40,203 bases of DNA, from the NCBI GenBank assembly GCA_016874175.1, contig VGUP01000005.1, positions 1-40,203 of the forward strand. The letters run 5' to 3'. Positions 1 to 40,203 of this stretch are shown piece by piece. Source of the stretch: Gammaproteobacteria bacterium. Lineage in GTDB: Bacteria > Pseudomonadota > Gammaproteobacteria > Steroidobacterales > Steroidobacteraceae. The notes under the pieces are model-generated. The model did no database searches and was not told where the DNA came from. It worked only from the letters and a program-made list of their open reading frames with translations. Position 1 is the first letter of the stretch. The number at the start of each line of letters is the position of its first letter. The position numbers and the translations under genes are program-made.

Positions 1-625
1 TACTACCATCGTCGGTGGTCTCGGCAAATCGATAATGAAGCGCATCGAAAATGCCCGCCTTGACGGTGAGTCGCTCGCGACCGATGAAAGCCAGTTTGAC
101 CGGCTTCTCGAACCGCATGAGCATCGGCCCGCTCGCGCCGCGATGATCGAGCGAACACATCAACAGATTCTCGTACTCCCCGCGAAAAGGCAGAGCGCCT
201 TCCTCCGCTTTTTGCAGATCGACCATGCTCGTGAGCCAAGCATCGGCCTGAATTGGATGAGTCCCGAACCCCTGCAAACGCCGCGACAGCGGCCAGCGCT
301 GCGAAATACGGCCTTCAGCCGCGGTGTAGCCCTCGCACTCGGCCATGGTGTCGCCAAAGCGAAACCAACTTGAGCTCATGAATTGATCGCCGACCGAGAT
401 GCGTACAAAGATATCTTCTGGCGTCCAGTCCGCGCGCAGGCTCAGCGTAACATCACGCATGACATTCGGTGCATCGTCGATTTCCGTATAGGCGCGCAGC
501 GTGCGACGCCCGTCCGCTGCGATACTGAGGGTGAAGTATTCCCGACCGCGCTCCACCCCCTCGCGTCCCGCGTGATCGCTGGTGTAGTGCAACTTGCCGC
601 GAATACGGTGGTGAGGACCCGGCAT
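1..625 (-). CDS. Hypothetical protein, 3' end cut by window edge
   Basis: The reading frame is open from an ATG at 625 down to base 1, so about 208 residues are visible and the C-terminus lies outside the window. The ATG follows the upstream GST gene by 15 bases and has a GAGAGG-like ribosome site about 12 bases upstream, so it is probably the last visible gene of the ABC-transporter operon. The protein starts MPGPHHRIRGKLHYTSD and has no signal peptide or membrane segment. It is rich in alternating hydrophobic and charged residues that suggest beta-strands. I do not recognise the family. The neighbours suggest a cytoplasmic role linked to the SDR and GST, but that is only context. Confidence 0.7.
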   Translation of the reverse strand, partial: MPGPHHRIRGKLHYTSDHAGREGVERGREYFTLSIAADGRRTLRAYTEIDDAPNVMRDVTLSLRADWTPEDIFVRISVGDQFMSSSWFRFGDTMAECEGYTAAEGRISQRWPLSRRLQGFGTHPIQADAWLTSMVDLQKAEEGALPFRGEYENLLMCSLDHRGASGPMLMRFEKPVKLAFIGRERLTVKAGIFDALHYRFAETTDDGS

Positions 626-640
626 AATCGACGCAGCCTC

Positions 641-1276
641 TCAAGACAAGCGAAGCAGCGGTTCACGAAAGATTTTCTTCCGTGCCAGCGGCTGGTACCA
701 TGCGGCAAGCGCCGGGCGACTGGCCAGCGGATCAAAGGTGGCATCGAGGCCGACGGCCGCCTGCCCAACCTGCGCCATTTTCAGTCGCAGAAACTGCAGC
801 GCACCGACGGTGCGCATCTGCCCGATGTCGAGCCGACCGTAACCCGCCACGTCGCGCTCCATCTGATCGAGCATGGCGATGATCTTCGCCATGCAGCGCT
901 CGATGTAATCGGCGCGCTGCTGATCTTTGGGGCGCCAGGACTCGATGATGAGTAATACAAAAGTATCGAAGAGCCCATCGGCCATCCAGGCCTGACGCAG
1001 AGTGGTCCAGCGCTGCGGCCCTTTCGCCGGAAAGAGGCGCCGTCGCCGATGCAACGAGTCGAGGTATTCATAAATCACGGGGCCGCCCGCGAGATATTCC
1101 CCGGAATCGAGCACCAAGGTGGGGACCTTGCCGAGTGGGTTGATACCCACCAGCGGATTCTCGGCTGCGAAGGGTTTGGTCGCTACGGGCTCGACGAGTT
1201 CGCGCAAGCCCGTGTAATTGAGCACCGCCTCCACCGTGTGCACGTAACCTTTGATGGGTGTGTAGAGCAGCTTCAT
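641..1276 (-). CDS. Glutathione S-transferase family protein
   Basis: A 211-residue protein with the GST layout. The N-terminal thioredoxin-like domain (about residues 1-80) starts MKLLYTPIKGYVHTVEAVLN and carries the NPLGKVPTLVLDSGE segment, with the cis-proline before T, that closes the glutathione site. A helical C-terminal domain follows. I chose the ATG at 1276 because it gives the standard GST N-terminus. An in-frame GTG at 1303 would add nine atypical residues and overlap the SDR gene. The gene lies 7 bases after the SDR stop, at the end of an ABC importer operon. It may conjugate or isomerise an imported electrophilic compound. The substrate is unknown, and no obvious catalytic Tyr, Ser or Cys can be assigned with confidence. 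Confidence 0.88.
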   Translation of the reverse strand: MKLLYTPIKGYVHTVEAVLNYTGLRELVEPVATKPFAAENPLVGINPLGKVPTLVLDSGEYLAGGPVIYEYLDSLHRRRRLFPAKGPQRWTTLRQAWMADGLFDTFVLLIIESWRPKDQQRADYIERCMAKIIAMLDQMERDVAGYGRLDIGQMRTVGALQFLRLKMAQVGQAAVGLDATFDPLASRPALAAWYQPLARKKIFREPLLRLS

Positions 1277-1283
1277 GCGCAGT

Positions 1284-2120
1284 TCAGTGGACTTCCTGCC
1301 CACCCGACACGTTCATGGCTTCGCCCGTCATGTAGGACGCCTCGTTGCTACAAAGAAAGGCGCAAGCCTTGGCCGTGTCTTCGGCAAGACCTACACGCCC
1401 GAGCGGAATTCGTCGGCGCATCTCGGCCAAGTATTCGTCTATCGTCTGGCCGCGCTGTTTGGCCCGATAGGCGTTCTGCACGCTCCCCAGTTGCGTCGTC
1501 ACATGGTTGGAGCAGACGGCATTGACCGTGATGCCGTGAGTGCCAAGCTCGAGCGCCGCGCTGCGCGTGAGCCCGATGAGACCGTGTTTCGAAGCCGCGT
1601 AGGCTGCAAGATGCAGCGAACCGGACTTTGCCGCGACGCTCGCAATATTGATGATCCGGCCGCCGCGACCCTGCGCGATCATCTGCCGCGCAGCATGCTT
1701 GCTGCACAAAAAAGCGCCGGTCAAATTGACGCCGAGGACCGTCTGCCAGCGATCGATCGACATCTCGATCAAGGGCTCCATCAGATAACCCACACCCGCA
1801 TTGTTGATGACGATATCGAGCCCGCCAAAATGCTTCACGGCTGCCCCGACCGCAGCGATGACCTGAGCTTCGTCACGCACATCGAGCGCCGCCGCTGCGG
1901 CTCGCCCCCCGTGCCCCGCGATACGCGCGACGACGCGTTCGACTTCGTCCATCGACCCCGTGCGATCGGCCGGCAGATTTTCTTTGGCGGCGGCGATATC
2001 GGTAACCAGGATGGCAGCCCCCTCGGCTGCCAGTCGCAGGCAGATCGCCTCGCCCAAGCCGCCCTCACGTCCGGCACCCGTCACGAGCGCCACCTTGCCA
2101 GCAAGACGAGAGGTCGTCAC
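1284..2120 (-). CDS. SDR family NAD(P)-dependent oxidoreductase
   Basis: A 278-residue classical short-chain dehydrogenase/reductase. Near the N-terminus is a Rossmann motif TGAGREGGLG (residues 14-23), two residues longer than the usual TGxxxGxG. It is followed by NNAG and the catalytic pair in IASVAAKSG and YAASK. The C-terminal MTGEAMNVSGG is the usual SDR ending. The start is a GTG whose TGA-containing overlap (GTGA, 2117-2120) couples it to the ABC ATPase gene upstream. It probably interconverts an alcohol and a ketone on the compound imported by the transporter encoded just before it. Cofactor preference (NAD or NADP) is not clear from the visible sequence: an Asp follows beta-2 (VTDIAAAKEN), which favours NAD. 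Confidence 0.92.
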   Translation of the reverse strand: MTTSRLAGKVALVTGAGREGGLGEAICLRLAAEGAAILVTDIAAAKENLPADRTGSMDEVERVVARIAGHGGRAAAAALDVRDEAQVIAAVGAAVKHFGGLDIVINNAGVGYLMEPLIEMSIDRWQTVLGVNLTGAFLCSKHAARQMIAQGRGGRIINIASVAAKSGSLHLAAYAASKHGLIGLTRSAALELGTHGITVNAVCSNHVTTQLGSVQNAYRAKQRGQTIDEYLAEMRRRIPLGRVGLAEDTAKACAFLCSNEASYMTGEAMNVSGGQEVH

Positions 2121-3118
2121 CCGCCACCGCCCGGGCGTTCGTCTTCACCGTGCCGGAGGCAGGCGACCTGCCGCAGGCCCGCAAAGGTTTTCATCTGCGG
2201 TTCTTGCCGCGCGCAGCCTGGGATTGCCTTGGGACAGCGCGTACGGAATACGCAACCCGAAGGCGGTGCGAGCGGTGAAGGCAGCTCGCCACCCAACGCA
2301 GTGCCGAGCCGCTGCGGCTGTAGTTCCGGATCGGGGATCGGTACCGCATCGAGCAGCCCACGGGTGTAGGGATGTGCCGGCGCTTCGTACAGCAGTCGCG
2401 TCGGCGCAATCTCTACCGGCTTGCCGAGATAAAGCACGATCACCCGGTCACAAAGATTACGTACGACGGCAAGGTTATGACTGACGAAGAGAATACTCAT
2501 GCCAAAGTCGCGCTTCAGGTCCTGCAGCAAATTGACGATCTGCGCCTGAATGGAGACGTCGAGCGCACTCACCGGCTCATCGCAGACCAATAATTTGGGT
2601 CGCAATACCATGGCGCGCGCGATGCCAATGCGCTGACACTGACCACCGCTGAACTCATGCGGATAGCGGTTGATGACGTCAGCCGGCAAGCCCACGCGCT
2701 GCAGCATCTGCGTGACTGCGCTGCGCCGCTCAGCGGCGCTCATCTGCGGTGCATGCACGCGTAACGGCTCGGCGACGATTTCGCCGACCGTGAGTCGCGG
2801 GTCAAGGCTTGCCAGTGGATCCTGAAAAATGATCTGCATGTCACGGCGCAGCGGTCGCATACCGGCAACGGACTCGGCCTCGATCGCGCGACCGAGCCAA
2901 ACGACTTGCCCTGACGTTGCCGGTAATAGCCGCAGAATCGCCCGCGCCAAAGTCGATTTGCCGCAGCCCGATTCACCGACAATGCCGAGCGCCTCGCCGA
3001 CCCCAAGTTCGAGGTCGACGCCGTCGACAGCACGCAAATCCCGCTTGCGACGAAACAGACCGTCGCCCACTTTGAACCACACGCGCAGCCCGCGCAGCGA
3101 TAGCAAAGGGTCTTTCAC
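2117..3118 (-). CDS. Oligopeptide/dipeptide-type ABC transporter ATP-binding protein (OppF/DppF-like)
   Basis: A 333-residue ABC ATPase with Walker A GESGCGKST, Q-loop IFQDPLASLDPRLT, signature FSGGQCQR, Walker B LLVCDEPVSALD and H-loop SHNLAV. It ends with the oligopeptide-type C-terminal region (TRCP, GCARQEPQM) that typically carries an iron-sulfur-like cysteine cluster. I chose the GTG at 3118 (protein [15 protein letters not shown]) because it forms a GTGA overlap with the preceding ATPase and starts at the family's usual position; a longer frame from 3187 would overlap that gene by 73 bases. It pairs with the 3115-4098 product as the heterodimeric motor for the two permeases encoded upstream. 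No substrate-binding protein lies in this operon. Confidence 0.93.
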   Translation of the reverse strand: MKDPLLSLRGLRVWFKVGDGLFRRKRDLRAVDGVDLELGVGEALGIVGESGCGKSTLARAILRLLPATSGQVVWLGRAIEAESVAGMRPLRRDMQIIFQDPLASLDPRLTVGEIVAEPLRVHAPQMSAAERRSAVTQMLQRVGLPADVINRYPHEFSGGQCQRIGIARAMVLRPKLLVCDEPVSALDVSIQAQIVNLLQDLKRDFGMSILFVSHNLAVVRNLCDRVIVLYLGKPVEIAPTRLLYEAPAHPYTRGLLDAVPIPDPELQPQRLGTALGGELPSPLAPPSGCVFRTRCPKAIPGCARQEPQMKTFAGLRQVACLRHGEDERPGGGG

Positions 3119-4098
3119 GACGGGCTCGCGTGGTGGCAGGCGACGCGCGGCGAAGAATTTGACAGTTCCGGGCGCTGCGTGCTGCAAATCTCGGTGGCGA
3201 TGTCGCAGCGCGGATGGAACGCGCAGCCTGCGGGCAAGCTACGCGGATTCGGCGGTTGGCCGGCAATCGCCGCCAAACGCGCGGTTTCCGGAGCATCGAC
3301 TCGCGGCATCGAGGCCAGCAGCGCCCGTGTGTAGGGATGCTGGGGTGATTTCAATACTTGATTGACCGAACCGAGTTCGACGATCCGCCCGCCGTACATC
3401 ACGGCAACCCGATCAGCGACCCCCGCGACGACGCCGAGGTCATGCGTGATCAGCGCCATCGCCATGCCGCGCGAGCGCTTGAGCTCGGCGAGCGAGGCCA
3501 GAATCTGCGCTTGGATGGTCACATCGAGCGCTGTCGTCGGTTCGTCGGCGATGAGTACCGCCGGATCGCAGGCCAGCGCGATCGCGATCATTACTCGCTG
3601 CCGCATGCCGCCCGACAACTCGTGCGGATATTGATCGAGCCGCCGCTCGACGTCGGTCACCTGCACCTGGCGCAACAACTCCAAAGCGCGCGCCCGAGCG
3701 AGTTGCGGTGTCGCGCCTTGATGATGAATGACGGACTCGGCGATCTGTGCACCGACTTTGAGGTGTGGGGTCAGCGAAGTCATGGGATCTTGGAAAATCA
3801 TTGCGAGCTTCGAGCCGCGCAGGGCGTTGAGTTTGTCGGTCGTCGCCATACGCCCCTGCTCGATCAGCGGCACACCCCGCAGCGAGGCTGAGCCGCGCAA
3901 CTGCGCGTTGGCGGCCAGCAGCCCCATCACCGCCAGAAACGACTGGCTCTTGCCCGCTCCCGATTCACCCACGACGCCCACGCATTCACCGGCGCGCAGC
4001 TGCAGCGAGAAATCATTGACCGCAGCGACTTCACCCTCAGGCGTGACAAAGGTCACCCCCAAGCCTTCGATCTCAAGTGCGACCGAGGTGTCCGCCAC
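3115..4098 (-). CDS. Oligopeptide/dipeptide-type ABC transporter ATP-binding protein (OppD/DppD-like)
   Basis: A 327-residue ABC ATPase: Walker [10 protein letters not shown] near residue 40, Q-loop [16 protein letters not shown], signature LSGGMRQR, Walker [13 protein letters not shown] and H-loop THDLGV. The C-terminal extension contains [10 protein letters not shown] and a further Cys, as in OppD/DppD proteins. The Walker A has Gln after Ser, where Ser or Thr is most common. Translation starts at a GTG two bases past the permease stop. The gene ends in a GTGA overlap with the second ATPase. It acts at the cytoplasmic face of the inner membrane and powers uptake of a peptide-like or other oligomeric solute. 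Confidence 0.94.
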
Positions 4099-4100
4099 GC

Positions 4101-4970
4101 TCAGCGATCCCGTGGATCGAGGGCATCACGAAGCCCATCGCCGAGGAAGTTGAAGCACATCAAGAGCGTGACCAGAAAACCGGCCGGTACCAGCAGCATC
4201 CACACCGCCGATTCCATTTCTTGTGCGCCTTCGTTGATCAGGCTGCCGAGACTCGCTTGCGGCTCCTGCACGCCGAGACCCAGAAACGACAAAAAACTCT
4301 CGAACAGAATCATCTGCGGAATGGTGAGCGTCGCGTAGATGATCACCGGACCCACCACATTCGGCACGATATGCCGCAACAAGATACCCGGCGTACCCAC
4401 CCCGCTCGCGAGTGCCGCTTCAATGAATTCTTTGCGCTTGATGGAGAGCGTCTGGCCGCGAACAATGCGCGCCATGGTGAGCCAACCCACCGCACCGATG
4501 GCGAGAAACAGCACGTAGATGTTGCCGCGCTCGAAAAGCGTCGAGAGGATGATGACGATGAAAATGTAGGGCAAGGAATACAGGATGTCGACGACCCGCA
4601 TCATGAGATTGTCGATACGCCCGCCCACGTAGCCCGCCGTAGCTCCCCAAAGTACACCAATGAACAGCGAGACCAACGTCGCCAACAACCCGATCTGCAA
4701 CGAGATTTGTACGCCCGCCAGCGTACGCACGTACAGGTCACGCCCGAGTCGATCGGTGCCCAGCCAATGGTCATTCGGCGCGCCCGGTGGCACCGCCATG
4801 TGATCCCAGTCGATGGCGTCGAAGGCATGCGGGGACAACGCGGGTCCGATGAACGCAATAAAGGTGATCAAAATAATGAGTGTAGCCGCGACCATCGCCG
4901 CCTTGTTGCGACGCAGTCGCCGACATGCATCGGCCCAGAAGCCGCGCGCGCTTGGCGCGGCCTCAGTCAT
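4101..4970 (-). CDS. Dipeptide-type ABC transporter permease (OppC/DppC-like)
   Basis: A 289-residue inner-membrane permease. After a short cytoplasmic N-terminus comes a first membrane segment (MVAATLIILITFIAFIGPAL), then the periplasmic loop with HWLGTDRLGRDLYVR, which is diagnostic for OppC/DppC proteins, and four to five further helices. The EAA-type loop is EAALASGVGTPGILLRHIVPN. I chose the ATG at 4970, which overlaps the upstream permease stop by 8 bases (ATGACTGA). A start at 4997 would add nine residues inside that gene. It forms the translocation pore with the OppB-like protein encoded just upstream. Confidence 0.94.
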   Translation of the reverse strand: MTEAAPSARGFWADACRRLRRNKAAMVAATLIILITFIAFIGPALSPHAFDAIDWDHMAVPPGAPNDHWLGTDRLGRDLYVRTLAGVQISLQIGLLATLVSLFIGVLWGATAGYVGGRIDNLMMRVVDILYSLPYIFIVIILSTLFERGNIYVLFLAIGAVGWLTMARIVRGQTLSIKRKEFIEAALASGVGTPGILLRHIVPNVVGPVIIYATLTIPQMILFESFLSFLGLGVQEPQASLGSLINEGAQEMESAVWMLLVPAGFLVTLLMCFNFLGDGLRDALDPRDR

Positions 4971-5889
4971 AGCGCACCCGCGGATCGAGCCAGCCATAGA
5001 GCAGATCGGCGATCAGGTTGAGCGTCAGCGTCAAACTGCCGTAGACGACGATCATGCCCATGACGAGGGTGTAATCGCGATTGATGGCGCCCTGGACGAG
5101 GTAGCGGCCGCTGCCGGGCAAACCGAATACCGTCTCGACGACCAGCGAACCCGTGATGACGAAAGCCGTGGCCGGCCCGAGGTAACTGACGACCGGCAAC
5201 AGTGCAGGGCGCAGGGCATGACGCAGCACGACTTGCCGCTCGGGCAAACCCTTGGCGCGGGCCGTACGCACAAAATGCATTCGCAATACTTCGAGCAGAC
5301 TGCCGCGCGTCAAACGAGCGATGTAGGCAATCACCGGCAAAGCCAAGGTGATCACCGGCAATACCAAAAACTCGAGCGCATCATCCTCATAGCCTGCGAC
5401 CGGAAACCAGCGCAGATGCAGACCAAAAATGAGCGCAAACAACGGGCCGGTCACGAAGCCCGGCAGCGCAATGCCGAGCACTGCCACGCTCATGATGCCG
5501 TAGTCGGTCGGACTGTTCTGGCGCAGCGCCGCTAGCGTGCCTAGCGGAATGCCGATCAGCAATGCAAGCAGCACCGCCGAGAGCCCGAGCAGCAGGCTGA
5601 CGGGCAACCCCTGGGCAATCAGCTCGGTGACCGAGAAATCTTTGAACTTGAACGAGGGACCGAAGTCGCCACGGACGAGCCCCGCAAGATAACGCCCATA
5701 TTGCTCGACCAGCGGGCGATCGAGCCCGTAGGCCGCCTCTAGGTTGGCTTTGATTTCGGGGGGCAGCGCCTGCTCTTCGTCAAACGGGCCGCCGGGGGCG
5801 ATCCGAATGACGAAGAACGACAAGGTGATGATGATGAACAGCGTCGGGAAAACCCCGGCAATTCGCCGCAGCGCGTAGCGCAGCATCAT
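4963..5889 (-). CDS. Dipeptide-type ABC transporter permease (OppB/DppB-like)
   Basis: A 308-residue inner-membrane permease with the OppB/DppB N-terminus (MMLRYALRRIAGVFPTLFII), the GGPFDEEQALPPEI segment that follows the first helix, and the LPxxxYIARLTRGSLLEVL and EAA-like regions near the middle. Six membrane helices can be drawn. It is the first gene of the importer block; the preceding RedY/HapK-like gene ends 65 bases away. No good Shine-Dalgarno sequence is visible before the ATGATG start, and a short hexanucleotide repeat occupies part of that gap. In typical opp/dpp operons a binding-protein gene would stand here, but it is missing. Confidence 0.94.
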   Translation of the reverse strand: MMLRYALRRIAGVFPTLFIIITLSFFVIRIAPGGPFDEEQALPPEIKANLEAAYGLDRPLVEQYGRYLAGLVRGDFGPSFKFKDFSVTELIAQGLPVSLLLGLSAVLLALLIGIPLGTLAALRQNSPTDYGIMSVAVLGIALPGFVTGPLFALIFGLHLRWFPVAGYEDDALEFLVLPVITLALPVIAYIARLTRGSLLEVLRMHFVRTARAKGLPERQVVLRHALRPALLPVVSYLGPATAFVITGSLVVETVFGLPGSGRYLVQGAINRDYTLVMGMIVVYGSLTLTLNLIADLLYGWLDPRVRYD

Positions 5890-5917
5890 GGCAGCGTCAT
5901 GGCAACGCGGCTCCGCT

Positions 5918-5947
5918 CACAGGCACGGTCACGGGCACGGGCACGGA
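5918..5947. repeat. Short tandem hexanucleotide repeat (CACNNN, five units)
   Basis: Five consecutive units CACAGG, CACGGT, CACGGG, CACGGG and CACGGA run from 5918 to 5947, in the 65-base gap between the RedY/HapK-like gene and the first permease gene. The repeat is not in the permease reading frame, which has a stop at 5917-5919. It may be a slippage-prone remnant; no function can be assigned. Confidence 0.5.
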
Positions 5948-5954
5948 CTCGCGC

Positions 5955-6260
5955 TCAAAGATTCTTGGTGACGATGAACAGCGGCTCTTCGGCCATGCTG
6001 CGGAACGTGGCAGCGACTTTTTGCATGGTCTCGGTCGCGACGTCTTTGCCCAGTTGCTCGAGGCTGTTGACGTCGATGATCTCGATGTACTGATAGGGCG
6101 AAGCCCCCCCGCTCAGCAAGCCTTCGGCTTTGAGCACCTCGAAGCAATCGACCGAGGGCAAGGCATTGACGATGGGCAAGTCACTCTCGCGGGCGAAGGC
6201 CTCGTAGTCGGCAACGCTGGTGCCCGGTTTGAGATTGAACAACACTATGATTTTGGCCAT
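5955..6260 (-). CDS. RedY/HapK-like small alpha/beta-barrel protein
   Basis: A 101-residue soluble protein that I recognise as the RedY/HapK-like family: N-terminal MAKIIVLFNLKPGTSVADYE, central LPSVDCFEVL and GGASPYQYIEIIDVN, and C-terminal EEPLFIVTKNL. The pattern fits a single ferredoxin-like domain that would dimerise into an alpha/beta barrel. Named members come from prodiginine clusters, but most homologues have no assigned role. Here it sits between a VAO-type oxidase (49-base gap) and a peptide-type importer, with no prodiginine genes nearby. A GGAAGG ribosome site precedes the ATG. It may bind or isomerise the product of the neighbouring oxidase; this is context only. Confidence 0.82.
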   Translation of the reverse strand: MAKIIVLFNLKPGTSVADYEAFARESDLPIVNALPSVDCFEVLKAEGLLSGGASPYQYIEIIDVNSLEQLGKDVATETMQKVAATFRSMAEEPLFIVTKNL

Positions 6261-6309
6261 GGGTCCTTCCGCGAATGAATTAGCCGAAGTCTATCAAAGA
6301 TAAGCGGGT

Positions 6310-7902
6310 TTACAGACCAAGAGCGCCCGGGTTCATGCGACCCGCGGGGTCGACCATGCGCTTCACTTGCCGCAAGAAACCTGCCGCCGAGTCCGCGAGC
6401 CCTTGCTGATAAAAATAAAACTTGCCGAGCTGAAAACTGACTGCGCCCTGCTCCATGAAAGCCCGCGCAAGATCGACGCGCAGTGCCGCCACCGCCGCGG
6501 CAGCCGCAGGATTTGCCGGAAAGCTCTCGAGCTTGGCGAGATACGCGGCATTGAGGACCCGCTCATGAAACGGCAGCCGTGCATCAGGCCAATAAAGCAC
6601 AGGCTCGAGCAGCGTTCCTGCATTGCCGACGGTGCTGACCAGATAGCCCCGATCGATATCGTGTTTACGCATCGACTCGGCGTGCTGCTCGAAGACCGCC
6701 TCACAAACTTCATACATCTGTGAGGCGCGCGAGAACGGCACGGTGCCATGCACGGGAACCCAGCGCTCGCCGCCCGGTCCGAGCATGCTGTTGAGCTCGG
6801 CGAACGGGTTCGCGCGCATGACTTTCGGCACAGTGTTCTCGACCTCGGCGCCGGCGGCCGACATGATCCGGCGAACGATCGCCGCCTTCGCGTCGGCGTC
6901 GATGGCGTCGCGTCCATCGAGCGAGAGGTGCACCGAAAAGGTACCGTCTTCGAGAAAGTTACGCCCGGCCAGGACGACCTTGGCACCCTCCTTCAAGCCT
7001 TTGAGCACACCACCCGAATTGCTGACCACCTTGCCGAGTGCCTTGGCATCTTCGCGCAGACTCGCGCGCTTCATGCGCACGGCCTGCAAGCCCGGATCGA
7101 AACCGAACTGCTCGGACACCACCTCGGCTCGCGCCACATCGGCCATCGCTGAAAAAAGATCTTGGTGACGGCGAAACGAGAACGACAGGTAGCGCGACTC
7201 GGGCTGCGGACGGATCAGACGAAAAGTCGCTCTGGTCTTGATGCCGAGCGCGCCGCAATCGGAGAGAAACATGCCGAGGGTGTCGGGTCCCACCTGCCTG
7301 AAGAAGGGCTCGCCGTTGCGATTCGCGTGCGCCCCAAGATTAAGCACCGTGCCATCGACGAGGACCACATCGAGACCAATCACGCTCTCTGCGGCAGCGC
7401 CGTAACGCCCCGATCCCAAAAACATGCTGCCTTGTGAAAGCGCCCCGCCAATCGTCGAGCGCAAGCCCGACAGAGGCCCGTAATACGGGGTCCGCACGCC
7501 ATGGGGCGCCAGCGCGTCAAACAATTCTTTCCAGGTGGCGCCGCAGTCGACCGTCACGTAGCCATCTTCGGCATCGATGGTGACCACGCGATTCATCGCT
7601 TGCACATCGACCATGATCGAGTTCTCGAGTGTAGGCAGATAGCCGTCGGTGTATGACATGCCACCGCCGCGCGGCACGATCGGCAAACCCGACGGCGCGA
7701 TCGCCCGCAACGCCTCGGCGAGCTGCCGGGTAGTGGCCGGCCGAATCAGCGCTGCGGGCAATTTGCCGACGCGATAAACATCTTGCGAATAAAACTCGAG
7801 CTCCGTGCCTTCGGTGACCACGCGCTCGGCGCCAAGCACGCGACGAAGTTCGTTGAGCGCCCCTTCAACAGCACCTTGCATCAGATGTATAGCCTGCGAC
7901 AT
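6310..7902 (-). CDS. FAD-linked oxidase/dehydrogenase, VAO/PCMH type
   Basis: A 530-residue flavoenzyme. The N-terminal FAD-binding PCMH domain (about residues 45-230) has the pyrophosphate loop VPRGGGMSYTDGYLPT, the GATWKELFDAL segment and IGGALSQGS. A substrate-binding cap follows, and the C-terminus DPAGRMNPGALGL is typical of the vanillyl-alcohol oxidase/4-cresol dehydrogenase superfamily. These enzymes oxidise alcohols, phenols or hydroxyacids. I cannot assign a covalent FAD attachment residue. I chose the ATG at 7902, which matches the N-terminus of the paralogue at 17610; a longer frame to 8001 adds an Arg-rich, non-conserved stretch. It heads the minus-strand operon leading into the importer. 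Electron acceptor and substrate are unknown. Confidence 0.9.
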   Translation of the reverse strand: MSQAIHLMQGAVEGALNELRRVLGAERVVTEGTELEFYSQDVYRVGKLPAALIRPATTRQLAEALRAIAPSGLPIVPRGGGMSYTDGYLPTLENSIMVDVQAMNRVVTIDAEDGYVTVDCGATWKELFDALAPHGVRTPYYGPLSGLRSTIGGALSQGSMFLGSGRYGAAAESVIGLDVVLVDGTVLNLGAHANRNGEPFFRQVGPDTLGMFLSDCGALGIKTRATFRLIRPQPESRYLSFSFRRHQDLFSAMADVARAEVVSEQFGFDPGLQAVRMKRASLREDAKALGKVVSNSGGVLKGLKEGAKVVLAGRNFLEDGTFSVHLSLDGRDAIDADAKAAIVRRIMSAAGAEVENTVPKVMRANPFAELNSMLGPGGERWVPVHGTVPFSRASQMYEVCEAVFEQHAESMRKHDIDRGYLVSTVGNAGTLLEPVLYWPDARLPFHERVLNAAYLAKLESFPANPAAAAAVAALRVDLARAFMEQGAVSFQLGKFYFYQQGLADSAAGFLRQVKRMVDPAGRMNPGALGL

Positions 7903-8007
7903 GACTGCAACCCCGCAATAAACGGCACCAGACCGCGCACGACGCGGCCTCAAGGTCAACATTCTAGCCAGCGACGCGCGGGGCGGCCACCGAATCGACA
8001 AACAGGC

Positions 8008-8013
8008 GATAAT
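8008..8013 (+). promoter_or_regulatory. Possible -10 element placed for leaderless transcription
   Basis: GATAAT lies at 8008-8013, seven bases before the A of the flavoprotein ATG at 8020. No Shine-Dalgarno sequence precedes that ATG. Transcription from this element would start at or beside the ATG. The matching -35 region is poor, so this is only a suggestion. Confidence 0.3.
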
Positions 8014-8019
8014 CCGTCC

Positions 8020-9417
8020 ATGGGCATCATCCGCGAAAATATTCCCGAGTTCGAATTCAGTATTGCGGTCGCCATCGTCGGTGCAGGCGCTTGCGGCCTG
8101 ACGGCCGCCCTCGCCGCTCGCGATCAGGGTGTCGATGTCATTGTGCTCGAGCGTGACAAACGCCCCTGGGGCAGCACCTCAATGTCACTCGGCGCCGTCT
8201 GCGGCGTGCGCACCCGCGAGCAGCTTGCGCACGGTATCGACGATTCGGTGGACCGCTTCGTCGCCGATGTGTTGGCCAAGACCCAAAATCAGGCCGACCC
8301 GACACTCGCTAGATTGGTCGGCGAGCGCTCGGGACCCACCATCGATTGGCTTGCCGAGCGGCACGCAGTGCCGCTCAAACTCGATTTCAAGTGGACCGGC
8401 CTTGGACACTCGAACCCGCGCTTGCACATCCCGCCCGGCCGTAACGGCGAGGAACTGCTCGCGCTGCTCGCCAACGCCAGCGCCAAATCCGGCGCCGAAC
8501 TCATCACCGAGGCGACGGTTACCGATCTGTACGCCGACGCGCATGACCGCGTGCTCGGGCTGCGCATCGAACGACCGGGTGGCGTCGTCGAGCATCTCGG
8601 CTGCGAGGCTTTGGTGCTTGCGACCTGCGGCTTTGGCGGCAATCACGCGATGGTCGCCAAGCATATTCCCGCGATGGCCAAGGCCAAATATTTTGGCCAC
8701 GAGGGTAACCAGGGGGACGGAATTCTTTGGGGTATGGAACTCGGCGCTGCAGTCGGCGACATGACGGCTTATCAAGGCTTGGGTACGCTCGCTGACCCGC
8801 AGCAGATCGTGGTTCCCCACCCGCTGATGATCGAAGGCGGGTTTTTGGTCAATACGCTCGGCCGACGCTTCACCCACGAGCTCGCCAATATTTCCGGGAT
8901 GTGCGTGCCGGTGCTGGAACAGCCGCAGGGCCTGGCCTGGGTCATTTTTGACGAGCGCCGCCATCAGGCCTGTCTCGAACACTCGGTCGAGCAACGACAA
9001 CTCGCCGAGGTGGGCGCGGTGCGGCGCGGCGATACCTGGGCGCTACTCGAAAAAGCCTGTGGCCTGCCGGCCGGCTCGCTCGAGCGCGAAAACGCCGAGA
9101 TTGATTCGAGTCGCGAGACGGGCCGCGCTGATCGGTTCGCTCGTTCGTTCGCCGGACTCGCCCCGCTCACGCCGCCCTACTGCGCAGTCCGGGTGACCGG
9201 CGCACTCTTCCACACGCAGGGCGGGCTCGAGGTAGACGGCTGCGCCCGCGTGCTACGTCCCGATGGCCGGCCGCTGCCCAATCTCTACGCCGGCGGGGGT
9301 GCGGCACGCAGCATTTCCGGCGCCGAGGTGACGGGCTACCTGCCGGCGGTCGGTCTTTGCATGGCGATTACTTTGGGCGCGGTCGCCGGCAACGCCGCAG
9401 GCAGGCAGTGTACATGA
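8020..9417 (+). CDS. FAD-dependent oxidoreductase, FAD_binding_2 (fumarate reductase/ketosteroid dehydrogenase-like)
   Basis: A 465-residue soluble flavoprotein. The dinucleotide fold GAGACG at residues 21-26 follows the beta-strand SIAVAIV and is followed by an acidic end of beta-2 (VIVLERDKRPWG) and SMSLGAVCG. The C-terminal FAD contact region contains NLYAGGGAARSISGAEVTGY. The pattern matches the fumarate reductase/succinate dehydrogenase flavoprotein and 3-ketosteroid dehydrogenase superfamily, a group that desaturates or reduces C-C bonds next to a carbonyl. The segment NTLGRRFTHE is also typical. The ATG at 8020 is the first sensible start just before the FAD fold. It is divergent from the VAO-type oxidase and overlaps the next gene by ATGA. 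Confidence 0.9.
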   Translation: MGIIRENIPEFEFSIAVAIVGAGACGLTAALAARDQGVDVIVLERDKRPWGSTSMSLGAVCGVRTREQLAHGIDDSVDRFVADVLAKTQNQADPTLARLVGERSGPTIDWLAERHAVPLKLDFKWTGLGHSNPRLHIPPGRNGEELLALLANASAKSGAELITEATVTDLYADAHDRVLGLRIERPGGVVEHLGCEALVLATCGFGGNHAMVAKHIPAMAKAKYFGHEGNQGDGILWGMELGAAVGDMTAYQGLGTLADPQQIVVPHPLMIEGGFLVNTLGRRFTHELANISGMCVPVLEQPQGLAWVIFDERRHQACLEHSVEQRQLAEVGAVRRGDTWALLEKACGLPAGSLERENAEIDSSRETGRADRFARSFAGLAPLTPPYCAVRVTGALFHTQGGLEVDGCARVLRPDGRPLPNLYAGGGAARSISGAEVTGYLPAVGLCMAITLGAVAGNAAGRQCT

Positions 9418-10418
9418 GCGCCAGCAGCATGACTCGCGGCAACGTGACTATCGGCACAAGGCGCAGGGCCCTCTCGCCGGCTTTTTTCGGGGTACTGGTG
9501 CTAGCCGTTCTGGGCAGCCTCGCTTCTCGGGCCGCGACGGGCGCGGACGCCATCACCGTCACCGAAACCACGATGCCCCGCGGGGCGGAGGCCCCAGCGT
9601 TGCCCGTGCGTATCGCCGCACCGCGCGCCGGCAAGGCACTGCCCGTGATCGTGTTCTCGCACGGCGCCTACAGCTCGAAAGACGATTACTCCGTATTGCT
9701 CGACCATTGGGCGGCGCACGGGTATGTGGTGATCGCGGTCACGCACCGCGACTCGATACGACTCGGCACGACGCGCGGCAGTAACGACCCGCGGTTCATG
9801 AGTTGGCGCCTCGATGACCTGAAGCAGGTGCTAGGCAGCCTGCCGCAACTGCTGTCTGTCGTACCCGGACTCGCTGCCCGGACAGACTCTTCAAAGATTG
9901 CCGCAACCGGCCACTCGTTTGGCGGACTCATTGCGCAGACTTTGGCGGGCGCCACGTTGCGCGATCCAGTAACGGGCAGCGCAGTCAGTCACTGGCAGCC
10001 GGCGATTCGTGCCGCCATCATCTTCAGCGGCGCGGGGGCCATGTCACCCGTGCTCGGCGCCGAGGATTTCGCCGCGCTCGCCGTTCCGACCTTGGTCACG
10101 GTGGGCACACTCGATCTGCAACAGGCTCCGAACTTGAGCGGTTATGAATGGCGACGGCAACCTTATGACCTGATCCCTGCGGGTCAAAAATATCTGTTGA
10201 TACTCGACGGTGCCGACCATTACCTCGGTGGCCGCGTCGGTCGTGACGATCTGCCGCGTTCGCCGCAGGCCGACGATTTCGTGGCCGCGTTCCAAGCGGC
10301 GTCAACGCTGTTTCTGGATGCGACCCTGAAAGATCAGCCGCCGGCGAAGGCGCGCTTAAGCCAGCTGCCGAGCACGCCGGCACCGTTCGCCGCCCACGCA
10401 ACGCTGCAGCAGCGCTAG
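9414..10418 (+). CDS. Exported alpha/beta hydrolase (PAF-acetylhydrolase/dienelactone hydrolase-like)
   Basis: A 334-residue protein with a basic N-terminus and a hydrophobic segment (residues 21-38) that reads as a signal peptide or membrane anchor ahead of Ala-rich ASRAATGADA. The mature part is an alpha/beta hydrolase: oxyanion segment FSHGAYSSKDDY, nucleophile elbow GHSFGG (Ser168), probable acid Asp234 in VGTLDLQQ and His269 in DGADHYLGG. These resemble the PAF-acetylhydrolase/chlorophyllase group of esterases. It overlaps the upstream flavoprotein by ATGA, so the two are co-translated. It probably cleaves an ester outside the cytoplasm. Confidence 0.87.
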   Translation: MSASSMTRGNVTIGTRRRALSPAFFGVLVLAVLGSLASRAATGADAITVTETTMPRGAEAPALPVRIAAPRAGKALPVIVFSHGAYSSKDDYSVLLDHWAAHGYVVIAVTHRDSIRLGTTRGSNDPRFMSWRLDDLKQVLGSLPQLLSVVPGLAARTDSSKIAATGHSFGGLIAQTLAGATLRDPVTGSAVSHWQPAIRAAIIFSGAGAMSPVLGAEDFAALAVPTLVTVGTLDLQQAPNLSGYEWRRQPYDLIPAGQKYLLILDGADHYLGGRVGRDDLPRSPQADDFVAAFQAASTLFLDATLKDQPPAKARLSQLPSTPAPFAAHATLQQR

Positions 10419-10460
10419 TGCGCCGACGGCCGCAGCGCTACGCCAGCACGAATGCCCGGT

Positions 10461-11534
10461 CTATTTGGTCGCCGCCTTGAGCGCGGCGACGATCTGTCGC
10501 CGCTCTTCGGCATCGGTGATCGGCTTGTATCGCATGCGGTGTTGCCCGCCGAGAAACGCCTCGGGATTGGCGATCAACTCATCGACGCTGGCGTCGTCCC
10601 ACACGAGACCATTCTTGCCGGCCTCGACGAGTGCGCCCGAGTAATAAAAACCCGGAGCACTGGCGGCTCGACGACCGAACACCCGATGCAGATTCGGCCC
10701 CACGGCGTGCGGCCCGTTAAGCTCGAAGCTGTGACAGAAGCGGCACCACATGAAGTCTTTCTGCGATTGTGTTGAGAGTTCCGGTGCCACGGTGACGTTC
10801 AGGTAAGGGTCGACCGCAGGGGGCGGACCCGAGTCGACCATTTGCTTCGCGGTCGTGAACGGTACGACGCCAAAGATTTGATACGGCATGTAGGCCGCGA
10901 CGCTGATCAACGCCGCGAAGACGCACAGGTGCGCCAATTTCCACATGGGCGCGGTTCGCACGGTATCGGCGGTCGCCGCGCCATCCCAGTCAAAGGCCGG
11001 CAACAGGCGCCATGGGCCGATCTGATATCGCAACGCCTGCCATAGCGCCACCAGCACGGTGAACACCGAGAGCACAATGATCAAAAACCCGATCGTGCTG
11101 TGCAGGTATCCCATGGTGACGGACAGGCGATAACCCGCGGGCACGAGCGCGGGCAAAGTCACCCAGCCGAACCACGACACCGCGTGACCCTCGGACCACG
11201 CAAAGACGGGACCAGTCAGGCAAAAGGCGGCCAGCGTCAGGTACAGCCCCGCATTGCACGTACGCGCGAGGTCATCGGCCGCCACCGGGACGCGAGTCGG
11301 GCGATGGGGACGTGGCAGCGTCATCCACAGCCAAAAACGCGGGATCAACAGCAGCAGCACCGTCAAGCCGTTGGAGATATGCAGATGCTGCAGCGCTTCC
11401 CGTGCGGCGCTACCCCGCGGGGTGACACCGACCTTGGTCGACTGGTACATCTGGAACAGCACCAGCGCAAAAATGCCTAACGACAGCAAGCGCTCGATGG
11501 CTCGCAATTTTTGGACGCGCAAGGTCTCGCTCAT
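10461..11534 (-). CDS. Cytochrome b561-like/cytochrome c fusion protein
   Basis: A 357-residue membrane protein. The first 230 residues carry four to five membrane helices with conserved histidines (His50/His52, His117, His145, His202) as in bacterial cytochrome b561 proteins, which bind two b hemes. The C-terminal 110 residues are a cytochrome c domain with the heme motif CRFCH (Cys264, Cys267, His268), GPNLHRVFGR and a distal Met in HRMRYKPI. A single chain would pass electrons between the quinone pool and a periplasmic c heme. It overlaps the serine hydrolase gene by ATGA and ends the deacetylase/aldehyde dehydrogenase operon. It may accept electrons from an exported or membrane dehydrogenase; the partner is not identified. 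Confidence 0.88.
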   Translation of the reverse strand: MSETLRVQKLRAIERLLSLGIFALVLFQMYQSTKVGVTPRGSAAREALQHLHISNGLTVLLLLIPRFWLWMTLPRPHRPTRVPVAADDLARTCNAGLYLTLAAFCLTGPVFAWSEGHAVSWFGWVTLPALVPAGYRLSVTMGYLHSTIGFLIIVLSVFTVLVALWQALRYQIGPWRLLPAFDWDGAATADTVRTAPMWKLAHLCVFAALISVAAYMPYQIFGVVPFTTAKQMVDSGPPPAVDPYLNVTVAPELSTQSQKDFMWCRFCHSFELNGPHAVGPNLHRVFGRRAASAPGFYYSGALVEAGKNGLVWDDASVDELIANPEAFLGGQHRMRYKPITDAEERRQIVAALKAATK

Positions 11535-12724
11535 GGAGCACCTGCAGGACGAACGGCGCGAATGATCGCGTTGGGCAGAATAGCGTCATCCCAATCGGTT
11601 TTCGATTTACCGGTTCGAATGATGACCAGCTGCAAGGATGGGACGATATACACGCGCTGCCCACCGAAACCGTCGATATAAGCGATGTCTGCGGCAGCGA
11701 ACGGCTCGGAGTGAAAAGCCTTCACGGTGTAGTCGTTGTAGGGGCGCTGTTGTTTTGGCGGCGAGCCGAGCCAAATGTGCAAACCGAAATTCGGATTGGT
11801 CTTGGCCGGCGTGAGCATTTGCGCGATCCACTCGGCGGGCACCACCTGATCGTCGCCTATCCGACCTTGATCGAGAATCAGTCGACCGATCTTCAACCAG
11901 TCACGCCCATTCGCAAAGAGACAGCAAAAGCCGCGCGGCAGGCCACCCTCGCGATCCATCCACAGCGCGGCATCGGCTGCACCGAGCCGCTTCCACAGCC
12001 GCGCCGAGAGATACTCGGAATATCTTTGACCGACTGCGCGCTCGAGCATGATCAGCAACAACTGCGAGTTGGCATTGTTGTATTGGAAATAACTGCCGTG
12101 CGGCCTCTCAGCCTGCAACCCCATCGTGCCTTGTTCGAGGTTCGAACCGAACAGGATCCGCGCCGATTTCCAGGTACCGAAAATCGGGATCTCCAAGCCA
12201 CTCGACATGTGCAGTAGCTCGCGCACGGTGATGTCGCGGCGCGCATCGCCCTGCCATTCGGTGAGCCACTTCGAAGCCGGCGTATCCAGCGAATCGATCT
12301 TGCCATCGGCAATCGCAGCGCCGATCAGCAAGGCGAGCACCGTCTTGTGCATGCTGTTCGGGTTGGTGCGGGTATTGCGGTCGAAGCCCGGCCAATACTT
12401 TTCGTGTACGAGTACACCACGGTTATAGACCAGCAGCGCCATCGACTCGGTTTTCGCCGCATAGGCCTCGGCGGCAGCGATACCCGCGGGATCGATGCCC
12501 ACCGGCTCGCCCACGACGAAATCATCACGTGGATCACCCGGTACGCTTTCTTGCGGTTGCGATCTCGCGACGCCTGCGGGGTCGGTAGGCGATTGCCCAA
12601 AAAACAGATTGCGGACGATCGTCGGGTCCGCCACCCAGATCGCCAGCAACAAAATCAGCACGAGGGCAACGATCCCCGCGATGAACGCGGCGATAGCTTT
12701 GAGGATCCAACGCAGAATTTTCAT
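11531..12724 (-). CDS. Membrane-anchored serine hydrolase, beta-lactamase (class C) fold
   Basis: A 397-residue protein with an uncleaved-looking N-terminal membrane anchor (residues 10-31) and a periplasmic beta-lactamase-fold domain. The active-site SxxK is Ser124-Lys127 in NSMHKT, and the second element is Tyr215-x-Asn217 in QYNNANS. A third motif region is GFGGQRVYIVPSLQLV. The family covers esterases, amidases and D-aminoacyl peptidases as well as beta-lactamases. The catabolic setting makes an ester or amide hydrolase more likely than a resistance enzyme. It lies 41 bases after the GPH transporter and overlaps the cytochrome gene by ATGA. Confidence 0.88.
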   Translation of the reverse strand: MKILRWILKAIAAFIAGIVALVLILLLAIWVADPTIVRNLFFGQSPTDPAGVARSQPQESVPGDPRDDFVVGEPVGIDPAGIAAAEAYAAKTESMALLVYNRGVLVHEKYWPGFDRNTRTNPNSMHKTVLALLIGAAIADGKIDSLDTPASKWLTEWQGDARRDITVRELLHMSSGLEIPIFGTWKSARILFGSNLEQGTMGLQAERPHGSYFQYNNANSQLLLIMLERAVGQRYSEYLSARLWKRLGAADAALWMDREGGLPRGFCCLFANGRDWLKIGRLILDQGRIGDDQVVPAEWIAQMLTPAKTNPNFGLHIWLGSPPKQQRPYNDYTVKAFHSEPFAAADIAYIDGFGGQRVYIVPSLQLVIIRTGKSKTDWDDAILPNAIIRAVRPAGAP

Positions 12725-12765
12725 CGTATTTCTCTATGAAATGGTGACGGGCCGCAGCCTGCTCA

Positions 12766-14112
12766 TCAGGCTGCGTGCCGCGGGCGGCGCACCGCGAGAG
12801 CCGCGCGAATCTGCTCGTGACGTGCGCCGTCGATCGGATAACGCCACATCATGAGCACGGGCACCAGCAACATCAGCGCCGGCAAAAACGAGGCGCCCAG
12901 ACGTACACCCTGCTCGACCTGCGGCGTCAACAGCTGACTCATATCCACATAACCGAACAAGGACAAAAAGCCGAGCCCCAGAAACAGCCCGAAGCCCATG
13001 CCGAATTTGAACACGGAGGCGAGAAACGCCATGTGCCCGCCCATCTGTGCAACACCCGTTTGCAGCTCGTCCGCATCGACCGCATCGGCCGTCATGGAAG
13101 GCGGCGTGATCATGGTGCCGCCATTGCCGAAAGCCATCAGCACATTGACCAACAGCACCGGCAACACGACTCCGCTCGGCAACACGAACAACATGAGGTA
13201 GGCCGCCGCCGTCAATAAATTCGCGTAACAGTAGGCGCGATGTTTGCCGGCGCGGTTGGCGATCGGTATCCATAGCGGCGCCAGCAACACCGCCGCAACC
13301 GTGTTGACGATGGCGACCGTCAGCACATGCTGCTGCAAACCGAGCGCCTGCGAGATCAACACGGGCTGCACGCCAAAATAAACTCCCATCGCCAGACGAT
13401 CGATGCAATAGGCACCGATCAGACGGCGAAATGGCCCGTTGCGAGTCAGAATGTGCAGCAGCTCGCTCCAATTCGGCGTGCGCTCTTCGTGTACGGCGGC
13501 GGGCGGTACTCGGGCAAAGCACCAAAGAATGGCGATCGGCAGCGCGACGGCAAAGAAAACACCTACCGACTGCACGATCTGCGCGTAACTCGGAAAAGCC
13601 ACGCCCTTGAACCAGATCCAGTAAAAAATACCGACTGCACTCGCGCAGAGGTAGCCGAAGAATGCCCCACTCTCGCGGAATCCGGCGATTCGAGTGCGTT
13701 CTGCGTAGTCGCTGGACAACTCGCCGCCCCACGTCTGATGCGGCACATACACCATGGTCCAACCCGCATAGAACATCACCAGCCAAAAGAGCAGATACTG
13801 CGGCGAAGCACCGCTCGGCGGCAGCAACAAAAACCATGCGGAGCCGAGCGCGATCGGCGCCCCGGCAAGCATCCAGATTCGTCGCCGGCCAAAACGACTT
13901 TTGGTTCGATCGGAGAGCGCCCCGACCAGCGGGTCGATGATGGCCTCCCAAAAACGGCCGACGGCGAACAAGGTCGCGACCGTCAACGCCACCATGCCCA
14001 CTTCGGCCGAGTAGTACACGGGCGGTAAAAAATTGTAGAGCGGCACGAGCATTGCCTGCAGCGCAACGGTCGGCGCCGCATAGGCCAGAAGTTGTCCCGT
14101 AGTCAGTTTCAC
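12766..14112 (-). CDS. MFS transporter, GPH (glycoside-pentoside-hexuronide) type
   Basis: A 448-residue protein with twelve predicted membrane helices. The loop between helices 2 and 3 has the GPH/MelB-like motif DPLVGALSDRTKSRFGRRR. A second characteristic stretch is WTMVYVPHQTWGGELSSDY. GPH transporters couple uptake of sugars, uronides or related solutes to H+ or Na+. Many proteobacterial members of this subgroup have unknown substrates. It follows the aldehyde dehydrogenase by 34 bases on the same strand, next to a NodB-fold deacetylase-like protein and a serine hydrolase. It is likely the importer of the compound that this operon processes. Confidence 0.9.
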   Translation of the reverse strand: MKLTTGQLLAYAAPTVALQAMLVPLYNFLPPVYYSAEVGMVALTVATLFAVGRFWEAIIDPLVGALSDRTKSRFGRRRIWMLAGAPIALGSAWFLLLPPSGASPQYLLFWLVMFYAGWTMVYVPHQTWGGELSSDYAERTRIAGFRESGAFFGYLCASAVGIFYWIWFKGVAFPSYAQIVQSVGVFFAVALPIAILWCFARVPPAAVHEERTPNWSELLHILTRNGPFRRLIGAYCIDRLAMGVYFGVQPVLISQALGLQQHVLTVAIVNTVAAVLLAPLWIPIANRAGKHRAYCYANLLTAAAYLMLFVLPSGVVLPVLLVNVLMAFGNGGTMITPPSMTADAVDADELQTGVAQMGGHMAFLASVFKFGMGFGLFLGLGFLSLFGYVDMSQLLTPQVEQGVRLGASFLPALMLLVPVLMMWRYPIDGARHEQIRAALAVRRPRHAA

Positions 14113-14146
14113 GGCACCCCCGCTCGCTGCCCCTGATCGTTGCGAC

Positions 14147-15661
14147 TCAGATCACCGCACACACCGTTTTGGTTTCGAGGTAGTTGTCGACGGCCTGATG
14201 ACCGCTGTCGCGACCCCAGCCCGACTGCTTCATGCCGCCGATCGGCAAACTGGCACCGAACATGGAGTGGCAGTTGATCCACACCGTACCCGCCCGCAAC
14301 GCCGATGCCATGCGATGCGCGCTCGAAAGATCACTGGTCCAGACGCTCGCCGCGAGCCCGTAGTCGGTATCGTTGGCGAGCGCGGTCACCTCGGCCAAAT
14401 CATCGAACGGGGTCGCCACCACCACCGGACCAAAGATTTCTTCGCGCACCACTTGCATGCCGGGTTTGACATCGACGACCACGGTCGGCTCGATGAAAGT
14501 ACCTGCGGGGCCGAGCTGGCCGCCCCCCGTCACAACCGTTGCGCCCGCGCGCCGACCCTCGGCGATATACCCGGCGATGCGATCAGCCTGTCGGCGACTG
14601 ACGACCGGCCCAAGCTGCGTGCTCGGATCGAGACCATGACCCAGCTTGAGACCGCGCGCGTACTCGCCCACCCCGGCGATGACTCGGTCGAAAATCTTGC
14701 GCTGCACGTAGAGTCGCGAGCCCGCGACGCAAACTTGCCCGCTATTGAAGAAGATGGCATTCGCCACGCCGGGGATCGCCAGCTCGAGATCGGCGTCATC
14801 GAGCACGACCGCGGGCGATTTACCGCCGAGTTCGAGCGTGAGTTTTTTGAGATTGCCACGCGCCGCATCGAGAATGAGCTTGCCGACCTCGGTCGATCCG
14901 GTGAAGGCGATCTTGTCCACGCCGGCGTGCGCGGCGAGCGCCGCACCTGCCCGCTCACCGAGACCCGTCACCAAGTTGAACACGCCAGGTGGAAAGCCGG
15001 CCTCGACCATGAGCTCGGCAAGGCGAATGGCGGTGAGCGAGGTGTCCTCGGCGGGTTTCAGCACCATGGTGCAGCCGGCAGCAAGCGCGGGCGCGATTTT
15101 CATAGCCGTCAGCACGATCGGCGAGTTCCACGGCACGATTGCGCCGACCACACCGATCGGTTCCTTCACCGTGTAGGCAAAGATTTTCTTGCCGGGCGGC
15201 TGATAGTTGATCGAGGTCGGTATCGTCGTACCTTCGATACGCGTGGCCACGCCAGCAAAGTAGCGAAACTGTTCGATCGCCCCTGGAATCTCGGCGTATT
15301 TGCCGACCCACAGCGGCTTGCCGTTATCGAGCGACTCGAGTTCGGCGAGCTCGTCCAAATTCGCTTCCAACAACTCGGCCATGCGCCATAGCAGGCGCGC
15401 GAGCGCCGCCGGCGTGAGCTCACGCCATGCGGGATCGTTGAGCGCCCTGCGCGCTGCGGCAACGGCGCGATCGATGTCGGCCTCGGCGCCCGCAGGGATC
15501 TGGCCGAGCACTTCGCCAGTCGCCGGATTGAGCGCCTGCAGTGTTTCGCCCGATGCGGCGCCCTGCCACTCACCGCCGATCAACATGCGCTGGGTTGGGC
15601 GGGCGAGAAAGCTTTGCGCCCCAGAGGTCCTCGGCTGCAGAGACGTGAGGACCAGACTCAT
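14147..15661 (-). CDS. Aldehyde dehydrogenase family protein
   Basis: A 504-residue NAD(P)-dependent aldehyde dehydrogenase. The oxyanion Asn179 is in PWNS, Lys202 in LKPAEDTS, the base Glu277 in LELGGKSP and the catalytic Cys311 in NSGQVCVAGSR. The C-terminal EEIFGPVV and GGMKQSGWGRDSG are standard. It oxidises an aldehyde to the acid. The ATG at 15661 overlaps the deacetylase stop (ATGA), which fixes the start; the longer frame would run into that gene. Substrate specificity cannot be set from the sequence. Confidence 0.95.
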   Translation of the reverse strand: MSLVLTSLQPRTSGAQSFLARPTQRMLIGGEWQGAASGETLQALNPATGEVLGQIPAGAEADIDRAVAAARRALNDPAWRELTPAALARLLWRMAELLEANLDELAELESLDNGKPLWVGKYAEIPGAIEQFRYFAGVATRIEGTTIPTSINYQPPGKKIFAYTVKEPIGVVGAIVPWNSPIVLTAMKIAPALAAGCTMVLKPAEDTSLTAIRLAELMVEAGFPPGVFNLVTGLGERAGAALAAHAGVDKIAFTGSTEVGKLILDAARGNLKKLTLELGGKSPAVVLDDADLELAIPGVANAIFFNSGQVCVAGSRLYVQRKIFDRVIAGVGEYARGLKLGHGLDPSTQLGPVVSRRQADRIAGYIAEGRRAGATVVTGGGQLGPAGTFIEPTVVVDVKPGMQVVREEIFGPVVVATPFDDLAEVTALANDTDYGLAASVWTSDLSSAHRMASALRAGTVWINCHSMFGASLPIGGMKQSGWGRDSGHQAVDNYLETKTVCAVI

Positions 15662-16626
15662 CGGCGTGATCTCCCGGCGCGAGGCGATCTTTTGGCTCGA
15701 ACCGGTTTCCCGGCGGCGGCCGTGGAAGGAATATGTTTTTCGTGGTTGGCGAGGTACCAACTGGCGATTTCTTCGCGGGTCGCCCACCACACTCCGGGCA
15801 GCGATTTGGCGTAGCGGATGAATTCGCACAAGGCCCGGCCACGATAGGCGCGACCACTGACATGCGGATGCAGACCGACATTCATTATTCGACCCGATTG
15901 CGCGCCCTCTTTGTAAAGCACCGAGAGCTCTTCGATCAAGATGTCGCGAAACTCGCTGGTGGTGTGATTACGCCGCGTCAGGATCGTGAAATCGTTGATC
16001 TCGTTGGTGTAGGGTGTCGAGACGATCGGCCCATGCGGCGTCTGCAGCAAAAAAGGCTGATCGTCGTTCATGAGATCGCAATAGAACAGCAGGCCATGCT
16101 CGGCAAGAATGTCTGCCGTGTTCAGCGTGCCGCGCAACGATGACGACAACCAGCCGCGCGCCTTGCGCCCCACCGCCTGTTCGTACACTGCGAGCGTGCG
16201 CTCGATGACATCACGCTCGCGCGCCGGATCCTTCGCAAAATCCGTCAACAACTCGCCTTGCTCGTAGTTGTGCGCGAGGATCTCGCAGCCGCGCGCCAGC
16301 GCGGCATCGAGCATGGGTCGGCGACGCAACGCCGTCACGGCATTAATGGTGCATGAGGGCCGCACGCGCAACTCGTCGAACAAATCGAACAAGCGAAATG
16401 CGCCAACACGCTGACCGTATTCGCGCCAGGTGTAATTCGGGAAATCTGCCGTGTTGCCGGGCAGCACGTCCGGCAGAATCGCCGGGCCACCCGCGTAATA
16501 CGGCCGGTCGGTATCTTTGACGAGATCCCAGGTCTCGAGATTCAGCGTGATGATGAGTGCGACCCGCTTGCGCCCAGGCCAACGCAACGGCAGTCGTTGA
16601 GAAATCGGCACGTAGTCGTAATGCAC
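15658..16626 (-). CDS. NodB-fold polysaccharide deacetylase-like protein (PuuE/allantoinase-like)
   Basis: A 322-residue cytoplasmic protein (no signal peptide) with the (beta/alpha) NodB-type fold: LNLETWD near the N-terminus, the GCEILAHNYEQGELL metal-site region, and LHPHVSGRAYRG near the C-terminus. It resembles the PuuE/cyclic-imidase and intracellular deacetylase-like subgroup rather than secreted chitin deacetylases. In the usual HxxxH motif the second His is Gln (HNYEQ). I chose GTG at 16626 (VHYDYVPISQRLPL): it has a strong AGGGGG site just upstream and gives the family N-terminus. A longer frame to 16821 would run across the divergent IclR start. It is the first gene of the minus-strand operon and overlaps the aldehyde dehydrogenase gene. 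Confidence 0.85.
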   Translation of the reverse strand: MHYDYVPISQRLPLRWPGRKRVALIITLNLETWDLVKDTDRPYYAGGPAILPDVLPGNTADFPNYTWREYGQRVGAFRLFDLFDELRVRPSCTINAVTALRRRPMLDAALARGCEILAHNYEQGELLTDFAKDPARERDVIERTLAVYEQAVGRKARGWLSSSLRGTLNTADILAEHGLLFYCDLMNDDQPFLLQTPHGPIVSTPYTNEINDFTILTRRNHTTSEFRDILIEELSVLYKEGAQSGRIMNVGLHPHVSGRAYRGRALCEFIRYAKSLPGVWWATREEIASWYLANHEKHIPSTAAAGKPVRAKRSPRAGRSRR

Positions 16627-16690
16627 GGACACCCCCTGACACGGATTATGGGCGTGCGCTCGCGCTGCACGCAGCACTCGATTCCGAGCA

Positions 16691-16706
16691 GCGGTCACCC
16701 GACCGC
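16691..16706. promoter_or_regulatory. Inverted repeat, candidate IclR operator
   Basis: GCGGTC-ACCC-GACCGC is a perfect 6-4-6 palindrome in the divergent gap between the deacetylase and iclR-type genes. It ends four bases upstream of the -35 element of the IclR gene promoter. An autoregulatory and divergent operator is plausible but unproven. Confidence 0.4.
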
Positions 16707-16710
16707 TTAG

Positions 16711-16739
16711 TGGACAACGGGGTGCGGCCTGAATACACT
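16711..16739 (+). promoter_or_regulatory. Sigma-70-type promoter for the IclR-family gene
   Basis: TGGACA at 16711-16716 (5 of 6 matches to the -35 consensus) and TACACT at 16734-16739 (4 of 6) are separated by 17 bases. The predicted start near 16746 gives a leader of about 27 bases that contains the GGGGA ribosome site before the ATG at 16773. Confidence 0.55.
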
Positions 16740-16772
16740 CGGCTTTGAAGACTCTAACTCGGGGATATCGAC

Positions 16773-17594
16773 ATGGAGTCCACTCGTCCCATCCGCGCTT
16801 TGATTCGCGGGCTCGACGCACTGACTGTGCTCAATCTGCGCAATGGCGCCACGGTGTCGGAGGTCGCGCAGGAAATTCGCCTGCCGCGAACCACCACTTA
16901 TCGCATTCTTGAAACACTGAGCCACGCCGGTTTCGTGTATCGCGATGCCGCCGATGATCGCTATCGGCTCACCATCATGGTGCGTGGCCTCTCCGACGGT
17001 TACGACGATGAGGCTTGGGTCACGCAGATCGCACGGCCCTATATCCACGAACTCGGCAAGGACATCGTCTGGCCAGTGGCGATTGCCTCGCTCTCCGGGA
17101 CCTCGATGATGGTGCGCGAGTCGACCGATCACCGCAGCCCACTCGCCGTCGAGCGCTACTCGGCGGGGTTTCGCGTGCCGTTGCTCACCTCTTCCTCGGG
17201 TCGGGTGTATCTCGCGTTCTCGCCGCCTACGCAGCGCGAGTCACTGCTCGATATTCTCGCGCGCTCCAATCGCGACAGCGATGTGCTCGCCAAGAACCGC
17301 CCGGAACTCATGAAGATGCTGAACGATGTGCGCATGCAGGGCTATGCCTCGGCGGTGCGACCACGGCGTGTGTCCGATGAAATCAGCATGGCGGTGCCGA
17401 TCATAGTCGATGATCGCGTGCTGGCCGCGGTCACCATTCGCTTCAGCGGCACGGCCGTACCGCTCAAGCTTGCCGTCGAGCGCTTCTTGCCGAAGTTGCG
17501 CGACACCGCACAAAAAATTCGCCAGACCTTTGCCGACCAGCAACGTGACCCGCCGCACCAGCAGACGCCGCGCGCCGTTGCCAATGGCCGCTGA
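16773..17594 (+). CDS. IclR family transcriptional regulator
   Basis: A 273-residue regulator with an N-terminal winged helix-turn-helix (residues 5-70: IRALIRGLDALTVLN, TVSEVAQEIRLPRTTTYRIL, HAGFVYRDAADDRYRLT) and a C-terminal IclR effector domain with LLTSSSGRVYLAF and a conserved RVSDEISMAVPI region. It resembles MhpR-like regulators of aromatic-acid catabolism. It is divergent from the deacetylase/aldehyde dehydrogenase operon and lies 15 bases upstream of the second VAO-type oxidase, so it probably controls both. The effector is unknown. The C-terminal tail is Gln- and Pro-rich and not conserved-looking. Confidence 0.92.
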   Translation: MESTRPIRALIRGLDALTVLNLRNGATVSEVAQEIRLPRTTTYRILETLSHAGFVYRDAADDRYRLTIMVRGLSDGYDDEAWVTQIARPYIHELGKDIVWPVAIASLSGTSMMVRESTDHRSPLAVERYSAGFRVPLLTSSSGRVYLAFSPPTQRESLLDILARSNRDSDVLAKNRPELMKMLNDVRMQGYASAVRPRRVSDEISMAVPIIVDDRVLAAVTIRFSGTAVPLKLAVERFLPKLRDTAQKIRQTFADQQRDPPHQQTPRAVANGR

Positions 17595-17609
17595 TCGAGG
17601 GTTAGGCAG

Positions 17610-19190
17610 ATGAACGCGGAAATGCACAGCCCATCGTCGCTCCTCGAGCGCTTGCAGTCCTTGCTCGGCCGCGAGCACGTATTGACCAACTCCACCGAGC
17701 GCAGTTTTTATTCGACGGATATTTACCGCGAGGGTGCCCTGCCCGTTGCCGTCGTACGCCCGACGAGCACGGCGGATGTGGCGCAGATCGTGCAACTGGC
17801 CGTGGCCGAGGGCGTTGCCGTGGTCCCGCGTGGGGGCGGCGCGTCCTACACCGACGGCTATACACCGACCGAGGCCGGCTCGATCAGCATCGACACTTCA
17901 CGCATGAATCGCATCCTCGAGATCAACGAGCGCGACATGTATTGTGTAGTCCAAGTCGGTGTGACTTGGGCAGCGCTCAACGAGGCATTGGCCGCCAAAG
18001 GTTTGCGCACCCCTTTCTTTGGCCCATTCTCGGGACTCGCGGCCACGGTCGGTGGCTCGCTGTCGCAGAACAGCGTGACTTGGGGCACCGGTGTATTTGG
18101 CGTCTCCGGCGAGAGCACCCTCGGTGTCGAAGTCGTCCTCGGCAACGGCGAGATCATCAAGACGGGCTCTTGGGGTGCTGCGAACTCGGTACCCTTCTTG
18201 CGCTCGTACGGCCCCGATCTCACTGGGCTGTTCATGGGCGACTGCGGCGCGCTCGGCGTCAAGACGACGGTCGCGCTGCGCCTGCTGCCGCGCAATACGC
18301 ACGTGTTGGGACTGTCGTTCGGCTTCAAAGATTTCGCGAGCATGTCGGCAGGCATGGAGGCTGCTGCGAAGCAGGGCCTCAATCTCACCAACTTTGGCCT
18401 CGACCCGGCGTTGCAGCAGGGACAACTCGGTAAAGCCGACGCCGCGACGGCCATGCAGTCGGCACTCGCGGTTTGGCAGACCTCGCGCGGCATCATCGAC
18501 GGCGCAAAACAATTGCTGAAGATGGCCTTCGCGGGCCGCGGCTTTCTGCAAGGTGCCGTGTTCTCGGCACATTGGGTGGTCGATGGCATCGACGACGTCT
18601 CTTGCCGGGCGGCCGTGGCCAAACTGCGCGCGGCACTGCAAGCGCACGGCGCCGAAGTGCCCGCCACCGTCCCGACCGTCGCGCATGCGATGCCGTTCAT
18701 GCCGCTCTATAACGTGCGCAGCCCCCTCGGCGAGCGCTGGGTGCCGGTGCACGGCATCCTACCCTTCTCGCGCGTTGCGGCCTTTCGCAGTGAACTCTCG
18801 AAGTACTACGAACAGCACGCGGCAGACATGAAACGCCTGAAAATCCGCTATGGCGCCATGTTCATGACCGTGGGCACCAACGGCTTTCTGTACGAGCCGG
18901 TGTTCTATTGGGAAGACGGCTACAACATCACGCAAGAGCGGCTGCTGCCCGAGGGCTATCAAGCCACCTTGCCGAAGTTTGCCGACAATCCGGAGGGTCG
19001 CACACTGGTCGACCAGATGAAGCACGGCATCGCCGACATCTTCCAGCGCCACGGTGCAAGCCACCTGCAGATCGGCAAGTTCTACCCCTATATGCGCGGC
19101 CGCGACCCGCACACCGCCAAGCTCATCCGCGAGCTCAAGCAGCTGGTCGACCCCCAGCGCCGCCTTAACCCGGGCGCGCTGGGCCTGTAG
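17610..19190 (+). CDS. FAD-linked oxidase/dehydrogenase, VAO/PCMH type (paralogue of 6310-7902)
   Basis: A 526-residue flavoenzyme collinear with the 6310-7902 product. It shares VPRGGGASYTDGYTPT, the VTWAALNEALAAKGLRTPF region, VGGSLSQNS, GERWVPVHGILPFSR, LQIGKFYPYMRGRDP and the terminal RLNPGALGL. The N-terminal half binds FAD (PCMH domain) and the C-terminal half is the substrate cap. It follows the IclR gene by 15 bases and precedes etfB and etfA by 73 bases. This suggests that its electrons could go to ETF, as in known FAD-linked dehydrogenase-ETF pairs such as the lactate dehydrogenase of LctBCD. It may instead use oxygen or a cytochrome. Substrate unknown. Confidence 0.91.
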   Translation: MNAEMHSPSSLLERLQSLLGREHVLTNSTERSFYSTDIYREGALPVAVVRPTSTADVAQIVQLAVAEGVAVVPRGGGASYTDGYTPTEAGSISIDTSRMNRILEINERDMYCVVQVGVTWAALNEALAAKGLRTPFFGPFSGLAATVGGSLSQNSVTWGTGVFGVSGESTLGVEVVLGNGEIIKTGSWGAANSVPFLRSYGPDLTGLFMGDCGALGVKTTVALRLLPRNTHVLGLSFGFKDFASMSAGMEAAAKQGLNLTNFGLDPALQQGQLGKADAATAMQSALAVWQTSRGIIDGAKQLLKMAFAGRGFLQGAVFSAHWVVDGIDDVSCRAAVAKLRAALQAHGAEVPATVPTVAHAMPFMPLYNVRSPLGERWVPVHGILPFSRVAAFRSELSKYYEQHAADMKRLKIRYGAMFMTVGTNGFLYEPVFYWEDGYNITQERLLPEGYQATLPKFADNPEGRTLVDQMKHGIADIFQRHGASHLQIGKFYPYMRGRDPHTAKLIRELKQLVDPQRRLNPGALGL

Positions 19191-19217
19191 AATCATCGTC
19201 CGGTCAAGAACAACAGG

Positions 19218-19236
19218 GGCCGCGCTGACTGCGGCC
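19218..19236. other. Intercistronic inverted repeat (possible hairpin)
   Basis: GGCCGC-GCTGACT-GCGGCC can form a 6-base-pair stem with a 7-base loop in the gap between the VAO-type oxidase and etfB. There is no following T run, so it is not an intrinsic terminator. It could separate or stabilise the two parts of the transcript. Confidence 0.4.
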
Positions 19237-19263
19237 GGCTATCCCTAAGGAGCCTCACGGGCG

Positions 19264-20013
19264 ATGAAACGTATTCTCGTATCGATCAAGCGAGTGGTGG
19301 ACTACAACGTGCGCATTCGGGTCAAGCCCGATGGCACCGGCGTAATCACGGATGGCGTCAAGATGAGCGTCAATCCGTTCGACGAAATCGCCCTCGAGGA
19401 AGCGCTGCGGATCAAAGAAAAAGGCCTTGCCGAAGAAGTGGTGGCCGTTTCCATTGGCCCCGCAGACTGCCAGCAGCAACTGCGTACTGCGCTCGCCATG
19501 GGTGCCGATCGCGCCGTGCACGTGCAGACCGACGCCATCATCGAACCGGGCACGGCCGCCCGCCTGATGCACAAGCTCGCCGAGCGTGAGCAAGTGATGC
19601 TCGCCATCGTCGGCAAACAGGCCATCGACGATGACTGCAACCAGACCGGACAGATGCTGGCCGCGCTCTGGGGTCGACCGCAGGCGACCTTCGCCTCGAA
19701 GGTCGAAATCAACGGCGACCAGGCGCTGGTCACGCGCGAAGTCGACGCCGGACTGGAGACGCTCGAGATCGATCTGCCGGCGGTGATCACCGCCGACCTG
19801 CGCCTCAACGAGCCGCGCTACGTGAAGCTTCCCGACATCATGAAGGCCAAGAAAAAGCCGCTCGAAACCATCGATCCGGCCGCACTCGGCGTCACGCCTG
19901 TCGAACGCCTCAAGGCCGTCAAGTTCGATCCGCCTGCGCAACGCAGCAAGGGCGTGATGGTCAAAGATGTACAGGAACTCGTCACCGCGCTGCGTGGCAA
20001 GGGCCTCGTTTGA
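19264..20013 (+). CDS. etfB: Electron transfer flavoprotein subunit beta
   Basis: A 249-residue ETF beta subunit of group 1: MKRILVSIKRVVDYNVRIRV, SVNPFDEIALEEALRIKEK, the AMGADRAVH and GKQAIDDDCNQTGQM segments, and the C-terminal AMP-binding region. With EtfA it makes a soluble heterodimer carrying FAD and AMP, which passes electrons from flavin dehydrogenases to ETF-quinone oxidoreductase. That last enzyme is not in the window. An AAGGAG ribosome site lies upstream of the ATG. The segment after a VAO-type oxidase gene suggests a dedicated supply, though group-1 EtfBA are often housekeeping. Confidence 0.96.
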   Translation: MKRILVSIKRVVDYNVRIRVKPDGTGVITDGVKMSVNPFDEIALEEALRIKEKGLAEEVVAVSIGPADCQQQLRTALAMGADRAVHVQTDAIIEPGTAARLMHKLAEREQVMLAIVGKQAIDDDCNQTGQMLAALWGRPQATFASKVEINGDQALVTREVDAGLETLEIDLPAVITADLRLNEPRYVKLPDIMKAKKKPLETIDPAALGVTPVERLKAVKFDPPAQRSKGVMVKDVQELVTALRGKGLV

Positions 20014-20051
20014 ATTGCTAAGGGATCCGCTCCCAGAGATTTGATACACAC

Positions 20052-21005
20052 ATGAGCAAGATTCTGATCGTCGCCGAACATGCCGGCGGCAAATTGAACC
20101 CCGTCATCGCCAAGTGCGTGCATTGCGCCACCGGCATCGCCGGCGCCGAAATCCACCTCGCCGTTTTCGCCGCGGACGCGGCCGCAGTCGCTGCGCAGGC
20201 CGCACAGATTGCCGGCGTAACCAAGGTGGTCACGGTGACTCACGCGGTCCATGCCAATCCGCTCGCCGCCACGGTCGCGCCGCAACTCGCCGAACTCGCG
20301 CAGGGCTACAGCCATATCTTTGGTCCGTCGACCACCTTCGGCAAAGATTTGATGCCGCGCGTCGCGGCGCTGCTCGATGCGCCGCAGGCTTCCGACATCA
20401 TGGCAGCCGAAAGCGCGACGCGCTTCAAGCGGCCGATCTACGCCGGCAACGCCATCATCACCGTGGAAGTCGAGGCCGGCACGCGCGTGGTCGCCACAGT
20501 CCGCACGGCCTCTTTCGAAGCCGCGGGCGCTGCGGCAAGCCCGGCACCGATCGAAGCGGTCAGCCTCTCGGCCGCGCTGCCGACGCATACGCGTTTCGTC
20601 TCGGTCACCTCGGCCCGCAGCGATCGGCCCGACCTGCAGACTGCAAAGAAAGTGGTTTCGGGCGGCCGCGCGCTCGCGAGCACCGACAATTTCAAAATCC
20701 TCTACAGTCTCGCCGACAAGATGGGCGCGGCCGTGGGCGCCTCGCGCGCTGCAGTCGATGCTGGCTATGCGGCCAACGACATGCAGGTAGGGCAAACCGG
20801 CAAGATCATCGCACCCGATATCTACCTCGCCTGCGGTATTTCCGGCGCGATCCAGCATCTGACCGGCATCAAAGACGCACGCACCATCGTCGCCATCAAC
20901 AAAGATCCTGAAGCGCCAATCTTTGAAGTTGCCGACTACGGGCTCGTGGGCGATCTCTTTCAGGTGGTACCGGAATTCGAGAAGCTGATCTCGAGCGACA
21001 GCTGA
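20052..21005 (+). CDS. etfA: Electron transfer flavoprotein subunit alpha
   Basis: A 317-residue ETF alpha subunit. The N-terminal domain starts [18 protein letters not shown]. The C-terminal FAD domain contains [52 protein letters not shown] and the final [19 protein letters not shown], all typical for FAD-binding EtfA. It lies 38 bases after etfB and completes the ETF heterodimer. The stop codon at 21003-21005 is overlapped by the likely start of the following MFS gene. Confidence 0.97.
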
Positions 21006-22195
21006 AGACCCAGCGTACGGGTCGGGCCTTTATCGCGCTGCTCGGGATCGCAAGTGCGCTCTCCGCGTTCGGCATGGCGAGCGTGGTGCCGGCGCTGCCG
21101 CTGCTTGCCAACTCCTTGCAGGCGGATTACGCCGCCGTGCAGTTCGTGGTCTCGGCCTACCTGCTTGGCCTCGGACTTTGCCAGCCCATTCAGGGCCTGT
21201 TGAGCGATCGCCACGGGCGCCGTCCCGTATTGCTGGCGGGCTACAGCTTGTTTCTGCTTGCCAGTCTCGCAGCGAGTCTCGCGACCGAGATCACCATGGT
21301 CATCGTGGCCCGCTTCTTTCAAGCAATGGGCGTGAGTGTGGCGACCGTGGTCACCCGCGCGATCGTTCGCGATTCCTTTGCACCGGGTCCAGCCGCCACC
21401 GCACTGTCGTTCATCACCGCGGTGATGGGCGTGGCGCCAGTCTTGGCGCCGCTCGTTGGCGGGCTCGCGAGCGAGGCCGCCGGGTGGCGCGGAATTTTTT
21501 GGCTGCACGCGGCGGTAGCAGCCTGCGTACTCGCCCTGCTCGCTTCGCAATTGCGCGAAACTCGCCCGCTCGACAGCGAACCCATGAGCTTTAGCGAACT
21601 GCTGCGCGGTGCACGAGTGCTGCTGGGCGAGCGCGGCTTCATGGGCCACTCGCTCACTTACAGCAGCGCAAGTGCCGGCGGCTTCATTTTCATCACTATC
21701 GGCGCCGCGCTCTATGAAAAACTGTTTGCGTTATCGAGCAGCGTGTTCGGTGCGCTGTGGTCGGGCCTGGCGATCAGCTACGTGATGGGCGCAACGGCCG
21801 CCGGTCACTTGTCGCGCCGCAGCGGGGTCTGGCAAACCACGCGAATCGGCCTTGCCTGCAACGTGATCGCGACCAGCCTGTTCATCGTGGCTGCGTTCCT
21901 CAGCGTACCGAGTTTGGCCCTTTATAGTGGTTCACTCGGCCTGATGATGGTCGCCAACGGCATTCTCTCGCCCGTGTCGCTCGCCGGCGCAGTCGAAGAC
22001 AACCCGCAGCTCGCCGGTGTCGCGGCAGGGCTCTCGAGTTCGATCGCCATGCTGCTCTCGATGGTAAGTGCCATCCTCACCGGCGTGCTCTACGACGGCA
22101 CGGCGCGTTGGTGCGCGGGCCTCATGGCCATCGCCTGTGTCGTTTGTTGGTGGGCTGCGCATCACGCCCACCGCGCCCGCATCATCGGAACCTAG
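21002..22195 (+). CDS. MFS transporter, Bcr/CflA-like drug or metabolite exporter
   Basis: A twelve-helix MFS protein with a Bcr/CflA-like pattern: FVVSAYLLGLGLCQPIQGLL and the loop 2-3 motif LSDRHGRRPVLLAGY. The first in-frame ATG is at 21074, but starting there would cut the first membrane helix, whose sequence FIALLGIASALSAFGMASVV begins upstream. No ATG, GTG or TTG occurs in frame between the stop at 20924-20926 and 21074. The best start is CTG at 21002, which overlaps the etfA stop as CTGA in the same style as the ATGA couplings elsewhere here. The gene probably exports a product or toxic intermediate. Product length is about 397 residues with this start. Confidence 0.82.
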   Translation: MKTQRTGRAFIALLGIASALSAFGMASVVPALPLLANSLQADYAAVQFVVSAYLLGLGLCQPIQGLLSDRHGRRPVLLAGYSLFLLASLAASLATEITMVIVARFFQAMGVSVATVVTRAIVRDSFAPGPAATALSFITAVMGVAPVLAPLVGGLASEAAGWRGIFWLHAAVAACVLALLASQLRETRPLDSEPMSFSELLRGARVLLGERGFMGHSLTYSSASAGGFIFITIGAALYEKLFALSSSVFGALWSGLAISYVMGATAAGHLSRRSGVWQTTRIGLACNVIATSLFIVAAFLSVPSLALYSGSLGLMMVANGILSPVSLAGAVEDNPQLAGVAAGLSSSIAMLLSMVSAILTGVLYDGTARWCAGLMAIACVVCWWAAHHAHRARIIGT

Positions 22196-22230
22196 CTTGT
22201 TGCAACAACCCGGGTAAGCGGAGAACTCCC

Positions 22231-22650
22231 ATGCGCGTCAGACCTTCGTCCTCGTATGCGGTGCTGGCGAAAAGAGCATCGCGCCTTGCAGGCCGTCCCA
22301 GCACCTTCAATCTGGCGGTTCTGGTGCTCGTGGTCTGGTTGGTGACGGGCCCAATGTTTGGCTTCAGCGACACTTGGCAGCTTGTCATCAACACGGGCAC
22401 GACGATCGTGACTTTTTTGATGGTTTTTTTGATTCAGAACACACAGAACCGCGATACCGAGGCGCTGCACATCAAGCTCGATGAGCTGATTCGCGCCACC
22501 CAGGGCGCGCACAACGCACTGCTTGATCTCGAGGAACTCGAGGAGCGCCAATTGGATGAATTTCGCGCGCGCTACATCGCCTTGGCAAAATCGGCCCGCG
22601 AGCAGCGCGAACGCGGCGCCGTGGATACCGATACGCCCGAGGCCTTGTGA
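22231..22650 (+). CDS. Low-affinity iron permease family small membrane protein
   Basis: A 139-residue protein with two membrane segments (FNLAVLVLVVWLVTGPMFGF and about residues 57-74) followed by the signature QNTQNRDTEALHIKLDELI and a charged helical tail that may form a coiled coil. This is the low-affinity iron permease family pattern, named from the yeast Fet4 region but without a proven transport role in bacteria. A GGAG site precedes the ATG. It follows the MFS gene by 35 bases and ends opposite a convergent reductase gene. Confidence 0.85.
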   Translation: MRVRPSSSYAVLAKRASRLAGRPSTFNLAVLVLVVWLVTGPMFGFSDTWQLVINTGTTIVTFLMVFLIQNTQNRDTEALHIKLDELIRATQGAHNALLDLEELEERQLDEFRARYIALAKSAREQRERGAVDTDTPEAL

Positions 22651-22666
22651 TTTTGACAGCGCCCTT

Positions 22667-22684
22667 CCAGTAAGCACTGGTTTT
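22667..22684. terminator. Weak intrinsic terminator between convergent genes
   Basis: CCAGT-AAGC-ACTGG forms a short perfect stem with a 4-base loop and is followed by TTTT on the plus strand. It lies between the ends of the iron-permease-family gene and the convergent reductase gene. The stem is only five base pairs, so its strength is doubtful. Confidence 0.4.
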
Positions 22685-22698
22685 CGAAGCGCGCGGCG

Positions 22699-23721
22699 CT
22701 ATTTGACGGCGCCAGGGTCAGCCCCGACGCGCACCAGCGCCTTGCCAAAGTTTTGGCCGCGCATCAGACGGCAGAAAGCCTCGGGTGCTTGCGCCAAACC
22801 CTCGGCGATGTCCTCGCGCCAGCTGAAGCTGCCCTCACGTATCCACCGCGAGAGCACGCGCTGCATCTCCGGAAATCTTTGCATGTGATCGTAGACCACA
22901 AGCCCCTTCATCGTCGCCCGCGCACCGACGATGGGCCCGAGCCAAGGGCCCGGAGGCGGTGTATCCATGCTGTAGGCTTCGATCATGCCGCAGAGCACGA
23001 TGCGCGCGCCCAGCGCGAGATTGCGCGTCACGGCCTCGAGCGTGCTGCCGCCCACGTTATCGAAATAGGCGTCGATGCCGTCCGGGCAAGCGGCTTTTAG
23101 GGCCGCAGCGAGCTCGCCGTCCTTGTAGTTGACGCAGGCCTCGAAACCGAGCTGACGCACCGCGTAGTCGCACTTTTCTTTAGAGCCGGCGATACCGACC
23201 ACACGTGCGCCCATATGTCGCGCAATTTGTCCTGCCGCGCAGCCGACCGGTCCAGCGCACGCCGAAACCACGAAGGTTTGTCCCGGCAGCGGTTGCGCCA
23301 GAAAAATGGTGCCGGCGTAAGCCGTCATACCTGGCATGCCCAGCACGCCGAGCGCACTGGCGATCGGCGCCATCGCGGGATCGATGCGGCGTACGCCCTG
23401 CCCCGTGCTCAACGCGTACTGCTGCCAACCATTGCGTACCGCGACGATATCGCCCGGCTTGTAGTCGGCATGCTGCGACTCGATGACCTCGGCGACGGTC
23501 TCGCCCACCATAACATCGCCAGAGGCCAGCCGATCTTGGTAGATCTGACTGTTCTTCATGACGTTGCGGTAGTAGGGATCGAGCGAGAGGTAAATTGTTC
23601 GCGATAAAAACTGGCCCTCTCCCGGAACCGGGATGGCCGTGTAGTCAGCGCCGAAGTCCTCGGGGACCGGAAGGCCCCGAGGACTGCGTGCAAACGTGAT
23701 GCGCTGGTTGCGGTCGCTCAA
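22699..23721 (-). CDS. NADP-dependent oxidoreductase, MDR superfamily (CurA/leukotriene B4 dehydrogenase-like)
   Basis: A 340-residue zinc-free medium-chain reductase. The N-terminal domain contains YLSLDPYYRNVMKN, and the Rossmann domain has the cofactor loop SACAGPVGCAAGQIARHMGA and VVGIAGSKEKCDY. The segment MPGMTAYAG is a hallmark of the CurA/PTGR group, which reduces alpha,beta-unsaturated carbonyls using NADPH. The start is TTG at 23721, which overlaps the peroxiredoxin stop as TTGA. No alternative start fits the family N-terminus. It probably detoxifies or processes enone intermediates. Confidence 0.93.
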   Translation of the reverse strand: MSDRNQRITFARSPRGLPVPEDFGADYTAIPVPGEGQFLSRTIYLSLDPYYRNVMKNSQIYQDRLASGDVMVGETVAEVIESQHADYKPGDIVAVRNGWQQYALSTGQGVRRIDPAMAPIASALGVLGMPGMTAYAGTIFLAQPLPGQTFVVSACAGPVGCAAGQIARHMGARVVGIAGSKEKCDYAVRQLGFEACVNYKDGELAAALKAACPDGIDAYFDNVGGSTLEAVTRNLALGARIVLCGMIEAYSMDTPPPGPWLGPIVGARATMKGLVVYDHMQRFPEMQRVLSRWIREGSFSWREDIAEGLAQAPEAFCRLMRGQNFGKALVRVGADPGAVK

Positions 23722-24200
23722 AGCTGAGCGAGCACGTACTCGGCGCTCGAAACTTCGAACTTGCCCGGCGCTTCGACGTTGACCTGCGTGGCAACGCCAT
23801 TCTTGGCGATGATCGCGAAACGCTGACCGCGCATACCCATGCCAAAGCCGCGCGCGTCGAGCTCGAGACCGAGCGCACGCGCGTAGTCGCCATTGCCGTC
23901 GGCGAGCATCGCCACCTTGTCGCCGACATTGCTGGCCTTGCCCCAGGCGTTCATGACGAACATGTCGTTGACGGACACGCAGACGATCGAATCGACGCCC
24001 TTGGCCTTGAATGCGTCGGCGTGCTGCACGAAACCCGGCAGGTGCTTGGCATCGCAGGTCGGGGTGAAGGCTCCCGGCACCGAGAACAACACCACCGTCT
24101 TGCCCGCAAACAGCGCCTCGGCGCTCACTTCCTTCGGGCCCTCGGCAGTCATTTGCTTGAACGTACCCGCAGGCATCTTGTCACCGGCCTTCATGGTCAT
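23718..24200 (-). CDS. Peroxiredoxin, Prx5/AhpE-type (hybrid-like)
   Basis: A 160-residue thiol peroxidase with the active-site motif PGAFTPTCD (peroxidatic Cys49) and the downstream GKASNVGDKVAMLADGN and RGQRFAIIAKNGV segments typical of the Prx5 family. No second resolving Cys is obvious; Cys74 in DSIVCVSVND is the only other candidate. It removes hydrogen peroxide or alkyl hydroperoxides in the cytoplasm, which fits a region rich in flavin oxidases. An AGGAG site lies before the ATG at 24200; a second ATG at 24194 is also possible. It is coupled to the MDR reductase by TTGA. Confidence 0.94.
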   Translation of the reverse strand: MTMKAGDKMPAGTFKQMTAEGPKEVSAEALFAGKTVVLFSVPGAFTPTCDAKHLPGFVQHADAFKAKGVDSIVCVSVNDMFVMNAWGKASNVGDKVAMLADGNGDYARALGLELDARGFGMGMRGQRFAIIAKNGVATQVNVEAPGKFEVSSAEYVLAQL

Positions 24201-24249
24201 GGAATTGCTCCTGGATGAAAAACTGGCGTTATCTTACCGCACGAATCTC

Positions 24250-25794
24250 TCAGCCGTAGGGCCGATGCAGGTATTGCCCCATGGGCTTGCCGACCGGCTT
24301 GCCATTGTCATAGATCAGTCGTCCACGCAGATAAGTGCTGGTCACCGTGGCCGACATCTCCATGCCTTCGAACACCGAATACCCTTGGTCGGATTCGGAG
24401 GTCTTGTTGCCGGCAACAAAACTCTTGTTGGGGTCGACCAAGACGATGTCGGCATCGAAACCCGGTGCGATATCACCCTTACCCTTGAGTCCGTAGCGTC
24501 GGGCGGCAGTCCAAGAGGTCAGTTCAGCGATGCGGTTGTACGACAAACCCCGCGGCTTGCCCTCGGTAATCAGCGCCGAGAGCATGAACTCGGTGCCGCC
24601 AAAACCGGACTTCGCCATGAAAATGTTCTTCTTGTCTTTCTTGCCGAGCTTCATTTCGGCGCGGCAGCAAGCGTGATCGGAGCAAACCCAATCGAGCTCA
24701 CGATCGATCAGTGCCTCCCAAAGAAATTTGACGTCGGCGCGCGAGCGGATCGGCGGATTGACCTTGGCGAGATTGCCGACCTTGGCGTCGTAGTCGAGAC
24801 AAAGGTGCGCAATGGTCACTTCGCGACGGAAATCGACATGTGGGAACGCCTTTTTCATTTTCATTGCCGCCTCGACCGCCTTACGCGAAGTGAGATGCAG
24901 CAGATTGATATTGGGGCAGTTCGTCTCGTGTGCGAGATATGAAGCGATCGTGATCGCGAGTCCCTCCGAGTGCGGCGGTCGGGCCGCGCTATAGGCCCGC
25001 AAGCCCGAGAGCGGCAGGCAGTCGATGCACTCGGGATCGTGGGTTTCGCCCGTGAGATAGGTGTCGAGGTCGGTGACCTTCGCCCCGCCCTCGACCATGC
25101 GCGTGTAGGCGCTCAGGAGGTCGGCGAGTTCGCAGTGCAGGCTGACCGAGATGGAATCTTTGATCTTGGGGCTGCGCAACATGGCGCGGTGTACGCCACG
25201 CATGACGAATTCAAAGTGCGCGATGTCGTACTTCTCGTCTTCACCGATCATCAAAAATTCGCGCTGCGAGTTCGAGGCGCCGTGCAGGCCATAACCGCCA
25301 TAGAACATGAAAATCTTGAACGAGGTCACACCGAATTTGTTGATCAGCATGTCGATCTCGCCGATGTGTGTGCGATCGAGAGGCGCGAGGTGATAAGCGT
25401 AATCGACCCAGAAGTTGTCCTTCGAGGCCGCCAGCACCTCGGGATAGACCTCGGCGTAGGGACCGCCGCGCTCCATGTAATAGCCGCCGGTACGCATGTA
25501 ATTGAGGCTCGAGGTCACGCCGCCCTGCGCCGCCGCCAAGCTCTCGCTGCGAGCGTCCGCGGACAGCGGCCCGTAAATGCCAGTGTGCATATGCGGGTCG
25601 ACCAAGCCCGGAAACGCCAGTTTGTTTTTGCCATCGACGACTTCACGCGCCTCAGCGGCGGCGATGCCCTTGGCCAGCTTCACCACCTTGCCGTTGGCGA
25701 CGGCAATGTCGAGTTTTTCGACGGTGGTTTTGCGTGGACGCGCCACGCGCACGTTCTTGATCAGCAGGTCGTATTTCTTGGGCTTCTCGGCCAT
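24250..25794 (-). CDS. Dihydropyrimidinase/dihydroorotase-like amidohydrolase
   Basis: A 514-residue cyclic amidohydrolase. The metal-binding HxH is His68 and His70 in DPHMHTG. Lys160 in TSFKIFMFYGGYG is the likely carbamylated lysine bridging two metals. SLHCELADLL and LLHLTSRKAVEAA hold the next His residues, and CSDHACC carries the catalytic Asp. The final GLKGKGDIAPGFDADIVLVD is typical. Enzymes of this class open cyclic amides (hydantoins, dihydropyrimidines, dihydroorotate). The precise ring substrate is unknown. The gap upstream (25795-25906) has a possible -10 at 25824-25829, suggesting its own promoter. Confidence 0.92.
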   Translation of the reverse strand: MAEKPKKYDLLIKNVRVARPRKTTVEKLDIAVANGKVVKLAKGIAAAEAREVVDGKNKLAFPGLVDPHMHTGIYGPLSADARSESLAAAQGGVTSSLNYMRTGGYYMERGGPYAEVYPEVLAASKDNFWVDYAYHLAPLDRTHIGEIDMLINKFGVTSFKIFMFYGGYGLHGASNSQREFLMIGEDEKYDIAHFEFVMRGVHRAMLRSPKIKDSISVSLHCELADLLSAYTRMVEGGAKVTDLDTYLTGETHDPECIDCLPLSGLRAYSAARPPHSEGLAITIASYLAHETNCPNINLLHLTSRKAVEAAMKMKKAFPHVDFRREVTIAHLCLDYDAKVGNLAKVNPPIRSRADVKFLWEALIDRELDWVCSDHACCRAEMKLGKKDKKNIFMAKSGFGGTEFMLSALITEGKPRGLSYNRIAELTSWTAARRYGLKGKGDIAPGFDADIVLVDPNKSFVAGNKTSESDQGYSVFEGMEMSATVTSTYLRGRLIYDNGKPVGKPMGQYLHRPYG

Positions 25795-25823
25795 GGGGCA
25801 CCTGTCGGTAAAAATCGGCTGGA

Positions 25824-25829
25824 ATTATG
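25824..25829 (-). promoter_or_regulatory. Possible -10 element for the amidohydrolase gene
   Basis: On the minus strand CATAAT lies 30 to 35 bases upstream of the amidohydrolase ATG, in a 112-base gap. The expected -35 region matches poorly. The gap also holds a CATCGG-CTG-CCGATG inverted repeat just after the formylglycine-enzyme-like gene, without a T run. Confidence 0.28.
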
Positions 25830-25906
25830 CAGAAGGCGCCAGTCGCTCGAAGGCTTGCCAAAGGCGACGTCTACGCTTCGGGCAGCGCGCATCGGCAGCC
25901 GATGTC

Positions 25907-26848
25907 TTAGACCAAATCCCGCGCCACGCGAAAACCGAAATAACTGTAGCGCGCATCGACGGAATCGCGACCGCGAAAGGTCAGTCGGTTGCGACTTGGA
26001 CGAGTCATCCAGCCACCACCGCGCACCGTCCATTTGGCGCAATCCGCCCCCCCTGCGACCGCGCTGCCATTGCGCGGTGTGGTGTCGTAGGTTTCTTGAT
26101 AACAATCGGCCGTCCACTCCCAAACGTTGCCGATCATGTCGTACAAGCCAAAAGCGTTCGGCTTGAAGCGCGCGACTGGGGCGAGCTCGGCATAGCCATC
26201 TTCGCAGTCGGCGTAGCCCCAACCGAAATCAAGCTGTCGCCGCGCGCTGCGATCGTAGGCATTGGCGTAGCCACAGCCGAGATCGGCGTTGTTACCCCAA
26301 GAATAAATCCCGCGGCTCCCGGCACGCGCTGCATATTCCCACTCGGCCTCACTCGGCAAGCGGTAGGTCTTGCCCGCAATGCGCGAGAGCCACGCCGCAT
26401 AGGCACGCGCATCGGCGTGACTCACGCAGACCACAGGCAGCTCTTCGCTGAGCGGTGTAACGAAACCGGGCGTCTGCCATCCGGCATCGCGGCGATCATC
26501 CCAGCCGACCCGCTCGCCTTTGACGATCTTGTCGGCTTGCACGCGACAGCCCGCAGGCACTTGATATCCCGTCGCCGCGACGAACTTGCGAAACTCGGCC
26601 ACGGTGACCTCGGTAGACGCGAGCGCAAAAGCGCGTATTTTGACTTCGTGAATCGGCCCCTCGGAGCGCCCCGCTTCACCATCGTCCGAGCCCATCATGA
26701 AACGACCGCGCGGTACGACCACGAGTTCGGGGCACTCGGCACAGTCGCGAATAGTGTTCGGGGCAGCAGCCGCGAGCTGAGTCGGCAGCAGTACGGCAAA
26801 AACTGCCAAACAAAGAATTCGGGGAAGGCTGGCCATCTGCGGGAGCAC
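25907..26848 (-). CDS. Exported SUMF1/formylglycine-generating-enzyme-fold protein
   Basis: A 313-residue protein with an N-terminal signal peptide (hydrophobic ILCLAVFAVLLPTQL, then AAAAP) and an FGE-sulfatase domain: VVVPRGRFMMGS, TEVTVAEFRKFV, YRLPSEAEWEYAARAGSR, DMIGNVWEWTADCY and WTVRGGGWMTRPSRNRLT. In true formylglycine-generating enzymes two copper-binding cysteines follow the RGGSW-type motif. Here that stretch (RGGGWMTRPSRNRLTFRGRD) has none, so canonical activity is doubtful. The fold is also used for ergothioneine-type sulfoxide synthases and diverse unknown functions. It lies 23 bases after the GntR gene and may be the end of the UbiD operon. Confidence 0.87.
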   Translation of the reverse strand: MLPQMASLPRILCLAVFAVLLPTQLAAAAPNTIRDCAECPELVVVPRGRFMMGSDDGEAGRSEGPIHEVKIRAFALASTEVTVAEFRKFVAATGYQVPAGCRVQADKIVKGERVGWDDRRDAGWQTPGFVTPLSEELPVVCVSHADARAYAAWLSRIAGKTYRLPSEAEWEYAARAGSRGIYSWGNNADLGCGYANAYDRSARRQLDFGWGYADCEDGYAELAPVARFKPNAFGLYDMIGNVWEWTADCYQETYDTTPRNGSAVAGGADCAKWTVRGGGWMTRPSRNRLTFRGRDSVDARYSYFGFRVARDLV

Positions 26849-26871
26849 CTCTGATTGAAAACCGCGTGGAT

Positions 26872-27645
26872 TCAGCTGCGAGCTTCGAGCTGCATGTGGT
26901 ATTGGTAGGCGTCGGCACGATACAGCGCCACCACCCGCTCGACCGGCCGGTCGTGGCTGTCGAACACCGTGCGCGCCAACCGCAAGAGCGGCGCGCCGAC
27001 CTCGATCTCGAGTGCCTTGGCTGCCTCCACACCCGCGAGCGTCGCGCCAATATATTGATCGGCTCTGGCGAGCGTGATCCCCGCCGTACCCAACAACTCG
27101 AACATCGGTTGTCGCGCCATTTCTGCGGCGTTGACCCGACGCGCGACATCAAGCGGCACGAAAGTAGTGATGAGCCCGAGCGGCGCACCCTGCACCGTTC
27201 GCACGTGGGTAGCCCGTTGCACCAGCTCGCCGTCCTCCAGGAGCAGCGCTGCGCGAGTCTCCTCGTCGGGCGAAATCTCGATGATGCGCAAATCCACCAC
27301 CTCGGTGGCTGCAGCAAAACCCGCGACCCGACTGCGCACCTGATTGAGGTCGGCCGAGGCGGCAGTACGCGAGGCGGATAACTGGACGAAGGTACCCCTG
27401 CCCTGCTGCCGCACCAGCCAGCCTTCTCGACAAAGATTGTCGATGGCCTTGCGCACCGTGATCCGCGATACCTCGAAGCTCTCGCAGAGCTGCGGCTCGG
27501 TGGGGATGCGATCGCCCGCCTTGTAGGTGCCGTCGCGTACCCAGCTACGCAGCGTGACATACACTTGGTGATAGCGCGGCGAGGCAATCGAACGCAGTGC
27601 GCCGCTCGCACCCTCATTTTTTCTTTGCGCTGCTTTTTGCGCCAT
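26872..27645 (-). CDS. GntR family transcriptional regulator, HutC/UTRA subfamily
   Basis: A 257-residue regulator. The N-terminal winged helix (about residues 23-88) has YVTLRSWVRDGTYKAGDRIP, FEVSRITVRKAIDNLCREGW and QQGRGTFV. The C-terminal UTRA ligand domain includes LITTFVPLDVARRV and ADQYIGATLAGVEAAKALE. HutC/FarR-like regulators usually repress a neighbouring operon and release DNA when they bind a metabolite. Its ATG overlaps the SDR stop by one base (TGATG), so it is co-translated with the UbiD-oxygenase-SDR genes and is the likely switch for the divergent TonB/UbiD promoters. Confidence 0.93.
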   Translation of the reverse strand: MAQKAAQRKNEGASGALRSIASPRYHQVYVTLRSWVRDGTYKAGDRIPTEPQLCESFEVSRITVRKAIDNLCREGWLVRQQGRGTFVQLSASRTAASADLNQVRSRVAGFAAATEVVDLRIIEISPDEETRAALLLEDGELVQRATHVRTVQGAPLGLITTFVPLDVARRVNAAEMARQPMFELLGTAGITLARADQYIGATLAGVEAAKALEIEVGAPLLRLARTVFDSHDRPVERVVALYRADAYQYHMQLEARS

Positions 27646-28373
27646 CAGTCGAGCACCAATCCACCCGACACATTCATCACCGTGCCGGTGACGAAAGCCG
27701 CCGACGGGCTCGTGAGGTAATCGATGGCATGCGCGACATGCGCAGGCTCGCCGATCGCACCGAGCGGCACGGCGTTTTTGAGGCGATCAATGGTTTCGGA
27801 CGGAAAGCGTCCGGTCACCATCGGCGTGGCGATCGGTCCGGGCGCGAGGCAGTTCACGCGTATGCCCTCGGCGGCCCACTCTTTGGCGAGATACCGAGTC
27901 AGATTGAGGATGCCGGCTTTGGCCACCGCATAGGCCGGACCCGAGAGCGCACTACCCCCGTTGAGTCCATTGGTCGAAGACGTCAGCGTCAACGTACCGC
28001 GGCTCGCCGCGAGGGCCGCGTGGGTCGCCTTGGCGATCAAAAAAGCCGAGGTGAGATTGGTGTCGAGGACATGCTGCCAATCCTCGCGACTCACGCTGTC
28101 TAGCGGCCCACTGCCGGCAATGCCCGCCAAATGCACCACGTGATCGAGCCTGCCGAGCTCGCCAAGGACGCGCGCAATGACGGCGATGATCGCCGACTCG
28201 TCGGTGACATCGAGGCTGGCCACGGTGAGCGGCGCGCCACAGGGGATCTCGGCCAGCGCGCGATCGGTAGCCACCACGCGCATGCCGCGTTCGCGCAGCC
28301 TCGCCACCGTCGCGCGGCCGAGTCCGCCCGCAGCCCCGGTAATCAGCGCGACCGGCGTGCCTGGCTTGGCCAC
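27645..28373 (-). CDS. SDR family NAD(P)-dependent oxidoreductase
   Basis: A 242-residue classical SDR with TGAAGGLG (residues 13-20), VASLDVTD, a HLAGIAG segment in the place of NNAG, the catalytic Ser in LTLTSSTNGLNGG and Tyr-x3-Lys in YAVAKAG. The C-terminal LAPGPIATPMV and FVTGTVMNVSGGL are typical. The start is GTG, six bases after the stop of the oxygenase candidate. In this operon it probably oxidises or reduces a hydroxyl or keto group next to the UbiD step. Confidence 0.94.
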   Translation of the reverse strand: MAKPGTPVALITGAAGGLGRATVARLRERGMRVVATDRALAEIPCGAPLTVASLDVTDESAIIAVIARVLGELGRLDHVVHLAGIAGSGPLDSVSREDWQHVLDTNLTSAFLIAKATHAALAASRGTLTLTSSTNGLNGGSALSGPAYAVAKAGILNLTRYLAKEWAAEGIRVNCLAPGPIATPMVTGRFPSETIDRLKNAVPLGAIGEPAHVAHAIDYLTSPSAAFVTGTVMNVSGGLVLD

Positions 28374-28379
28374 GGTCGA

Positions 28380-29096
28380 TTAGGCCGCCTTGCGGGTGAC
28401 CAACTGGGCGTGGATCCCATCGAGCATCGAGAAACGCATCTCGGCCGAGGCGCGCACTGCGGCGATCGCGAGCTCTTGCAAAGCCGGCGTGGTCGCATAC
28501 CGATCGGTGAGCTCGAGCCCAACATGCGCGTGCTCAGTGTCACCCTCGATGTGAACGATAAAAAACTCGAGGTCGTCATCACTGAAGCCCATCTTGTGCA
28601 TGGCGGCCACATACTTTGGGTAGAGCGTCGGCAATTGACCCTCGAGCGCAACCATGATGCCCGCGCAGGACTCGCCGAGCGGCCGAATCGTCGAGAGTTC
28701 CCAGAGCCACGAGCGCATAGCGCGAGTTGTTGGCAGCACTTCGCCGTTTTGCTCAGCGCGCAAGATCCGCTCGTCACTCACGCCGCAAGCGCGCGCGAAT
28801 TTACGCAGCAAATCGGGGTGTCGCTTTCCCGGACAGGCCGGCATTTCTTCGCCTAACAGATTTTCGAGCAGGTGCTGTCGGGCATCGAGATCCGGCAAGC
28901 GCGCGTACAACGCTGCGAACTGCTGCGGAATCTGATCGATGTAATAGAAGTGTTGGATTGCCCATTCACCAAGTTGCGCTCGCGACAACTCGCCCGCCGC
29001 CCAGGCGCGACTGAACGGATGACCGCCACCATGCTTAGGCTGACGTGCCCCCTCTAGAGCGCCAAAGAAATCTTTTTGGTTTAACAATACACTCAT
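28380..29096 (-). CDS. Heme-oxygenase-like di-metal oxidase candidate (PqqC/CADD-like)
   Basis: A 238-residue all-helical protein of the PqqC/TenA/CADD superfamily. The N-terminal helices hold HPFSRAW and WAIQHFYYIDQIP, as in PqqC. Residues matching the di-iron ligand set of heme-oxygenase-like oxidases are visible: Glu83 or Glu84, His93, Glu152, then His182, Asp186 and His189 spaced as HxxxDxxH. This spacing matches the CADD and UndA group. Such enzymes do oxidative decarboxylation, N-oxygenation or self-sacrificing chemistry. The ATG at 29096 has an AAGGAG site 8 bases upstream. It lies 31 bases after the UbiD gene. PqqC itself is unlikely because no pqq genes are present. Confidence 0.85.
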   Translation of the reverse strand: MSVLLNQKDFFGALEGARQPKHGGGHPFSRAWAAGELSRAQLGEWAIQHFYYIDQIPQQFAALYARLPDLDARQHLLENLLGEEMPACPGKRHPDLLRKFARACGVSDERILRAEQNGEVLPTTRAMRSWLWELSTIRPLGESCAGIMVALEGQLPTLYPKYVAAMHKMGFSDDDLEFFIVHIEGDTEHAHVGLELTDRYATTPALQELAIAAVRASAEMRFSMLDGIHAQLVTRKAA

Positions 29097-29127
29097 AAGT
29101 TCACACTCCTTATCCTTCAAAGATCGT

Positions 29128-30543
29128 TCAAAACTTTGGCCAAGCGGTATCCGTCGCCTTACTCAACCACGCCTTCGCTCGCCGCAAGGACTCAGTAGGG
29201 ACGGTCGCGACCGGCGGATAGGCCTCGGCTCCCGTGCCGCGCGCTGCCGGCGGTATGGTCGCATCGATTCCCATCTTGGTGACCGTTGAGACGCCCTCGG
29301 GCAGCGACGGGTCGAGACTCGAACCCGACAGACCCGCAACACTGATCGTGTCGCGATCCCACCGGACCCTTGTCGCCAGCGCCCAAAGCATGGTGTCGTT
29401 ATCGAAAATATCGATGTCCGTATCGACCGCAATGACGGTTTTGACGCGTCGATAAGCAAGAGCCGCCATCAACGCATCGCGGGCCTCGCCCGGTCCTGGC
29501 TCGCTCAGTTGCAGATAAGCGTGAAAGCGGCGGCCTTCGGTCGGTACATGCACGTTGACGATCGAGGGCGCCACCGCCTTGATGAGCTCGAACAACTTGC
29601 CCTCCATCGCCATGTTGTCGGGCACCAGCATGTCGGTGAGGCCAGAGCCGTAATCGTGATAGATCGCATCGCATCGTCGCGTGATACAACGGACATCGAC
29701 GAGAGGTGCTTTCACCTGCCCACCGAGGTAACCGGTGTATTCACCGAAGGGGCCATCGTCGACGCGCTCGCCGGGCGGCACGAAACCTTCGATCACGATC
29801 TCGGCATCGGCAGGCACCATTATTTTGTCGCCATGCAGCACTGAGGGGACAAGCCGCAACGGTTTGCCGAGCACACCTCCCGCCGCTGCCCAGTGACTTT
29901 CGGGATATTTGAGCTTCGCCTGCGTACCAAGGAGGACCGCCGGATGGTGACCGATCCAGAAAGCGACCGGCGCCGACTCGCCGCGCGCATGAAATTTGCG
30001 CAGGTTGCGTGCGTTGTGGCTCGCGGGATAAGGGAGCCAAGTCATGCGCTGCGGGCCCTGCACCCAGCAACGCTGGATGGCGGTGTTGTCAACACCGGAA
30101 TCCGGGTCATAGGTCGTCGCATGGGCTGCCGTCAGGTACGGGCCAGGCTCAAGTTCGTGCTGCGTCAGCACCGGCAAGTCGTGCAGGCTGGCGGCGGAGC
30201 CCTGCAGCACTATCTCCTGTACGGGGGCGTTGGCTCGGGCCACATGCTCGGGTTCGATCGAGGCCCTTGTGCGGGTCGCGAACCACTGAGCCGTTTGCCG
30301 ATGATCGGGAATCCCCAGCGCCTTCGCGGTCAACTCCCGACTCGCGGTCAAATTGAGGACCACCGGGATCGCCGTCGGCTGACCGTCGAGGCTCGGGACC
30401 TGGCGTGCAACCACCACGGGATAGCGACGCTGTCCATCGAGCACATGCTGCAGCGCGGTCAAATCATGGCGAGGCGCCACCGGGTCAGGGAGCTCCCAGA
30501 CCACTGCGGCGTGCTCGGCAAGGAATGACCGAAGGTCGCTCAT
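29128..30543 (-). CDS. UbiD family (prFMN-dependent) decarboxylase
   Basis: A 471-residue UbiD-fold protein. Visible hallmarks are HDLPVLTQHELEPGPY, the RCWVQGPQRMTW and HHPAVLLG region, APADAE-like VPADAEIVIEGFVPPGE, FGEYTGYLGGQ (the conserved Glu-containing EYTGY segment) and the C-terminal AVDTDIDIFDNDTMLWALAT. UbiD enzymes reversibly decarboxylate aromatic or alpha,beta-unsaturated acids using prenylated FMN made by UbiX. No ubiX gene is in the window. I chose the ATG at 30543; a GTG at 30588 would add 15 residues and swallow the divergent promoter. The substrate is unknown. Confidence 0.93.
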   Translation of the reverse strand: MSDLRSFLAEHAAVVWELPDPVAPRHDLTALQHVLDGQRRYPVVVARQVPSLDGQPTAIPVVLNLTASRELTAKALGIPDHRQTAQWFATRTRASIEPEHVARANAPVQEIVLQGSAASLHDLPVLTQHELEPGPYLTAAHATTYDPDSGVDNTAIQRCWVQGPQRMTWLPYPASHNARNLRKFHARGESAPVAFWIGHHPAVLLGTQAKLKYPESHWAAAGGVLGKPLRLVPSVLHGDKIMVPADAEIVIEGFVPPGERVDDGPFGEYTGYLGGQVKAPLVDVRCITRRCDAIYHDYGSGLTDMLVPDNMAMEGKLFELIKAVAPSIVNVHVPTEGRRFHAYLQLSEPGPGEARDALMAALAYRRVKTVIAVDTDIDIFDNDTMLWALATRVRWDRDTISVAGLSGSSLDPSLPEGVSTVTKMGIDATIPPAARGTGAEAYPPVATVPTESLRRAKAWLSKATDTAWPKF

Positions 30544-30575
30544 GAACTGGATCCAGACGTCGTAATATTGGCGCT

Positions 30576-30588
30576 GTGCATTGTGCAC
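30576..30588. promoter_or_regulatory. Inverted repeat GTGCA-TTG-TGCAC, candidate GntR operator
   Basis: A perfect 5-3-5 palindrome 33 bases upstream of the UbiD ATG, in the divergent gap with the TonB receptor gene. Its location suits a repressor site for the GntR/UTRA protein encoded in the same operon. It does not match a specific known consensus. Confidence 0.38.
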
Positions 30589-30597
30589 GAAAATTCG

Positions 30598-30624
30598 TTA
30601 TAGTGATAGGATGATTGCCTATAA
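30598..30624. promoter_or_regulatory. AT-rich nested inverted repeat at the divergent UbiD/TonB promoters
   Basis: TTATAG (30598-30603) and CTATAA (30619-30624) are inverted with a 15-base spacer, and ATAGG (30606-30610) and CCTAT (30618-30622) are nested inside with a 7-base spacer. TATAAA at 30620-30625 could be the -10 of the TonB receptor gene; its -35 is poor, so an activator may be needed. It is the only clearly AT-rich segment in this gap. Confidence 0.4.
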
Positions 30625-30677
30625 ACTGGTGCGCGACACAGCAGCGAAAAATCGACCAACACTTCGGAGGACGCCGA

Positions 30678-33143
30678 ATGAGAAAGACGAGACTTAGCTA
30701 TCTCGCCCTGAGCATCGCGATTGCGGTCGCGAGCGCACTTTCAAGCCAAGCCGCCGCCCAACAAGGCGCCGATGCGGCCGATGATCTCGCCCTCGAAGAA
30801 ATTGTGGTGACGGCACGTAAGCGCGAGGAATCGCTGCAAGACGTGCCGCTGACGGTGACCGCTGTCACGGCCACGCAAATCGCCGAACTCGGCATCAAAG
30901 ACTCGCGCGATCTTGCTCTCTTTACCCCGGGTTTCTCGAATGTGGCCTCATTTGGACGCAGTCCACTGGAGCGTCCAACTATTCGCGGCCAGTCGAATAT
31001 CCTCGGCGCGGCCAACGCGTCATATTTCGTTGATGGAGTGTACCTCTCGGGCAGTGCCTCAAACACCGAGACCGCCAACCTTGAGCGCATCGAAGTTATT
31101 AAGGGCCCGCAGGCAGCCCTCTTCGGTCGCGCCACTTTCGCGGGAGCCATCAACTACGTAACCCGCAAGCCCTCCGAAGAGTTCACCGGACAAGTTACCG
31201 GTACCGTCGGTCAGTTCGATCAAAGAGACATTACCGCCTTCATGAGTGGCCCGATCATCGATGGCAAACTCAATTTTTATCTTTCTGGCACCCGCACGGA
31301 AATTGGCGGTTTCTACAATAACCCGCTTGATTCACGTGACGATCTTGGCGCCGAGCAAACCGATGCCATCACCGGCAAGCTAAGATGGCGCCCTGCCGAG
31401 GGCATCGACATCAGTGCCCTTGTGACCTACGCAGAAGACAAGGACGGCCCCCCCGCCCTGGCTCTGCAGGGTCGTGAATTTAATAACTTCAATCTGCTAG
31501 ATCCCGTAGCTCGCCCACGCTCTCGAGGCTACTACCGAGGTGTTGTTCAACCGACCGAGAAGTTGGCTATCGCCCAATTTACGAACCTTTTCCCGGACCC
31601 AGGCTCCCGCCGCGATCGAGTGCGTGGAGCGCTAACGGCAACACTCTTGTCCGACAGCGGATACGAACTTGTCTCCACTACAGGGTACAGCGAGGAAAAT
31701 TATGGGGTTCAGATCGACGTGTCATACGCCGGTTATAACCCGGGTTTTCTTGCGCCGCCACCGCCGGCAGCGACGCCCTTAGTGGCGCAGTTCTCCTCGT
31801 CGGGTAGTTTCCAGCGCATTCAGGGCGAAGAGCGCCGAGACCTTTCGCAAGAATTGCGTCTCAGCTCACCGGTGGATCGCGGCTTCCGCTGGACAGTGGG
31901 AGCGTATTACTTTGCCGCGGCGGATGATGCCGTTCGTGACGATAAATTATACAGCACCGGTGCGTTGATTGTGCCAAACGGAGCAGCGACACTGACTTAT
32001 CGAGATATTAAGAACACTGCCACCTTCGGTAGCCTCGAGTACGACATCACCGACAAATGGACGGTTACCGCCGAGGCGCGGCAGGCTAAAGAAGAGATTG
32101 AGCAACAGTCCGAGGCGTTCGCCGCCAATGCGATAGCACGAACCCCCGGACGCACTTTTAATGGAACGTTTGAGAGTTACACGCCGCGTTTCACGGTTCG
32201 GTACAAGCCCAATGAGGATCTCTCGCTGTTCGCCAATTTCGCCCAGGGCACCAAACCAGGTGGCTTTAATAGCGCAGGCGTTTTGCCGCTGCTTGAAGCG
32301 CTAGGTAAGTCGGCTGCGGTTAAGGAAGAGGACTCGGAGGTTATCGAACTTGGTGCCAAGTTCAACTGGGGGCAGCGCTTCTCTGGATCGGTCACTGGCT
32401 TTGATATCAAGCTCACCAATCAGCAGCTGACACAAAATATTGTTGCCGTTGTTAACGGGGTGGCGATCGCGAACTCGTTCATTGAAAACGTGGGCAAAAC
32501 GAGCTCCAAGGGCATTGAGCTTGAGTTCAACGCAATCGTCACAGACAGTCTGCGCATCAGCCTGGGCGGCGCCCTCATCGACGCAACGTTTGATGAATAC
32601 ATCAATTCGGATCAAGCGGATCTGTACAGTAACCGACCCGCCACCGCGTTCACGGCGGTCTCTGCAGCTAACCCACGCGGCTGTGGCACTCTTGGCGCAT
32701 CGGTTGCCGCAAATGCTGCAGCCTGTGCTGCATTGCGCGCGCAGGACAACATCGAGTTTGGTAATGTCGCCGGCAATCGCACGCCGCGGTCACCAAAGTG
32801 GAATGGGTACATCACTTCGCGATACACCCGCCCGCTCGACGATGACATGAGGCTGGTGGTCGGTGTCGATCTCACGGCCGAAGGCTCTAAGTTCGCGCAG
32901 CTGCATAACCTTGCGGAGACGGGAGCCCGAACCTACGTTAACGCGCGCGCCGCGGTCGAGACTGACACCTGGAACGTGACACTCTGGGGTCGTAACATGA
33001 ATGATGACGACACCGCGCTCGATATTCTTCGTTATGTCGACGGTCGTGGGCTTCCAGGAGCTGCTTGGGTGGCCACGCGTGGCTTTGTGATCTCGCTTCC
33101 AAAGCCACGACAGTTCGGTCTGACGGCCACGTATAAGTTCTAA
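30678..33143 (+). CDS. TonB-dependent outer-membrane receptor
   Basis: An 821-residue outer-membrane receptor. A signal peptide (LSYLALSIAIAVASALSSQA, then AAAQQ) precedes the TonB-box-like EEIVVTARKREESLQDVPL and the plug domain with RDLALFTPGF, RPTIRGQ and FVDGVYLSG. The rest is a 22-strand-type barrel ending in Lys-Phe. It takes up large or scarce solutes at the expense of proton motive force through TonB-ExbB-ExbD, which are not in this window. The start is the ATG with GGAGG upstream. It is divergent from the UbiD operon. The ligand is unknown. Its codon use looks more AT-rich than its neighbours, for instance more ATT, CTT and TTA. Confidence 0.95.
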   Translation: MRKTRLSYLALSIAIAVASALSSQAAAQQGADAADDLALEEIVVTARKREESLQDVPLTVTAVTATQIAELGIKDSRDLALFTPGFSNVASFGRSPLERPTIRGQSNILGAANASYFVDGVYLSGSASNTETANLERIEVIKGPQAALFGRATFAGAINYVTRKPSEEFTGQVTGTVGQFDQRDITAFMSGPIIDGKLNFYLSGTRTEIGGFYNNPLDSRDDLGAEQTDAITGKLRWRPAEGIDISALVTYAEDKDGPPALALQGREFNNFNLLDPVARPRSRGYYRGVVQPTEKLAIAQFTNLFPDPGSRRDRVRGALTATLLSDSGYELVSTTGYSEENYGVQIDVSYAGYNPGFLAPPPPAATPLVAQFSSSGSFQRIQGEERRDLSQELRLSSPVDRGFRWTVGAYYFAAADDAVRDDKLYSTGALIVPNGAATLTYRDIKNTATFGSLEYDITDKWTVTAEARQAKEEIEQQSEAFAANAIARTPGRTFNGTFESYTPRFTVRYKPNEDLSLFANFAQGTKPGGFNSAGVLPLLEALGKSAAVKEEDSEVIELGAKFNWGQRFSGSVTGFDIKLTNQQLTQNIVAVVNGVAIANSFIENVGKTSSKGIELEFNAIVTDSLRISLGGALIDATFDEYINSDQADLYSNRPATAFTAVSAANPRGCGTLGASVAANAAACAALRAQDNIEFGNVAGNRTPRSPKWNGYITSRYTRPLDDDMRLVVGVDLTAEGSKFAQLHNLAETGARTYVNARAAVETDTWNVTLWGRNMNDDDTALDILRYVDGRGLPGAAWVATRGFVISLPKPRQFGLTATYKF

Positions 33144-33205
33144 AACTTGCTGTTACCTTTCGCTAGTTGCTGGTCAGTTGATTGGTTCGTAGCGTAAGTC
33201 ACGAC

Positions 33206-34306
33206 ATGCTGGCGCAGCCGACCGCGGAAGAGGCGGCGCGCCAGCAGTTCGTGGTGGCCTTCAAGCAAGCGCTCAACAAGGGTCTGCGCAGCAGCCAAGC
33301 GGCGCTGTTCGACAAAGTCGTGGCACCGGCTTGGCGCGAGCAGCACGGTCGGGCGCCCGAAACGCGCGCGGAGATTCGCGCGGCGATGCAGGCCGACCCG
33401 GCGTATCGCAGTTGGTCCTCGCTGGCGCGTGCCTCGCAAGAGCAAATGTGGATCGCGGTTGGCGACAGCGTCTTCAGAGAAGCCCCACGACTCGCGGCGA
33501 CGGCGGCCGCGCTCGATGCCGCACCGACCCGCCGCGGCTCGCTGCATCTCGATCTCGAATTCGTACCACCGCGCGGCGTCACTGCCGTCGACATTCACCT
33601 GCAGACTGGCGGCTACGCCCTCGATCTCGGTGATGGCGATTGCTCCGCGGGCGCGCTCTACGAATCGGGCGGCAACCTTTACGCTTTTGGTCAAGGGATC
33701 AGCCGCAACGACAGCAAGGCAGCGCACGTCCAGCGATTCATTGCCGAACGCTTTCCGCACCTCAAACCCCAAAGAATTCTCGACATGGGCTGCTCGGCAG
33801 GTTCGGCGAGCGTGCCGTATGCCGAAGCCTTCCCCGATGCCGAGGTCCACGCCATCGACGTCGGCAGCGGCATGCTGCGCTATGCGCATGCCCGCGCCGA
33901 GGCGCTCGGTGCCGCCGTGCATTTCCATCAGATGGATGTCGCCGCAACCCGGTTTGCCGACCAATCCTTCGATCTCGTCGTCTCGCATAACTTGATGCAC
34001 GAGATCTCCGCGCCCACGCGGCGCGGCATGCTGCGCGAAAGCCTTCGCCTATTGCGACCCGGCGGTGTCTGCGTGCATCAGGATATTCCGCTCCGCTATC
34101 AAGGCATGGCGGAATTCCGCAAGTTCGAGATGTCCTGGGACACCCTCAACAATAACGAGCCCTACTGGGAGGTCTACGCCAACGCCGACCTCGAGCCCGA
34201 ATTGTTGACCGCAGGGTTCGCCAAAGATTGCATTCATGTCGGCAGCCTGCCCGCCCGCGAAGGCACGCTGCCCTGGTTTGTCGCCTGTGCCTGGAGACCA
34301 TTGTGA
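33206..34306 (+). CDS. Class I SAM-dependent methyltransferase
   Basis: A 366-residue protein. About 190 N-terminal residues form a helical domain of unknown type (AEEAARQQFVVAFKQALN). The C-terminal half is a Rossmann-fold methyltransferase with motif I ILDMGCSAGSASV, AIDVGSGML, QMDVAATRFADQSFDLVVSH (motif II region) and ESLRLLRPGG. It would methylate an O, N or C atom of a small molecule. The ATG at 33206 has a weak ribosome site; a TTG at 33182 is an alternative. It follows the TonB receptor gene by 62 bases and overlaps the aldehyde dehydrogenase by GTGA. Confidence 0.88.
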   Translation: MLAQPTAEEAARQQFVVAFKQALNKGLRSSQAALFDKVVAPAWREQHGRAPETRAEIRAAMQADPAYRSWSSLARASQEQMWIAVGDSVFREAPRLAATAAALDAAPTRRGSLHLDLEFVPPRGVTAVDIHLQTGGYALDLGDGDCSAGALYESGGNLYAFGQGISRNDSKAAHVQRFIAERFPHLKPQRILDMGCSAGSASVPYAEAFPDAEVHAIDVGSGMLRYAHARAEALGAAVHFHQMDVAATRFADQSFDLVVSHNLMHEISAPTRRGMLRESLRLLRPGGVCVHQDIPLRYQGMAEFRKFEMSWDTLNNNEPYWEVYANADLEPELLTAGFAKDCIHVGSLPAREGTLPWFVACAWRPL

Positions 34307-35808
34307 CGGTAAGGATTTCCCGTAGTTTCCCCATCAACGAACACGTCACAAGCTTCATCGACGGCGCACCGGTCACCAGCAAAGCGAAGGGTCACGATAT
34401 TGAGGTCGTCAATCCAACCACCGAACAAGTCATCAGTCGCTTGCGCGAAGCGGACGCCGCAGAGGTCGATGCTGCCGTCACCGCGGCGCGGCGCGCCTTC
34501 GATTCCGGTCGCTGGCCGCGCATGGATATCACCGAGCGCAAGGACATCCTCTACTCGATTCGTGATCACCTGCGGAAAAACGCCGAAGAACTCGCTTACC
34601 TCGAGTGTCTGAACACCGGCCTGCCCCTGCACAGCGTCGCCGTGCATGTGCAACGCATGGCGCGCAACTTCGAATTCTTTGCCGAAGTCGCGAGCAACGT
34701 CCACGGCGAAACCTACACCCAGACCGCCGGCTATCTGACCTACGTCACTCGCGAGCCCAAAGGGGTTGCCGGCTGCATTGCGCCGTGGAATGCCCCGCTC
34801 GCGCTTGCTTCGATGCGCGTCGCAACTTGCATTCCCTGGGGCAATACCTGCGTGCTCAAGCCCTCGGAATACACGCCACTCTCGATGCGGCGCATGGTCG
34901 AGATCTTTCACGAAGCCGGTCTGCCGCCGGGCGTGGTCAATCTGGTCAACGGACGCGGCGCCGTGACCGGCGATGCACTGGTGAATCACCCGGGCATCGA
35001 CATGGTCGGCTTCACTGGCGGTACCTCGACGGGTCGTGCGATTGCCGCCACCGCGGGGCGCAACCTGAAGCCGGTCGCGCTGGAACTCGGTGGTAAATCC
35101 GCGAACATCATTTTTGATACGGCCGATGTCGAACGCGCGCTCGATGGCGCGCTCGCCGGCATCTTCGGCAACAACGGCCAACAATGCCTCGCGGGCTCGC
35201 GAATCCTGGTGCAGCGCGGGATCGCCGATGCTCTGATCGAACGCTTCGTCGCTCGCGCCAAAAAAATCCGACTCGGCGACCCTCTGTTGCCGACCACCGA
35301 AATCGGTCCACTGGCCTTTCGTCAACACATGGAGCGCGTACTGTCTTTCGTCGATATCGCCAAGGCCGATGGCGCCACCTTGCTCACGGGCGGCAAGCGC
35401 TCGGCAGTGCACGACAAGGGCTGGTTTATCGAACCGACGGCGGTGATGGCGCCCACCAACGATGCACGAGTCTGCCAGGAAGAAATCTTTGGCCCGTTCG
35501 CCACTTTTCTCACCTTCGATACGCTGGATGAAGCCATTCGCATTGCCAACGATTCGAAGTTCGGACTCGTCAATTATGTGTGGTCGGAAGATCTCAATAC
35601 CGTGATGCGCTGCTCGCGCGACATTCGCGCCGGCACAGTGTGGGTCAACACGCCGATGATGCGCGAACTGCGCGCGCCTTTCGGGGGTTACAAGGAATCG
35701 GGCATCGGTCGCGATGGCCCGCAGGCTAGCCTCGAGTTTTTCACCGAACTGAAGGCGACTATCATCCCGATCGACCCGGTGAAGATGCACCGCTACGGCG
35801 CCTCGTGA
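34303..35808 (+). CDS. Aldehyde dehydrogenase family protein (HpaE-like)
   Basis: A 501-residue NAD(P)-dependent aldehyde dehydrogenase with Asn163 in PWNA, Lys186 in LKPSEYTP, Glu261 in LELGGKSAN and the catalytic Cys295 in NGQQCLAGSR. The C-terminal region contains EEIFGPFATFLTFD and GGYKESGIGRDGP. The pattern is close to semialdehyde dehydrogenases of aromatic-ring cleavage such as HpaE, but this is only a family resemblance. The start is a GTG that forms a GTGA overlap with the methyltransferase. Its last 47 bases overlap the 3' end of the convergent VOC gene. Confidence 0.94.
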   Translation: MTVRISRSFPINEHVTSFIDGAPVTSKAKGHDIEVVNPTTEQVISRLREADAAEVDAAVTAARRAFDSGRWPRMDITERKDILYSIRDHLRKNAEELAYLECLNTGLPLHSVAVHVQRMARNFEFFAEVASNVHGETYTQTAGYLTYVTREPKGVAGCIAPWNAPLALASMRVATCIPWGNTCVLKPSEYTPLSMRRMVEIFHEAGLPPGVVNLVNGRGAVTGDALVNHPGIDMVGFTGGTSTGRAIAATAGRNLKPVALELGGKSANIIFDTADVERALDGALAGIFGNNGQQCLAGSRILVQRGIADALIERFVARAKKIRLGDPLLPTTEIGPLAFRQHMERVLSFVDIAKADGATLLTGGKRSAVHDKGWFIEPTAVMAPTNDARVCQEEIFGPFATFLTFDTLDEAIRIANDSKFGLVNYVWSEDLNTVMRCSRDIRAGTVWVNTPMMRELRAPFGGYKESGIGRDGPQASLEFFTELKATIIPIDPVKMHRYGAS

Positions 35809-36346
35809 GCGCGGCTTTGCGCTTGAGCGCAGGCTTGTGCAGCCCCGGAAACTGATTCGACAGGGTCATCGACCCGGCCTGCACGTTCTGGATGAAATTG
35901 ACGAGCACCCCGTTCGGGTCGCGCAAGGTCATTTCCTTGGATAGCACCTGACGCTCGGCAATTTCGAGCAGGGTTGGCGGGCAAAGAATTCGCAACTTCA
36001 ACTGCTTTGCGCCGCGATGTACGGCATCGACATCGGGCGTATGAAAGACGAGACAAGCCTCGCCTGCATTGGCCTGCGCGAGTGAGGGTTGACGCACCCG
36101 CGGTGGCGAGGGTCGCTGCAACTCGAACAGCCCAACCATGCCCCAATCGACATCCTCCGATTGCAGGATGATCCAACGTATCGCCCCCGGCGGTACGCCG
36201 AGCAGTTTGAAGATGGCGGGCACTTCCTTGCCCATCTTGCCCTGCACCCAGACATCGAGCCCGAGCACATCACGATAGAAGCGCAAGGACTTGTTCATGT
36301 CGGTGACGATGATCGCGGTACGTTTGAGCGGCGTGACGAGTGACAT
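35762..36346 (-). CDS. VOC (glyoxalase/bleomycin resistance/dioxygenase) family protein
   Basis: A 194-residue VOC-fold protein. The N-terminal beta-alpha-beta module is LVTPLKRTAIIVTDMNKSLR and FYRDVLGLDVWV. The second module holds the CLVFHTPDVDAV and TLRDPNGVLVNFIQ segments. VOC proteins bind metals and include isomerases, lyases and ring-cleavage dioxygenases; no ligand set is clear enough to choose. The ATG at 36346 starts at the usual place. The C-terminal tail is rich in Lys and Arg and overlaps the aldehyde dehydrogenase 3' end by 47 bases, so it may be a late extension. Confidence 0.85.
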   Translation of the reverse strand: MSLVTPLKRTAIIVTDMNKSLRFYRDVLGLDVWVQGKMGKEVPAIFKLLGVPPGAIRWIILQSEDVDWGMVGLFELQRPSPPRVRQPSLAQANAGEACLVFHTPDVDAVHRGAKQLKLRILCPPTLLEIAERQVLSKEMTLRDPNGVLVNFIQNVQAGSMTLSNQFPGLHKPALKRKAALTRRRSGASSPGRSG

Positions 36347-36426
36347 GGGCGACTCCCCTGCGACGGTGATACTCTGCATCGAGTTGCTGCATCAAGGCTT
36401 AGGCTGCGATGTTAACGGAGCTCAAC

Positions 36427-37509
36427 ATGATCGAGCCGTGGAATCTCACAGTCGTGCAACCGGCGGTCAAGCCGGTCTTCAAGGGTGACGCGCCGCTGCG
36501 TCGCGACGCTCTCCGCGAAAATCTCGAGCGCGCCTGTCAACACGTGCGAACCGCACAACGTTATTCCCGCAGTAAGGTCGTCGTCTTCCCGGAGTTTTTT
36601 TTGCATGGCTTTCAGCCGGGACGCAGCAACGCCGATTGGATTGGCGCCAGTCTGCGCCTCGATGGTCCGGAGCTCGCGCAGCTTGGCGCAGCAGCCAAGG
36701 CCGCAGGCTGCTACGTCGCCGGCATGATCTATGAAGTGCTCGACGAATTCCCTGGCCGCTTCTGGAATACCGCCGTCATTCTCGATCCGCAGGGCAAGGT
36801 CGCCCTGACCTACCGCAAGCTCTACGCGATGACCGGCAAGACACGCCCTGGCGATGTCTATGACGAATACATTCGTCGCTACGGTGGCCCCACTGCACTC
36901 TTTCCGGTACTGCGTACGCCGTACGGAAATCTCGGCTGCCTGGTCTGCTACGACATCAACTTTCCCGAGGTTTCGCGCTGTCTTGCACTCAATGGCGCGG
37001 AGATTCTGTTGCACATCTCGAGCGAAGGGCGCAGTGGCTATCACTTGCCCGACGGGGGTTGGGAACTCGCACGTCGCGTCCGCGCCTATGAAAACCACGC
37101 CTATCTCGCGATGTCGAATTGCGGTCCGAATGTCGACGGAGAAGCGCCGGAAGATGTGTCGCATGGTCACTCGCAAGTGATCCATTTCGACGGCAAAGTG
37201 CTCAACATGGCCGAATCGGCTGGGGAAACTTTGATCACCGCCGAAATCGACATCGAGGCTCTGCGCCGCCGACGTTCGCGTGCCAGCCTCAATTTTTTGG
37301 CCGAACTGTCGACCGGCATTCACGCACCGATCTACGCTGCGGCGCGCCACTGGCCGCTCAATGGTTGGGCGGACGCGCCGGGCACCGGCGTCGCCGAAAA
37401 TCGCCAAGTCGAAGCGGAAGTCATCGCCGATCTCACACGCCGCGGTGTACTCGTCGCCCCTACACGCGTCGAAGCAGCGACTGCCGGACGGTTGCCGCAA
37501 CAGGAATGA
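36427..37509 (+). CDS. Carbon-nitrogen hydrolase (nitrilase superfamily)
   Basis: A 360-residue C-N hydrolase with the nitrilase catalytic triad: Glu56 in FPEFFLHG, Lys131 in YRKLYAMTG and Cys174 in LVCYDINFPE. The domain is about 280 residues with a longer tail than usual (ARHWPLNGWADAP). It hydrolyses an amide, nitrile or carbamoyl bond. The ATG at 36427 has a CGGAG site about 9 bases upstream. It precedes the substrate-binding protein with an ATGA overlap, which points to a nitrogen-containing substrate shared with the transporter. Confidence 0.92.
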   Translation: MIEPWNLTVVQPAVKPVFKGDAPLRRDALRENLERACQHVRTAQRYSRSKVVVFPEFFLHGFQPGRSNADWIGASLRLDGPELAQLGAAAKAAGCYVAGMIYEVLDEFPGRFWNTAVILDPQGKVALTYRKLYAMTGKTRPGDVYDEYIRRYGGPTALFPVLRTPYGNLGCLVCYDINFPEVSRCLALNGAEILLHISSEGRSGYHLPDGGWELARRVRAYENHAYLAMSNCGPNVDGEAPEDVSHGHSQVIHFDGKVLNMAESAGETLITAEIDIEALRRRRSRASLNFLAELSTGIHAPIYAAARHWPLNGWADAPGTGVAENRQVEAEVIADLTRRGVLVAPTRVEAATAGRLPQQE

Positions 37510-39122
37510 ACGCGCGACTCGGGCGTCCGCGCTGGACGGAATATCTGCCATGGTTGCACGCGGCGTTCGCTGCGCTGCTTCTGCTGCAGACACTGCCCGC
37601 GCAGGCCAGTGGCATTTTGCGCACCGGTCATCCCGGCGAACCCGATTCCCTCGATCCGCACACCTCGGTCGCAGCGCCCGCACTGATCGTGCAGAACGAC
37701 TTGTTCGAGAGTCTGCTCACGCTTGATGCACGCGGTCGACCGGTTCCGGGCGCTGCGCAGCGCTACGCGGTCAGCGCCGATGGTCGGGTGTACACCTTCA
37801 CGTTGCGCAAAGACCTGATGTACTCGGACGGCAGACCGATTACCGCCGCTGATTTTGTCTGGTCGATTCGCAGGCTCGCCGACCCGGCAACGGCATCAAC
37901 GGGTCTTGCCGCCTGGATCGATCTTTTGGAGAACGGCCGCGCCATCCTGCGCGGTGAGCGCTCGCCGAATACTTTGGGCGTCGATGCGCCCGACGAGCGT
38001 ACCGTGCGCATCAGGTTGACCGCCGCCGCACCGTGGTTCCCGTCGATTGCTGCGTTTCCCGTGTTTGCGCCCCTACCACGACATGTCATCGAGCGCCACG
38101 GGCGCGCGTGGACGCGTCCCGAGAATATGGTGGTCAACGGCCCGTTCATGCTCGAGAGCTGGACACCCGGTCAAGCGGTACGCGTTCGCAAAAATCCGCG
38201 CTTTCACGCCGCACCAAGTGTTCGTCTCGACGGCGTCGAGTACTTCTCGGTTAGCGATCAAAATACAGGCGTACGCTTGTTCCTCGACGGTCGACTCGAT
38301 ACGGTGACAAACTTTCCACCCGAAAAGCTCGACGACCTGCGACGCACTCGCCCGCGCGAGCTGCGGCTCGCGCCTTCGCTCGGCGTGACGGCTTACGTCT
38401 TCAATCATCGATTACCGAAGTTTCGTGATCCTCGGGTTCGCGAAGCACTGTCGATCGCCGTCGACCGCCGTATGCTTACGAGCAAAATCGTGCGCGCCGG
38501 CGACCAACACGCGCTCGGCATCGTCGCCCCCTCGATCAGCGCGCTGCCGCAAAGCGGTGGCCCGCGCGAGACGGCGCAACTCGAGCGGGCAGGCGCTCTG
38601 CTGCGCGCTGCGGGGTATACCAGTGCGCGGCCGCTGGAAGTCGAACTGCTTTATCACACTAGTGAAGAGCACAAGAAGGTCGCGGTGGCGATCGCTGCGA
38701 TGTGGCAAACGGCCGGAGTCCGCGTCGCCTTGCGTAACGCCGAACGTCAGGTCGTCGAGGCTGCGACCCGCCAAGGTGACTTCGAAATCGTGCGCGCTGC
38801 GTGGTTCTCACCCTACCCCGATGCGAGCGGTTTTTTTTCTTATCTGCGCAAAGGCAGCCCCTCAAACGGCGGCGCCTATGAAAACCCGCAGTTCGAAGAC
38901 ACGCTGGAGCGCACTGCGAGTACTGTCGATCCTGCCGAAAGACGCCGCCTGCAACGGCGCGCCGAAGACATCCTGCAACGCGATCATGCGGTGATTCCGC
39001 TCTACCATATTGTCAGTCGCCGACTCGTCGCCCAGCGCGTGATCGGCTGGCAGGATGACAACCTCTCGGCAATCAGACCCGCGCGCTGGTTGGACCTGCG
39101 GCCCCCCGCTGAAGGACAATGA
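37506..39122 (+). CDS. Peptide-type ABC transporter substrate-binding protein (SBP family 5)
   Basis: A 538-residue periplasmic binding protein. A signal peptide (about residues 12-35, ending PAQASG) is followed by GHPGEPDSLDPHTSVAAPAL, the usual N-terminal family-5 segment. Other hallmarks are KDLMYSDGRPITAADFVWSI, YFSVSDQNTGVRLFLDGRLD and RDPRVREALSIAVDRR. It has no lipobox Cys, so it is likely soluble. It binds peptides or similar solutes and delivers them to an OppBC-type permease. No permease is adjacent; the nearest is the orphan importer at 2117-5889. It is flanked by ATGA overlaps with the nitrilase and GST genes. Confidence 0.93.
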   Translation: MNARLGRPRWTEYLPWLHAAFAALLLLQTLPAQASGILRTGHPGEPDSLDPHTSVAAPALIVQNDLFESLLTLDARGRPVPGAAQRYAVSADGRVYTFTLRKDLMYSDGRPITAADFVWSIRRLADPATASTGLAAWIDLLENGRAILRGERSPNTLGVDAPDERTVRIRLTAAAPWFPSIAAFPVFAPLPRHVIERHGRAWTRPENMVVNGPFMLESWTPGQAVRVRKNPRFHAAPSVRLDGVEYFSVSDQNTGVRLFLDGRLDTVTNFPPEKLDDLRRTRPRELRLAPSLGVTAYVFNHRLPKFRDPRVREALSIAVDRRMLTSKIVRAGDQHALGIVAPSISALPQSGGPRETAQLERAGALLRAAGYTSARPLEVELLYHTSEEHKKVAVAIAAMWQTAGVRVALRNAERQVVEAATRQGDFEIVRAAWFSPYPDASGFFSYLRKGSPSNGGAYENPQFEDTLERTASTVDPAERRRLQRRAEDILQRDHAVIPLYHIVSRRLVAQRVIGWQDDNLSAIRPARWLDLRPPAEGQ

Positions 39123-39745
39123 CGACCATGATCGATCTACACACCGTCGCAACCGCTAACGGCTATAAAGCCTCGATAATGCTCGAGGAGGTGGGACTGC
39201 CCTATCGGGTCACTGCCTATGATTTGCTCAAGGGCGAAAACTTCAAACCCGAGCTGCTGGCGATCAATCGCGTCGGGCGCCTGCCGGTGATCGTCGATCA
39301 CGACGTCGAAGGCGAACCGCTGGCGGTGTACGGCTCGGCAGCCATCCTGCAGTACCTCGCCGAAAAAACTGGCCGACTGCTGCCCAAAGAAATACGGGCG
39401 CGGGCAAGGGTTCAGGAATGGGTGGGTATCATCGCGAGCGATATCGCTCCCGCCTATAGCGGACAGTTCGTCTTCAACGTCGTCGCTCAGGAAAAACAGC
39501 CTTGGGCGATCGCCTTCTACGACCGGCTATGCAGCCGCATGGCGCGAACCCTGGAAGATCAGCTCGCAATCACGCCATTTCTTGCGGGTGACGAGTACAG
39601 CATTGCCGATATTCTGGCTTACCCGGTGGCGACCGTCTCGATGAAGCGCTATCCAGGCAACCTCGACGGACACCCGAATATTGCGCGTTGGGCCGCCGTG
39701 CTCGGTGCGCGACCCGCCGTGCCGCGCGGCATGTCGGTGCCCTGA
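39119..39745 (+). CDS. Glutathione S-transferase family protein (YfcG/Ure2-like)
   Basis: A 208-residue GST. The N-terminal thioredoxin fold reads IDLHTVATANGYKASIMLEE, then NRVGRLPVIVD with the cis-proline, and YGSAAILQYLAEKTG. The C-terminal helical domain contains FLAGDEYSIADILAYP and the conserved Asp-helix. The pattern resembles the nu-class YfcG and Ure2-like proteins, which reduce disulfides or act as peroxidases. The ATG overlaps the binding protein stop (ATGA). It is not a close paralogue of the GST at 641-1276, though both sit next to peptide-type transport genes. Confidence 0.91.
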   Translation: MTTMIDLHTVATANGYKASIMLEEVGLPYRVTAYDLLKGENFKPELLAINRVGRLPVIVDHDVEGEPLAVYGSAAILQYLAEKTGRLLPKEIRARARVQEWVGIIASDIAPAYSGQFVFNVVAQEKQPWAIAFYDRLCSRMARTLEDQLAITPFLAGDEYSIADILAYPVATVSMKRYPGNLDGHPNIARWAAVLGARPAVPRGMSVP

Positions 39746-39753
39746 GCACGCGC

Positions 39754-40200
39754 TCAGCCGAGCGAGGGCTTGGTGATGCCAACCCAGGCTGCGATCAACA
39801 GCAGCGCCCAAATCGCCAGCACAAAAGGTCGAGTGCGGCTGAAGCCGCGGGTGATCTCGGCCTCGAGCTCGGGGGTCGAACCCTCGGCGAGTACGCGCCG
39901 CAAGGCGGGTCCAATGGGCTTGCCGCGCACGCGAATCATGATTCCGCAAAAAATCAGCAGCGCAAACAGCAGAAACTTGATGGCGATCCAGTCGGCAAAC
40001 AGATGCCCGGTGCCACGGAGACCCTGCCACGCATCCCATAACAGCCCGAGTGACAACACCACCCGCCAACCGAGATCAACGCTGCGCAATTTGTCGGCGC
40101 GCGGCGTGCCTTGGTAGTGATGGATGGCCCAAACCATCCAGAGCCATGCCACGGCAATCACCCAGAGAATGATCATGCCGACATCGGGCAAGCGCACCAT
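39754..40200 (-). CDS. Small integral membrane protein, possibly 5'-truncated
   Basis: A 148-residue protein with four membrane segments: IILWVIAVAWLWMVWAIHHY, VVLSLGLLWDAWQGL, WIAIKFLLFALLIFCGIMI and FVLAIWALLLIAAWVGI. Charged loops include RVRGKPIGPALRRVLAEGS. The reading frame is still open at the window edge (GGT just upstream of the ATG at 40200), so the true start may lie outside. I do not recognise the family. It is convergent to the GST gene, with eight bases between the stops. Confidence 0.65.
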   Translation of the reverse strand: MVRLPDVGMIILWVIAVAWLWMVWAIHHYQGTPRADKLRSVDLGWRVVLSLGLLWDAWQGLRGTGHLFADWIAIKFLLFALLIFCGIMIRVRGKPIGPALRRVLAEGSTPELEAEITRGFSRTRPFVLAIWALLLIAAWVGITKPSLG

Positions 40201-40203
40201 ACC

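Follow-up and report, generated by a model that had tools for sequence, protein, structure and literature searches.

Gene order and start sites

A divergent gene cluster on a gammaproteobacterial contig raised the question of whether a UbiD-family decarboxylase, a haem-oxygenase-like dimetal oxidase (HDO) and their neighbours form a single unit, and what that unit might do. We analysed this cluster within a stretch of 40,203 nucleotides, hereafter the window (Table 1). All genes that a preliminary description of this DNA had named were present, on the strands it gave. The source bacterium is a member of a lake-dwelling group, and the 40-kb window is rich in catabolic-type genes; neighbours of this type include an aldehyde dehydrogenase (ALDH), an amidohydrolase, a nitrilase-type enzyme and an ABC solute-binding protein.

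Table 1. Features of the divergent locus, with positions in the window.
Feature	Position	Strand	Basis and remarks
Hydantoinase/allantoinase-like amidohydrolase	24250-25794	minus	Pfam Amidohydro_1/3; frequent neighbour
FGE/PvdO-like protein	25907-26848	minus	Pfam FGE-sulfatase; optional member
GntR/UTRA regulator, HutC-like	26872-27645	minus	Pfam GntR and UTRA
Short-chain dehydrogenase (SDR2)	27645-28373	minus	Pfam adh_short_C2
HDO, CADD/PqqC-related	28380-29096 (probable; frame to 29120)	minus	Pfam Haem_oxygenas_2, TENA_THI-4
UbiD-family decarboxylase	29128-30543 (probable; frame to 30588)	minus	Pfam UbiD, UbiD_C, UbiD_N
Operator-like element, divergent promoter (putative)	30593-30618	minus	Position-matrix score upstream of ubiD
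TonB-dependent receptor	30678-33143 (frame from 30615)	plus	Pfam Plug, TonB_dep_Rec_b-barrel; optional
Methyltransferase with N-terminal extension	33182-34306	plus	Pfam Methyltransf_25 (residues 199-295); optional
ALDH	34309-35808 (probable; frame from 34228)	plus	Pfam Aldedh

The UbiD, HDO and ALDH proteins probably start later than their open frames, because the nearest relatives carry in-frame stops within the first residues of these frames (L021 and L022 for ubiD and HDO; L023, L025, L031 and L032 for ALDH). The probable ALDH start is a GTG, and the receptor start is the first ATG of its frame. Once the starts are shortened, the divergent gap of 134 bases reported in the preliminary description is recovered at positions 30544-30677.

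Conservation of the UbiD-HDO-SDR2 core

We determined how often the genes of the locus occur together in two samples, which share genomes and in which the counts ignore kinship. Among 356 genomes of the order, 27 held an HDO orthologue and 26 an orthologue of this UbiD subfamily, all of them among those 27. This count excludes UbiD matches of 140-191 bits, found in 13 further genomes and as a second copy in G944. Among 98 relatives, an HDO orthologue of at least 235 bits was found in 27, and the same 27 hold a UbiD orthologue; 12 of 39 genomes have only HDO matches below 235 bits and were not counted. Because only part of the first-look candidates was scored in some genomes, absences and copy numbers are to be read as limits. 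The co-occurrence was kept even in one genus where both genes lie far apart. Rather than being scattered independently in related genomes, the outcome that the preliminary description had set against its own proposal, UbiD and oxidase genes keep company, as does the SDR and usually the GntR gene. We found no mention of a UbiD-HDO pairing in the papers that we searched.

Physical linkage was compared in 32 genomes, each taken once. SDR2 is no more than 10 kb from HDO in all 32, UbiD is near HDO in 26, ALDH and gntR in 23 each, and the amidohydrolase in 19; for the latter, allantoinase is the best NCBIfam model (207.6 bits, cut-off 357.85). In the order sample, ubiD directly adjoins HDO in 18 of the 26 genomes holding both. 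HDO and SDR2 stand together in five families, in three of which ubiD adjoins HDO, while in f12 ubiD and HDO are unlinked and HDO stands between two SDR genes. Judged from gene content and order, the ubiD-HDO-SDR2 core, usually with gntR and facing a divergent ALDH gene or methyltransferase-ALDH pair, is a conserved unit that exceeds chance association. G944 (family f15) groups with g14 in both trees, which we read as a joint transfer of the module between lineages.

HDO also occurs without its usual partner. The HDO orthologue of G841 (63%) is not accompanied by a UbiD of this subfamily. In G011, a second HDO stands beside a methyltransferase and a Rieske oxygenase, with no UbiD adjoining. These cases suggest that HDO can work without UbiD.

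Samples of the class and of the phylum contained no close HDO. Matches at 1e-10 occurred in 7 of 369 genomes of the class sample and 9 of 398 of the phylum sample, own genome included, and the best other match scored 170 bits. HDO clusters on large replicons of Cupriavidus and Caballeronia resemble the locus in that an HDO 35-37% identical to ours (full-length match in six records) adjoins an aldehyde dehydrogenase, with a GntR gene present. They differ in lacking any UbiD or SDR2 match within the 20-25 kb stretches compared, and in containing 2Fe-2S proteins, an HbpS-like protein and, in L058-L060, an ornithine cyclodeaminase.

An operator-like element tracks the regulator

The GntR/UTRA protein is closest to HutC among NCBIfam models, at 113.7 bits against a cut-off of 220. 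It combines GntR and UTRA domains with a linked conserved element, the two sequence traits of a repressor acting on its own operator. This 26-bp element lies directly upstream of ubiD, inside the divergent gap. Scored with a position matrix and counted as rows rather than genomes, it reached 21.9-39.6 in all 24 loci (22 genomes) that have ubiD and a linked gntR, and only 1.4-13.0 in the 10 rows (9 genomes) that have ubiD without a linked gntR. The operator-like element of the divergent promoter thus tracks the presence of gntR, which supports the earlier proposal of one GntR switch for the locus.

The preliminary description had reported palindromes in the gap. An inverted repeat TGTCAT-N6-ATGACA stands at the element position in three relatives, while the copy in the window is not a clean palindrome. 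In the window, the element pattern had one match where 0.05 were expected, and a match in 4 of 100 shuffles, although this is not independent evidence, as the pattern was drawn to fit the site.

Conserved residues of HDO and UbiD

The best solved relatives of HDO are 4-aminobenzoate synthases (E-value of 2.8e-22), and its top NCBIfam match is the CADD model (100.4 bits, cut-off 200). With 60.1 bits, HDO stays below the PqqC equivalog cut-off of 240. HDO residues E91, H101, E160, H190, D194 and H197 align to E81, H88, E142, H174, D178 and H181 of CADD, which we take to be metal ligands. All six are invariant in 35 of 35 rows; residue counts, here and below, are of rows, and the locus pairs L036/L077, L033/L109, L038/L076, L028/L085 and L041/L078 each come from the same genome. 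We therefore predict a complete ligand set and a dimetal site, in line with the 3-His/3-carboxylate set that the available parts of PMC13108848 give for the superfamily. An AlphaFold2 model built with 17 close orthologues as input had a mean pLDDT of 44.2, too poor to judge the seven-helix haem-oxygenase fold. No redox partner gene adjoins HDO in the window.

CADD and NePabS, both p-aminobenzoate synthases, share with HDO the haem-oxygenase-like dimetal oxidase family, as judged by sequence, and the six aligned ligand positions. They differ in their sacrificial residues, given as Tyr27 and Lys152 in the sections of PMC11965152 consulted, both of which are missing from HDO. Tyr27 aligns with Ser37 (Ser in 35 of 35 rows) and Lys152 with Tyr170 (invariant in 17 rows). 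These residues disfavour p-aminobenzoate among the substrates considered.

The UbiD protein exceeds the Pfam cut-offs for PF01977, PF20696 and PF20695 and falls slightly below that of TIGR00148 (242.8 bits, cut-off 244.85). Its second NCBIfam match is VdcC of the hydroxyarylic acid decarboxylases, at 208.1 bits against a far higher cut-off of 650. The closest solved relative is the furan-2,5-dicarboxylate decarboxylase HmfF (PDB 6h6v and 6h6x; 6h6v with an E-value of 6e-65 over residues 72-451). HmfF His296 and Arg304, presumably substrate contacts, are replaced, the former by Met320 or Asn in all 34 rows and the latter by Met328 in 33 and Gln in one. Furan-dicarboxylate is thus disfavoured as the substrate. 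R173 and E283 are invariant in 34 of 34 aligned rows, and in all of these Asp278 takes the place of the first Glu of the catalytic motif, R-Xn-E-X4-(E/D) in the portions of PMC5818171 consulted; HmfF has a Glu here. The same portions describe Glu-to-Asp variants of Fdc1 that stay active (PMC5818171). UbiX is encoded in the same genome (model match 140.5 bits over its cut-off), in a copy broken by a contig end.

Possible roles of the module

We consider it somewhat probable, at roughly 0.55, that the UbiD-HDO-SDR2 core is an oxygen-dependent catabolic module with a history of transfer between lineages. In the order that we propose, UbiD, with prenylated FMN supplied by the genome's UbiX, would remove CO2 from an aromatic, heteroaromatic or α,β-unsaturated acid. 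HDO would activate O2 at its predicted dimetal site and oxidise the UbiD product or a nearby intermediate, and the alcohol or aldehyde so formed would be oxidised further by SDR2 and the divergent ALDH. Both arms would be controlled by the GntR/UTRA protein, a putative repressor with a presumed effector, acting at the single element in the divergent promoter. Candidate substrates that we considered include hydantoins, cyclic imides and acids of the pyrrole or pyridine type. In favour of this reading are the co-occurrence and linkage of the genes, the co-variation of regulator and element, the joint transfer seen with G944, the invariant predicted ligand and catalytic residues, the UbiX gene and the catabolic-type neighbours. 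The HDO of G841 and the second HDO of G011, the unlinked genes of f12 and the lack of a redox partner gene beside HDO speak against it.

More tentatively, decarboxylation by UbiD with prenylated FMN may feed a C-C cleavage or ring-opening step catalysed by HDO, followed by SDR and ALDH, as an aerobic route for (hetero)aromatic or unsaturated acids. We know of no HDO family dedicated to catabolism; if this chain holds, it would be the first, and a new degradation logic. Roughly a dozen HDOs are functionally validated, chiefly on fatty- and amino-acid substrates, according to the accessible text of PMC13108848. The association of HDO with a single UbiD subfamily in genomes of a bacterial order suggests a form of oxygen chemistry yet to be characterised. 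The regulator and its element offer a direct handle for finding the inducing acid, and the pattern of an Asp-network UbiD with HDO and SDR2 could be used to search other genomes for the module.

Synthesis rather than breakdown is the alternative that we weighed most, though we regard it as unlikely. UbiD, HDO, SDR, methyltransferase and ALDH would make a small metabolite that the TonB receptor, where present, re-imports. Some genomes do carry the methyltransferase and receptor, but both are variable, and the adjoining genes encode amidohydrolases, ALDH and ABC transport proteins. It is quite improbable that HDO instead serves as a maturase, activating this UbiD subfamily through oxidation of prenylated FMN. 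Co-occurrence of the two even when unlinked would fit such a role, as would accessory proteins such as LpdD and PhdC, which some UbiDs require according to literature excerpts. Yet the closest partner of HDO is SDR2 rather than UbiD, G841 has HDO without this UbiD, and the f12 HDO is flanked by SDR genes.

Chance neighbours, or a loose catabolic island whose genes share no pathway, would agree with the many catabolic-type genes in the window and with the varying flanks; this is made very improbable by the co-occurrence, by the gene order shared across families and by the co-variation of regulator and element. We give almost no credence to the idea that HDO makes p-aminobenzoate by self-sacrifice, as CADD does, and that the genes beside it are unrelated. 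Its solved relatives and top model match point that way, against which stand the score at half the model's cut-off and the replacement of both sacrificial residues.

Variable neighbours

Outside the core, gene content varied, and not every proposed module member proved constant. The FGE-like gene (198.4 bits to PvdO, cut-off 500) is at the locus in 11 of the 32 genomes and the methyltransferase in 16, some absences being contig ends. In some genomes, UbiD or HDO is flanked by members of the DUF1838 and methyltransferase families, both of which are large and indicate no substrate. We read the TonB receptor, the methyltransferase and the FGE-like and DUF1838 proteins as lineage-specific additions. 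The preliminary description had counted the receptor as a fixed part of the module, which did not hold: of the 32 genomes, only 5 carry a receptor at the locus that is at least 45% identical to that of the window, and the receptor is thus optional. More distant TonB-like matches (21-34% identical) lie within about 10 kb at four further loci (L070, L071, L108 and L114), which leaves room for a role of some nearby receptor.

Co-occurrence of UbiD and HDO

The window corresponds to C5, one of the 254 contigs of an incomplete 2.56-Mb genome. All genes named in the preliminary description were found, on the strands it gave. Stop codons near the frame starts in close relatives suggest shorter genes; once starts were trimmed, the gap between the UbiD and TonB receptor genes measured 134 bases, as had been claimed. 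With these starts, 31 bases lie between ubiD and the gene for the haem-oxygenase-like dimetal oxidase (HDO), and 6 between HDO and the short-chain dehydrogenase gene SDR2; SDR2 and gntR overlap by one base, and 23 bases separate gntR from the FGE-like gene. The minus-strand genes are likely co-transcribed.

Among 98 relatives, HDO was matched at 0.001 in 39 genomes and with at least 235 bits in 27, and exactly these 27 held a UbiD match at 1e-60. A sample of 356 genomes of the order, which has genomes in common with the 98 relatives, contained HDO in 27 (63–100% identity). UbiD of at least 508 bits accompanied it in 26 of these, G841 (family f2) being the exception, so the two genes are not scattered independently in related genomes. 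No UbiD at that level was found outside the HDO genomes of the 356; 13 others had a UbiD-family match of 140–191 bits. Fisher values for co-occurrence were 1e-24 and 1e-38, ignoring kinship. Both genes are missing in 4 of 24 genomes of the window's genus.

By coordinates, ubiD and HDO are adjacent in 18 of the 26 genomes and unlinked in eight, all from genus g36 of family f12; in G856, a one-contig genome of this genus, they lie about 1.27 Mb apart. G944 (family f15) groups with genus g14 in UbiD and HDO trees alike (no support values), and across 29 taxa the patristic distances of the two proteins show a correlation of 0.80, uncorrected for shared ancestry; we read this as joint transfer.

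Conservation of the gene neighbourhood

We used tblastn to compare the genes of the window with 21 genome_contigs loci and with stretches of further genomes. The related loci from genome_contigs are titled as metagenome-assembled Gammaproteobacteria, part of them labelled Steroidobacteraceae, and several titles suggest lake or reservoir samples. Records L029 and L036 are titled Klebsiella pneumoniae; their counterparts (G006:C1, G003:C43) rank in the window's genus, and the titles look wrong.

Window features and matches near HDO in 32 genomes (one locus each; matches centred within 10 kb of HDO, above set identities)
Feature	Window position	Genomes with match near HDO
SDR2		32/32
UbiD		26/32
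GntR		23/32
ALDH (aldehyde dehydrogenase)		23/32
prx		21/32
curA		20/32
hyd (hydantoinase/allantoinase-like amidohydrolase)		19/32
Methyltransferase	33182-34306	16/32
etfB		13/32
FGE-like		11/32
VOC		11/32
Nitrilase		7/32
TonB receptor (at least 45% identity)		5/32
26-bp element	30593-30618	
SDR and oppBCDF-type operon	1284-5889	
Counterparts of G841 ABC operon	2117-5889	
FAD_binding_4 protein, first	6310-8001	
FAD_binding_4 protein, second	17610-19190	

A core module is well supported. Some absences reflect contig ends, with L021, L022, L037, L078 and L111 among the early-ending loci; in G019, a contig end cuts HDO, whereas UbiD is on a different contig. Family f3 (G061) has the ubiD-HDO-SDR2 trio without gntR, ALDH or methyltransferase. 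The f12 order is SDR1-HDO-SDR2, with UbiD elsewhere, adjoined by two DUF1838 genes in three g36 genomes. HDO and SDR2 of G841 lie near an ABC-transporter operon, the four parts of which are 53–56% identical to window counterparts. The related oppBCDF-type operon of the window adjoins an SDR with 58% identity to the one beside f12 HDO. Of the two FAD_binding_4 proteins, the second is kept near HDO in several relatives; the two genes after it are probably etfBA.

The TonB receptor, proposed as a fixed part of the module, proved optional, as the table indicates. Four further loci have TonB-like matches (21–34% identity) within about 10 kb. Receptor matches at 1e-100 occur in 17 of 98 relatives, several of them on contigs other than that of HDO and one in G016, which lacks both UbiD and HDO.

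A proposed single GntR switch

Close to where ubiD begins there is a 26-bp element. Scored against a matrix from which each locus's own site had been omitted, it reached 21.9–39.6 in every one of the 24 loci (22 genomes) that have ubiD together with a linked gntR; the next-best site in these loci gave at most 11.3. The test is lenient, since the matrix still contains near relatives and, with L077 and L109, second loci from genomes it already covered. Where ubiD has no linked gntR (10 rows, 9 genomes), best scores were 1.4–13.0; in L108, one of these rows, a weak site scoring 11.8 occupies the expected position. L086 of G019, whose gntR lies beyond a contig end, scored 32.4. This pattern in the sequences supports the proposed single switch. 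Three loci (L030, L033, L034) contain the inverted repeat TGTCAT-N6-ATGACA. Strong sites also lie some 700 bases upstream of the G841 ABC operon (L111; 26.9) and upstream of a second HDO in G011 (24.7). This second HDO (L066 9434-10182, G011:C37; 65% identity) adjoins methyltransferase and Rieske oxygenase genes.

Active sites and proposed pathway

UbiD residues N168, R173, H191, E267 and E283 are kept in 34/34 rows, as is Asp278; N168, H191 and E267 presumably have functional roles. The UbiX model scored 140.5 bits in the window's genome, on a gene copy truncated where its contig ends. PMC5818171 gives the UbiD motif as R-Xn-E-X4-(E/D) and describes Glu-to-Asp variants of Fdc1 as active. The six predicted HDO ligand positions, kept in 35/35 rows, correspond to the 3-His/3-carboxylate set of the superfamily described in PMC13108848. 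HDO lacks Tyr27 and Lys152 of CADD (PMC11965152).

UbiD most likely decarboxylates an acid, and HDO would oxidise its product or an intermediate. The later steps would fall to SDR2 and ALDH, with GntR controlling both arms. As the tightest pair, HDO and SDR2 probably catalyse consecutive steps. The neighbours point to catabolism; a hydantoinase/carbamoylase-family amidase is also encoded close by at L071, a locus of f12.

Open-licence PMC searches for UbiD with PqqC/TonB, iron-containing redox enzyme or haem-oxygenase-like diiron oxidases, and for GntR with heme oxygenase, found no paper on a UbiD-HDO pair; nor was one among the matches listed for UbiD neighbourhoods and catabolic HDOs there. 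UbiD, HDO and the other enzyme families are each known, and their coupling looks new within the literature searched.

Large protein families

The window methyltransferase carries an N-terminal extension and is one member of a large family, with 9 matches at 1e-20 in its own genome and a maximum of at least 20 in relatives; one own-genome copy (L102) adjoins an arylmalonate-decarboxylase-family gene. DUF1838 (PF08894) is expanded: the window's genome has 19 matches and G011 has 28. It is matched in 45 of 98 relatives versus 0 of 14 control genomes.
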